From: Physcomitrium patens
Lineage: Eukaryota > Streptophyta > Bryopsida > Funariales > Funariaceae
Direction: 5' to 3'
Assembly: GCF_000002425.4 (NCBI RefSeq)
Contig: NC_037253.1
Location: 10,406,567-10,470,566 of the forward strand
Length of the DNA: 64,000 bases
Of the stretch, positions 1 to 64,000 are shown in pieces. The notes under the pieces were generated by a model. The model was given only the letters and a program-made list of their open reading frames with translations. It made no database searches and had not been told where the DNA came from. The translations under genes were made by a program, and so were the position numbers. Every line of letters begins with the position of its first letter. The first letter of the stretch is position 1.

Positions 1-448
1 CCCCATCTTTGCCATGAATCCAGAACCTTTTTCACCTCGTATTCTTCGTGGTTCTCTATTTCTATGCTAGGTGGTGGACATTGTACTCTTCCAGGAAAAG
101 ACGATTCTCGATAAGGCTCCAACAAAGAAACATGAAAGACAGGATGTACCTTCATAGTAGCTGGTAACTCCAGACGATACGCTACAGGATTGATCTGCTT
201 CTAGATAACAAATGGTCTCAATCTCCGATAGTCCAATTTGTCACATGGCCGCTTAGTCTTAATATTTCGTCGAAGCAGCCAAACTTTGTCTCCAATCGTG
301 AATTTAGGTGCCTGATTTCGAAATTTGTCCGCAGACGCCTTGTAAGATTCTTGAGCAGTTTGCAATTGAAGCTTCAATGTAGTTTGAAGCTGCGAAAGCT
401 CCTTCACCAATCCTTCAGCTGCCGGATTGTTAATCGTTGACAAACTCC
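1..448 (-). pseudogene. Element B: integrase C-terminus and chromodomain, partial
   Basis: This is the 3' end of the B pol gene. The rest lies from 6,822 rightward, because element A is inserted between them. Reading the minus strand from 448, it encodes the end of the integrase core, then the GPY/F module (KVWLLRRNIKT, DKLDYRRLRPF), the [12 protein letters not shown] motif and the start of a chromodomain ([13 protein letters not shown]) that runs off the window edge. One in-frame TAG interrupts it near 200, just after RRLRPFVI. In related integrases the GPY/F module and chromodomain bind DNA or chromatin and steer integration. The join to 6,822 is supported by the 5-bp duplication ACTCC at 444-448 and 6,822-6,826. 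The 3' LTR of B lies outside the window. Confidence 0.85.
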
Positions 449-1000
449 TATCAAGGACAAAGACTCGATGAGGAAAAATATAAACCAAAAGGCTATCTCG
501 ATATAATAAGTCAAAATATAAACAAGTAGGTATATTAAAAGGAAACTGGAATGGCTATTGCCACAAGACAAGAAACTAAAGACTCTTGAACCTGGACTAG
601 AAGCAAGAAAGAAGTTGACAAGAGTGAAGAAGCCTTCACTCTTGTCTCTATATATACTATCTAACTAGGGGCTACGTGGCGACGTTCTATAGGACCTCCA
701 ATATGTGTTGACTTTGTAGGACACATGCCTTGACTTACAAGGCAAGTTTTTCTACGTGTGGGCCACATAGTTAGCTTGATCTTCAAGCTAACAACATGTG
801 TGGCACATGGCCAACTTGTTGACCACGTTTCTAATCCAAAAAGTCAATTAAAGACACCTATGAAGTCAAAGCAGCGTCTAGGAAGTTTCTAGGAAGCTTC
901 TATATTAAATATTATAGAATTAACTTACTTTTATCTACTTTTACTTACTTCTACCTATTTCTATATGTAATTATTAGCTTACATGATTATGGCCGTGACA
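449..1000 (-). repeat. Element A 3' LTR (552 bp)
   Basis: This LTR pairs with 6,270-6,821 and differs at four sites. The outer terminal TG has become TA (position 450). Positions 612 and 889 carry the same bases as the 3' LTR of element C, while the A 5' LTR carries the same bases as the C 5' LTR. Confidence 0.95.
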
Positions 1001-1041
1001 TTACCCCCCCTTCTAGAGACGAGTTCCACGAAGAGCGGTCA

Positions 1042-1464
1042 TCATATGTTGAGGAAATCTATGATGCGACGAATTGTATTCGCCACATACTCTGATCTCT
1101 GTTCTCTTCGAAGATGATTGATAGGGCCTCTCAACCATCGGTAGTGTCCCATACCAGGGCGGGAAGACCACCCAGTTATTTGATCATTATTGAGGCCTTC
1201 ATAACTTCCTTCGAATAGAATATTCGGAACACCATCAGGAGTTGTTCCTACCTCTAGCAAAATCACCAAACATCGGGAGTCCCTTCCCAAATCATGATAC
1301 CAAACGCGTTGTATCTCACCATCTGTTCGAGGAAGAACATGTCGTTCTTGAAGATCTTCATCTCGATTGCGTCGTCTTGAAGGTTGTGAGAATCGTAATG
1401 TCTCGTCCGGCAGGTCAGCAAACGAAGGTTCTTGAGTTGAATCTGCTGGTTGTTGGCTCTCCAT
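1042..1464 (-). CDS. Element A ORF3, 140-aa protein of unknown function
   Basis: This intact ORF lies between the chromodomain end of pol and the 3' LTR, with its own ATG after a gap of about 95 nt. The product is hydrophilic and basic, with no signal peptide or membrane segment, so it is not an envelope protein although it occupies the env position. Recognisable blocks are an acidic/basic N-terminus (ADLPDETLRF, SQPSRRRNRDEDLQER), a central IQRVWYHDLGRDSRCLVILL strand-like segment, and a C-terminal GMGHYRWLRGPINHLRREQR block ending in a probable helix. It differs from the copy in element C by one Gly/Glu change. Related reading frames occur in D and F, and it is missing in E. I recognise no family. 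A regulatory or nucleic-acid-binding accessory protein is one guess. Confidence 0.8.
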   Translation of the reverse strand: MESQQPADSTQEPSFADLPDETLRFSQPSRRRNRDEDLQERHVLPRTDGEIQRVWYHDLGRDSRCLVILLEVGTTPDGVPNILFEGSYEGLNNDQITGWSSRPGMGHYRWLRGPINHLRREQRSEYVANTIRRIIDFLNI

Positions 1465-1558
1465 CTAATTAGCGTCACAAATGCAAAGAAGTTACAAACA
1501 AGGATAGAAAATTGAATGTTATCTTGCCTCAATCTTGTCTCTTTTATAAGAGAGATTT

Positions 1559-4500
1559 TCATCTTGGTTTTGATGGATGTCGTTGATGAAAAACTTTGAC
1601 TTTAGTTGATGCATTTGCTAGATTCCTGGATGGCTCCCATGTGCGTTCACTAATATCATATCCGCGCCAATGAACAAGATATTCCAGCTTATTTCGGCGC
1701 CGCCTTGAGTCTAATATCTCTTCCACCTCAAATTCTTCATTATTATCTACTTCTATAGGAGGCGGTGGCATTTGTCTTCTTCCTTGTATATCCACTGTCT
1801 TATATGGTTCAAGAAGAGATACGTGGAATACAGGATGGATCTTCATTGACTCTAGTAGATGTAACCGATATGCAACTAGGTTGATCTGTTCAGAAACAGA
1901 AAAGGGGCCAAGCCTACGATAGTCCAACTTGTCACAAGGTCGAGTAGTCTTGATATTGCGACGAAGTAGCCATACCTTATCACCGACGTTGATCTGTGGT
2001 TGCTCCTTACGATATAGATCTGCGTTTATCTTTTGTCGTTCTTGAGCTTCCTTCAATTATGTCTTCATTATTGCATGTAACTCTGACAACCGATTTGCCA
2101 TATCCTCTGCTGCAGGATTATCAACTTTTGAAAAATCAAAAGTATCAAGTCGTGGATGATAGCCATAATTGGCAAAGAAAGGTATTTGTTGCGTGGAAGA
2201 ATGTACCGTATTATTATAAGCAAACTCTGCCAATGGCAGAAGGGTTGTCCAATCATCTTGTTGGTAGTTGATAGTACACCTTAAATATTGCTCCAAGACT
2301 TGGTTTACGCGCTCTGTTTGTCCATCAGTTTGAGGATGAAAAGCCGAAGATAGTTTTATGTCCACTTTTAAAATCTTGAAAAGGGTCCTCCAAAATCTTG
2401 ACACAAATTGAGTTCCCCTATCCGATATGATATCTTTAGGTAATCCATGATAGCGATAGATATTATCAATGAAAAGCTTAGCTGTTTCTTCACCTGTGAT
2501 AGATTTTGTACATGGCACAAAATGTGCCATCTTGGTGAAACGATCTACTATCACAAATATAGAATCATAAGATCTTGAGCTTGGAAGATCTGTGATGAAA
2601 TTCATAGAAACAGAAGACCATGGTTGTTCTGGTATAGGTAATGGCTGAAGAAGTCCGTAAGGTCGATGACGAGGAATTTTTGATCTTGAACAAATATCAC
2701 ATGATTGTACAAAGTCTTTGACTGACTTCCACATTTGTGGCCACCAAAAATCTCTTGATATGAGTTCCAAAGTCTTATTATATCCAAAGTACCCTGCTGC
2801 TGGAAAGTCATGACGTGCTTGAAGAACACGTAAACGTGCTTCTCCTTCTGGAACATATAGGCGTCCTTCAAAATATAATAGATTATTCTTGAACTCAAAC
2901 TTAGAAGGATCATGAGACTTGGAAGAATTATTCTCGATATCATAAACAAGAGGGTCTGAGGACATACTGGACTGGATTTGCTTGAGAAAAGTTGAATCAA
3001 CAGTCAATGTTGATTTCATTGCTCGGAGATGAAATTGCTCCGGTTTCAAGAGGACCGTTCTTTGTTGCTCAAAAGCTGCATCTCCTTCTTTTGGTGCAAA
3101 ATAAGAACGTCTAGATAGGGCATCGGATAAACCTTGTTGTTTTCCTGGCCGATAAGTGATAATGAACTCGAATCTTGACAAAGACATACTCCAACGAGCT
3201 TGACGATGATTCAACATGCGTGCTGACATGAAATACTCGAGGTTCTTGTGATCTGTATACATAGTGACTGGACTAGAAGCGCCTTCTAGATAATGACGCC
3301 ATTCTTGAAAAGAATCCACGATCGCAAGAAGTTCTTTATCGTGGATCTCATAATTGATCTCGGCTACTGAGAATTTTCTTGAATGAAAAGCTATCGGATG
3401 AAGTTTGTCATCTGTTCCCATTTGTGATAAAACTGCACCCAAGGCAAAATCTAATGCATCTGTTTCCATAAAAAATACCTTGGAAAAGTCAACACGATAT
3501 AAGACTGGTGCAGAGACAAACGATGTCTTCAAGGCTTCAAATGCTGCTTCCGCTTCTTGATTCCATTGAAATTTATCTTTACTAGTCAAGCGTGTAAGTG
3601 GAGCTGCAACTCGTGAGAAATCTTTGATGAAGATCCGATAGTAATTGGCAAATCCCAAGAAACATTGGACATCTCTTACCGTCCTTGGAATCTTCCAATC
3701 CACGATTGTTTGGACTTTCTTAGAATCCATCATGAGACCATCATTTGAAATGATGTATCCTAAAAAGTCAACTTGAGTAGTGTGAAATACACACTTTTCC
3801 ATCTTGGCGTATAATCCTGCATCTCTAAGTTTTTGTAATACTTGACGAACATGTATTTCATGTTCTTTGACGTTCTTGGAATAGATCAGGATATCGTCTA
3901 GATAGCAGACGACAAAATTGTCTAAGAATTCACGAAATACATCATTCATGAGATGTTGAAAAGCAGCTGGTGCATTCGTGAGTCCAAAGGGCATGACATT
4001 ATATTCGAAATGTCCATACCTGGTTCGAAACGCAGTCTTCCATTCATCTCCTTCTTTGATCCGTACTAGATTATATGCTCCTCTTAGATCTATTTTTGTA
4101 TAGATCTTAGCTTGATTCAATTGGTCAAGGAGTCCTGATATCAAAGGTAATGGATACCTGTTCTTAATTGTGATCTTGTTGAGTCCTCGATAATCAACAC
4201 ACATTCGTAAAGATCCATCTTTTTTCTTTACGAATAGAATTGGAGCTCCTGCTGGAGATTTTGAATGGCGTATGAAATTCTTCGCTAAATTCTCGTCAAT
4301 ATATGTCTTGAGTTGAGCAAACTCATCTTGCGATAAACTGTAAATTGGTCCAAATGGTGGCTGAGTTCCTTCCTTGAGGTCGATTGAACAATCATATGGA
4401 TGATGCTCAGGAAGAATATCTACATTCTTTTTCTCAAAAACGTCTTGATACTCCTGATATTGACTTGGAATGCCACTTGAAGTCTTTACGTTTTCAGAAA

Positions 4501-5047
4501 TAGGTGCAGCATAAATAGCAAAAGTTGATCCTTCTTTTGCTGCGTGTATAAATGCTTTTGCACCTATCAGTACGGGTTTTACTGTACTAGACTTATAATT
4601 TTTTACTTGGTTGGTAGAACTATTAATAACGCTTTTGGAAAAGTCAAGTTTACGCAAATTCCAATCTATTCGAGGGTTATATTTTTCTAGCCAAGATAAA
4701 CCTAAAATAACTGGATTGGACGGGGATTTAATTATGTTAAAAGCTATGTAGCTATCATGACCGTCTATTGTTACTTTTATAGGATGAGTTTCATGAGTGA
4801 CATCTCCAGAAGACAAGGGACGACCATCTATGACTTCTACATGTACTGGTTTAGGTTTCTGTACAAAGGGTATTTTACGACTTTTAACAAATTGTTCATC
4901 TAAAAAACATGCTGAGGCTCCCGAATCTAATAAAGCAGAGGCTTTGTAATTCTTAGGTCCTAAATATAAGTCTATTATAAAATAAGGAGAGGGTTCTGAG
5001 TAGAGGATAGGACCTTCATTAGGAATTGTACAAGGTTCCAGCTGCAC
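1559..5047 (-). pseudogene. Element A pol: protease-RT-RNase H-integrase-chromodomain, defective
   Basis: The pol frame is -1 relative to gag and opens upstream of 5,047 without an ATG. Domains in order are aspartic protease (LLDSGASACFLDE), reverse transcriptase (CVDYRGLNK, MPFGLTNAP, VCYLDDILIYS), RNase H (METDALDFALG), integrase zinc finger and DDE core, GPY/F module and chromodomain (EFEVEEILDSRRRR, YLVHWRGYDISERTWEP). The RT looks intact. The integrase does not: the second zinc-ligand His is Tyr (GYFG, codon 2,789-2,791), the first catalytic Asp is Asn (SMNFITDLP, codon 2,600-2,602), and a TAA at 2,057-2,059 cuts off the GPY/F and chromodomain part (1,559-2,056, same frame). All three defects are shared with element C. 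Each looks like a C-to-T or G-to-A change. The product would normally make and insert the cDNA. Confidence 0.9.
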
Positions 5048-5127
5048 GGTCCCTATTGTAGCTGGACGAATCCGTTTTCCGACATGTTGTCTTCTTTGAC
5101 CGTCGTACCCCTCATTTTATAGTTGCG

Positions 5128-6057
5128 TTATTTCTTTGGACAATATTGAGCAGTGTGCTTAGGTTCTCCGCAATATAAACATAATCCTTCTTGACGACGA
5201 CGAATCTTTTCTTGCTTAATTAGAGGTTTAAAACGTACCGCGTCAATTTGCATGTCTTCTACTTTCGAATGTACGTTTGGCAAAGATGTTGATGTTGCCA
5301 TTGAGTAATAACGTTGAGGTTCCCGTGAATGATTCTCAGATCGAAATTCAAAAAGTCGATTATCACATTTTACCGCAAAATCGATTGCTTGACTCAAAGT
5401 TTGAGGATCAGGTAAGTTGAGCATCAATTTCTTTACTTCGTATTGCAATCCATAAAGAAATTGACTGATGAGTGCAGCATCATCCCACTTGATGTCAATT
5501 GCAAGTTATCAAAATTGTGAAGCATATACTGTTACTGAGCGATTTTCTTGTCGCAGAATTCGGATCTTATTTGTTGCAACACGAGTTGCATCGTGTTCAC
5601 CATACATAGATCGAAACTCCGCCAAAAAAGCTTCCAAATTGTCCAATATTGGATTTTGTTGTTCAAGAAAAGACGAAAACCACGATAATGCAGAACCAGA
5701 AAGTAGAGTGCCAATAAACCTGACTTGTGATCCTGGAGTTGGATAGCTTTGCGGTTGAAGTTCAATTGCCAATTGTACTTGATTGATGAACCCTCGAAAC
5801 TTTGATCTCGTACCATCAAATTTCTCAGGTAAGGCAATTCTTGGTTCTCTAGTGCTTATAGGGTGTTGTACAATTGGAGAAGGAACGTGATTTGTTGTAG
5901 ATGTTGAAGCAGCTCCGATCATCTCTATATCTCCACTTTCTGCTATTCTTGTTCTTTCATGTGTTGGTAAATTGAGTTGATGCATCGCAAGCATTAACTC
6001 CCTCATTTGCTCTTGCATTTGTGTCATTGCACTCTTCATTTCAACAAGTTCTGCCAT
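5128..6057 (-). pseudogene. Element A gag with nonsense codons
   Basis: This is the capsid/nucleocapsid gene, starting at the ATG at 6,057 (MAELVEMKS). It has a central capsid-like region (LPEKFDGTRSKFRGF, WFSSFLEQQNP) and one CCHC zinc knuckle (CLYCGEPKHTAQYC) for RNA binding. Compared with the intact copy in C, two adjacent codons near 5,505 have become TGA and TAA (Arg, Gln), and the codon after KK near 5,128 has become TAA. The pattern fits deamination of C on either strand. The product would be truncated in the capsid region, so particles would have to come from another copy. Confidence 0.9.
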
Positions 6058-6141
6058 AATGACACTAAGAAGAAAAATTTGTTTGATATTGCTCAAGACA
6101 AAAGAAAAGAAAGACTTGATAACAAAGAAGATACTAAGAAC

Positions 6142-6248
6142 AATATCAGTTTAGAAGTGGGTAATCCGCAAACTTCTAATACGCTTATGTCTTGTCAAGA
6201 GAAAGGGGTAATCCACTCTTACTCAAGAAAAAACAAAGCTCTGATATT
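6142..6248 (-). other. Element A structured leader module
   Basis: The closing arms AATATCAG (6,142-6,149) and CTGATATT (6,241-6,248) are perfectly complementary. They enclose two hairpins whose loops contain GGATTACCC on the element strand. The layout is identical to the module in element C at 15,147-15,254, described there. Confidence 0.75.
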
Positions 6249-6256
6249 GTAAGTGT

Positions 6257-6267
6257 ACTCTTGTCAA
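6257..6267 (-). other. Element A self-priming primer-binding site
   Basis: On the element strand this reads TTGACAAGAGT, 2 nt after the end of the 5' LTR. It is the exact complement of ACTCTTGTCAA at the predicted RNA 5' end in the LTR. See the site in element C. Confidence 0.75.
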
Positions 6268-6269
6268 TC

Positions 6270-6821
6270 TGTCAAGGACAAAGACTCGATGAGGAAAAAT
6301 ATACACCAAAAGGCTATCTCGATATAATAAGTCAAAATATAAACAAGTAGGTATATTAAAAGGAAACTGGAATGGCTATTGCCACAAGACAAGAAACTAA
6401 AGACTCTTGAACCTGGACTAGAAGCAAGAAAGGAGTTGACAAGAGTGAAGAAGCCTTCACTCTTGTCTCTATATATACTATCTAACTAGGGGCTACGTGG
6501 CGACGTTCTATAGGACCTCCAATATGTGTTGACTTTGTAGGACACATGCCTTGACTTACAAGGCAAGTTTTTCTACGTGTGGGCCACATAGTTAGCTTGA
6601 TCTTCAAGCTAACAACATGTGTGGCACATGGCCAACTTGTTGACCACGTTTCTAATCCAAAAAGTCAATTAAAGACACCTATGAAGTCAAAGCAGCGTCT
6701 AGGAAGTTTTTAGGAAGCTTCTATATTAAATATTATAGAATTAACTTACTTTTATCTACTTTTACTTACTTCTACCTATTTCTATATGTAATTATTAGCT
6801 TACATGATTATGGCCGTGACA
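6270..6821 (-). repeat. Element A 5' LTR (552 bp)
   Basis: It runs from TGTCACGG to TTGACA on the element strand and has the TATA box and RNA start seen in C. It matches the 3' LTR except at four positions. Positions 6,433 and 6,710 agree with the 5' LTR of element C rather than with its own 3' LTR. Confidence 0.95.
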
Positions 6822-9794
6822 ACTCCATAAGTCAAGCTTCGGATGGTATCCATAATTGGAAAAAAATGGCGTTTGTTGAGTTGACGCATGAAGGGTGTTG
6901 TTATATGCGAACTCGGCTAGCACTAGATATGCAGGCCAATCATCTTGTTGATAGTTGATGGTGCAACGTAAATATTGCTCTAAAACTTGATTCACTCGTT
7001 CTGTTTGGCCGTCCGTTTGAGGATGAAATGCTGAAGAAAGCTTGATATCCACCTTCAATATTTCAAAAAGAGATTTCCAAAACTTTGACACAAACTGGGT
7101 TCCTCGATCCGATACGATATCATCTAGTAGACCATGATATCGATACACATTATCAAGAAAGAGTCTTGCTGTGTCTTCGCTTGACGATGTCTTCTTGCAA
7201 GGGACAAAATGTGCCATCTTTGTAAGCCGATCTACGACAACAAAAATGCTGTCAAATGAATTCGATGGTGGTAGATCCGTAATAAAGTCCATGGAAACCG
7301 AAGACCATGGTCGGCGCGGAATAGGCAATGGCTGTAGAAGTCCATAAGGCCGATGTCGAGGGTTTTTGGATCTTGAACAAATGTCACAAGATACAACAAA
7401 ATCTTTCACATCCTTCCACATTTGAGGCGACCAGAAATCGCGGGAAATAAGTTCCAAGGTCTTATTGAATCCAAAATGTCCCGCAGTTGGAAAGTCATGA
7501 CGAGATTGAAGAACTCGGAGTCGTGTTGGCCCTTTTGGGATATACAACCGCTCTTCGAAATATACTAGATCTCCTTCCATCTTGAATTTATCATTACTAA
7601 CATGTTGCTTGATATCAAGGGCTAGAGAATCTTCAATGGTTGCGGCCCGTACCTGGTCGAGGAAGTCAGCATCAATTCGTACAATAGCTGCGTTGAGTCG
7701 AAATTTCTCTGGCTTCAACAATGTCGTGCACTGTTGATCAAATGCTGCATCTCCAGCCTTTGGCGCGAGATATGATCTCCTTGATAATGCATCGGACAAC
7801 CCTTGTTACTTCCCAGGCCGATAAGTAATAACAAAGTCGAACCTGGATAGCGACATACTCCACCGAGCTTGACGCCGATTCAAAACCTGAGCCGACATAA
7901 AATACTCTAAATTCTTGTGATCCGTATATACGGTCACTAGATGTGCAGTTCCTTCGAGAAAGTGGCGCCACTCTTGGAAAGAATCTACTATAGCAAGGAG
8001 TTCCTTATTGTGGATCTCATAGTTGATCTCAGCAGCAGAGAATTTTCGAGAATAGAACGCAACTGGATGGAGCTTCTCATCTATGCCCATCTGTGAAAGT
8101 ACAGCTCCCAAAGCAAAATCCGAAGCATCTGTCTCCAAATAAAAGGCCTTTGTAAAGTCCGGATGTACCAAGATTGGAGCTGTAGTAAATACCATCTTCA
8201 AGTCTTGGAATGCTTTTTCTGCAATAGGTCCCCATTCGAGCTTGTCCTTGCACGTTAACCGAGTGAGGGGGGCAGCAACTTGAGAATAATTCTTGATGAA
8301 GATCCGATAGTAGTTAGTAAATCCAAGAAAACATTGTACGTCCCTAACCGTCTTCGGAACTTCCCAAGACATGATTGCTTCCACCTTCTTTGGATCCATC
8401 TTCAATCCTTCTGTAGTCGCGATGAATCCCAAAAACTCCATCTCAGTTTGGTGAAATAAGCACTTCTCCAATTTGGCATAGAGTCCTCGCTCCCATAGTT
8501 TTTTGAGTACTAGACGAACGTGCTTCTCATGTTCTTCCTCGTTCTTAGAAAATATCAAAATATCATCTAGATAGATGACAACAAAATCGTCTAGATGCTC
8601 TCGAAAGATGTCATTCATCATGTGTTGAAAGACCGCTAGAGCATTAGTAAGACCAAATGGCATGACATTGTATTCAAAATGGCCATACCTTGTTTGAAAA
8701 GTTGTCTTCCATTCATCTCCTTTCTTGATTCGCACAAGGTTGTAAGCTCCCCTTAGGTCAATCTTTGTAAAGATCCTTGCACGCCCAAGTTGTTCTAGAA
8801 GATCAGAGATCAAAGGCAGTGGGTAGCGATTCTTTTTTGTCACCTTGTTGAGACCTCGATAGTCCACGCACATCCGTAGTGAGCCATCTTTCTTCTTCAC
8901 AAATAAAATTGGTGCCCCAGCTGGCGACTTCGAATGACGGATGAAGTTCTTGGCTAGATTCTCGTCAATGTACTTTCGCAACTCAGTCAACTCCGTCTGC
9001 GACAAATTGTAGATTGGTCCAAAAGGTGGTTGTGCTCCTTCTTGCAATTCAATGGCACAGTCATAGGGTCGATGCTCAGGCAGCATATCAGCATTCTTCT
9101 TTTCAAAGACATCTTTGAATTCTTCATACTGCTTTGGAATAACCAAAGTCGGAGTTGCATCTTCTCGAGTCGGAGTTGCAAAGATGACAAGAGGTGTATT
9201 TTGCTTGGCTTCTTTCATGAAAGCCCTTGCACCTATAAACAAGGATTTGTTTCTAGACATTGTCTTGGCAGATTCCACCTTCAAGGAGTTTGTTAGAAAT
9301 GTCACTTTCCGCAACTTCCAATCTATCAATGGATTATATCTATCAAGCCAAGATAGTCCCAAAATGATAGGACATGAAGGGGTCTTGATAACATTAAACA
9401 CAATATTGCTCTCATGGTTTTCAAGATGTACCTTCAATGGTTTAGTTTCATGGATAACATTGCCCGAAGACAATGGTCGTCCATCTATGACTTCTACATG
9501 GACAAGCTTAAGTTTCTTTACAAGAGAAATATTGTGAAGCTTGGCAAACTCTTCATCTATAAAGCAAGCGGATGCACCCGAGTCTAATAAAGCATCGACT
9601 TGTAGTTCTTGAATACCCAGATGTAAAGGTACCATAAAACAATCTGAAGGTTGAGCTGAGAGAAAGGGACCTTGATTAATTTTGGATGTTGAGATGTCCA
9701 GCCGCACGGTCCCTATTGTGGCTGGGCGTCCTTGTTTTCCTGCATGCTTGTACTCCTGAGTCTTGTTGTTTGAGGCTTCTGTTTCTTCCGACAA
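6822..9794 (-). pseudogene. Element B pol: protease-RT-RNase H-integrase
   Basis: The frame overlaps gag by about 80 nt in -1 phase and has no ATG near its start, so it is probably made as a Gag-Pol fusion. It contains protease (LLDSGASACFIDEEF), RT (CVDYRGLNKVTKKNRYP, VVIYLDDILIFS), RNase H (LETDASDFALGAVL, with catalytic Asp), the integrase zinc finger with both His (HDFPTAGHFG) and CDIC, and the complete DDE core (SMDFITDLP, SDRGTQF, TERVNQ). One codon, the Gln after TYRPGK, is TAA (7,806-7,808). The sequence is broken at 6,822 by element A and resumes at 448. Apart from these two defects and a TAG near 200 it reads through. It is the best reference for functional residues lost in A and C. 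Confidence 0.9.
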
Positions 9795-10762
9795 TCTACA
9801 GCTTTATGGCCCGCTTCTCCGCAATATAAACACAAGTTTTGTTCAAACCGTCGCTTCCTTTCCTTAGCTGTGAGGGGTTTGAAACGTACCGCATCAATTT
9901 GCATGGGTTCAGGATCTGTGGAGTGATTCTCTGGACCTTTTGAAAATGTAGCAAATGCTCCATCATTTCTCCAGCCTGATCGTCTTTCTTGTCGTAATTC
10001 AAAGAGGCGGTTGTCACAAATAATTGCCTGAGATATAAGTTCTTCTAAAGTATCCGCCTTAGGCATGGTGATCAATAAGTTCTTGACATCATCTCTCAGT
10101 CCATATCGAAATCGTGTCATGAACGCCTTATCATTCCAATCAAGGTCACATGTAAGCTGTTGAAATTTTGCAGCATAGATTGCAGTAGAACGTGATCCTT
10201 GTCGCAGATTTTGTATCTTTCTTTCAGCCACTCTTTCTCGATCGCTATCTCCAAACGCAGCAGTAAGTCTCTCTATGAAAGCCTCTAGGTCGTACAATAT
10301 TGGAGAATCCTTCTCCAATAGTGGAGCAAACCAAGAGCGAGCATTTCTTGATAGAAGAGTACCTATGAAAGCAATCTGGGTAAATCCATTCGGATAACGA
10401 GAAGGGTATAGGCGTAGGTAAAGCCATACTTGTTGCACAAAACCTCGAAAGTTGGCTCTTGTTCCGTCAAACTTGTCTGGCATACTCGCTTTTGGTTCTT
10501 TTGTACTAATCCTTGAAGTATCCATAGGGGTCGTATGTGACACATGTCTTGCTTCTCTCAGTCGAATAATCTCTTGTTGTAGGCTATGAATTTCGCGTCT
10601 AGCTTCTTTGGTCACTAGATCAATTTGAGGTTCTTTACTTGGATTGCAAAGAAATGCAATCTCCTTTCGTACACTATTCATAAGAGCTTGAAGATCTGCA
10701 AGAGTTGCCACTCTATTGTCTACTTGTGGAGATGCACTGTCTATGACCTGGTCTATTTCCAT
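9713..10762 (-). CDS. Element B Gag (349 aa)
   Basis: The ORF is intact from a true ATG (MEIDQVIDSAS). The N-terminal third has a predicted coiled-coil-like helix (EIHSLQQEIIRLREARHV). It is followed by the capsid region (MPDKFDGTRANFRGFVQQV, ARSWFAPLLEKDSP, IYAAKFQQLTCDLDWNDKAF) and a single CCHC knuckle near the C-terminus (CLYCGEAGHKAVDC). Gag would assemble the virus-like particle and package RNA. The stop is TAG in the sequence ACAATAGGGACC, which also forms the gag stop in C and D. The pol frame passes through this stop in -1 phase (coding RPATIGTV). I see no classical heptamer slippery site in the overlap, so how Pol is expressed is not settled. Confidence 0.92.
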   Translation of the reverse strand: MEIDQVIDSASPQVDNRVATLADLQALMNSVRKEIAFLCNPSKEPQIDLVTKEARREIHSLQQEIIRLREARHVSHTTPMDTSRISTKEPKASMPDKFDGTRANFRGFVQQVWLYLRLYPSRYPNGFTQIAFIGTLLSRNARSWFAPLLEKDSPILYDLEAFIERLTAAFGDSDRERVAERKIQNLRQGSRSTAIYAAKFQQLTCDLDWNDKAFMTRFRYGLRDDVKNLLITMPKADTLEELISQAIICDNRLFELRQERRSGWRNDGAFATFSKGPENHSTDPEPMQIDAVRFKPLTAKERKRRFEQNLCLYCGEAGHKAVDCRKKQKPQTTRLRSTSMQENKDAQPQ

Positions 10763-10884
10763 ATTTAGAGAATAGATGGATTAAAATTTTGAGAGAAGAA
10801 GAAATTGCTAAGTCTCTTGGAGAAAATTGTAGCACTACCTGTCACTAAAACCTACTCGGAGAAAAGAAAAAAAAAAACACTAAA
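10763..10884 (-). other. Element B leader, segment next to gag
   Basis: This is the untranslated segment between the gag ATG and the first stem-loop module. It is purine-rich on the plus strand and includes an A-rich run at 10,867-10,877. No motif beyond that is apparent. Confidence 0.5.
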
Positions 10885-11258
10885 CGATTTCAGTTTTAGA
10901 GGAGGGTAATCCGCAACCTCTAAAAATGCCTCAATGCTTTCGAGAAGAGGGGTAATCCGCACTCTATCAAGAAGGCAAAGCTCTGAAATCGATGTTAACA
11001 GTCTTTTCTACTAGCTATGCTAAACAAAAAGAAGGAATTAATATCAGTCCAAGAGAGGGTAATCCGCAACCCTTAGAACGCTCAAGTATCTCCAAGGAAA
11101 GGGGTAGTCCACTCTCTGCCTCAAAGAACTAAGCTCTGATATTGTGATTGAGAAAATATCAGTTTAGAGGAAGGTAATCCGCAACCACTAAAGCGCTAGA
11201 ATACCTTCAAGAAGAGGGGTAATCCGCTCTCAAACAAGAAGGATTCAGCTCTGATATT
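10885..11258 (-). other. Element B leader: three tandem stem-loop modules
   Basis: Three diverged copies occur at 10,885-10,991, 11,040-11,143 and 11,155-11,258. Each is bounded by complementary arms: CGATTTCAG/CTGAAATCG in the first, AATATCAG/CTGATATT in the second and third. Each encloses two hairpins whose loops read GGATTACC or close variants on the element strand. The best hairpin pairs TTTTAGAGG with CCTCTAAAA around the loop. The first copy's closing arms differ from the others by paired changes, which is the signature of a selected RNA structure. Element C has a single such module. Its function is unknown. Packaging, dimerisation, translation start or a role in reverse transcription are possible. 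Confidence 0.75.
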
Positions 11259-11269
11259 AAGATAAAGGT

Positions 11270-11280
11270 AGTCTCGACAA
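11270..11280 (-). other. Element B self-priming primer-binding site
   Basis: On the element strand this is TTGTCGAGACT, 2 nt from the LTR end. It perfectly complements AGTCTCGACAA at 11,408-11,418 in the LTR, which lies about 32 nt from the TATA box, where the RNA should start. The sequence differs from the C family site (TTGACAAGAGT) at several positions, and the LTR partner differs in the matching way. Confidence 0.78.
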
Positions 11281-11282
11281 AC

Positions 11283-11754
11283 TGTCACGGACACAAAATA
11301 CAGACTTGAAATCTAACAAGAAGTTCAAGAAGAAGTGGCAGAACTAGATTAAACAGATGAGTACAAGAACAACACCAGAAAGGTGAGCTAGAACTCCAAG
11401 AGATGTGTTGTCGAGACTGAAGAACTCTTCAGCCTTGACTCCTATATATATTACTAGCCTATGGTTCTAAGGAAGCGCATCAAGAAGCTTCCCAAGAACT
11501 ATGAAGCTTCTCGAGCAACTACCCAAGAGCTAGGAAGCTTCTCAAGTAACTTCCTAGAATCTACTAGAATATTCTAAGAATCTTCTAGAGCCTTCTAAGG
11601 GAATCTTTAGGGAATCTTCAAAGAATCTTTAGGGAATCTTTGAAGAATATTCTAAGAGAATATTCAAAGAATCTTCTGGAAGTTTCTAGAGACTTCTTTC
11701 TAGAAGGTTCTAAAAACTTGTCTCTAGAAAGGTCTAAGGACTATGTCCCTAACA
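11283..11754 (-). repeat. Element B 5' LTR (about 472 bp)
   Basis: The ends are TGTTAGGG... and ...GTGACA on the element strand. A TATA box (TATATATAGG) lies at 11,443-11,450, and the predicted RNA start at about 11,418 begins AGTCTCGACAA. A short perfect hairpin (CTGAAGA and TCTTCAG) lies between the TATA box and the start. The U3 part (11,455-11,740) is filled with GAA/TTC pentamers. The right boundary was set from the junction with G pol sequence. Confidence 0.85.
11668..11711. promoter_or_regulatory. Heat-shock element array in element B U3
   Basis: Consecutive pentamers from 11,668 read AGAAT CTTCT GGAAG TTTCT, then AGAGA CTTCT. This gives six units of alternating nGAAn/nTTCn with one imperfect (AGAGA). 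Three further perfect units follow (TTTCT AGAAG GTTCT, 11,697-11,711). More pairs such as GAATATTC and GAATCTTC lie between 11,560 and 11,667. Three alternating units are enough to bind heat-shock factor in eukaryotes. The array is about 220-260 bp upstream of the TATA box. Heat-driven transcription of B is inferred, not shown. Confidence 0.65.
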
Positions 11755-12414
11755 ACAATCATATGGGCGATGTTCAAGAAGAATATCTGCATTCTTTTTC
11801 TCAAAAACGTCTTGATAATCTTGATATTGACTTGGAATGCCACTTGAAGTCTTTACGCTTTCAGAAATAGGTGCAGCATAAATAGCAAAAGTTGATCCTT
11901 CTTTTGCTGCGTATATAAATGCTTTTGCACCTATAAGTACAGGTTTTACTATACTAGATTTATAAATTTTTACTTGGTTGATAGAACTATTAATAATGCT
12001 TTGGGAAAAGTCAAGTTTACAAGAATTCCAATCTATTCAAGGGTTATATTTTTCTAGCCAGGATAAACCTAAAATAATCGGATTGGACGGGGATTTAATT
12101 ATGTTAAAAGCTATGTAGCTATCATGACCGTTTATTGTTACTTTTATAGGGCGAGTTTCTTGAGTGACATCTCCAGAAGACAAAGGACGGCCATCAATGA
12201 CTTCTACATGTACGAGTTTAGTTTTCTGTACAAAAGGTATTTTATGACTTTTAACAAATTTTTCATCTAAAAAACATGCTAAGGCTCCCGAATCTAATAA
12301 AGCAAAGGCTTTGTAATTCTTAGGTCCTAAATATAATTCTATTATAAAACAAGAATTGGGTTCTGAGGAGAGGATAGGACCTTCATTAGGAATTGTACAA
12401 AGTTCCAGCTGCAC
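11755..12414 (-). pseudogene. Element G pol fragment (protease to N-terminal RT linker)
   Basis: The fragment begins at the VQLE-type pol start and covers the protease (ALLDSGALACFLDEKF, with Ser-to-Leu after DSGA) and the linker to the RT as far as the conserved Pro-His-Arg-Pro region, where B is inserted. One Arg codon after KYNP near 12,035 has become TGA. The frame is otherwise readable and close to that of A and C. It cannot yield a working enzyme. Confidence 0.85.
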
Positions 12415-12478
12415 GGTCCCTATTGTAGCTAGACGAATCTGTTTTCTGACATGTTGTCTTCTTTGACCGCGGTACCCC

Positions 12479-13423
12479 TCATTTTATAGTTACGTTATTT
12501 CTTTGGACAATGTTGAGCAGTGTGCTTAGGTTCTCCGCAGTATAAACATAATCCTTCTTGACGACGACGAATCTTTTCTTGCTCAGTATGGATTTAAAAC
12601 GTACCACGTCAATTTGCATGTCTTCTACTTTCGAATGTACGTTTGGCAAAGATGCTGATGTTACCATTGAATAATAATGTTGAGGTTCCCATATACGACT
12701 CTCGAATCGAAATTCAAAAAGTTGATTGTCACATTTTACCGCAAAATCGATTGCTTGACTCAAAGTTTGAGGATCAGGTAAGTTGAGCATCAATTTCTTT
12801 ACTTCGTATTGTAATCCATAAAAAAATTGACTGATGAGTGCAGCATCATCCCACTTGATGTCAATTGCAAGTTGTCGAAATTGAGAAGCATACATTGTTA
12901 CTGAGCGGTTTCCTTGTCGCAGAATTCGGATCTTGTTTGTTGCAACACGAGTTGCATCGTGTTCACCATACATAGATCGAAACTCTCCCAAAAAAGCTTC
13001 CAAATTGTCCAATATTGGATTTCGTTGTTCAAGAAAAGACGAAAACCACGATAATGTAGAACCAGAAAGTAGAGTGCCAATAAACCTGACTTGTGATCCT
13101 GGAGTTGGATAGCTTTGCGGTTGAAGTTCAATTGCTAATTGTACTTGATTGATGAACCCTCGAAACTTTGATTTTGTACCATCAAATTTCTAGGGTAAAG
13201 CAATTCTTGGTTCTCTAGTGCTTACAGGGTGTTGTACAATTGGAGAAGGAATGTGATTTGGTGCAGATGTTGAAGCAGCTCCGATCATCTCTATATCTCC
13301 ACTTTCTGCTATTCTTGTTCTTTCCTATGTTGGTGAATTGAGTTGATGCATCGCAAGCATTAACTCCCTCAATTGTTCTTGCATTTGTGCCATTGCACTC
13401 TTCATTTCAACAAGCTCTGCCAT
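12479..13423 (-). pseudogene. Element G gag, broken
   Basis: Gag is homologous to that of A and C over its full length, from the ATG at 13,423. It has a TAG at the start of the KFDGT motif (near 13,193), a small deletion causing a frameshift near 12,585 and other changes. The zinc-knuckle sequence survives in another frame. The intact reference is the gag at 15,339-16,343. Confidence 0.85.
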
Positions 13424-13509
13424 AATGATACTAAGAAGAAAAATTTGTCTGATATTGCTCAAGACAAAAGAAAAAGAAAAGACTTGATAACAAAGAAGAT
13501 ACTAAGAAC

Positions 13510-13615
13510 AATATCAGTTTAGAAGTGGGTAATCCGCAAACTTCTAATATGCTTATGTCTTGTCAAGAGAAAGGGGTAATCCACTCTTACTCAAGAAAAA
13601 CAAAGCTCTGATATT
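13510..13615 (-). other. Element G structured leader module
   Basis: A single module as in A and C, with closing arms AATATCAG (13,510-13,517) and CTGATATT (13,608-13,615) fully retained although the genes of this copy have decayed. Confidence 0.7.
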
Positions 13616-13636
13616 GTAAGTGTGCTCTTGTCAATC

Positions 13637-14195
13637 TGTCAAGGACAAGAATTTGATGAAAAAACAATTCAAACAAGTGTGCATTCACTCAAAGAGAAGT
13701 AACAAAATATATATAAACAAGTATATATATTGAAAGAGAAACTGGAATGGCTATTGCTAAAATACAAGAAAACTAGAGACCCTTGAAACAGACTAGAAGC
13801 AAGAAAGGAGTTGACAAGAGTGAAGAAGCCTTCACTCTTGATCTATATATACTCTCTAACTAGGGACTACGTGGCGACGTTCTATAGGACCTCCAATATG
13901 TGTTGACTTTGTAGGGCACATGCCTTGACTTACAAGGCAAGTTTTTCTACGTGTGGGCCACATAGTTAGCTTGATCTTCAAGCTAACAACATGTGTGGCA
14001 CATGGCCAACTTGTTGACCACGTTTCTAATCCAAAAAGTCAATTAAAGACACCTATGAAGTCAAAGCAGCATCTAGGAAATTTCTAGGAAGCTTCTATAT
14101 TAAATATTATAGAATTAACTTACTTTTACCTATTTTTACTTACTTTTACCTATTTCTATATATAATTATTAGCTTACATGATTATGGCCGTGACA
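13637..14195 (-). repeat. Element G 5' LTR (559 bp)
   Basis: Ends TGTCACGG and TTGACA on the element strand. It aligns with the A/C LTRs but has a different stretch at 13,650-13,740 (around 'aattcaaacaag'). At the two sites that separate 5' from 3' LTRs in A and C, G carries the unmutated base at both. Confidence 0.9.
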
Positions 14196-14573
14196 ATAGG
14201 TCTATAAAGAGTATAGAATAGGTATGATCTTTAAGTCTTACAATATTATATGTAGAATTAAAAAAAATATTAATTTCATAAATGGATAGTTTAGAAGGTA
14301 TAATAGATGATTAAAATGGAAAAGTAATTAATATTTCATGCATAATGATTGGTATTAAAGGATAAGTATAAATATGTTAAAGAATAAGTAAAAAACGCTT
14401 GAATTGTGAAAGTCTAGAGTTGGGATTAACTTGGTGCTATCACTTGTATTTCTTTGTTTTATTTTCTTTTATGATAATACCAAAGTTGAGAGATTGAGAT
14501 CCATTCTCATTGATGAACAATATAAATTAAAAATATTATAATAAAATAGAAATTGGATCTTTATGTTGTTGAG
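14196..14573 (+). repeat. Repeat R, copy 1, left part
   Basis: AT-rich sequence between G and C with no gene. It aligns with 23,060-23,480; for instance the block around 'atggatagtttagaagg' occurs in both. It continues on the far side of C at 20,953, so C is inserted in this repeat. R may be an LTR of an older element. Its family is unknown. Confidence 0.6.
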
Positions 14574-15125
14574 TGTCACGGCCATAATCATGTAAGCTAA
14601 TAATTACATATAGAAATAGGTAGAAGTAAGTAAAAGTAGATAAAAGTAAGTTAATTCTATAATATTTAATATAGAAGCTTCCTAAAAACTTCCTAGACGC
14701 TGCTTTGACTTCATAGGTGTCTTTAATTGACTTTTTGGATTAGAAACGTGGTCAACAAGTTGGCCATGTGCCACACATATTGTTAGCTTGAAGATCAAGC
14801 TAACTATGTGGCCCACACGTAGAAAAACTTGCCTTGTAAGTCAAGGCATGTGTCCTACAAAGTCAACACATATTGGAGGTCCTATAGAACGTCGCCACGT
14901 AGCCCCTAGTTAGATAGTATATATAGAGACAAGAGTGAAGGCTTCTTCACTCTTGTCAACTCCTTTCTTGCTTCTAGTCCAGGTTCAAGAGTCTTTAGTT
15001 TCTTGTCTTGTGGCAATAGCCATTCCAGTTTCCTTTTAATATACCTACTTGTTTATATTTTGACTTATTATATCGAGATAGCCTTTTGGTGTATATTTTT
15101 CCTCATCGAGTCTTTGTCCTTGACA
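14574..15125 (+). repeat. Element C 5' LTR (552 bp)
   Basis: It runs from TGTCACGG to TTGACA. The TATA box is at 14,917-14,926 and the predicted RNA start at about 14,949. U3 has two good inverted repeats: GTTAGCTTGA/TCAAGCTAAC (14,782-14,804, 3-nt spacer) and TGCCTTG/CAAGGCA (14,830-14,848). A 13-bp perfect stem, GACAAGAGTGAAG with its complement, spans the TATA-proximal region and the RNA start. Confidence 0.95.
14917..14926 (+). promoter_or_regulatory. TATA box of element C LTR promoter
   Basis: GTATATATAG lies 32 nt upstream of the ACTCTTGTCAA segment that pairs with the primer site. The same 32-nt spacing is found in element B, where the sequences differ. Confidence 0.7.
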
Positions 15126-15127
15126 GA

Positions 15128-15138
15128 TTGACAAGAGT
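15128..15138 (+). other. Element C self-priming primer-binding site
   Basis: TTGACAAGAGT starts 2 nt after the LTR. It is the exact complement of ACTCTTGTCAA (14,949-14,959), the predicted 5' end of the element RNA. In Tf1-type elements the RNA 5' end folds back on such a site to prime minus-strand DNA. No good match to a tRNA 3' end lies in this position. Confidence 0.78.
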
Positions 15139-15146
15139 ACACTTAC

Positions 15147-15254
15147 AATATCAGAGCTTTGTTTTTTTCTTGAGTAAGAGTGGATTACCCCTTTCTCTTG
15201 ACAAGACATAAGCATATTAGAAGTTTGCGGATTACCCACTTCTAAACTGATATT
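15147..15254 (+). other. Element C structured leader: three-way-junction module
   Basis: Closing arms AATATCAG (15,147-15,154) and CTGATATT (15,247-15,254) are perfect complements. Hairpin 1 pairs AAGAG with CTCTT (15,176-15,199) around a loop containing TGGATTACCCC. Hairpin 2 pairs TTAGAAGT with ACTTCTAA (15,217-15,245) around a loop TTGCGGATTACCC. The loop motif is conserved in A, B, C, D and G, while stem sequences change in paired fashion. The module lies between the primer site and the gag ATG, so it is in the genomic RNA leader. The function is unknown. Confidence 0.75.
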
Positions 15255-15338
15255 GTTCTTAGTATCTTCTTTGTTATCAAGTCTTTCTTTTCTTTTGTCT
15301 TGAGCAATATCAAACAAATTTTTCTTCTTAGTGTCATT

Positions 15339-16343
15339 ATGGCAGAACTTGTTGAAATGAAGAGTGCAATGGCACAAATGCAAGAGCAAATGAGGGAGTT
15401 AATGCTTGCGATGCATCAACTCAATTCACCAACACAGGAAAGAACAAGAATAGCAGAAAGTGGAGATATAGAGATGATCGGAGCTGCTTCAACATCTACA
15501 ACAAATCACGTTCCTTCTCCAATTGTACAACACCCTATAAGCACTAGAGAACCAAGAATTGCCTTACCTGAGAAATTTGATGGTACGAGATCAAAGTTTC
15601 GAGGGTTCATCAATCAAGTACAATTGGCAATTGAACTTCAACCGCAAAGCTATCCAACTCCAGGATCACAAGTCAGGTTTATTGGCACTCTACTTTCTGG
15701 TTCTGCATTATCGTGGTTTTCGTCTTTTCTTGAACAACAAAATCCAATATTGGACAATTTGGAAGCTTTTTTGGCGGAGTTTCGATCTATGTATGGTGAA
15801 CACGATGCAACTCGTGTTGCAACAAATAAGATCCGAATTCTACGACAAAGAAATCGCTCAGTAACAGTATATGCTTCACAATTTCGACAACTTGCAATTG
15901 ACATCAAGTGGGATGATGCTGCACTCATCAGTCAATTTCTTTATGGATTACAATACGAAGTAAAGAAATTGATGCTCAACTTACCTGATCCTCAAACTTT
16001 GAGTCAAGCAATCGATTTTGCGGTAAAATGTGATAATCGACTTTTTGAATTTCGATCTGAGAATCATTCACGGGAACCTCAACGTTATTACTCAATGGCA
16101 ACATCAACATCTTTGCCAAACGTACATTCGGAAGTAGAAGACATGCAAATTGACGCGGTACGTTTTAAACCCCTAATTGAGCAAGAAAAGATTCGTCGTC
16201 GTCAAGAAGGATTATGTTTATATTGCGGAGAACCTAAGCACACTGCTCAACATTGTCCAAAGAAACGACGCAACTATAAAATGAGGGATACGACGGTCAA
16301 AGAAGACAACATGTCAGAAAACGGATTCGTCCAGCTACAATAG
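15339..16343 (+). CDS. Element C Gag (334 aa)
   Basis: This is the only intact Gag of the A/C family in the window. It starts at the ATG at 15,339 (MAELVEMKSAMAQMQEQ), because upstream in-frame codons offer no ATG. The N-terminus is a likely coiled coil (repeated M/Q/E heptads). The capsid part spans about residues 75-235 (LPEKFDGTRSKFRGFINQV, SALSWFSSFLEQQNP, LYGLQYEVKKL). One CCHC knuckle lies at about residues 293-306 (CLYCGEPKHTAQHC), followed by a basic tail (KKRRNYKMR). It would build the particle and bind element RNA. The stop TAG lies in ACAATAGGGACC, conserved in other families. The pol frame overlaps from 16,280 in -1 phase. Confidence 0.93.
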   Translation: MAELVEMKSAMAQMQEQMRELMLAMHQLNSPTQERTRIAESGDIEMIGAASTSTTNHVPSPIVQHPISTREPRIALPEKFDGTRSKFRGFINQVQLAIELQPQSYPTPGSQVRFIGTLLSGSALSWFSSFLEQQNPILDNLEAFLAEFRSMYGEHDATRVATNKIRILRQRNRSVTVYASQFRQLAIDIKWDDAALISQFLYGLQYEVKKLMLNLPDPQTLSQAIDFAVKCDNRLFEFRSENHSREPQRYYSMATSTSLPNVHSEVEDMQIDAVRFKPLIEQEKIRRRQEGLCLYCGEPKHTAQHCPKKRRNYKMRDTTVKEDNMSENGFVQLQ

Positions 16344-19300
16344 GGACCGTGCAGCTGGAACCTTGTACAATTCCTAATGAAGGTCCTATCCTCTCATCAG
16401 AACCCTCTCCTTGTTTTATAATAGACTTATATTTAGGACCTAAGAATTACAAAGCCTCTGCTTTATTAGATTCGGGAGCCTCAGCATGTTTTTTAGATGA
16501 ACAATTTGTTAAAAGTCGTAAAATACCCTTTGTACAGAAACCTAAACCAGTACATGTAGAAGTCATAGATGGTCGTCCCTTGTCTTCTGGAGATGTCACT
16601 CATGAAACTCATCCTATAAAAGTAACAATAGACGGTCATGATAGCTACATAGCTTTTAACATAATTAAATCCCCGTCTAATCCAGTTATTTTAGGTTTAT
16701 CCTGGCTAGAAAAATATAACCCTCGAATAGATTGGAATTTGCGTAAACTTGACTTTTCCAAAAGCGTTATTAATAGTTCTACGAACCAAGTAAAAAATTA
16801 TAAGTCTAGTACAGTAAAACCCGTACTGATAGGTGCAAAAGCATTTATACACGCAGCAAAAGAAGGATCAACTTTTGCTATTTATGCTGCACCTATTTCT
16901 GAAAACGTAAAGACTTCAAGTGACATTCCAAGTCAATATCAGGAGTATCAAGACGTTTTTGAGAAAAAGAATGCAGATATTCTTCCTGAGCATCGCCCAT
17001 ATGATTGTTCAATCGACCTCAAGGAAGGAACTCAGCCACCATTTGGACCAATTTACAGTTTATCGCAAGATGAGATGGCTGAATTCAAGACATATATTGA
17101 CGAGAATTTAGCAAAGAATTTCATACGCCATTCAAAATCTCCAGCAGGAGCTCCAATTCTATTCGTAAAGAAAAAAGATGGATCTTTACGAATGTGTGTT
17201 GATTATCGAGGACTCAACAAGATCACAATCAAGAACAGGTATCCATTACCTTTGATATCAGGACTCCTTGACCAGTTGAATCAAGCTAAGATCTATACAA
17301 AAATAGATCTAAGAGGAGCATATAATCTAGTACGGATCAAAGAAGGAGATGAATGGAAGACTGCGTTTCGAACCAGGTATGGACATTTCGAATATAATGT
17401 CATGCCCTTTGGACTCACGAATGTACCAGCTGCTTTTCAACATCTCATGAATGATGTATTTCGTGAATTCTTAGACAATTTTGTCGTCTGCTATCTAGAC
17501 GATATCCTGATCTATTCTAAGAACGTCGAAGAACATGAAATACATGTTCGTCAAGTATTACAAAAACTTAGAGATGCAGGATTGTACGCCAAGATGGAAA
17601 AGTGTGTATTTCACACTACTCGAGTTGACTTTTTAGGATACATCATTTCAAATGATGGTCTCATGATGGATTCTAAGAAAGTCCAAACAATCGTGGATTG
17701 GAAGATTCCAAGGACGGTAAGAGATGTCCAATGTTTCTTGGGATTTGCCAATTACTATCGGATCTTCATCAAAGATTTCTCACGAGTTGCAGCTCCACTT
17801 ACACGCTTGACTAGTAAAGATAAATTTCAATGGAATCAAGAAGCGGAAGCAGCATTTGAAGCCTTGAAGACATCGTTTGTCTCTGCACCAGTCTTATATC
17901 GTGTTGACTTTTCCAAGGCATTTTTTATGGAAACAAATGCATCAGATTTTGCCTTGGGTGCAGTTTTATCACAAATGGAAACAGATGACAAACTCCATCC
18001 GATAGCTTTTCATTCAAGAAAATTCTCAGTAGCCGAGATCAATTATGAGATCCACGATAAAGAACTTCTTGCGATCATGGATTCCTTTCAAGAATGGCGT
18101 CATTATCTAGAAGGCGCTTCTAGTCCAGTCACTATGTATACAGATCACAAGAACCTCGAGTATTTCATGTCAGCACGCGTATTGAATCGTCGTCAAGCTC
18201 GTTGGAGTATGTCTTTGTCAAGATTCGAGTTCATTATCACTTATCGGCCAGGAAAACAACAAGGTTTATCCGATGCCCTATCTAGACGTTCTTATTTTGC
18301 ACCAAAAGAAGGAGATGCAGCTTTTGAGCAACAAAGAACGGTCCTCTTGAAACCGGAGCAATTTCATCTCCGAGCAATGAAATCAACATTGACTATTGAT
18401 TCAACTTTTCTCAAGCAAATCCAGTCCAGTATGTCCTCAGACCCTCTTGTTTATGATATCGAGAATAATTCTTCCAAGTCTCATGATCCTTCTAAGTTTG
18501 AGTTCAAGAATAATCTATTATATTTTGAAGGACGCCTATATGTTCCAGAAGGAGAAGCACGTTTACGTGTTCTTCAAGCACGTCATGACTTTCCAGCAGC
18601 AGGGTACTTTGGATATAATAAGACTTTGGAACTCATATCAAGAGATTTTTGGTGGCCACAAATGTGGAAGTCAGTCAAAGACTTTGTACAATCATGTGAT
18701 ATTTGTTCAAGATCAAAAATTCCTCGTCATCGACCTTACGGACTTCTTCAGCCATTACCTATACCAGAACAACCATGGTCTTCTGTTTCTATGAATTTCA
18801 TCACAGATCTTCCAAGCTCAAGATCTTATGATTCTATATTTGTGATAGTAGATCGTTTCACCAAGATGGCACATTTTGTGCCATGTACAAAATCTATCAC
18901 AGGTGAAGAAACAGCTAAGCTTTTCATTGATAATATCTATCGCTATCATGGATTACCTAAAGATATCATATCGGATAGGGGAACTCAATTTGTGTCAAGA
19001 TTTTGGAGGACCCTTTTCAAGATTTTAAAAGTGGACATAAAACTATCTTCGGCTTTTCATCCTCAAACTGATGGACAAACAGAGCGCGTAAACCAAGTCT
19101 TGGAGCAATATTTAAGGTGTACTATCAACTACCAACAAGATGATTGGACAACCCTTCTGCCATTGGCAGAGTTTGCTTATAATAATACGGTACATTCTTC
19201 CACGCAACAAACACCTTTCTTTGCCAATTATGGCTATCATCCACGACTTGATACTTTTGATTTTTCAAAAGTTGATAATCCTGCAGCAGAGGATATGGCA

Positions 19301-19837
19301 AATCGGTTGTCAGAGTTACATGCAATAATGAAGACATAATTGAAGGAAGCTCAAGAACGACAAAAGATAAACGCAGATCTATATCGTAAGGAGCAACCAC
19401 AGATCAACGTCGGTGATAAGGTATGGCTACTTCGTCGCAATATCAAGACTACTCGACCTTGTGACAAGTTGGACTATCGTAGGCTTGGCCCCTTTTCTGT
19501 TTCTGAACAGATCAACCTAGTTGCATATCGGTTACATCTACTAGAGTCAATGAAGATCCATCCTGTATTCCACGTATCTCTTCTTGAACCATATAAGACA
19601 GTGGATATACAAGGAAGAAGACAAATGCCACCGCCTCCTATAGAAGTAGATAATAATGAAGAATTTGAGGTGGAAGAGATATTAGACTCAAGGCGGCGCC
19701 GAAATAAGCTGGAATATCTTGTTCATTGGCGCGGATATGATATTAGTGAACGCACATGGGAGCCATCCAGGAATCTAGCAAATGCATCAACTAAAGTCAA
19801 AGTTTTTCATCAACGACATCCATCAAAACCAAGATAA
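16280..19837 (+). pseudogene. Element C pol: protease-RT-RNase H-integrase-chromodomain
   Basis: The frame is open from 16,280 (overlapping gag) to TAA at 19,337-19,339, then open again in the same frame to 19,837. Counting from GTG 16,349: protease DSG at residues 41-43, RT with YLDD at 382-385, RNase H from about 520, and integrase from about 740 with the DDE core. The C-terminal part after the TAA has the GPY/F module (KLDYRRLGPF) and a complete chromodomain (EFEVEEILDSRRRRNKLEYL, WEP). Lost residues are the RNase H Asp at 530 (TNAS for TDAS), the integrase zinc His at 753 (GYFG) and the first catalytic Asp at 816 (SMNF). RT and protease look functional. Unless the TAA is read through, the chromodomain is not attached. 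The integrase defects are shared with A. Confidence 0.92.
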
Positions 19838-19931
19838 AAATCTCTCTTATAAAAGAGACAAGATTGAGGCAAGATAACATTCAATTTCCTATCCTTGTTT
19901 GTAACTTCTTTGCATTTGTGACGCTAATTAG

Positions 19932-20354
19932 ATGGAGAGCCAACAACCAGCAGATTCAACTCAAGAACCTTCGTTTGCTGACCTGCCGGACGAGACATTA
20001 CGATTCTCACAACCTTCAAGACGACGCAATCGAGATGAAGATCTTCAAGAACGACATGTTCTTCCTCGAACAGATGGTGAGATACAACGCGTTTGGTATC
20101 ATGATTTGGGAAGGGACTCCCGATGTTTGGTGATTTTGCTAGAGGTAGAAACAACTCCTGATGGTGTTCCGAATATTCTATTCGAAGGAAGTTATGAAGG
20201 CCTCAATAATGATCAAATAACTGGGTGGTCTTCCCGCCCTGGTATGGGACACTACCGATGGTTGAGAGGCCCTATCAATCATCTTCGAAGAGAACAGAGA
20301 TCAGAGTATGTGGCGAATACAATTCGTCGCATCATAGATTTCCTCAACATATGA
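19932..20354 (+). CDS. Element C ORF3, 140-aa protein of unknown function
   Basis: This is an intact ATG-initiated ORF 94 nt after the pol stop and 41 nt before the 3' LTR. It differs from the A copy by one residue (Glu for Gly in the LLEVETTPDG block). It has a proline/acid-rich N-terminus, an Arg-rich stretch (QPSRRRNRDEDLQER), a central segment IQRVWYHDLG and a C-terminal GHYRWLRGPINHLRREQR region. No transmembrane helix, signal peptide, zinc motif or protease motif is seen. The D copy keeps the same 423-nt frame without indels despite high divergence, which argues for past selection on the protein. It would need a subgenomic or spliced RNA, or reinitiation, for expression. I recognise no known family. 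Confidence 0.82.
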   Translation: MESQQPADSTQEPSFADLPDETLRFSQPSRRRNRDEDLQERHVLPRTDGEIQRVWYHDLGRDSRCLVILLEVETTPDGVPNILFEGSYEGLNNDQITGWSSRPGMGHYRWLRGPINHLRREQRSEYVANTIRRIIDFLNI

Positions 20355-20381
20355 TGACCGCTCCTCGTGGAACTCGTCTCT

Positions 20382-20392
20382 AGAAGGGGGGG
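20382..20392 (+). other. Element C polypurine tract
   Basis: AGAAGGGGGGG lies 3 nt before the 3' LTR and serves as the plus-strand primer in LTR elements. The A copy has the same tract in complement at about 1,004-1,014. Confidence 0.8.
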
Positions 20393-20395
20393 TAA

Positions 20396-20947
20396 TGTCA
20401 CGGCCATAATCATGTAAGCTAATAATTACATATAGAAATAGGTAGAAGTAAGTAAAAGTAGATAAAAATAAGTTAATTCTATAATATTTAATATAGAAGC
20501 TTCCTAGAAACTTCCTAGACGCTGCTTTGACTTCATAGGTGTCTTTAATTGACTTTTTGGATTAGAAACGTGGTCAACAAGTTGGCCATGTGCCACACAT
20601 GTTGTTAGCTTGAAGATCAAGCTAACTATGTGGCCCACACGTAGAAAAACTTGCCTTGTAAGTCAAGGCATGTGTCTTACAAAGTCAACACATATTGGAG
20701 GTCCTATAGAACGTCGCCACGTAGCCCTTAGTTAGATAGTATATATAGAGACAAGAGTGAAGGCTTCTTCACTCTTGTCAACTTCTTTCTTGCTTCTAGT
20801 CCAGGTTCAAGAGTCTTTAGTTTCTTGTCTTGTGGCAATAGCCATTCCAGTTTCCTTTTAATATACCTACTTGTTTATATTTTGACTTATTATATCGAGA
20901 TAGCCTTTTGGTGTATATTTTTCCTCATCGAGTCTTTGTCCTTGACA
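20396..20947 (+). repeat. Element C 3' LTR (552 bp)
   Basis: It differs from the 5' LTR at six positions, all transitions. Two of the six (20,507 and 20,784) carry the state of the A 3' LTR. It is followed by the duplicated target TTGAG. Confidence 0.95.
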
Positions 20948-20952
20948 TTGAG

Positions 20953-21440
20953 TAAGAAATTAAATTAGTGATTATTAAGTTCTGTTTGGTGGATTAGAAG
21001 CCAATGATTAAAGATATTGGTGTAGTTCAATTATGAGGGATGATGCTGTATCATATTGGCTATAATAGTTGAATAGTAAACGAGATCTATAAGAAATGAG
21101 TAGAATTGGATATGTGAAAGAAAATATGGAAGAAATGATTAGTTTTGGAATGTGTTATCAATGAAGATTTATATTCAGTAATTGGAATATTAAATGAATA
21201 TATGCAGTATGTTAAGGCAATGTAGTATTACATGATGGTGTTATGAGATTGAAAAAAGAGAAGTGAATAAAATAGGAGATTTATGGGAGACAAGATTACA
21301 AACATTTACATGTTTAAACATTTAAATGGTTAATTGTGTGATTTTAATAACTATATTTCATGCAAACAGTCTTTTTCTATATTCAAACCTACCTATATAG
21401 GTTTATTTTTATAAGATTAGTCTAGAATAAGCAAAAAAAT
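20953..21440 (+). repeat. Repeat R, copy 1, right part
   Basis: This continues the repeat broken by C and aligns with about 23,480-23,910. The shared end contains a block resembling 'cctatataggtttatt' followed by 'agtaa/agcaaaa'. No coding capacity. Confidence 0.6.
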
Positions 21441-21454
21441 ATTACAAGTGTAAA

Positions 21455-21850
21455 ATCAAAGGTAATAATTATCTTCATTTTTGAAACTCAATGCATGTCT
21501 ATTTTACATGTATAAATCTTTAAGAACTATGTGATGTTCCTCCCATCAAACCTTCTAATCTTATCCACTACTACTTATGAAGCTTTGATGGAGTTTTTAT
21601 CATGTCCATGCATCTATTGCCTCTCTTCCATAAATTGAGAAAATACCTTGAATAAATCATGGGCACTCATTCTACTTGGTAATGCAAATCCTAGATTTTG
21701 ATCTTTTATTTTGACATATTGAAAAATTTAGTGCCTTAAGCCTCTTTCAATAGAAGCATTAGTATGTTGAAGTAGAAAGAGTTTGCTTCATGAAAGTGTT
21801 GGACTTTTGGCTATCACTAATTGCTCAATCAAGTCTCAAAATAAAAGAGC
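21455..21850 (-). pseudogene. Gag remnant of an H-type Gypsy element
   Basis: The minus-strand translation contains RRFDGRNIT, FLKIYTC and a preceding helical region, with several stops. It resembles the QFDGRKISKYLRFYMREIEL stretch of element H gag. It is a fragment only, cut off by repeat R on the left. Confidence is moderate because the similarity is short. Confidence 0.45.
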
Positions 21851-22599
21851 ACTAATTTTCTATATAATTTTTTTCCTATAGAAACAATTACATCAATATA
21901 TGATCCCTAAATACCAAAGAACATCTAAAATATGATAAAAATATTCTAAAACCTTATATATCCTTATGGAATTTTTTTTCTAAACTTCAACACCTCATAT
22001 CTATTAATTGAACTATTTAAAAAAATCCAAATTATATATAAAGTATTAATATACTTTAAACAACTATTAAAATAAATTTCAATTTCAAATTCATTACAAA
22101 TCTTGAAACATTACTAAAATCCTAATAGTAGCTTCAAATCCTTGTTTACACATATCTGCATGCAACTTTCTTTATATCTCACAAATTAATCATTTAAATA
22201 CCTCAAAAGTTATTATATAGCTTTTCAACTTAATAACTCATATTTTTTTAAAATTTGAGAAAAAAAAAATCGTCTAAAAATTCAAGATATAGTTCCAATA
22301 ATTACTATTAATAAAATAATTTATATATTACCTTTGAATTACTTATAATGTCTTCAACTCCCTATAACTCCATATAAACTTTGAATATAATAATTTTTTT
22401 ATAAAAAACATAGATCTTAAAATTTTCCTTACAATTGCATCTTTGGATCTCTAAAAACTATTTTATAATCCCTTATATGTTTAAAAGTCAATAATATATA
22501 AAATATATATAAATTAAAAGGTTTCAAAAATAATAAAAGATATGTAATATTTTTAAAAAAAATAATTAATTACTATCAAATGTTCATCAAGAATTTTTT
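21851..22599. other. AT-rich gap, no gene seen
   Basis: Very AT-rich, with many stops in all frames. It is probably decayed transposon sequence between the gag remnant and the pol remnant. Confidence 0.5.
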
Positions 22600-23030
22600 T
22601 TAAGTTCCAACTCCACTTACATGTTTGATTTATAAAATAAATTCAAGTAGAATAAAGAATTCAAAGTATTATTTGAAGCTTTGAAGACAACATTTATTTT
22701 TATACCAACCTTGTATTGCATCAACTTCTTTAAGATATTTTTTATAGAAATAGATACATGAAAATTTGTCTTAGGTGCAATATTATTATAAATAGGAGTA
22801 AATAATAAATTCCATTCAATAGCTTTTTATTCTTAAAACTTTTAAGCAATCAAGATCAAATTCAAGATCTATAATAAAGAACTTTTTATAATTATAGAAT
22901 CATTTTAAGAATAGTAGCATTATCTAAAAGATACTTCTAATTTAATTATTATTTATATAAATCACAAGAATCTTAAGTATTTCATATCAACATGTGACTT
23001 TGAATTATCACCAAGATCTTTTTTTAAAGC
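22600..23030 (+). pseudogene. Decayed Gypsy RT/RNase H fragment
   Basis: It aligns by eye with the RT-RNase H junction of D (38,440-38,880): the segments coding for APLTRL, FEALKT, the TDAS/ALGAVLS block, the KELL block and TDHKNLEYF are recognisable. It is interrupted by many stops, and most differences are C-to-T or G-to-A. Confidence 0.7.
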
Positions 23031-23059
23031 TTTAATAAATAATTTGCCAAATCTTTTGG

Positions 23060-23910
23060 TATAAGATTATTGTAGAATGGATAGAATATTTTCTGTTTTA
23101 TAATACATAGTATGTAGGATTAAGAGAAGCTAGTAAATTGATGAATGGATAGTTTAGAAGGCATGAAGGATGATGTAGTCAAAAAAAATAGTTATCATCG
23201 ATTGTGTAGTGTTTGGCATTTTAAGGAAAGCATAAGTAGTTTAAAGAAATAGTAGGAATGGCCAGACTGTGATAGTCATGAGTCGGTGTAAGTTTAATGC
23301 TACTTCTTTGTTTCTTTATTTTCTTTGTAGAAGAAGAATAATGGATAGTTTTTAAATAATGTGAAGTAAAATTTTGAAATGAAAGAAAGATTTGATTTAA
23401 ATTATGTCAAATAAAAAATTAAATTTATTGTATGCTAAATTATAAGTAGACGATTGAAAAGTTGATAATATAAGATGTTTGTAAAGTATGGATATAACTC
23501 AAAAAATTATAATGCATTGATTTTTGAGAGTTGAGAAAGTACCAAGAAGAAGACTATGGAATCTAGAAATATATGAAGCAGATTACTGGAAATGAAAGTT
23601 AGTTTTGGAAAATTCTAGTGATTGGATAGAAAATATTTTATACAATCTTTTAAGATAATGCAATATTATCTATTATTGTCATAAGTTAAGAGAAGAGAAG
23701 AGATAGTGAATGTATAATATAGAATTATAGATTGTAATATTTTATTTGATAAAATGTAGGAGGCATTGTAGCTTTCTTGATTATTTTAATTGATCAAGAG
23801 ACAATTAATTGTGAAATCTTAATGTAAAAACTCATATAAATAGTCTTTTCTCATATTCAAATCTCCCTATATAGGTTTATTCCAATTAAATTAGTTTAGA
23901 GTAAGTAAAA
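23060..23910 (+). repeat. Repeat R, copy 2
   Basis: A diverged direct repeat of the sequence around C (14,196-14,573 plus 20,953-21,440). The two copies could be LTRs of one old element or two insertions of the same repeat. The sequence between them does not settle this. Confidence 0.55.
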
Positions 23911-24010
23911 TAATAATTATAATTATCAACTTTTAAAACATCAAAAATATAAAATTATGAAACTTAAGAATAAAAAAAATATCAATAGAGATCTTATTGT
24001 AAAGAATAAT

Positions 24011-24205
24011 CTTGATTTGATGTAAATAATAATATATAATTAAATATATAATTAAATAGAAGTAGATAAAAGTAGATTAATTTTACAATATCTTCTAAAA
24101 AAAACTTCCTAAAAACTTCATAGACAAGGCTTTGACTTTACATGTATTTTTAGTTAATTAATAGGCTAAAAACTTCATTTTTAACTTAGCCATATTATTT
24201 TATTA
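24011..24205 (+). repeat. Element E 5' LTR, first part
   Basis: It aligns with the first third of the C and D LTRs (segments like 'tagaagtagataaaagtag' and 'cttcctaaaaacttcatagac'). It ends at TATTA, the left duplicate of the H insertion. Confidence 0.7.
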
Positions 24206-25122
24206 TGTAAAATCTTACTTGAAAATATACTAGGCATTTGAGAAATGAGAAAAAAATGTTCTAATCTACTTGAATGTTGGCTAACATCCATCTATGGCTT
24301 TAATATTAATTTTCTCTCAAATTTTATATTAATTATAAAAGTGAAGTTAACTATTAGCTCTAATAAAAATTACCTCAATCCAACTAGTAAATTGGGCCTA
24401 AAAATCCAATTATCTTAAATAACCTTATTGGGCCTAAAAATCCAATTTTTAATACTCTAATCTGCTTGAACTTCAATAATTTTTAATCCAATTTTTTAAT
24501 TAAGCTCAAATTTACAATATATATTTAACACAATTACATTCATAATTCTACAAAAGAAAATCTAATAGATCTACAAAAAAGTCACAAAATTATCCAAATT
24601 ATAAATTCTATTGTATTTTATAAAATCCAAAGTCATCCAAAACAATCCTAACTTTGTAAAGTTCTTACAAAGTTATTACAAATTCAAATCACTTGGTACT
24701 AATGTTCTAAAAAATCTTATAAAGTCTTCTCCTAAATCTTCTTTTTTTATTTACAAAAAAATCTCAAATCACCTTAGGTTTATGGTTTTGTGTCTTAAAA
24801 TTTGATTTCAACCCAAATTGACAATCAATCCTTTTTAAATATCAATTTTTAATAATTTGAGATAAGTTTTGCTTTAATCTATTTTTAATTTTCTTTTAAA
24901 TATGTCTATATCAATTTTTTATCATATTTACTTTGATTTGGCTCATTTATGCTTCTATAAAGTAAATAGAAATTCTTTCTATAAAAGGTAGTATTAAGAT
25001 TAAATCTTTTATTGTTATTCTATCATTTATCTTTATTTTTTTATTACACCCTTCTATTAGGCTCTACTATAATAACATCAATATTTTTATTTCTTACTAT
25101 ATTAATGTATTATCATACAACA
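24206..25122 (-). repeat. Element H 3' LTR
   Basis: It aligns over its length with 28,440-29,382, for example 'actttgatttggctcatttatgcttct' is shared by both. Both copies are strongly AT-enriched by transitions. Confidence 0.75.
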
Positions 25123-25990
25123 TCTAAATCTTTTGAATGTATACATCCTCTAGTATGCACCAATCTTGTTTGATTCATATTATATTTTCCATGTCTTCAT
25201 CTAAATCTTCTTTATTATTTTTGCTATATAAGACAAAATCATCTTCTTGTCTTGAAAGATTTATCTCTTCAACAAAGTTTGATAAACCTTCACAAGCTAA
25301 GATCAAATATCTCATTTTCCATAATTCACTTATTATAATAATAAAATCAAAAACCTATTCAAAATAAATAGCCAAAATATATGTTTGATGTAGACCATTT
25401 CAATATTATATATTAAAATATGTTTGACAAGTTTTACATTATTCTACAAATAAAGTACATCTTAATATATATTTTTTCATTAACATTCTTTTTTAAGTTT
25501 AACAAGAATAATTCTAATTTTTCTATGTCATACCTATAAACTATTATAAAATCCTTTTAGTAATTTTTTTATTCTTCAATATTTCCTATCTCTCATTGTG
25601 GCATTTCAGTCTCTTTTTTTGGTCTCTGTGATAACTTTTGGTCCTTGAAAAGATTCAAATATAGAATAAATTTTTCTTAAATGAATCTCTATAATCTTAT
25701 CATAATCTTTTAATCTAATAGATGTAATTAATTCCAAAGAATCTTCCAATCTATTTTCTTCGTAAACACTTAAAATCTTCTTATCATTTTCTCATGTATC
25801 TGATCTACATAAATTTTTTTTAATATCATATACTATTTTTTTTTTTTAATCTTCAACTTTCTTATACATAATATTATTATTTTAAAAAATACCAATAAAA
25901 CTTATATTAAAGGTACCTACATCTTACAAAAGTACATCCCTTTTTGTACCTCCATAATCTTGTTTTATAGTGGTATTTCTCTAAAATCCT
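25123..25990 (-). other. Element H internal region downstream of protease
   Basis: The part next to the protease still reads as a conserved-looking stretch on the minus strand (RLKKKPFPRIIEEFKDFREIP, then MEVQKGMYFCK), with stops. The rest shows no RT, RNase H or integrase motif. Confidence 0.5.
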
Positions 25991-26460
25991 TAAATTCTTC
26001 AATAATTCTTGGAAATGGCTTCTTCTTCAACCTATCTTGATTTCTTTCATGATTAGGAAGTACAATTAAAAATTATACCACTTTCTTTCTATCTTCATTA
26101 TATATTCGTGGATAGGCTAAACCATCATTAATTACTATTATTTCTATCTATGTTGTTGTAATATATGGTTGTCTTAAAACCATTGGATAAGATATTATAT
26201 CTTAAAAAAAGACTTGTTGCTTTATTCCAACATCTCTAATGCAAATTTTAACATTTAAACAAACTCCATATAATTTACTTTGTATATAATTAGGTACTTG
26301 TATTATCTATCCATTTTCTATATCAATTGGCCATCTTTTTTTTTATAAAGATCCTTAGACATAAGATTTATTTCATAACTATGGTCAATTAAAACAATAA
26401 TTGGTTCTTCTATATCTCCTACTTTTACTAATTCTTTTGTAGTTACTCTTGTCTAACATT
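25991..26460 (-). pseudogene. Element H aspartic protease, decayed
   Basis: The minus-strand reading gives VGDIEEPIIVLIDHSYEINL, MSKDLYKK, WPIDIENG, LYGVCLNVKI and SYPMVLRQPYITT, which is the layout of a retropepsin with the catalytic Asp in LID and the ILGxPYI-type block. Several Trp/Gln/Arg codons have become stops. In Gypsy elements it processes Gag and Gag-Pol. It is not functional here. Confidence 0.7.
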
Positions 26461-28330
26461 TTTAAATATAATGGCTTAAAGCTTCTATTTTCTTATCACA
26501 ATAACTCTCAAAATATACTTGTTGAGTATAACCATTTCTTTCACTTATTAATTGCTTGTAACAATTATTAAAATCTTCTTCATCCTTATATATCCTTATA
26601 TTAATAGCATGACTCTTTTTAGCTTCACCCATTAATTATCTCTTTCTTTTAATACTATAAATAATAACATCATAAAATTTCTTCTTTTCAATTCTTAAAA
26701 TCTCTTTCAATGTGAACTCCACTTTAGCATTTAGTACACATTCTTCCAATACCCTTTATAAATCTATTGTTACTTCAATATCATAGATTAGTTTATAAGC
26801 TATTGATTTACTTTTATCTTTTGTTTTATTTATTTTTTCTTTCAATATTGTTGAAATATCCTTTGTAGGTAATTCTTATGAAGTTGCCTTATAAACTTTG
26901 TCTCTTTAAGTTTACTTCTAAGAAGAATTTTTTTATCTTATATTGTCAAATTTTTTTTCTTTTTCCATTAAGGCTTTATATTGCTCTTAGCAATATATAC
27001 ATAAATTAAAAGAGCCTTTATAAGATCTTTTCAATATGTTCTATCTTATATTATAGCTAAAATTTTCAATAACGCTTTTTGAGGCATCTTTTCTTTTTGC
27101 ATTGTAGAAATGGTAGAAGTCTAAAATCTACTTATCTTTATACTTCCATTAAAGCCATCATCTATACTAGCACCATAACTTACACTTTCTTGTGTTGCTA
27201 TTCCATGTGCAACTAGATAGTCTTGAATCAATGCTTTCATACATACCTTACTAAAATTGGCTTGAAAAAAATTTCTTATATCCTTTAATGTCATCTTTCT
27301 ATCTTTTCAAAAAATAATTCATTGTTACATCATATAGTTAAATTTACTGCAATCCTTCTAAGTATGAGAAGCATCATCATACCAAATGCATCTTTTTATA
27401 TGCCCTTATTTTAAAATAGCCTTCAAATTATTTATAGAAGTTTTTTTTTTAAATATTATTAATTTGATTCAAAGATTTTGCATCCTATATATAATCTTTT
27501 CAACTTCCATATCTTCTTTCTTTCATGTAGATGCTAAAGATTGAATAATAGGCATTATCAATCATATTGTATAAACTTATAATTTAGATATTTGTACTAC
27601 TCTTGAAATATTAATCTTATCCTTTCTTTTTTTCTCTTTTTGTAAGAAAATCTACAACATCTTCACTATTTCTCCATTTTATTATTAATCTTTCATTTTC
27701 TTCTTTATCTTTAAGAAGTAATTCTAATTTTTCTTATAATTCTCTATCAACAACTTGAAGAAATAATTCAATCTTCTTTAGCTCTAATGTTAATTTTTTC
27801 ACCTTTTATAATTGATAATACTATCTTTCAAACTCTTTTAATAGCTTTGTTCCTTGTAAATTCTTATTAGGCTACTTAATTTATTTTTAAAATATTTTCT
27901 TAGTAATCCAATCAGTGTCTTTTAAGAAATATTTATCTTTAAATGCATGTAAAAATGTCTTCCATGAATTTCCATAATGTTTTATAATTGATTTAATATG
28001 TTTTCTTATCTCTAATATTATGATAAGCTCAAATAATTCAATCATCTTTTTGTTAAAAATCTAATTTAATTCTATTTCTCTCATGTAAAATCTTAAATAT
28101 TTTGAAATTTTTCTTCCATCAAATTGGTCAACTTTATTAACCATTGCTTACAATTTTTTGGTTGCCAAAGCTTCCTTGTAATCATTACTTTGTTATTACT
28201 ATATAGATAATATAAAAGCTTAAAATATGCTTACAATAGTTAAATTCATGTATAAACCTTGTCATTTAGTAGAAAATCTATTAGAAGCTCTACTTCAAGC
28301 CCCTCTCATGGCTCCTCTCATAGCTCCTTC
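26461..28330 (-). pseudogene. Element H gag-like gene, decayed
   Basis: Starting from about 28,160, the minus strand reads VDQFDGRKISKYLRFYMREI, then KMIELFELIIILEIRKHIKS, SWKTFLHAFKDKYF, KLLKEFERQYYQL and KKIELFLQVVDRELQEKLEL. This is a capsid-type helical region with many Lys/Glu residues. No CCHC knuckle was found. Many stops interrupt it. It is unlike the Gag of the A-E families, so H belongs to another Gypsy group. Confidence 0.6.
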
Positions 28331-28439
28331 AAAACTCTTACTCTCATTTTTTATTAAATTAAAATAATAAATAAATAAAAAATTCTAAGATCTCTTACGT
28401 TAAGTTTTTTATATTAAATTCACTACTTATATTATATTA

Positions 28440-29382
28440 TATAAAATCTTACTTGAAAATACATAGGATACTTGGAAAATAGAAAAAAAAAAATATCATA
28501 ATCCACTTGGATGTTGATTGGCCTCCATCTTTGGCCTTAATATCAATCTACTAATAGTAATAACTCGTAATCGAATTGTTAAATTTCTTTCAAATTTTGC
28601 ATAAGTATTAGAAGTCAAATCAACTATCAATTCTAATAAAAATAACTTCAATTCAATTATCAAATTGTTGCAAAACTTAAATAACCTTATTAGATCTAAA
28701 AATCAAATTTCTAAGATCTTAATCCACTTGAACTTCAATAACCTCCAATCCAACTATTCAATTAAGATTAAATTCACAATATACAATTAATACAACTATA
28801 TTCATAATTCTACAAAATTTCACTCATAGATTTGCTACAAAATTCATAAAATTACCCAAATTATAAATCCTATCATATTTCATAAAATCTAGAGTCATCC
28901 AAAACAATCTTGACTTTATAAAGTTCTTATAAAGTCATTACAAACTCAAATTAATACTTTAAGAAACTCTATGAAGTCTTTTTCTAAATTTCACTCTCCA
29001 ATTTATAAAAGAATTCCAAAATCACTATAGATTCATGGTTTTATGCCTTAAAATCTGATTTAAATCCAAGTTAACAAACAATTATTTTTGGGTATCAATT
29101 TTTGATAACTTGAAGTAATTTTTTATTATAATATATTTTTAAATTTCTTCTTAACATGTCTATATAAATTTCTTATTTTATTTACTTTGATTTGGCTCAT
29201 TTATGCTTCTACAAAGTAAATAGAAATTTCTTCTACAAAAGATAGCATTAAGTCCAAAACTTTTATTACTATTCTATCATTTATTCTTATTTTTTTATTA
29301 TATCTTTCTACTAGGTTTTATTATATATATATATATTTTTTTTATTTTTTTTACTATATAGTTATGTTACTTTATAACAACA
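28440..29382 (-). repeat. Element H 5' LTR
   Basis: Partner of 24,206-25,122. Its outer end reads ACAACA at 29,377-29,382 and is followed by TATCA, the right duplicate of the target site. An AT microsatellite lies near 29,325. Confidence 0.75.
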
Positions 29383-29735
29383 TATCATGTATTAGTAGTT
29401 TGTAGAACAAGTTACTTATATGGCCTACATATAAATAACTTGCCTTAAAAATTAAGTCATGTATCTAACAAAGTCAATACATGTTAGAGGTCTTTTTGCA
29501 TATTGCCATATAGCTCCTAATTAGAGAGTATATATGGAAGCAAGACTAAAGCCTTTTTCACTCTTATCAATGTTTTTTTAGTCCTTAATCTTATTTCAAG
29601 ACTTTCTAGTCTTCTTCTCTTTGGCAATAGCTATTCTAATTTAATATATTATTATTTTTGAGTGAATTTTTAATTTTTTTAAGTGACATAAGTGTATATG
29701 GAGATTTTCTTTCTTTGAGATTTATATCCTTGGTA
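29383..29735 (+). repeat. Element E 5' LTR, second part
   Basis: The remainder of the E LTR, with a TATA region (near 29,530), the ACTCTTATCAA element start region and the end TTGGTA (decayed TTGACA). The primer site TTGACAAGAAT follows from about 29,738. Confidence 0.75.
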
Positions 29736-29959
29736 GGTTGACAAGAATAATAACTTATTGTTCTTGTCTTGCTTTAGAAGTGAATAAATTATTTCACTTC
29801 TATTATTATATTTTAAAGGTTACAAACTACTTATATTTAAATAAATAATTTAATTTTTTAACATTTATTTTTTTCTTTAAAATAATAGATTATTCTTCTA
29901 CATAAAAAATTTTATTTGATATCAAAGATTGTAGATTATCCTCTTCTAATTTAATTTTT
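29736..29959 (+). other. Element E leader, decayed
   Basis: It holds decayed versions of the D leader hairpins; for example AGAAGTG and CACTTCT still pair around 29,776-29,803. The GGATTACC loops have mostly been lost to transitions. Confidence 0.5.
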
Positions 29960-31025
29960 TTGAAGTTGTTTGAATTTTTTATAGAAGGAAAGATTATGGA
30001 TGCTACTCTTAGCAAAAGTAAAAATAGCTTTGCAACTATTGTAAATCTTCACGAGCTTATCAATCCTCTAAGAATAAAAATCTCATGTATTTCTAATGTG
30101 AATCATGGAAGTACTGTTCTTAAATATATTAAAGAAGTCTAGAGTCTATCAAAAAGTTGTGCAATTGAAAAAAGCAAGTAGATGAGTCTCACAACCAAAT
30201 CCAAAAAGTCTTACTTTTACAAATACAAAGGAAATAAGGATTAATATGCCCAGGAAGTTTGATGGAACAAGATTAAAATATTGAAGATTTTTGCAACAAG
30301 TTAAGCTCTATTTGAAATTACATATTTTCCAATACTACAATGGATTTACTCAAGTTGAATTCATAGATGCACTTCTATCAAAAAGTCATTTTTTTGGTTT
30401 TTATCTTTGATAGAATAAGATTTATGATTTTTCTATAAATTGAATTCATTCTTAGAAGTATTTTTGGATAAATTTAGAAATAGTGGTGAAAAAAAAATAA
30501 CAAAGATCAAACTTATATTGCTACAACAAGAATTATATTTAGCTACTACATATACTATTAAATTCTAAAATCTTACTTGCAATGTAGATTTGAATGACAA
30601 AGCCCTTATCAATTAATTTTGATATGGATTAAAAGATAATATCAAATATTTATTATTGACAATATCAAAAATATATTTATTAAAGTAATTTATTGCTCAA
30701 GCCATTGCATTACAACAATTGATTTTTTGAAAGATGTTAAGCACAAAGATTGCATTGGAGAAGTATAAGTCAAGCCATCGCAACACCTTCTAAGTTTTTA
30801 GAAGCTTATTTGTCCAAGCTAGAGCCTATAGAAATTGACACGATATATTTTAAACTTCTTACTAAGCAAAAAAAAGACTCATCATCATTAAAAAGATTTG
30901 TACTTATATTATAGAGAATCCAATCACACTACTCAACATTGTCTAAAGAAGCAATGCAATTACAAAATAAAGAGCATGGTTGCCAAAGAGGACAATGTAT
31001 CAAAAAATGAGTTTTTCTAACTATA
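29960..31025 (+). pseudogene. Element E gag, decayed
   Basis: It is homologous to D gag: IEGKIMDATLSKSKNSFATI at the start, the RFDGT-type motif near 30,250 and a ruined zinc-knuckle region near 30,900. There are many stops and several indels. It ends at a TAATAGG sequence that corresponds to the conserved ACAATAGGGACC gag stop. Confidence 0.8.
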
Positions 31026-34000
31026 ATAGGAATTATACGGCTAAAATCTTATATAATACCTAATAAAGGTGATATTCATTCTTTAAATTATTTACCTTGT
31101 TTTACAATAGAAGTTTATTTAAGACTAAAAAATCACAAAGACTTATCCTTCTTAGATTCATGAGCCTCATCTTATTTTGTAGATAGAGACTTTGTAAAAA
31201 AAAATATATATATATTATTAGTCAAGAAAATTAAATCTGTACATGTAGAAGTCATAAATGATCATTTGCTATCTTTTAGAGATATTATCAATAAGATTGT
31301 TCTTTTAGATGTAACAATTAAATATCATAATAGTATAATAATATTTAATGCAATAAGATCTTCTTTCAATCTAATTATTTTAGGATAATTGTTGTAAAAA
31401 AAGTATGATCTTTAGATACATTAGATTTTTTGTAATCTTAATTTTTTTTTAATTTGATCTAAAATTTTATTAATTAAATAGAAAATATATAAGTTTAATA
31501 CATCCAAATTCTTATTAGTAGATGCAAAACCTTTCATATATATAGTAAAAGAAATGTCATCTTTTATTATATGTGCTATGCCCATTTTTGATAGTTGAAA
31601 GATGCCAAGTAATATTTCTAGCCAATATCAAGATTTTCAAGATGTTTTTGAAAAAAATATGCAAATATTCTTCAAGAGCATTAATCTTATGATTATTTGA
31701 TTGATTTGCAAGAAATTTGGACCAATTTATAGCTTATTGCAAAATGAGTTAGCTGCATTAAAGAGTATATTGATAAAAAATTAGTTAAAAACTTCATATG
31801 ATATTAAAAATCTCTAATAAGAGCTCCTATCTTGTTTTTGAAGAAAAATAATGGATCTTTGTATATGAGTATAGACTACCTAGCACTTAACAAGATCACC
31901 ATCAAAGATAAATATCTCCTACCTCTCATTTTAGGACTTTTTGACCAACTCAATTAAGCAAAGATCTATATAAAAATAGATCTATGAAGAGCATACAATT
32001 TGATTTGCATTAAAGAAAGAAATGAATAGAAGACTGCATTTTGAATTAGGTATGGATATTTTGAATATAATGTCATGCCTTTGAATACATAAATGTACCA
32101 TAACTTTTTAAAATCTCATGAATGATATTTTTGTAAATTTTTTAATGATTTTTTTTTATTTAGAAGATATTTTCATCCACTTTAAAAATATAAAAAAATA
32201 TGAACTTTATATTTGTCATGTATTATAAAAACTTAAAAATAGAAGATTATATGCTAAGATAGAAAAAAGTATATTCCACACTACTCAAGTTGATTTTTTA
32301 AGATATAACATTTCCAACAAAGAACTAATGATGGATCCAAAGAAGATCTTGATTATTATGAATTGAAAGATTTTAAAAACAATCAAAGATGTGTGATGTT
32401 TTTTAAAATTTGCTAATTATTACATGATCTTCATCAAAAAAAAATTCAAATTATGGTTTTTCTTAAATGTCTTATATATAAAGACAAATTTAAATGGAGA
32501 AAAGAAGCAAAAAAATCTTTTAAAGCCTTAAAGATAAAAATATTTATTTTTCCACCAATTTTGTATTGCATCAATTTTTTTAAGGCATTCTTCATAGAAA
32601 TAAATACATTAGATTTTATTTTAGGTGTCATTTTATCATAAATAGGAACACATGATAAGCTTGATCTAGTAGTTTTTCATTTTGAGAAATTTTTATGACA
32701 TAAGATTAATTATAAAATCCATAACAAAGAGCTTCTTGTAATCATAGATTCATTTTAAGAATGGTGTTATTATTAAGAAGGCACCTCAAGTCAAGTCACA
32801 ATATATATGGATCACAAGAATCTCAAGTACTTCATATCAATATATATTTTGAATTTTTGCCAAGTCCATTGAGGCATGTCTTTATTAAGATTTGATACAA
32901 AGTTCACTTATTGACTCAAAAAATAACAAAGATTATCAAATTTTCTTTTTAGATATTCCTATCTTGCACCAATAGAAAGAGATGCATCTTTTAATCAATA
33001 AAAAATAATTCTCTAGAAATCAAAGCATTTTCATCTTTGAGCAATAAAATTAACATTAATTCTTAATTCAATCTTTTTCAAGAAAGTTCAATTGAGTATG
33101 TCATCTAATCATCATATCCATGATATTAAGCATGATTCTTTCAAGTCTCATGATACTTTTAAGTTTGAATTTAAGAATAAATCTACTCTATTTCATGGAA
33201 CAATTATACATTCTAAAATACGAAGCACAATTATGTATTTTTCAAGCTCATTATAACTTTTCAACAACCAAATATTTTAGATACAATAAGACTTTGAAGA
33301 TAATATGTAGAGATTTTTAATAGCCTCAAATGTGGAAGACAATCAAAGACTTTATATAATTATGAGATATTTTTTTAAAATCCAAAACTTTTTGTCATTG
33401 ACCTTGTAAACTTCTTCAGTCATTATCTATTCTAAAACAACCATAGTCTTTTGCTTCTATGGATTTTATCACAAATTTTTCAATCTTAGTTTATATAATT
33501 ATATATTTATGATAGTAGATTATTTTATCAAGATGGCACATTTTATACTATGTACAAAATCTATGATAGGTAAAAAAATAGCTAAGTTTTTTCTTGACAA
33601 TAACTATTGCTATCATGGATTGTTGTCATAGATATACATTTATTGTAATTGTTATCTAAATATAAATAGGTAGAATTAAGTAAAAATAGATTAATTTCAT
33701 AATATCTTATAAGGAAGCTTATTAGAAGCATTATAAACATTGTTTTAATTTTATATGTACTTATAGTTGATTGATAGGTTAGAAACTTGGTCAATAAGTC
33801 AAGCACATACCACTTATATTAGTAGCTTGTAAAATAAGCTAAATATGTGGTATCTATATAAAAAACTATTCTTGTAACTTAAGATACATATCATGCAAAG
33901 TCAACATGTTTTGGAGGTCATATGAAAAGTTGTTAAATAACTTCTAAATAGATAGTATATATAGAGGCAAGAATGAAGCTTTCTTCACTCTTATCAACTT

Positions 34001-35050
34001 TTTTTTTTTCTTTTAGTCTACTTTTAAGAAGTTTTTAATTTTCTTGTCTTTTTGTAATAGCCATTTCAATTTTTTTTTAATATAAATACTTCCTTATTTT
34101 TATTTTATCATATTATTTTAAAAAAATCTCACTTCTTTATTTTTTTTCATTGAATTCTTCTCCTTGATAATTATCCAAGGATATAATATTGAATAGAAGG
34201 ACTTAATTTATATCAAGATTTTGAATAATCCTTTTCAAGATTTTAAAGGTAGATATAAAAATTTCTTTGGCATTTTATCTTCAAATTGATAGACAAATAA
34301 AAACAAGTGAATGAAGTTTTAGAGCAATATTTGAGATATATCATCAACTATCATCAAGATGATTTGACAATTTTCTTTCTATTGTTAGAGTTTGTACATA
34401 ATAATTTGGCACATTCTTCTATTCAATAAATAATTTTTTTTCCTAATTGTAGTTATCATCTATAACTTGATACTTTTCATTTTTTAAAAGTTGATAATCT
34501 TATAGCAAAATATTTAATAAATCATTTCTTAGAGCTACATACAATAATGAAAGTGCACTTAAAAGAAGATCAAGAACAACAAAAATTCAATGCAGATACT
34601 TATCACAAGGAATAACCACAATTCAATATAGGTAATAAAATATGATTACTTGATATAATATAAAGACTACTTATCCTTGTAAAAAGTTGGATTTTTGTAG
34701 GCTTAGACCTTTTTTTACTTTTGAACAAGTGAATCTTATTTCTTATCAATTATATCTTTTGGAGTCTATGAAAATCCATCTCGTATTCCACATATCTCTT
34801 CTTGAGCCATATAAGATAGTAAATATCTTGGAAAAAAGACAAATTCCACTTCTTTCTATAGAAATGGATAATAATCAAGAGTTTGAGGTGGAAGAAGTTT
34901 TAGATTTAAGGTGGCATTGAAATAGATTAAAATATCTTGTTCATTGGTGCAGATATGATATAAATAAATGTACATAGAAACTAACAAAAAAATCTTGCAA
35001 ATATAACAAAGATGATTGAGTCTTTTTGTTAACAACATCCATCAAAATCA
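31026..35050 (+). pseudogene. Element E pol, decayed and interrupted by a solo LTR
   Basis: The protease DSG (now with a stop), RT blocks (YGYFEYNVMPF region near 32,050; LEDIFIH for LDDILIY near 32,160), RNase H near 32,450-32,830, integrase zinc finger near 33,240 and core to 33,623 are recognisable. After the solo LTR it resumes at 34,175 with the rest of the integrase, the GPY/F module and a chromodomain (FEVEEVLDLRWH, YLVHW). At the position where A, C and D have TAA after MK, E has sense codons. Dozens of stops and frameshifts make it non-functional. Confidence 0.85.
33624..34169 (+). repeat. Solo LTR 'I' inside element E integrase
   Basis: A 546-bp LTR of the D/E type (TGTCATAG to TTGATA) with TATA box and stem region, flanked by ATTGT (33,619-33,623) and ATTAT (34,170-34,174), i.e. 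a target duplication with one transition. Coding sequence of E reads on across it. No internal region is present, so it arose by LTR-LTR recombination. Confidence 0.88.
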
Positions 35051-35051
35051 A

Positions 35052-35148
35052 GATAAAAAAAAAAATAAAAACAAAAAAAATAAAAAAATAAAAATAAAAC
35101 AAAAAAAATAAAAAAACAAAAAAACAAAAAAATAAAACAAAATAAGAT
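35052..35148 (+). repeat. A-rich tract in place of ORF3 in element E
   Basis: About 97 bp of almost pure A broken by single T or C lies directly after the chromodomain end. The following sequence (gatgaccactt...) matches the bases just after the ORF3 stop in C. ORF3 is thus missing exactly here. Confidence 0.7.
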
Positions 35149-35199
35149 CCATAAAAGTTGATGACCACTTATCATAGAATTTGTCTCTAAAAGAGGAGA

Positions 35200-35748
35200 T
35201 GTCATAGACATATATATTTATCTCAATAGTTACTTATATGATTAAGTAGAAGTACATAAATATAGAATAATTTCATAAAATCTTCTAAAAAAGCTTCCTA
35301 AAAGCTTCATAGATGCAGTTTTGACTTTAGATGTATTTGTAGGTTAGAAACTTGGCCAAAAAGCTAACCATATATTGGTAGCTTGTAGAACAAGTTATCT
35401 CCGTGTAATAGCTTGTGGAACAAGACAACTATGTGGTGCATATATAGATAACTTGCCTTGCAAGATAAGACATGTGGCTAGCAAAGTCAACACAAGTTGG
35501 AAGTCCTATAGAACATCACCACATATCTCTTAGTTAGATAGTATATATGGAGGCAAGAGTGAAGCCTTCTTCACTCTTGTCAACACATTTTTAGCCTCAG
35601 TCTTGTTTCAAGACTTTCTAGTCTTCTTATTTTTGGCAATAGCCATTCTAATTAATATTATATCACTTTTTGAGAGACTTTCTAGTTCTCTTCAATGATA
35701 GAAGAGTATATTGAGGATTCACTTTCTTCAAGATTCATGTCCTTGACA
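35200..35748 (+). repeat. Element D 5' LTR (549 bp)
   Basis: It begins TGTCATAG and ends TTGACA. It holds two units, one imperfect, of the AGCTTGTAGAACAAG-type 30-bp repeat near 35,378-35,430, a TATA box near 35,540 and ACTCTTGTCAA near 35,572. Confidence 0.92.
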
Positions 35749-35750
35749 GT

Positions 35751-35761
35751 TTGACAAGAGT
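35751..35761 (+). other. Element D self-priming primer-binding site
   Basis: TTGACAAGAGT, 2 nt after the 5' LTR, complementary to ACTCTTGTCAA in the LTR. The sequence and spacing are identical to C although the elements are otherwise much diverged. Confidence 0.75.
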
Positions 35762-35788
35762 GCTAACATATTATTTTTGTCTTGTTTT

Positions 35789-35955
35789 AAAAGTGAGTAG
35801 ATTACCCCACTTCTATTGTTGTGTTTTGAAAGTTACGGACTACCCACCTTTAAATAAAAAATCTTATTTTGTAACATTGATCTTTTCTCTAAAGAAGGTG
35901 GATTACTCCTCTTTGTAGGATTTGTTTTTAGAGGTTGTGGATTACCATCCTCTAA
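35789..35955 (+). other. Element D leader with four GGATTACC-type hairpins
   Basis: Four hairpins are visible: AAGTG/CACTT around TAGATTACCC (35,791-35,812), AAAG/CTTT around CGGACTACCC (about 35,829-35,851), AAAG(A)/(T)CTTT around TGGATTACTCC (about 35,891-35,914) and TTAGAGG/CCTCTAA around TGTGGATTACC (35,928-35,955). The last has the same stem sequence as the best hairpin in B. C uses a different but equally paired stem. The loops stay recognisable although this copy is decayed. Confidence 0.65.
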
Positions 35956-35984
35956 TTTAACTTTTCAATTTGTTTGAATTGTCT

Positions 35985-37001
35985 ATGGAAGGAAAGATTA
36001 TAGATGCTTCTCTCAACAAAAGTGATAATAGATTTGCAACTATGGCAAATCTTCAAGAACTTCTCAACACTCCAAGAGTAGAAATCTCACGTATTTTCAA
36101 CGTGAATCATGGAAGTACTATACCTACGCCTATGGAAGAAGTTCAGAGTCTGCAGCAAGAAGTTGTGTAGTTGAAAGAAGCAAGTAGATCAACGTCACAA
36201 CCAAATCCAGGGAGTTTTGCTTTTATAAATATGACAAGGACAAGGATTAGTATGCCTGAGAAGTTTGATGGAACAAGATCAAAATTTCAAAGATTTTTGC
36301 AACAAGTCAAGCTCTATCTAAGGTTACACCCTTTCTAATATCCTGATGGATTTACCCAAGTCAGATTTATACGCGCACTACTCTTAAGAAGTATTCTCTG
36401 TTGGTTTGTACCTTTAATGGAAAAAGATTCACGATTCTTTTATGATTTGAATTCATTCCTAGAAGTATTTACGGCCACATTCGGAGAAAGTGATCAAGAA
36501 TGCATAGCAAAGACCAAGCTTTTATCCTTACGATAAGGATCACGATCAACCACTACATATGCTACCGAATTCCAAAAACTTGCTTACGACGTGGACTGGA
36601 ACAACAAAGCACTTATCAACCAATTTCAATATGGATTGCATGTGATAATCATTTATTTGAAATTTATTACTCAAGCTATTACATGTGATAATAATTTATT
36701 TGAAAGGCATCAAGAACAAAGATTTAGTTGGAGAAGAATAAATCAAGTAATGGCAGCAGCTCCTAAGTTTTTTGAAACATATTTATCAAAGCCAGAACCA
36801 ATGCAAATTGATATGATACATTTTAAACCTCTCACAAAGCAGAAAAAGACTCGACATTGCTAAGAAAGGTTGTGTTTATATTGTGGAGAAGCTAAGCACA
36901 CTAATCAATATTATCTAAAGAAGCAACGCAATTACAAAATGAAGAGCACAATTACCAAAGAAGATTATGTGTTGAAAAATGAATTTCTCCAACTACAATA
37001 G
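35985..37001 (+). pseudogene. Element D gag with nonsense codons
   Basis: From the ATG at 35,985 (MEGKIIDASLNKS) the frame is kept to TAG at 36,999-37,001, with internal stops (for example after QSLQQEVV near 36,168). Capsid motifs (MPEKFDGTRSKFQRF, CWFVPLMEKDS) resemble those of B more than those of C. A 24-bp segment around 'catgtgataatcatttattt' is duplicated near 36,640-36,708, disturbing the capsid end. The knuckle reads CLYCGEAKHTNQYY, so its last Cys is lost. The stop lies in ACAATAGGGACC. Confidence 0.88.
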
Positions 37002-37006
37002 GGACC

Positions 37007-40000
37007 ATGCGATTGAAATCATATGCAATACTTAATAAAGGTCCTATCTTCTCCTCAGACCCCTCACCTTATTTTTTAATAGAAGTACATTTAGGACCTA
37101 ATAATTACAAATTCTTTGCCTTGTTAGATTCAAGAGCCTCAGCATATTTTATAGACGAAGATTTTGCCAAAAATCAAAAAATATCTTTAGTGAAGAAAGT
37201 TAAATCTGTACATGTAGAAGTCATAGATGGTCGTTTGTTATCTTTTAGAAATGTTACTCATGAAACTATTCCTTTAGATATAGCAATTAAAGATCATAAC
37301 AGCGTAGTAGTATTTAATGTAATAAAATCTCCATCTAATTTGATTATTTTAGGATTATCATGGCTAGAAAAATATAACCCTCAAATAGATTGGATTTCTC
37401 ATAACCTTAACTTTTCTAATAGTATAATCCAAGATCGAGTTAGCAAAATAGAAGTATATAAGTCCAGTACATCCAAACTTTTACTAGTAGTTGCAAAAGC
37501 TTTTATGCATGCTGCAAAAAAAGGATCATCTTTTGCTATATATGCTACATCCATTTCTAATGGTGAAACAATGCCGAGTGATATTCCTAACCAATATCAA
37601 GAATTCCAAGATGTTTTTGAAAAAAAAAATGCAGATATTCTTCTCGAATATCAACCTTATGATTATTCAATTGATCTGCAAGAAAGAGCTCAACCACCAT
37701 TTAGACAAATCTATAGCTTATCGCAAAATGAGTTGGCTATATTAATGGAGTACATTAATGAGAATTTGGTAAAAAACTTCATACGCCATTCTAAATCTCT
37801 AATTGAGGCTCCTATCTTATTTGTGAAGAAGAAAGACAGATCTGTGTGAATGTCTGTGGATTATCAAGGACTCAACAAGATCACTATCAAAAATAGATAT
37901 CTTTTGCCTTTGATTTCAGGACTTCTTGACCAACTCAATCAAACAAAGATCTATACCAAAATAAATCTACGAAGAGCATACAATTTAGTTTATATCAAAG
38001 AAGGAGATGAATGGAAGACTGCTTTTCGAACTAGGTATAGACAATTTGAATATAATGTCATGCCTTTTGGACTCATGAATGCACCTACTACTTTTCAATA
38101 TCTTATAAATGATTTTTTTCGTGAATTTTTAGATAATTTTGTTGTTTGCTATTTAGACGACATTCTAATCTACTCTAAGAATATAGAAGAATATGAGCTT
38201 CATGTTCGTCACATATTACAAAAACTTAGAGATGAAGGATTATATGCCAAGTTAGAAAAGTGTGTATTCCACACTACTCAAGTTGATTTTTTAGGGTACA
38301 TCATTTCCAACAAAGGCCTTATGATGGATCTCAAGAAGGTTCAAACTATCATATATTGGAAGATTTCAAGAACAATACAAGATGTGCAATGTTTTTTGGG
38401 CTTTGCTAATTACTATCAAATCTTCATTAAGAATTTTTTTCAAGTTGCAACTCTACTTACACATTTGATTTGTAAAGACAAACTTGAGTGGAATAAAGAA
38501 GCAGAAGCATCATTTAATGCTTTAAAGAAGGAATTTATTTTTGCACCAATTTTATATTGCATTGACTTTTTCAAAGCATTTTTTATGGAAACAAATGCAT
38601 CAGATTTTGATTTAAGTGTTGTGTTGTCACAAATGGGAACAAATGACAAACTCCATCCAATAGCTTTTTATTTGAGGAAATTTTCAGCAGTCGAGACTAA
38701 TTATGAAATCCATGACAAAGAACTCCTTGTAATCATGGATTCATTTTAAGAATGGCATCATTATCTAGAAGACATCTCAAGTTCACTTATCATGTATACA
38801 GACCATAAGAACCTCGAGTACTTCATGTTAGCACGTGTCTTGAATCATCATCAAACTTGTTGGAGTATGACTTTATCTAGATTCAATTTCAAGTTCACTT
38901 AACGACCCAAAAAATAATAAGGTCTATTGGACATTCTTTCTAGACGTTCTTATCTTGTACCAAAAGAAGGAGATGCATCTTTTGATCAATAAAGATTAAT
39001 TCTCTTGAAGCCCAAGCATTTTCATCTTCGAGCTATAAAATCAACATTGATTGTTGATTCAACATTTGTGAAGCAAATTCAATCAAGTATGTCCTCTGAT
39101 CCTCTTATTCAGGATATCAAGGATACTTCTTCTAAGCCTCATGATACTTCCAAGTTTGAATTCAAGAACAATCTATTATATTTCGAAGAATGCCTACATA
39201 TTCCAGAAGGTAAAGCTTGATTACAAGTTGTTCAAACTCGTCATGACTTTCCAATAGTAGGACATTTTGAATACAATAAAACTTTGGAACTAATATCCAA
39301 GGATTTTTGGTGGCCACAAATGTAAAAAGCAGTCAAAGTTTTTATACAATCTTGTGATATTTGCTCAAGATCAAAAACTCCTTGTCATCAATTTTACAGA
39401 CTTCTACAGTCGTTATCCATTCCAAAACAACCATGGTCTTTTGTTTCAATGGATTTCATCACAGATCTTCTAATCTCACATTTTTATGACTCTATATTTT
39501 TGATAGTAGATCATTTTACCAAGATGATATATTTTGTACCATGTTAAAAATCTATTTTTAGAAGAAGAAATAGCTAAGCTTTTTATTGACAATATGTATT
39601 GCTATCATGGATTGTCAAAGGATATTATATCAGATAGGAAGACTCAATTTGTATCAAGATTTTGGAGAACCCTATTCAGGATTCTAAAGGTGGATATAAA
39701 GCTTTCTTTAGTTTTTTATCCTCAAACCGATGGACAAACAGAACGGGTAAATCAAGTTTTGGAGCAGTATTTGAGATGTACCATCAACTATCATCAAGAT
39801 GATTGGACAATTCTTTTATCATTGGCAGAGTTTGCATATAATAATTTGGTACATTCTTCCACTAAAAAAACATCTTTCTTTGTCAATTATGGTTATCATC
39901 CATGTCTTGATACTTTTGATTTTTCAAAAGTTAATAATCCTGCGTCGCAAGATTTTGTAAATTGCTTGTCAGAGCTATATACAAAAATGAAGATATAATC

Positions 40001-40496
40001 AAAGGAAGCTCAAGAATGACAAAAGACCAATGCAGATGCCTATCACAAGGAACAGCCACAATATAATATAAGTGAAAAAGTATGATTACTTTGTCATAAT
40101 ATCAAGAGTACTCGTCCTTGTAATAAATTAGATTATCATAGGTTGGGACCTTTTCCTATTTGTGAACAAATCAATCATATTGCCTATCGATTACATCTAT
40201 TGGAGTCTAAGAAGATCCACCTTGTATTTCATGTGTCTCTTCTAGAGCCGTATAAGACAGTGAATATCTTAGGAAGAAGACAAATGCCACATCTTTTTAT
40301 AGAAGTTGATAATAACCAAGATTTTGAGGTGGAAGAAGTCTTAGACTCAAGGTGGTACCAAAATAGGTTGAAATATCTTGTTCATTAGTGTAAATATGAT
40401 ATTAGTGAATGCACATGGGAGCCATCAAAGAATCTTGTAAATACAGCACAGAAAGTTGAAGTCTTTCATCAACGACATCCATCAAAAAGAAGATAA
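37007..40496 (+). pseudogene. Element D pol with nonsense codons and one frameshift
   Basis: Protease (LLDSRASAYFIDEDF, with Gly to Arg in DSG), RT (MSVDYQGLNKITIKNRY, VVCYLDDILIYS), RNase H (METNASDFDLSVVL), integrase (HDFPIVGHFE, SMDFITDLL, TERVNQ), GPY/F and chromodomain (FEVEEVLDSRWYQNRLKYL) follow in order. Nonsense changes include TGA at 37,847-37,849 (Arg) and TAA at 38,747-38,749 (Gln). A one-base insertion near 39,540 shifts the frame from the 37,850 register to that of 39,534. After MKI at 39,996-39,998 there is TAA at the same place as in A and C. The integrase zinc His and first Asp are present here, unlike in A and C. Confidence 0.9.
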
Positions 40497-40592
40497 AAAT
40501 TAACAAACCTTTGCTATAAAAGAAACAAGATCAAAGGAAAATAACATTCTACCTTCTATCTTTCATAGTAGCTTCTGTGTATTTGTGATGAG

Positions 40593-41015
40593 ATGGAGTA
40601 CCAACAACCAGCAGATTCAACTCAAGAGCTTTCATTTGCGAACTTACTAGACGAAACATTGCGATTGTCACAATCTTCAAGACGACAAAATCAAGATGAA
40701 GATCCTTAAGAACGATATGTCCTTCATCCAATAGATGGCAAGATACAACGTGTTTGGTATCACGACCTTAGAAGACACTTCCGATGTTTAGTGATTTTAT
40801 TAGAGGTAGAAACAAGTCTTGACGGTGTTTCAAATGTTTTATTTGAAGAAAGTTATGAAGGCCTCAACAATGACCAAAGAACAAGGTAGTCTTCTTGCCG
40901 TGGTATGGGACACTACAAATGGTTGAGAGGACCTATCAACCATCTTCAAAGATAGCAAAGATCAGAGTATGTAACAAATACAATTCGCCGCATCTTGGAC
41001 TTCTTCAACATATGA
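40593..41015 (+). pseudogene. Element D ORF3 with stops but no indels
   Basis: From the ATG at 40,593 to TGA at 41,013-41,015 the frame is exactly 423 nt, as in A and C. Three stops interrupt it (after QDEDP, in the NNDQ..W block, and in the NHLQR block). At least two are explained by C-to-T or G-to-A (Gln to TAA, Trp to TAG). Conserved stretches include QQPADSTQE, IQRVWYHDL, CLVILLEVET, SYEGLNNDQ, GMGHY and WLRGPINHL. Absence of indels despite many substitutions suggests the frame was selected while the lineage was active. Confidence 0.82.
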
Positions 41016-41056
41016 AGACCACTCTTCGTGGAATTCGTCCCTAGAAGGGTGAATAA

Positions 41057-41635
41057 TGTCACGGACATATATATTTATCTCAATAGTTACTTATATGATT
41101 AAGTAGAAGTACATAAATATAGAATAATTTCATAAAATCTTCTAAAAAAGCTTCCTAAAAGCTTCATAGATGCAGTTTTGATTTTAGATGTGTTTGTAGG
41201 TTAGAAACTTGGCCAAAAAGCTAACCATGTATTGGTAGCTTGTAGAACAAGTTATCTCCGTGTAATAGCTTGTAGAACAAGTTATCTCCGTGTAATAGCT
41301 TGTGGAACAAGACAACTATGTGGTGCATACATAGATAATTTGCCTTGCAAGATAAGACATGAGGCTAACAAAGTCAACACATGTTGGAAGTCCTATAGAA
41401 CATCGCCACATATCTCTTAGTTAGATAGTATATATGGAGGCAAGAGTGAAGCCTTCTTTACTCTTGTCAACACATTTTTAGTCTTAGTCTTGTTTCAAGA
41501 CTTTCTAGTCTTCTTATTTTTGGCAATAGCCATTCTAATTAATATTACATCACTTTTTGAGAGACTTTCTAGTTCTCTTCAGTGATAGAAGAGTATATTG
41601 AGGATTCACTTTCTTCGAGATCCATGTTCTTGATA
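41057..41635 (+). repeat. Element D 3' LTR (579 bp)
   Basis: It matches the 5' LTR but has one extra 30-bp unit: full units at 41,237-41,266 and 41,267-41,296, then a third imperfect unit. The outer end TTGATA is a decayed TTGACA. Confidence 0.9.
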
Positions 41636-41643
41636 AGAGATAA

Positions 41644-42182
41644 TATCAAAAAAATACATATTTATTTTAATAATTTCTTATATAATTAGATAAAATAAAT
41701 AAAAATAAAATAATTTCATAACATCTTCTTAAAAAAATATTCTTGAAAGCTTTATAGACCTTATTTTGTCTTTACACATGTTTGTAGTTAATTGATAGAT
41801 TAGAAACTTCGTCAATAATTTAACCATGTTTTATATGTATTAGTAGCATGTGAAACAAGTTAATTATGTGGCCCACATATATATAACTTACCTTATAAGA
41901 TAAGACATATGTCTATCAAATTCAATACATATTGGAGGTCCCATAGCATATTGTCATATAGCTCCTAGTTAGAGAGTATATATAGAAATAAGAGTGAAGC
42001 CTTCTTCACTCTTGTCAATGCTTTTCTAGTCTTTAGTCTTCTTTTAAGACTTTCTAGTCTTCTTATCTTTGAGAATGGCCAATTTAATTCAATATATTAT
42101 TATCTTTGAGTAATTTTTTAGTCTTTTTGAGTGATACAAGAGTGTATTGAGATTTTTTTTTTTAAGATTCATATCTTTGACA
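41644..42182 (+). repeat. Element E 3' LTR (539 bp)
   Basis: It begins TATCA (decayed TGTCA) after the taa spacer and ends TTGACA. It aligns with the split 5' LTR (for example 'ttagagagtatatat' and the ACTCTTGTCAA segment). It lies just beyond the D insertion. Confidence 0.85.
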
Positions 42183-42329
42183 ATAATAGTACCATAAATT
42201 ACTTAGTATTGAATCAAAGGATGTATGATTTCAACTAAATAATAGATTGAATCTTCTTCTTTTTTTGATCATTATATAAGCTCTATCTAGTCTTGTAAGG
42301 CTTTATTCCATACTTGCAAATAACCTCAA

Positions 42330-43020
42330 AAGTCCAAATAACATAGATTTTAATTTTTTGTTTGTAAACAAATCAATTCAATTCCTTATTAATTATATCT
42401 ATCAAAGTATATGAAGATTCATTTCATATATCATGTGTCTCTTTTTGAGCCATACAAGACAATAGATATATCAAGAAGAAGACAAATTCAACCTTCTCTT
42501 ATGAAAATGGATAATAATCAAGAATATGAGGTCAAAAAAGTCTTAAACTCAAGGTAATGCTAAAATAGGGTGGAATATCATATTCATTGGTATGGATGTA
42601 ATATTCATAAATATATATAGGAGCCAACCAAGAATCTTACAAATGTAACAAAGATAGTTGATGCTTTTCATCAATAACATCTTTCAAAATCAGAATAAAG
42701 TATAAAAAATTATTATTATTAAAAAAACACAATTTAACTAAGATTACATCTTATCTTTTATCTTTATTTGTAATTTTTGTATGTTTGTGATATTAATAAG
42801 ATGAAAAATCAATAACCACCAAATTCAACTTAGGAACTATTATTTGTTGAGTTACTAGAAAAGGTGTCGCAATCTTTCAAATGATGTAATAGAAATAAAG
42901 ATCTGCAAGAAGAACATATTCTTTTTCAAATAAATGGTGAAATACAATGTGTTTGATATCACAAGCATGCTAAATCTCTCTCAACAAAGCATATTCAACA
43001 TGGTATTGGAGTTAGAAATA
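42330..43020 (+). pseudogene. Element F: integrase C-terminus, chromodomain and ORF3 remnant
   Basis: The left part matches the GPY/F region and HISLLEPY-type block (near 42,430) and the chromodomain start (MDNNQEYEV, near 42,510). After a short gap the sequence from 42,801 reads as the beginning of ORF3 (the MKNQ..PPNST, ELLFVELLE, DLQEEHILF and GEIQ segments with stops), ending near 43,020. It is an independent, older copy showing that ORF3 was present in another lineage. No LTR is visible on the right. Confidence 0.7.
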
Positions 43021-43817
43021 AAGTGTGCATATATGTATTACATGAGACTAGATATACAATCAAACTCTAGTATAACAAACATTAAAAACTAGTGCTCAAA
43101 TCAACATTGATCACAATCTTGATGGAAACAATAAATGTACTAAGTGCATTGAGTTCTAAATTCATTCTAAAGAAAGAAATTAAATAATATAAGCATATCG
43201 TTGTCATGTTCTTCTCAGCAATGCCCACGATTAATGGTTCTAGCACGTGCATGGTACAATATGAATTAGAGAGAACATGAATGTAAAGGATTTTCCATCC
43301 AAGTGGTATCAAACATTTCACATCTTGAAGTGAGAGGCAGACAGTCCAAGAGTTTACGATCTCTACAGGGATGCTTTGCACCCAGTTTCCAAAGACCGAA
43401 GTGGATGGGCTCTCCTGGTATGCTATTTCATAAGGGAAAGAACTGCCAATTCTAGTCACAGAACTCATTGCACAATGCCTACTCAAATACTTTGCCACCA
43501 CTTCGCTTTCAGCAAATGGTTGCCGGATCAAGCTCAAATCTACTCCTCAAAACTAAATCATAATCTATAATCTTCACACCAGATGTTGACGATTCAAATG
43601 AAGAATACCTCGGGATTGTCGCTTCTATTCTGCTTCTGTAAATACAAGTCCTTGTTAGGACACTCTTCGCATTCTATGCCTGCTTTCAACAAAGCTAGCA
43701 GACTGTGTCTTGCCATAGCATCGCACTCCTAGAGTTATTGCTAAGACATGTCAGGAGCGTAATACAACTCTAAACACATGAAATCTGCCATCTCACAGAA
43801 TGCAGCTTTCTCTGGGA
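43021..43817 (-). other. 3' flank of the AP2 gene; no confident gene
   Basis: Base composition rises to that of single-copy DNA here. A 151-codon ORF lies on the minus strand at 43,082-43,537, but it shows no recognisable motif. It is 280 bp downstream of the AP2 stop, so it is more likely 3' untranslated or intergenic sequence. Confidence 0.4.
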
Positions 43818-44393
43818 TCATGACCGATTCAGAACCTCCAAAAACTGAATCTCCCTTGGCCTTTGTTTACGGTCAAGAAGGTGCTCAACTTCATGGCCTA
43901 TCCGTCGTGCTGAGCTTCGCTGGGTTGAGTTAGATTGTAAGAACTTGCAAGACTTATCTGGACTGTGAGGCTTGGAATGTGAGGGCTCAATCCTCGCAGC
44001 GGCGGCCTTGGCTCTCTTCTGGATCTCGATGTGTTCTTGTTCGGGGGAAAGGTTCTCTGGAAGGGGTTCCAGGATAAGAGGCGATTCTTTGAAGTTGTAA
44101 TCAATGGGCTTCTTCGTGTAGAAAATACCTGCATCGAATGCACGAGCTGCCTCCTCAGCTGTCTTGAATGTCCCCAGCCAGATCTTCCGTTTCCGCGGAT
44201 GTGCGGGCCGGATCTCTGAGATGTATCGACCTAACTCCGGGCGGAACCTGATTCCTTTGAACCTCTCTTGCTGCACGACATGGTGAGTGAGTTCCAAGAT
44301 CGACGAACGAGTTGGTGATGTGGTGTGGCATCCTGCATCATGATCCTCGCCATATCTCCCAGTGGTTACGCATTGAGTCGCTTGTGCTGGCAT
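43818..44393 (-). CDS. AP2/ERF-domain transcription factor (191 aa)
   Basis: This is a single AP2 DNA-binding domain at about residues 44-101 (RFKGIRFRPELGRYISEIRP, KIWLGTFKTAEEAARAFDAG, DYNF). The canonical WLGTF, TAEEAARA and terminal NF elements are present. The first strand differs from typical ERF/DREB proteins (RPELGRYISEIR where RPWGKWVAEIR is common). After the domain come a Pro/Leu-rich PLILEPLPENL stretch, a Lys/Ala helix (IQKRAKAAAARIEP) and a Ser-rich basic tail. It would bind GCC- or DRE-like promoter elements in the nucleus. I chose the ATG at 44,393 (MPAQATQC). The frame extends 33 codons upstream without a better start, and an acceptor-like TTTTCTAG lies near 44,425, so a 5' UTR intron is possible. 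The subfamily is uncertain. Confidence 0.8.
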   Translation of the reverse strand: MPAQATQCVTTGRYGEDHDAGCHTTSPTRSSILELTHHVVQQERFKGIRFRPELGRYISEIRPAHPRKRKIWLGTFKTAEEAARAFDAGIFYTKKPIDYNFKESPLILEPLPENLSPEQEHIEIQKRAKAAAARIEPSHSKPHSPDKSCKFLQSNSTQRSSARRIGHEVEHLLDRKQRPREIQFLEVLNRS

Positions 44394-44800
44394 ACTGATC
44401 CTTGTGCAAAACCGTACAACCCCTAGAAAACAAGTCGAAAGTTGCAAACTAGCCTGGTGCTTACTCTCCGCCCGCAACACCGCTTCAAGCACTGATATCC
44501 AACATTTTCAAAACATAAACTTCGGGGACGCTTGAGAAAAATAAGATTAGCTGAAATGTGGTTTAGACTGGACAGGGAGTTATCATCTTCGGTGACGGGA
44601 CAGTCGGTACGCCCGTCAGAGGTGGCCCCTACGTTACCGACAAAGTGAGTTTTAGTCAACACATCTGTGATAGCCCACAACAGCGATCCGAATATCAATC
44701 ATGGGCTACCATACTCGTCTCATTTGTAAGCTGTGAATAATCTCTGTACCGTTCTAGAAAATTCAACGCTAAAGTGGCTTTTCCATTCATTAGGTAGGAT
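44394..44800 (-). promoter_or_regulatory. Probable 5' UTR/intron and proximal promoter of the AP2 gene
   Basis: Higher-GC sequence upstream of the AP2 start. A pyrimidine-rich acceptor-like end (CTTGTTTTCTAG on the minus strand) precedes the first exon containing the ATG. I could not fix a TATA box or a donor. Confidence 0.35.
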
Positions 44801-46134
44801 TCAGAATATGCCCAAAAAGATATCGCAACCATTCGCAAGGTGGCGTGACGTTGACGAACACCATCGGCGTCATAAACTGCAAATAGTGAAGTTCACAACC
44901 AGTTGATTGGCTGACTGCCCATGAAATTCTCCCTGTACCATGCCTGATTTCTGTAGACTAGCTTCTAGGAATTGGACATCAGAGAATGTGTGGTTGGTAT
45001 GAATCCTTTATTTTGCCTAAGCATATTTGTTTGCCCAAGCTTATGCTTTAAAAAGAATTAAAATAGAATTGCAAATCCTTTTGCTTTGGCGGAAGTACCT
45101 TGCACTTGTGCACATTAGATGAATGTTTTTCCTAGAATCTCATTCAAAATTGGACACAAGAATCTGCTGTGCATATTGCATATAGCCCTTCCGTGCAAGA
45201 CAAAATCATTTAGTGCATATATAATTTAAGTTTTATTTTATTTTATTTTATTATTATATGAAAGCATATATATGAGATCATGGTTGTGTAGGAGGAGTAG
45301 GCTTCTGTAGACATGTGATTCCAAGTTCTAGCCTAGGTGTTGCCCAAGTGTTAATGGTTGATTTACAAGGTCATAAAATAATAAGAATAAATATACAATC
45401 TGAACATGTACGGATAAAGGCTATTATTGTTGTGTGATAACTAAAATTATTGTAGATAAAATCTACTATTAAGAATACCAATTTTAAAAATCATAATAAA
45501 AATATTTATATAGTTTAAAAAATAAATATTTCATAACAAAAGACCAGAAAGTGAGAAATTATCAAGAAAAGATATTTACATATAATTTATGTATTCTTAT
45601 TTAATTTTATTAAATTTAGCCTAATTTTCCCTACATAGGAAATAAAAATAAATATTTAATAAAAAATTTAACATTTAAAAATAATTAAAAATAAAGTGTT
45701 GTATAAAATCTAAGATAGATTGTAACATCTATTATTCCAAAAGAAATAGTCTTATTTTGAAGTACAAAAATACAAACTCATTATAATTTGTATACATTTA
45801 TAAATTTGTATTAGATTGATATGATTAAATATGTATCATAGTAAAAATATTATATTCAAAGCATATAAGAATAAACTCAGTTTATTTTATTAAATAAGAT
45901 TTTATGCAACATTATAATAACATCTAATAATATGAAAGATATCATATCTTAAATTATTATTATTATTTAAATATTTTATTACTTTTAAGTAATATTTTTT
46001 AATTTTTGTCTAAGCATAATTTGTTTTGGTACAAAAAGAGACCAGAAAATATAAAAGTATAAAAATGTAAAATTCTAATATAAATAATAGAAAAATACTG
46101 AAATATATATATATATATATATTAATATTAAATG

Positions 46135-46168
<34 letters not shown>

Positions 46169-47535
46169 TAAATGTTATATAATACTAACACTATACATTT
46201 AAAAAGTACGAAAATTGATAGTTTAAATTTTTAATTTATTTTAAATATAAGAGCCAAAATATTAGTTTTTAATATTTATAAATATTGTTGTATGACTTTT
46301 AAGGCTTAATGAATCAATTAATTTAATATTTTAAGTTTATTGCAAGAGGTGGATTAACAGTATACAACTATGTTTTATGTAAGAAAAAAAAGTCATACAT
46401 TAAATATCAAAAATAAGATTAATAACTAGACTATAACAGAATATTTTTTAATATAATATTTTAAAAGTTGAAAAGAATTCTACAGATAATAATGATTTTT
46501 TAATTGATGATTTGTCTCTAATAACTAAGTTTAAATCAATTTAAGAATTATATACAAGAAATAGAAATAAATCATAATATTTTATATATTAAATATATAA
46601 ATAAAAAGAAAATTTACCACTTGCAATGATGATTTATAACACTGAAAATACAGATATATTTGATATAAATGATTTATAAATATGTAAAATGTTCTACTTC
46701 AAATATCATATTTTAAATTTTAAAATACTAATTTATGCAATATTAGATTGAAAATATCATTAAATTATTTTTTATTTTGTGATAATAATTTTCTAATAAT
46801 AATTTTTAATATCTTTATTATATTAAGACTCTACAAGCATCCAGAAGTCTTACAAGAAAAATAAAACTCGAATAAAAATATATTAAATTGTTACAAGAGG
46901 AAAATTTTAAATATCATATTGACATGTTAAATAAAAATTATTAAATTTAGAAGAAATCTTATTTTTTTCTAAAAAAATAAAATAAATATATTATTAAAAA
47001 TAAAAACATGTAATAATAAAAATATACTATAATTGGAAAAAAATATAAATATTTTTTACAGAAATTAATAACTCTTTCACATCAAATTATATTTTATAAA
47101 ACAAGAAGAAACAAATACAAAAGCATTATATATATTATTAAGTTCAAAATTATTCTACTTAAAATTAATTAATATATATTATATATGTATTAATTATATA
47201 TAAAACATACATAAATTTAAATGCAAGATTAAATCATATTAGATATTGCATAAATTTCAAGAAGTTTTTTATATGAAATAATAATTGAACAATTCTAATT
47301 TTAAATATTAAAATTTATTAAATTTGTAGTTGGAGTTCAATAATAAGTTAAATTTTATTTAAAAAATGATTGAAATTCTTTCAAAGAGCATCTTTTGATT
47401 TTTTATTGGATATAATTATATTTTTATGATAATCTACAGTAGATGAAAGTAGTTAACTTCTAATGAAATTTTTTTTAAAATCTTGAAATGTCTATATATT
47501 TCAAAACATGACTCAAGAAAAACTTTGAGAAGAAA

Positions 47536-47566
<31 letters not shown>

Positions 47567-48227
47567 TTATAAGAAAAAGAATTAAAAATAAGAAATAAAT
47601 TAGTATGACAATTGCCAATTACAAAGAAGCTGGAAAAGATTGAATTTAAATTGGAATATAATAATTTTATAAATAAGATTAAAGATGGCCTTAGTCTTGC
47701 CTCTATGTATACTAGCTATCAAGAAAGTCTTATAGAAGCTTCTTAAAAATTGCAAGGAATGTAGCACAAGCGTGAAGTAGTAAATTGCTTTTAATCCAAC
47801 TTCTTAAAAGTATGATACTTCAAGGATACAATTTAGTATCTACTTGAAATATTTATAAGATTTTTAAATATATAATTTAAATATAAGAAATATCTTTATA
47901 TCTATTTTAAGAAGATATAATCTACTTAAGGTGTTTATTCCTTCTTCAACTTATTTAAATTTACCTAATCAATATAAATATTTTTTATAATATCTTTATG
48001 ACTAATGATTTTTAATATTAATAATAGTAGTAATAAACAAAATGGATGCATTATAAGAATCAACTTTCAATTGTTTTATTTATTTTTTAACTTATAATAA
48101 TCTTTTAAGTCAAGAGTTGAAATGTGAATAAAAAATTATAAAAAATATCGAAAATATAATATTAAAATAGTAAAAAAAATTAAAGTATTATTAATTTAGA
48201 AAAAAATAGGAAATATATCTTACATTA
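44801..48227. other. Long AT-rich intergenic region
   Basis: No gene is seen. It contains an AT run (46,103-46,122), an ATT run (46,136-46,161) and another AT run (about 47,548-47,571). The segment around 47,680-47,760 resembles the promoter part of the B-type LTR on the minus strand, but too weakly to call. Confidence 0.6.
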
Positions 48228-48742
48228 TGTTGACATGAATCTTAAACAATTATAAATTCAATGTATTCTTAAATCATTTGAAAAGAATATATATTTATTC
48301 AAAACTAATATAATATTAAAATTGGAATGACTATTGCCAAAGACAATAAGACTAGAAAAGCATTGACAAGGATGAAAAAGGCTTCATTGTTGTCTCTATA
48401 TATACTATCTAACTTGGAGCTACATGGTGACATTCTATAGGACTTCTAATACATGTCTAATTTACAAGACATGTGTCTTAACTTGCAAGGCAAAGTTTCC
48501 TATGTGTGGGCCACATGTATAGCTCGTACCACAAGCTACGAACATGTGCAACATGTGGTTGAGTAGTTTACAAAGTATTCAACCTACCAATCATCTATAG
48601 ACATGTTTAAAAGAGAAACTACATCTGTGAAGCTTTTAAAAAACTTCTATAAAAGATATCATTAAATTTATTTATTATTATCTATTTCTATCTATTCATA
48701 TTATCCAAGTAATTATTGGAATAAATATGGATGTCCATAATA
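48228..48742 (-). repeat. Decayed solo LTR 'J' of the A-E group
   Basis: The minus strand matches the D/C LTRs along its length: ACATGAATCTT near the left end, the 'ggctattgcca'-type segment, 'tatatactatctaac', the cytosine-rich palindromic block (gggccacatg...agctcg) and an AATAAATATGGATGTCC end. The boundaries are approximate, and no clear target duplication was found (CATTA/CATAT). Confidence 0.7.
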
Positions 48743-50220
48743 CATATCACTAAAATATACAAAAATTTCAATAATATCCTTATATTCTTAATAATACATA
48801 ATATTTTTGTGATAATTGCAAATCTATCCTTAGACTTGATAAGCTATAATCATATTAATTTCTAAAAAAAAAAAAAAAAATCTTAAAAAAAAATTATCAA
48901 AAAAATATAATTTTATAACATTATAATGTAGCTTTTATAAAATATATATATATATATATAAATATATGAATTTAGATAGATTTTTTACATATTTTTATAA
49001 TCATATTAAAACACTTATTAACATTTATAAAAAATAAAAAACCTTAAATTACAAATAGAGTAAAAGAAGAATATTGTGAAAACTATAAATGGTGTGAGTA
49101 TTATTTTAATATGTACTCGTTATAAAGAAGGCCACATAAAAGATTTTTGACAACTATTAAAATTATAAACAAAATATTTATGTTTTAGGATGCCTTTATA
49201 GTAGTCTTTTAGAAATAATGAATTATTAGCAAAAACATTATAGCAGCATAAGACAATTAAATACACCTAAAGATCAAATTTATATTTTAGAAACCTCTTG
49301 AAGAATTCTTAAAGAAGATACAATATCTCTATCTTGTCTCCATCTACTTCTATTTTTTTATTTAAATAAATATTTTAGACATTTTTGATAATTAAATATT
49401 TTTATATTAAATAATAATAAAATATAATCTTATTATTTAATAAAAATAATTAAAAATCAAAATATATCAATTTAAAATTTTAAAAAATCAAAAAATAAAT
49501 TAACTTAAAATAATAGAATTATTTTTAAAATAAAATAATCACTTTTTAAAATATTTTTCTTTTTCAAAAACAATCTTTCAAAAACATTCTTGTATTAATT
49601 TTAAATATATCGAGAAATAATAATTCTTAACTTATATAATTATAACAATGCATGATTAAAAATAAACAAATGATGCCATCTAAAATAAAACATTCAGAAA
49701 AAAAAAATTATTCGCATGTTAAAAAAATATAAAATTTTATTGCATGAATACCCTCTTTTTATTGCATAATTATTTCTTGTTATTGCATGATTATCTTTCT
49801 TTTATTAAATATAATAAAATATATTAAAATTATAATTTAAAAAATTAAATATTAATTTAATAACATAATAAATTATTAAATAAATGTAATACAATAATAT
49901 CTAACAATAATATTTTATAATAATTGAGGCATTTGAATTTAGAATATTAAAAAATAACTTTTAAATTTGGAAATTATACATATTTATATTTGAAAGAAAT
50001 TTTATTTAAATAAATAATTTAGATAAGTTCAAATATTTGAGTTTGTAAAATTTAGCAACTTCCACTCTAAAAGTCATAAGAATAACCTAATAAAAAAATA
50101 ATCTACATCAAAAATTCTATGTTTCAAAACAATATACCTTAGTTCCAAAAGTCAATGTATGGACTAACCTAAAATAATATCACCACCTTAATCCAAGTCA
50201 AATATCATTAATTATAGAGA
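48743..50220. other. AT-rich intergenic region
   Basis: No gene seen. Poly-A near 48,866-48,882 and a TA microsatellite at about 48,942-48,960. Confidence 0.6.
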
Positions 50221-50830
50221 ACCACTCTTAAAGCATGGCCACCATTGTTGCCAATGGTTGGTCAAGCTCTCTTGGCCTTAGTACAAGCCCTATCAAGACT
50301 TGGTGATTGGCCTCAATGAGGCCAATCTATATAAAATGGGGCATTTCCTTGGCAACTTACTATGGAAACAACTCTCTCCTACCAAGACATGGGCTTGAAG
50401 TGGGCTCTGAGGAAAGCAAGTGTGGTACAAGGAGGGGGCATTAACCATAGCTTCTATCAGCCACATGATAAGGTATTCAATAGAAGCCACTATTTTTCCT
50501 TTTATCATATGAGTGGGGCTTCTTGAAAGGATAGGGACTTAAGGTGGGGTCTCTAGGGAGTCAGAATGGGGTGGACATGTAGCATCAAGTTTGGTTGTTG
50601 CTGGCCACCTGGCACCATATTGAGTTGCCATGGCCAGTGTGCTACAGAGCCACTTGCTGGCCATCTCCATTGATGCCAATGGGTGGCATTGCTCTTAGTA
50701 TGTGGAAGAACCTCTCCAATATGAGCCCTCTTAATGAAATAGTCAATGATTTATTACAAGAAATATTCTACCTCTCTCTCACAATATTAGGCTTAGATTA
50801 ACAAGCAGATTTTTGACTGGGAGACAAAAC
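50221..50830. other. Moderate-GC island of unknown nature
   Basis: The composition contrasts with its AT-rich surroundings, and short ORFs of about 70 codons occur on both strands without recognisable motifs. It could be a gene fragment carried by a transposon or a non-coding transcript. I see no splice structure that joins the ORFs. Confidence 0.35.
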
Positions 50831-52690
50831 CCTTTGTTTGGATTCAGCTTTATATGTGATATTTTGTTGGATGATCTTTAACCATGAATTGAGTTTGGAA
50901 GTTCATTTGCTAAATTTTTGGAGTTGCTGGAGCCAATTTATTATCAACTTGAAACTTACTTAATTATTACAACTTAGGTACTGAAACCTCAACTGAGAAG
51001 TTGAAACATAGGAATGTGCGTGTCTGTATTCTTTTTATATTAAAATGATAAACCACTGAAGTATCAACAAACAAAAAAAATAATATAAAAAATAATAATA
51101 ATATAAAAAAATGTACAACATGTGGACGATGGACGTCTATAACATCCTCCTTCAGTGAAATCTACCTGTAGGAATAGGAAAGTGTGACGGAAAATGCAGA
51201 CACCAAAATAAAGATGACACAGTTGTTATATTTAATTAAATGGAAAATCAGTGATAATAGGATTATTACTGACTTTCCAATTAACAATCGAAGTATCACA
51301 ACATATTTACAGGTTGTTCTTCGGTCAGTGTAGATATTGGGGGGCGTGCAGACTCGACATCAACCCCTGATTCCTGGTGCCGACTGTTACCGACTCTGGG
51401 ATTAATTCATTTTAAATTACTGATCAAGGGTCCCTTCGGTGGGTTTTTTCAAGTGGATTCTTCTGGAGCTGAGCAAGTACCAGAAATCTATCGAAATCGC
51501 CGGCAGCGGGCAACGGACTCGCAAAGATCATGTGATTGATTACAACTTATCTTATGATCACAACTCACAAGATTAGGTAAGTTTCAAGTTGATATGATGG
51601 ATCACAAACTCACAAACTCACAAGATCATATGATAGATCGTATTGCAGTCAATACAAGTTCTATACCTGGACTGGTAAATCACGTCAGTGGATTAAACAA
51701 ATAACAGGCAGGGAAAATGAACTGCTTGCTCTGAACAAGGTTACTCGTCCAGTTGTGTGGGAGTGCAATTTATTTAACTTGAGTAGTTACCACCAAACGT
51801 ATCAGAAAGCAACAAGAACTGAGTGTGCATGGCCGTTTGTTTCTGCATCGGCATTGTTCATATCAGTGTTGACGTCGGCGAAACCGGTTTGACAAATGCT
51901 TTCCTTTTCCCAGAAGGATTCTTCTCCATTGGTGTGGAGTTAGCAGAAGGAGGATTGGACGAGAATATATCTAACAGGTTTAGTCAAGAATAGAGTTGTT
52001 CTTGCAACTTCTGCTGCATAAGTTTACACCTGAACGTTTAGCATTAAACTTGTCGATGTTCGGAAGTTAGTGGCTTGCAGCTCGAACGTGGAGCAGAAAT
52101 CGACTTCCTAGACATCTTTGACATATGTCGTAGAATGTTTGAGAAGCAACGAGTGACTAATATAAAACTTCAAACTCAACCCTACACTTTTGTAAAGGAT
52201 GGCTGAAACTCCACCACCACCAGCAGTTACCTCATGGTAGTGCAATGATCCAGGTCGCCATTGCCAGGCGAGCTTAGATAAAGACGCATACCATCGAAAT
52301 GCTATAGCAATGTGGCGCTTTAAGGTTAGCTGAAACAAACTTCTTCATGATGACAAGTAACTCAAAAGCACGGGATTGCACTTTTGTTTTTCAAATAGAA
52401 ATTTTTTGGGCGGAAAAGTTGTAAAGAGCGTTTGAGTATCCTCCTATCAAGTTATGCGAAAAGCTCACTGAAAAATTAAACTAGACCGATTGGAGAATAC
52501 ATAAGTGAGCATATTAGTACATTCATAATACAGACGTGCTTTTCTTATTTCAACGACAGGGAAATCGTCTCCTGGCCATAATGCATTGACATCCATCGTG
52601 CATCATCACTTCTCAACTCAAATTCAGGCTCACAACCGTAATGTCATGGAAGATGTAAAAGCAATTGTTACCACCCTAGTCTTTAGAAAG

Positions 52691-52729
<39 letters not shown>

Positions 52730-54029
52730 AAACATTTTGAACAGGATAATATTTTATGTTTCTACAAAAACAGCGTTTTTACTAATTTAAGACATATAAT
52801 TATATAATTTAGGATGTAATTCAATATTTCTTGCTTCCTTATAATATATAATTTGATAATATATACAGCACATAAATCAGAAACTTTTGCAAAACTTATG
52901 TAATTTCCATCCACCAAAATTATAACTTAAATGAATTATAACAATACATAAATATATAAATATTTATATATTTATTTATAAACTCATACATGGGCAAACT
53001 AAGCTTCTTTTTACAAGAATAAATAAATAATTTGATTTGTATTAGATCAAGCATATAGGGGGGTAGATGTTATCAAACATGAGATGAAAATATTTTAGTG
53101 TGATGCAAAGAAACAGAGCAGTATACATTAAAATTAACACGCCCAAGTTGTGGATTTGCTTTACAATTTATACAATCCAACAAAAATCTTTACATTCACA
53201 GAAAACTATAAATCATTTAGTAATGTTACATTTTCAGAATATAGTATTTAGCATTCTTGTGATAAATGCATTCTTGTAAGTGTGTCTTCTTATCCTAAAA
53301 TGACTATTGTCTCATCTACCCATACATTAATCTAATCTAAACTAATACAATATTATTATTTGTTAAAATTGCATTGTAACGAAGTAATTCAATTCTTTCA
53401 ATGTTGGTCTAGAAATCAATTAAATTTTAAATATATATATTTTTTGACGATATATTTTGTAAAAAAATAATTAATGATTTTATATTATTATTATTTTATT
53501 TAAGATTTTTTGATAGAATTTATGAGTTTTGTTTTTTTGGCAATCTTTAAGAAATGCTTAGCATATGGTCCATATGCACAATTTTTTTTAGTTAAATGCT
53601 TTGTTAAATTTTAGACACCTTAATTAGAAAAAAAAGAAATTACCATTATTTTTGTAAAAGTTAAATAAGATAAAATGTAAAAAAAAAATAAAACACATTT
53701 TATTAGGTTTTTCTTTTTCTTTTTCTTTTCTTCACTTGTTTTATCTTGTATCATTTCTAGAGGTGCAAAGTATTATTATTAGAAAAAAATATTTCTTAAT
53801 TTATTTACCAATATTTGTAATTTTTTCCTTATTTTATTTTATTTTTTAAAATGGTTAGCAATCTTCTAATATGTATGCATTGTAGATTGCTTTTGAGAAA
53901 TCAGAGTGCTAATATTCTAAAATGTGAGCATTTTATGTTTATCATTTGGAAAGTATAAAATAAACTAGAGTAAATATAGGAAGAATCATTATACATGGCT
54001 AAAAAAAATCTAATAAACTTTGCAACCTA
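50831..54029. other. Intergenic region with poly-A run
   Basis: No confident gene. 51,300-52,560 has higher GC and short ORFs only. A 31-nt A run lies at 52,696-52,726. The remainder is AT-rich. Confidence 0.5.
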
Positions 54030-54460
54030 CATTGTTTGATATTGGCATAAATTTTTAATGAAGCAAGCATGGAGAGTGATAACAACCAATCTTGTGTAAT
54101 TTTAATCATACAATAACATTATATTAACCATGTTGTGGAGTTATCTAGAATTTGCATCTAATAGTCATGTCCTTCTTCAACCATGGTCCATTTGGCATAA
54201 TCTTTTTTTTATTTATCATTATTACTTATTATACAACAGATATACAAATATATCTTTTAAATATATTTTTATTCCATCTTTAAATTGCTGATTGCAAATT
54301 TAAAAACATGGTATCATTTTTGTAGAATTATTTATCAAAACATATTTAAAGCCAAGTGATATTTTTAGTAGTTTAAACTAGACAAACCATCAGATTATGG
54401 TTAGTTTTTTTAAACACATACTAGATAAATCCAATTATTAATCGAAAATAATATTTTTTT
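54030..54460 (+). repeat. Unknown dispersed repeat, copy 1
   Basis: It aligns with 61,530-62,035. Shared blocks include 'gatattggcataaatt', 'aatcatacaa', 'tgtggagtt' and 'tctaatagtcatg'. No coding capacity. It may be a decayed non-autonomous transposon. Confidence 0.6.
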
Positions 54461-55812
54461 TTGCAAGCTATATTGTAAAAATAAATAAAGTTGATACTAA
54501 AATAATAAATATAAATATATATAGATATTTACATTATAATTTAGAAATATAGAATTGTTCAAATAATTGTTTTTATACCTTAATATCCTTTCTTTCTTGA
54601 TATTCCTTTCCGTCCACCAACTTAGTTCTATTGTTGTAAGTCAAAACCTCTAATTTCTAATAATTTAATATTTATTAAGTTGCATAGACAACTCTATAAA
54701 AAGATGAGTATATTGTACGTATTAATAGTAGATATTCGTTTGTACTATGAATATGTACTAATATGTATTTCATAATTTAATACAAAATAGTATATTATGA
54801 ATATATATTCTTTTTAGAAAGTTATCTATACAACTTAATAATTATGTATATTTTTACTATAAATATGTACTATGAATATGTACAATATAGTACATTATGA
54901 ATATATACAAATATGTACAAATAATTTAATATAAAATAGTATATTATGAATATGTAAGAATATGTACAATTGTATTATGAAGGACTTGACGACCTCTTCT
55001 ACTCAATAGAATTCTTAGCTACAAATCAAATTCAGTTAGAGATGCACAATTTAATATTTAATATTTAAAATTAAATTATATTTTGAAAATTTTAAGATAA
55101 AAAATTAAAAAAATATAGAAAAATAATTGTATATTTGTAAAATTTATTGTTTATGCAATTTTGTGTAACAAATTACATACAAAACTATTAGATACACAAT
55201 TTTTTGTATTTATTTGTAAAAGTTATTTTTTCTTAAATTTGAAGTCGTAAAAGAATTAAATATTTACTTTAAAAATATAATATATTTTTTGGCACATATC
55301 ATGTTTTATTTATTTTTAAATTTTATTTTACTTGACAAACATCCACAAATAAGCTAGAATCTTTTAGTTACAATTTTTAGTATTTAGAAGTTCAACACAT
55401 GTCTTGCACTTCTAAATACTAAAATTTATCAATATTTTGGAATATTAAAAGAATTAGTGTGAAGTTTAAAATTTTTGTAAGTATAATTTTATTAATAAAA
55501 AAACCACATTGGTATTATATAGTAGGTACATATATGATACACTCATTATATTTTTTAACTATACTATTATTATAATAAAATGAGAGAAGTTTTAATGGTG
55601 TGCACATACCAACTTTAAAAAAATAAAAAATAAAATAAAAAATCTAAATGCATTCTTGTTAATAAACCAAATAAATCAATACGAGAACTCAAAACAAGAT
55701 TTTATCAAAACAAAATCGTTTTAAAACATGGTAGATTCGTTTTTACTATTTTTCACATAACATTGGATTTTTGTTTAACCATTTTTCTTTTTTTATGTAC
55801 ATATACATGTTG

Positions 55813-55847
<35 letters not shown>

Positions 55848-56240
55848 ATTGATATTCATTCATCAAAAAGGACTTGGTCATGTCCAATTTTCATCTTATT
55901 ATTTGTTTTGTCCCTTATATGAAATCCATCTCTTATATAAAAGAACTTAGTGGATAAATCAACAAGATAATCTAGAGGAGATTAAACTCATCTCTAATTT
56001 GCTGAATATCTCATTATTATTATTATTATTATTTATTTTTATCAAAAGTGAGCAATAATTCAACATTTGATCAAAATATGCATACTCGTTCTATAGATTG
56101 CTGAAAGTAGCAATGCGAGATCACAAGGCGTGCAATTATTCTACAAATTAAACTTTTACACCTTTTATGTGGTCAATAGCACAAGTTTCCACTATTCCCT
56201 AATGTAATAGATATACTTTTGTCAATGTGTACTCGAATAC
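54461..56240. other. AT-rich intergenic region
   Basis: No gene seen. It contains a 34-nt A run (55,813-55,846) and an ATT run near 56,013-56,033. Confidence 0.55.
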
Positions 56241-56716
56241 TGTTGATTGTTGTACATTGGCAGAAAAGATGACAGAACCATTACTATTCGTTTACTTTAG
56301 GTCACTTTATTTCAAGGAGCACCAGTTGGCACCGAGCCAGCCACCGATGAGAACAAATGAAAACAAATGAGAAGCAAAGAATCTGGGCACTGTATCGAGC
56401 AATGGCATCTCCATTGGCCTCCAGAGCCTCTGAGCCATGAGGTATCAGATACAAAACCTGGACAGAGCAACATGGTTTCTAATCCATCAGATAGTTTACA
56501 AACTAGCCTGCACCAACACAACAGATACGTAGAGACTGTTGGAATTGGCCTGTTCAGTCATACTGCTTTCTCGGCTCTCGAGCTTCTCCGTCTTGTACGT
56601 CGTGGTGACCTAGTGAGATGTTACAGACGTTAACCAACGTAGTAGCAATGATCAATAGTACCGCGTCTGGACTGAGATCGATGCCATTTATGTGGTTGAT
56701 GCAAAGTTCACAACCG

Positions 56717-56722
56717 TTTATT
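56717..56722 (-). terminator. Polyadenylation signal of the germin-like gene
   Basis: AATAAA on the minus strand, 24 nt after the stop codon. The close spacing suggests either a very short 3' UTR or use of a further signal downstream. Confidence 0.4.
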
Positions 56723-56745
56723 GACAGGCAACCCAGAAGCTAGAA

Positions 56746-57537
56746 TTACATGGGTGAGTCTGTTGAGCATGGACAAGTGCCGAGACCTTCGATGTTCTGG
56801 ATATCGGTAAACTCCCCTACTGGGCATGGGCAGGTGCCGAGAGGTTGCATCTGGGTCATCTGGAAAAACGACTTTAGTTGGTTTACAATGTCAGGGTCGA
56901 GGCCAAATGCTTTCTCCAGAATCTGGTTGATGACGTCTTTGTTGAACGTGGATGCACCAATGTCTGATCGACCTGGGGCCTGGCTGTTGAGAGAGAGCTG
57001 TGCGATCGCTGGAGTCTTGCCAACATTCAGCTGGAAATGCATCAGACCTCGTGGGAAGACAGTGATGTCGCCCTTCTGCAAGACGCTCGACCACAGCTTG
57101 TTTTCTGTGTCGACGAAGCCCACTAGGAGCTGGCCTTCCTGACAGAATAGAATTTCGGTTGCGCGTTGGTGCCAGTGGGGCACATTGAGACCGCCCTTGG
57201 GTGCGAAGTCCAGACGCGCCCACGAGATCCCTTGCGTGTTGATACCTGGAAAATTCGTCACGAAAGCTGTTTGCAGTGGAGCGCCGAACGATGAGCTCAA
57301 ATTTCCTTGTTTTCGAAGCCCACGAAAGGTGAAGTCGTTGGAGGTTACTTTAGCTGGATCCTTACACGGAAATCCGTTGATGAAGATAGGACTTGACAGG
57401 TCTGCAACGCAGAAATCCTGGAGAGGGTCAGGATCTGATGCTGCGGCCATGGATGTGAAGAAGCTGAGAATGACAAGGACTGCAATCGGTGGAGATAGCC
57501 GAAGATTGTCGCATGTTGATGACCTCCCCCTCCCCAT
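56746..57537 (-). CDS. Germin-like protein, secreted cupin (263 aa)
   Basis: This is an extracellular manganese-binding cupin of the germin-like family, whose members act as superoxide dismutase, oxalate oxidase or structural wall proteins. The substrate is not predictable here. A signal peptide is clear (PPIAVLVILSFFTSMAAAS). The N-terminal Cys pair (FCVADLSSP and GFPCKDP) matches the germin disulfide. Both cupin boxes are complete: GGLNVPHWHQRATEILF (two His and Glu) and KGDITVFPRGLMHFQLNVG (third His). The ORF is intronless. The start is set at 57,537 because the 47 codons upstream are mostly the CT repeat of the 5' UTR. The last 35 residues are unusual: two copies of LGTCPC (at PLGTCPCPVGEF and GLGTCPCSTDS) give a Cys-rich tail that typical germins lack. 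Confidence 0.92.
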   Translation of the reverse strand: MGRGRSSTCDNLRLSPPIAVLVILSFFTSMAAASDPDPLQDFCVADLSSPIFINGFPCKDPAKVTSNDFTFRGLRKQGNLSSSFGAPLQTAFVTNFPGINTQGISWARLDFAPKGGLNVPHWHQRATEILFCQEGQLLVGFVDTENKLWSSVLQKGDITVFPRGLMHFQLNVGKTPAIAQLSLNSQAPGRSDIGASTFNKDVINQILEKAFGLDPDIVNQLKSFFQMTQMQPLGTCPCPVGEFTDIQNIEGLGTCPCSTDSPM

Positions 57538-57640
57538 TATGTTTGCGGGTTGTATCTCTCGTGGATGCTTGAAAGTTTGAGAGGCGAGAAACACAATCCG
57601 TGAGGTGAAGAGCGAGAGAGAAGGAGAGAAAGAGAGAGAG

Positions 57641-57642
<2 letters not shown>

Positions 57643-57671
<29 letters not shown>
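57643..57671 (-). repeat. GA/CT microsatellite in the germin-like 5' UTR
   Basis: About 29 nt of perfect GA, with imperfect GA repeats continuing to 57,605. It lies between the TATA box and the ATG. Such CT tracts are common in plant leaders and can bind GAGA-type factors. Confidence 0.7.
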
Positions 57672-57675
<4 letters not shown>

Positions 57676-57720
57676 CACTCGAAATCTAGGAACTTCTTTG
57701 CGTTGATTACTGATATTGAG

Positions 57721-57730
57721 AATATATAAG
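57721..57730 (-). promoter_or_regulatory. TATA box of the germin-like gene
   Basis: CTTATATATT on the minus strand, about 185 nt upstream of the ATG. It predicts a leader of about 150 nt containing the CT repeat. Confidence 0.55.
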
Positions 57731-57759
57731 TTTCATCCCATCTGCATTTATCTCCTTTG

Positions 57760-58960
57760 TCAATCAGAGATCGATGTCACCTTCGTTGTTTATGCAGGAA
57801 ATTGGCTATGCTACATCCCGCCGCCTTAGCCCATGATACCTTGTCATCATACGCTACCACAACATGTAAATAATAACTTCTGTGTGATATGTACAACAAT
57901 GACATAAATAATTAAAAAAATAACGGACCAATCCACAAAGGCCCCGTCTAACCCAACCCCAGTGCACATCTCACATTCGGCTTTCAAAACAAGTGGGCTG
58001 TAAAGAATGACGTGTGACACAACCAGTTCATAGAGAAGTTCCTTGTTAGTGGTATACACGATCAATGCTTCTCTGCACGGTGCTTCTCCTTCCAAGCCTC
58101 GACCAGTGACTGTAAAAGCAGCTTGCCGTCTCAATCCAGGAGGGTATGTCAAAGAGGCATCATGCAAGTCATTTACTACTTTCTATTTATAAATGTTTAC
58201 TGGGTTTGAGTAGTTTGTGAGAAAAGTTGACAAAGCACATTCGCTTGGATCTCGCTCAAGGGGCTTACACCAAACCCAGCCACAGTATGACACCCGTCGA
58301 GCAAAATAAACGTGAGATTCGTCGTCTGATAAGACGATTGTGGCCTGATTAGTTACACTTGGACTGTGATCACGACAGTTTCAGTCTCAACAAAACAGTT
58401 TAGACCATGAGATTAAATTCGCTGAAACTAGCTTGGACAAATACATGTGGTCTGGTCCACACTTTGAGGCGACCACGAACGCAGTTCACTCTGGAACTGC
58501 TTCTGCTGCCGTTCTACTCACTTAGAATTTGGGTTATGGGTGATGACACAAAAGTGATCAGGGGTACCGTGGCAGTAGTCTATTTATCCAACAAATAGTC
58601 GACTATAACTGGACATAAGACTGCTTGGATCAATCGATCGGACTGACTCTCGCCGAACTCCCTTTTTGATTCGCATGAAGGAAAGATGTCTTTTAACTCT
58701 ACATTAAAGGATTGATTGGAGCCTTGCCTTGTAGCTGTCAATTCACAATTTGAACGCTAGATTCGTGTATATATATATATAAATGTGAGTGGAAGCCTGT
58801 GCAGTTCAGCACTCGAATATAACCAAAAATATTTTACAGAAAACACAACAAAACAAAGGATGTTATAATAGTGTTCTAACGAAATCACAAATTTTACATA
58901 AATAAGGTATCATGTATGTCTGTAAAAAATATAAAATAATAAACAATGCCGCTCTCTCGC
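57760..58960. other. Intergenic region upstream of the germin-like gene
   Basis: Mixed composition, short ORFs only. A TA run near 58,767-58,781. No recognisable gene. Confidence 0.45.
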
Positions 58961-59970
58961 GGTGTGACAGACTGAATGAAGTGCTGGCCGGTTATGGTAT
59001 CAATGGGGCCGGGTCCGAGAGCACTTTGTACATCAGATCTGCGTGACTGTCGCCTTTTTCAGTCGATCCACGACCAAACACTGCTCAGGGCCACGGTGTC
59101 ATTCCTGGCAGTTACAAAGTCTCTTCACGCAGAGTATCATCAGTCCTTTTGAATCAGAGTGCGTGGCACCAACCACCGTTGTACAAGCTTTTAGTTTGTG
59201 GCGCAGGTTGTTAGTCATGCGACGCATGTCAGTAGCATCGGAATGACGAATATAATTTCCGACGGACGAGGAAATCTTAGGAAGGAGAAAGATGCAACTA
59301 TGAAAGCAACATTGACATGGTTGGCATTCACGACCATTGACCTGCATCGGCATCCCAACGACACATATAAATCGCATGTTGTTTGAAAACATTCGTTGTC
59401 GTTCTCTGTTTGGCTCGACCTTGTTTGTGGAGTTTCGGCTCAACATTAGTAAGACAGCAGAATGGAACTTGCGAACCATGTTCAAAGATGGTACAGTACT
59501 TCGTCCAGCCTGGCCAGCACATGTACCAGGAGCATATTCAGAAACAATCCAGCGACTGTCCAGTATACTAGGCAGGAATCCAATAGATTTTAATCCCAAA
59601 ATGAGGACTATCTTTCACCAAATACTGAGTCACTGTACTACAAAATTCGATCAAGTGATTTGTAAACTAGCTGCCCAAAGCCTGCATGCATTGATATAGC
59701 CGTCCTCTGGTGATCTTCGACCTGGTGAGTGTTGGGCATGAAATTCGCAAGGTAGGTTCTTGCAAGGAGAGCCAAGCGCTTCGACTCTGGGCTTACGCTG
59801 GTTTTGGACATTGCACTGGTGGCAGTGTTGCAGCAAAACTGTGGATTCTTGTTGCTGAAGCCAATGTGTGTGTCCAGGGTGACATTCAGGTTGGTGCGCA
59901 GACTGGCCAAGTGCTGCGGTGAACCAGGGTTGTATGCGAGTCATCGGTGTGTATGCTGATGCTATCAATA
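58961..59970. other. Higher-GC segment, unassigned
   Basis: Overlapping ORFs of up to 166 codons on the minus strand (59,099-59,599) and 120 codons on the plus strand (59,337-59,699) mask each other. Neither has recognisable motifs or a clear splice model. It could be an old pseudogene or an untranslated transcript. Confidence 0.35.
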
Positions 59971-60600
59971 TACAAAACCCCTTCTAGATTGCTTATGTAT
60001 CTAACAAAGTTGGAAATGTAGAAGAAAATACATGAGAGAATTAGCCAAGAATACTGACCATAGTATGCAGTTACTTTAGGACTCATAATTGACTTATAAA
60101 TTATTGTTATTAATAATATTATTATTTTTTGATGGAGGTGTTAGATTTTAGAATTTGTTTAAGTTTTGGGGTCTTTCGAAGAAGCAATCAACTTTGAATA
60201 TTTGAATCTGATTTTCTTTTTTGCATTTTTTGATTGTAAAATGTTGTAAAATATTGTTTGAAAAGCAGAAAATTGTAGATATTGGATTACTTTTAAAGTA
60301 CTAAATAGTAACATCTTTGTGACATTAAACATAGCTTTCTAATTAAGAATTATGTCAAGTTTGTTGAACATAGATTAAGTTTAGTAAATTAATGATTTAA
60401 ATAGAAAAATAAAATAAGAATAGAAATTTTTATCAACAAATTTTTATAACAAGTAAAAAATAATTCAAACACACCTAAAGTATAAGAAATTGTAATAGAT
60501 TATGCTATAACATAAGTAAAACTATTGATTCAAAAAAATCAAGTCTAAAATCTACATGTATTGTTTTATTGTGATTTAAATTTAAATTTTGTATTTATTA
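59971..60600. other. AT-rich gap, no gene seen
   Basis: No ORF or repeat motif of note. Confidence 0.5.
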
Positions 60601-61430
60601 CTATTTTGCTACTGTTTTTCGCTGAGTGCAGAATGATGAACTTGGTTCTCGGCTGTGATTGCAGTCTCAAAAGGCTGTGTTCGGTAAACTGAAAATCACG
60701 ATTAATTAGTGTAATGGACAACAAAACGAGGACAAAGTGTAAACAATTGCCACTTTTCTGTTGCAACATCAGTTTCACAAAAAATAAGGCCCACTCGGAG
60801 AAACAAAAAGCTCCGGCAGTAGCAAGTGCTGGTGAGGGTCCGACACCGATACCTCTTGTGTGTACCTGATCTCTGGACCGGGGGAAACATCGACTCCCAC
60901 CGTGCACGTGTGAGTTGCACACTGAATTCGCGAAAGAACGTTGCCTCAAGCTCGCCACGATGCACCTCGAGAGCTGCCCCCTAAGTAACCGTGATAGATT
61001 AGTGCATTGTCTGTAGCCAGTGTTGATTCGGTTGCAACGAGAACCCTGTGCATGATGGCGTGCTCCTGGGGGATCTGGAGTCAACTGAACTCCGTTTTTC
61101 TTGTAGTAAACGGCCACACTTCAATGCTCGGTAACTCCCAATTCCTTGATATGGGTTTGAGTTCTCCGAGTTGGAGCTAATACGGGTCCGAATGGTACAG
61201 GAACTGCTGCACTCCTGATGCTGAAGTCTACGAAAAGAGACGAGGGCGGCGAGGCAGTGGAAAAGCGAAGGCCGGAACTCTGTACGAACTGAAGTGCAGC
61301 AACAGCAATCAACCGTATCTGCTGCAAATCCCTCGTCACGCTTGCGGTTGACTCCCAGGATCCTATGCATAATGCATTGATTTATTGCTTCTTTCTTCTC
61401 AGCTCTAAACTTTACCATCCTTTTTTACAT
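60601..61430 (-). other. Higher-GC segment with overlapping minus-strand ORFs, unassigned
   Basis: Minus-strand ORFs at 60,999-61,418 (139 codons), 61,121-61,339 and 60,566-61,117 lie in different frames. The composition is Ser/Arg/Cys-rich, as in frames read out of non-coding DNA. I recognise no domain. A spliced gene with short exons is possible but not supported by a clear acceptor/donor set. Confidence 0.3.
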
Positions 61431-61529
61431 TTGTTATTCTTGACGTGTGATGTGCATGTGCATGACTATATTTTCTAGAGATAAAGTATATTTTGATTTT
61501 ATCATCTCATTTGCTGTTGTCAAAAAGTA

Positions 61530-62035
61530 TACCATATTGGCATAAATTCTTAGTCGAGCAAGCATAGAGAAGGGTGGCAATGAGCAATTTTTTGAATTTC
61601 AATCATACAACAACATTATATAACATTATATAAACTATATAATCTATTTTGTTGAGTTGACTACAATTTATCCAAAAGTCATGCCTTGCTTCATTTCAAT
61701 CATGCAACAACATTACATAAATTATATTGTGGAGTTGACTACAATTTGTATCTAATAGTCATGCATTGTTTTAGCCATGGTCAATTAAATACAATTAATT
61801 TTTTATTTATCTTTATTATTTATTGTAGAATATAGATATAAAGTATATTTTAAATATGTTCTATTCTATCTTTAAATTAGTAATTGTAATTTTTTAAAAA
61901 AATATTATTATTATACAATTATTTACCATATAATCTTTACAACCAAATGATATTTTTGTACTTTCAATAAGCCAAATTAAAAATTATGGCTAGTTTTTCT
62001 AAATACATATTAGACCAATCCAATTATTGATTCCA
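61530..62035 (+). repeat. Unknown dispersed repeat, copy 2
   Basis: Diverged copy of 54,030-54,460. It holds an internal duplication of roughly 100 bp (blocks 'aatcatacaacaacatta' near 61,600 and 'aatcatgcaacaacatta' near 61,697, each followed by 'gagttgactacaattt'). It is followed by a GT/AT microsatellite at 62,041-62,077. Confidence 0.6.
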
Positions 62036-62040
62036 AAATA

Positions 62041-62077
<37 letters not shown>

Positions 62078-62379
62078 CCAAGAAAATACTTAAATATCTA
62101 TTATAAATATACTTATATTTTTTCAATCATTCCACTCAAGTCAAATTTATTTAAGTATTTTTATTTTTTAATGCTTAAATATTTTTAAATACTTTCTACA
62201 TGAACCTTTAAAATGTCCTATAATAGAATCTTGGAATCTTACAACTACTTCATTACATCATTGGAATCTATTATAATGAAAGAATTCACAATAAATTATT
62301 GACAATAAATTTTAGTAATGATGTGATGAAGAGGAAAAATAAATAAATAAATAAAATTTCAAAGTAAAAATTTAGCACT
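62036..62379. other. AT-rich gap with GT/AT microsatellite
   Basis: No gene seen. Confidence 0.5.
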
Positions 62380-63700
62380 CTATTTATGTCAAGGTAGCAA
62401 TAGCTACTTTAACCAACAAAGTAATCTAAAGACGTCTTCTATGTATCTAAGATGAAGCAAAACCTATTTTGGTGAATAAACTTGTATTAGAAGGCTTTAT
62501 GGTTTATTTTAGCGGGAATGGATGTTTAATAAAAATATCAGATAGAAATATAGTTATTGCAAGTTCTAATAAAGGAAATTTGTATTATATCAATTACAAA
62601 AAAGTCAATAGAATAGAAGAAGTTTTGTATATGACATTTTTTCTTTAGTTACTTAAAGAATTTGTATTATATCAATTATACTTAAAGAAGTTTTGTATAT
62701 GAAATTTTTTCTTTAGTTATTTATATGTGAAGTATAACAAAATGCTCAAATCTATAGAAAATATAATGCATCTTGGATGTAAAAAATGCACACAAAGAAA
62801 AAATCAAATAGTCTCTTTTTTAAGTGGTGTAAAAACATGTAATATTAAGTTGTTGGAGATTATCCATTTTAATATATGTTAACCTATGAAGACTATATGT
62901 ATGAGAGAAAAAATATATTTCTTTATTTTTATTGATGATTTTTTAAAACAATCTAGATCCATATTTTTAAAATTAAGAGATAATATTTTAGGATATTTCA
63001 GGATTTTAAAGCATTTATTTAAAAAAATAAAATAAAATAAAATAAAATGAGTCTAAAATTAAGATGTTGTATGTTGGTAATGAAAAGTGAATATATAACT
63101 AAGAAATTTAATTTTTATATTTTTGAATAATAAAAGAATTCCTACACAAACCACAATTCTATATACTTGAGAATAAAATGGTGTTTTTGATAGAATAAAA
63201 TAGTTTTGTTGATTGGATAAATTATATTATTATGGAAATGCTTCATTTTCCAAACTTTAATTATAAATTTTGATGGGAAGCCATTTTTAATATTTTTTAT
63301 ATAAGAAATAAGTATCCAAAAAATATTCTTACATTAATGAAACCAAAATAAGCTTGGAGTGGAAGATAACCTTGTGTTTTATATACAAGGACCTTTAGAT
63401 ACATTGGACATCGAAAGATATTAAATTATATGAAATCCAAACTTGATACAAAAAATACAAAGTGTTTATTCTTGGAGTATTATAAAGGTATCAAGGTATA
63501 TAAACTAATGTATTTGGACATCAAGAAGTTCATCAAAAGTTGTAATATTGAATTTTCATAGCACAAAAGTATTTATGTGTACTTGGAGATATACCCAAAT
63601 AGGAATAAAAATATATTTGTAGATACATCTTCTAAAGAAGTAAAAGAAGAAGATAAAGAAGAAGAATAAAAAATAATGACATCAAATAAAGAACTTAGCA
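62380..63700 (+). pseudogene. Ty1/Copia pol remnant (integrase region)
   Basis: Scattered reading in the plus frames gives a pre-integrase segment (DVFYVSKMKQNLF, then EGFMVYFSGNGCLIKI-type), the zinc region (CKKCTQRK), the integrase core start (LLEIIHF, YFFIFIDDFLKQSRSIFLK), an NGV block near 63,180 and the segment after the core (SKLDTKNTKCLFLEYYKGIK, VYKLMYLDIKKFI). These are the standard order of Copia integrase blocks. Many stops and frameshifts. A second tandem-like duplication occurs at 62,575-62,720. It is the only Copia sequence in the window. Confidence 0.7.
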
Positions 63701-63805
63701 CTTCTTAAGAGACGGCTTTATCAATTTGGAAGACCAAAAAAGACAAATTATAAGTGAAAGAAGATGTGATATATGAAGATCAACTTTAAATTAAAAGTAG
63801 ATATC

Positions 63806-63815
63806 TTTAAAGAAA

Positions 63816-63847
<32 letters not shown>

Positions 63848-63861
63848 AAAAAAAAAAAAAA
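63806..63861 (+). repeat. AAAAAG repeat and poly-A run
   Basis: Five or more AAAAAG units followed by about 25 A. Further AAAAAAT units lie at 63,905-63,940 and a TA run at 63,948-63,966. Confidence 0.7.
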
Positions 63862-64000
63862 CTTCTTTGAAACAACATGGTTTAAGAAGATCAAACTACT
63901 TATTAAAATAAAAAAATAAAAAAATAAAAAAATAAAAACTTCTTAAAATATATATATATATATATAGATAATGAATGATAGAAGAATCACATTTTTTCTC

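Follow-up and report, generated by a model that had tools for sequence, protein, structure and literature searches.

The leader RNAs of several Ty3/gypsy retrotransposons in Physcomitrium patens carry a module of ~110 nt, consisting of a closing stem and two hairpins that are each capped by G-Y-GG-ANNA-CC-C. We regard it as close to certain, with respect to both structure and selection, that this leader module is a selected three-way-junction RNA. It is found in five elements (C, A, G, B and D) of the 64,000-nt stretch of DNA analyzed here (hereafter, the window), lies 3' of the self-primer binding site and 5' of gag, and is present in one, two or three copies per element. Among several candidate roles, the most likely is that of a packaging site bound by Gag, to which we assign a probability of roughly 0.45.

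Nested and neighboring Ty3/gypsy elements fill parts of the window. Element C (14574-20947, plus strand) and element A (449-6821, minus strand) are 99% identical, and their 5-bp target duplications are TTGAG and ACTCC, respectively. Positions 1-14200 appear to hold nested minus-strand insertions, A lying within B, and B inside or next to the truncated element G. The plus-strand elements D and E are older and decayed (the LTRs of D are 90% identical to each other). Element C encodes (i) Gag, the proposed binder of the module (15339..16343, plus strand; PF03732, E = 2.6e-14), with a capsid domain and one CCHC zinc knuckle, (ii) a pol frame with protease, RT, RNase H and integrase, and (iii) a chromodomain after the integrase (PF00385, E = 6.7e-16; frame 19340-19837). 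An in-frame TAA (19337-19339 in C, and at the matching place in A) parts the pol frame from the chromodomain frame. The surrounding DNA is that of a land plant: a neighboring gene encodes a germin-like cupin, whose best match among solved structures is oxalate oxidase 1, and a nearby AP2 match falls slightly under the Pfam cut-off (30.8 vs 33.3 bits).

The module of element C spans 15145..15256 (plus strand), as delimited by the MFE fold, the alignment of copies (A3) and pair counts. Its closing P1 arms, ACAATATCAG/CTGATATTGT (15145-15154 / 15247-15256), enclose hairpin 1 (15156-15213), which follows the 5' arm after a one-base linker, and hairpin 2 (15217-15245), which begins after a three-base linker and ends one base before the 3' arm. 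Both hairpins (P2 and P3) have the same end, G-Y-GG-AUUA-CC-C, in which a pyrimidine bulges out after the first G-C pair and two more G-C pairs lead to a loop of four bases; the two cores, on the plus strand like the rest of the module, are GTGGATTACCC (15180..15190) and GCGGATTACCC (15227..15237). The first-pass annotation had described closing arms and two hairpins with a common loop motif in C, single copies in A and G, and three copies in B, and all of these are present. The minus-strand copies lie at 6140..6251 in A (104.7 bits), 13508..13618 in G (108.2 bits) and, in B, at 10884..10993 (B1, nearest gag; 98.9 bits), 11038..11146 (B2, in which the hairpin 1 loop is ACTA; 101.5 bits) and 11153..11261 (B3, nearest the primer site; 106.6 bits). 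These scores are from a covariance model, R1, for which all five are training sequences; the training set of seven is completed by C and by a copy from a related element outside the window, L025. Two paired stem changes quoted earlier were likewise confirmed: B1 carries the private closing arms CGATTTCAG/CTGAAATCG, and the inner stem TTAGAAGT/ACTTCTAA of C is replaced by TTAGAGG/CCTCTAA in B1 and D.

Model R1, trained without D, also recovers two decayed tandem modules in that element: D-I (hairpins 1 and 2; 35769..35865, plus strand; 31.3 bits, E = 7e-6) and D-II (hairpins 3 and 4; 35870..35966, plus strand; 38.5 bits, E = 9e-8). A search of the window together with 31 loci returned the seven training copies and these two modules (E = 3.4e-5 and 4.5e-7 in that search). 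The four hairpins noted earlier in D are thus there as two modules, but no closing arms are recognizable, and neither stretch folds better than its 200 shuffles (z = +0.80 and -1.06); these poor scores fit with decay, and lend the module no support. Compared with 200 shuffles, the fold energies of C, G, B1, B3 and L025 have z = -4.66, -4.22, -2.79, -3.01 and -2.68, respectively, and that of B2 has z = -1.82, with 7 of 200 shuffles folding equally well. The three B copies are 65-79% identical to each other, 73-77% identical to C and 69-76% identical to L025, and each retains its own paired stems. Either the B array is old, or its members have been swapped between families; in both cases, several copies have been kept. 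The copies of B are not recent duplicates. The earlier proposal that tandem gain points to an effect of dose is suggestive only: B retains three old copies and D two. No Rfam 15 family matched the window at gathering scores, or positions 14949-15345 at E values of up to 5.

Evidence for selection on the RNA comes from pairing, from the kinds of mismatch tolerated and from substitution rates. Alignment A3 contains seven rows, of which five are independent (A and G are near-duplicates). With the structure taken from the L025 fold, 91.4% of cells are paired and 15 of 40 pairs show two-sided changes; with that taken from the C fold, the values are 96.3% and 16 of 42. None of 500 shuffles reached the observed paired fraction, number of two-sided pairs or covariation score with either structure. 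The observed number of further pair types was reached by 3 of 500 shuffles with the C structure and by 63 of 500 with the L025 structure; for this measure, the shuffle control is weak with the latter. Tree simulations free of structure gave means of 2.9 and 2.5 two-sided pairs (maxima of 9 and 7), and none of 500 reached the observed values. When A and G were dropped, leaving five of the seven rows, 15 two-sided pairs remained with both structures (null maxima of 7 and 8). We claim no single covarying pair, because the sequences are few.

The mismatches reveal which molecule is selected. In independent rows not used to define the structure, G·U occupies 15 cells and A·C only 2 (p = 0.002); with the other structure, the counts are 12 and 3 (p = 0.035), and other mismatches number 8 and 11 in the two comparisons. 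This asymmetry indicates that selection acts on the sense-strand RNA, rather than on a DNA palindrome. In addition, no substitution separates C from G among 110 module positions, compared with 65 among 551 positions of the LTR, 53 among 1004 of gag, 44 among 666 at the start of pol and 3 among 82 of the leader past the module. Fisher tests of the module give p = 3.5e-4 versus all other regions together, 0.0035 versus gag and 0.076 versus the post-module leader; this constraint spans stems and loops. The recent copies C and A differ at 1 of 111 module positions, like the rest of the element (p = 0.62). The first-pass annotation had argued for a selected RNA from paired changes around a fixed loop, and had called for a covariance model with a statistical test of covariation. 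Its argument is upheld by covariation beyond two controls (shuffle and simulation nulls on seven copies), by the excess of G·U over A·C, by the constraint between C and G, and by the independent relative L025.

The hairpin ends are more constant than the stems, though the loop is not invariant as first described. We counted 14 occurrences of motif GGATTACC in the window, where 0.99 would be expected, and none of 100 shuffles reached this number. Twelve of the occurrences fall inside modules, always on the sense strand of their own element, and two (2439 and 18950) fall within pol frames. Across 14 non-redundant hairpins (18 in all, leaving out four from A and G), the 11-base core is invariant at positions 4, 5, 8 and 9, and both tetraloop A's are among the fixed bases. 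The bulge is C in eight and T in six; the second tetraloop position is T in 11, C in two and G in one; and the third is T in 13 and A in one. The loops found are AUUA, ACUA, AUAA and AGUA. None of these is self-complementary as a retroviral dimer-initiation loop would be, so the dimerization signal once suggested is unlikely if it is to work through kissing between identical loops. We also considered, and rejected, base pairing between the loop and a complement elsewhere in the element's own RNA, since none of the 14 exact GGATTACC matches is antisense to an element.

The primer site that had been placed 5' of the module is present, and it is a self-primer site, not a tRNA site. In C, the predicted mRNA 5' end, ACTCTTGTCAA (14949..14959, plus strand), stands 31 nt after TATATATA and is complemented by TTGACAAGAGT (15128..15138, plus strand), 2 nt past the LTR, with a pairing probability of 0.958; such an 11-nt pair with the predicted mRNA 5' end is the arrangement of Tf1. 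The mRNA start is itself a prediction from the TATA box. The corresponding self-primer and binding site of B are AGTCTCGACAA (11408..11418, minus strand) and TTGTCGAGACT (11270..11280, minus strand; pairing probability 0.768), and those of D are the 12-nt stretches 35572..35583 and 35751..35762 (plus strand). The exact complement measures 11 nt in C, A and B, 12 nt in D and L025, and 10 nt in G. Six further relatives of these elements (L026-L031, described below) lack the module; complements of the same kind but with other letters are found in L026, L027, L029 and L030 (11 nt) and L031 (12 nt), and the primer pair therefore covaries between families. Overall, of the 13 stretches scanned, 11 have a predicted self-primer of 10-12 nt, located 29-33 nt downstream of a TATA box; the exceptions are the decayed element E and L028, for which the stretch ended before the site (one is visible by eye). 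The primer duplex, the central one of the three duplexes in the 'pretzel' around the primer site of Tcn1 and Tf1/sushi elements, is likely (0.77-0.96) in 8 of 10 folded leaders, the others being L030 (0.38) and L025 (0.03). Since six self-primed relatives do without the module, priming as such does not need it.

Two side observations concern the same region. We searched the P1 arm for a tRNA primer site: of TGGTATCAGAGC, which we take to be the tRNA-iMet primer-site string, TATCAGAGC is present, but the first three bases, the complement of the terminal CCA, are absent, and in L025 the arm is replaced; this candidate was rejected. String TGGTATCAGAGC occurs in retrotransposon papers. Separately, the B leader contains a 10-nt exact complement, TCTCTTGGAG / CTCCAAGAGA, located 5 nt after the self-primer and ~54 nt before gag, respectively, which could link the R region with RNA past the three modules; no such complement was seen in C or L025.

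Self-priming of this kind has precedents. It has been predicted for plant Tcn1 elements (sections of PMC6317226), and described for Tf1 and Tj1 (sections of PMC10085805 and PMC4600332); both agree with the arrangement found here, and the self-primer is to that extent known in kind. For the Selaginella element SM-Tcn1, the authors found neither tRNA priming nor self-priming, and called the leader conserved and thymine-rich (excerpts of PMC2864245). With their chromodomain, gag-pol order and predicted self-priming, as in Tcn1 and Tf1/sushi (PMC6317226 and PMC10085805, in part), the elements studied here are self-primed Ty3/gypsy chromoviruses. They differ in the module, to which nothing comparable is mentioned in the available portions of PMC6317226, PMC10085805 and PMC2864245. 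Similarly, among titles and abstract openings in the open-access literature (on topics including self-priming, packaging, MS2 coat protein with GGAUUACC, and chromovirus leader stem-loops), none describes such a hairpin module in the leaders of plant LTR retrotransposons.

The relatives outside the window come from a scan of a genome contig collection with the Gag alignment, which yielded seven loci (L025-L031). Their records are labeled cyanobacteria, but the contigs look eukaryotic. L025 is a B-like element that carries the module, with new closing arms (ATATTGG/CCAATAT) and the loops AUAA and AGUA. L026-L031 are self-primed, chromodomain-type relatives in a bin labeled Trichormus (a cyanobacterium), whose contigs perhaps belong to the plant partner of a symbiosis; no module was found in these six elements by eye or with R1. 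The distance from primer site to gag start is 23-69 nt in the five of them measured, versus 178-507 nt in C, G, B, D and L025. In a tree of 24 Gag rows, built from Gag only and from elements found in this analysis, B, C and L025 belong to a group of 14 (support 90/91, not starred) that does not include L026-L030; L031 stands elsewhere on a long branch. The simplest reading is that the lineage of B, C and L025 acquired the module once.

Broader searches returned little else. In the two cyanobacterial bins that include these eukaryotic-looking contigs (10.7 Mb), R1 gave one match among the candidates it scored (150 out of 746 in one bin and 150 out of 1477 in the other), namely the L025 module itself. 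A single-hairpin pattern hit 24 loci among viral contigs, none of which reached E = 0.05 with the model (best 0.096), and which therefore serve as a chance control; a two-hairpin pattern matched neither viral nor genome contigs. Searching viral contigs with a pol query and the Gag alignment uncovered no relative. The Gag alignment matched at least two of 388 genomes (the class of G002), both already known, with at most five candidates scored per genome.

What, then, might the module do? Retroviral packaging hairpins lie between the primer site and gag. The module, a selected and structured RNA, occupies the same interval, and resembles retroviral and Ty packaging signals in offering structured hairpins there; it differs from them in its two same-ended hairpins on one junction, its whole-module tandems and its lack of a self-complementary loop. 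Fixed hairpin ends on freely changing stems have the appearance of a hairpin read by a protein. A packaging role is favored because of the module's position, these fixed ends on free stems, its multiplication in B and D, and its absence from six self-primed relatives; a further point in its favor is that the hairpin core departs from that of the MS2 coat operator at the bulged base only. In such a role, Gag would bind the hairpin ends of its own element's RNA, and a junction with two hairpins would present Gag multimers with sites in pairs. Gag on the module would mark full-length RNA for packaging into virus-like particles, and would be held next to the primer duplex; extra modules would raise avidity. 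The Gag sequences themselves may point the same way: the tail after the zinc knuckle contains 6-7 K+R in the module-bearing C, B and L025, as opposed to 2-4 in the module-less L026-L031, in a comparison of three sequences with six that reflects one split in the tree and in which two of the six tails are shorter. Several observations count against Gag binding, or against the explanation as a whole. The Gag of the six module-less relatives contains a zinc knuckle as well, and these elements get by with no module, the loops of L025 tolerate AUAA and AGUA, the covariation comes from only five independent copies, and the L025 primer duplex is unfavored in the predicted fold (0.03).

The position directly 3' of the PBS could instead reflect a scaffold for reverse transcription, with the module stacking on the self-primer/PBS duplex in the place of a tRNA body, and aiding cleavage and extension of the self-primer. 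The fold of the C leader does set the primer duplex beside P1, and Tf1 self-priming requires RNA structure adjacent to the PBS (PMC10085805, in part). Such a scaffold is nonetheless unlikely, given that six relatives have the same kind of self-primer without a module, that the duplex is predicted unaided in four of these (0.92-0.96 in L026, L027, L029 and L031), and that the tandem array of B leaves two of three modules far from the PBS. Somewhat less probable still is a translational operator, in which Gag or a host protein on the hairpins would block scanning to gag and so take the RNA out of translation and into packaging. AUG is absent from the leaders of C (390 nt), A (389 nt) and B (656 nt), where shuffles average 3.9, 3.8 and 5.9. 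AUG-free leaders suit scanning ribosomes, which would probably pass through the stable module, and speak against an IRES; an IRES or a uORF is hence disfavored, as is the 'translation signal' of the first-pass annotation if taken as an IRES-like start. An element of this type has a counterpart in the MS2 operator, whose core resembles the present one and which is titled a translational operator in the reference list of PMC12803234. On the other side, the hairpins stand ~100 nt or more upstream of the start codon rather than at it, and the leader of G has one AUG and those of the decayed D and E two each.

A host RNA-binding protein could be the reader instead, with export, stability, localization or avoidance of silencing as the outcome. 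As a reader of the loop it would leave the same trace of a fixed core on varying stems, and this too counts against Gag binding; a host role is nevertheless rather improbable, as the module was found only in element leaders (in the window and the contig collections searched) and differs between related elements of the same kind. Finally, the repeats might act as DNA. The tandem copies of B resemble enhancer arrays, and could form an array of transcription-factor sites 3' of the promoter. Template switching is able to yield paired changes in hairpins, and could, rather than selection, have kept the palindromes. However, a palindrome kept as DNA has no reason to accept sense-strand G·U more readily than A·C (15 vs 2, p = 0.002; 12 vs 3, p = 0.035), and the constraint spans stems and loops; we consider a DNA feature very improbable.

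The hairpins have a parallel in the coat-protein operator of phage MS2. In the older view, the MS2 bulge prefers a purine; in the present hairpins it is C or U in 14 of 14, and a bulged A never occurs. A preprint reports that all bases except G are tolerated there, U and C included (PMC12803234, section 8). The wild-type-like operator core is GAGGAUUACCC, with contacts at the bulge and at loop bases 5 and 7, and A8 used as a contact (available sections of PMC12803234). The bulge position, the two G-C pairs and the AUUA loop are the same here (GYGGAUUACCC), both invariant loop A's are kept, and the most variable loop position, the second (base 6), lies outside the contacts named in those sections. 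Eight of the 14 non-redundant hairpins read G[C/U]GGAUUACCC, matching 10 of 11 positions of the MS2 core, while the exact core GAGGAUUACCC is found in none. Extra unpaired bases under the G-C pair and the presence of two hairpins per module are further differences. We take this likeness to be convergence, a resemblance in the features that a protein might recognize, and claim no kinship. It is a bolder and improbable proposal that a plant LTR lineage independently evolved a capsid-protein operator, in which paired hairpins close to the MS2 core would be read by an unrelated Gag and multiplied in tandem to tune packaging and perhaps also the point at which translation gives way to it; on this reading, the hairpins may even bind MS2 coat protein.

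Little is settled about the sequences by which LTR retrotransposons are packaged; those of Ty1 and Ty3 'have not been precisely defined', in the words of a 2016 paper (PMC4974528, in part). The module, which is compact, repeated and covarying and whose core hardly varies, supplies a directly testable candidate from a plant lineage. Because some self-primed relatives have it and others lack it, packaging or translation roles can be told apart from priming. If Gag reads the module, its likeness to the operator of the phage coat protein would be a clean example of convergence.
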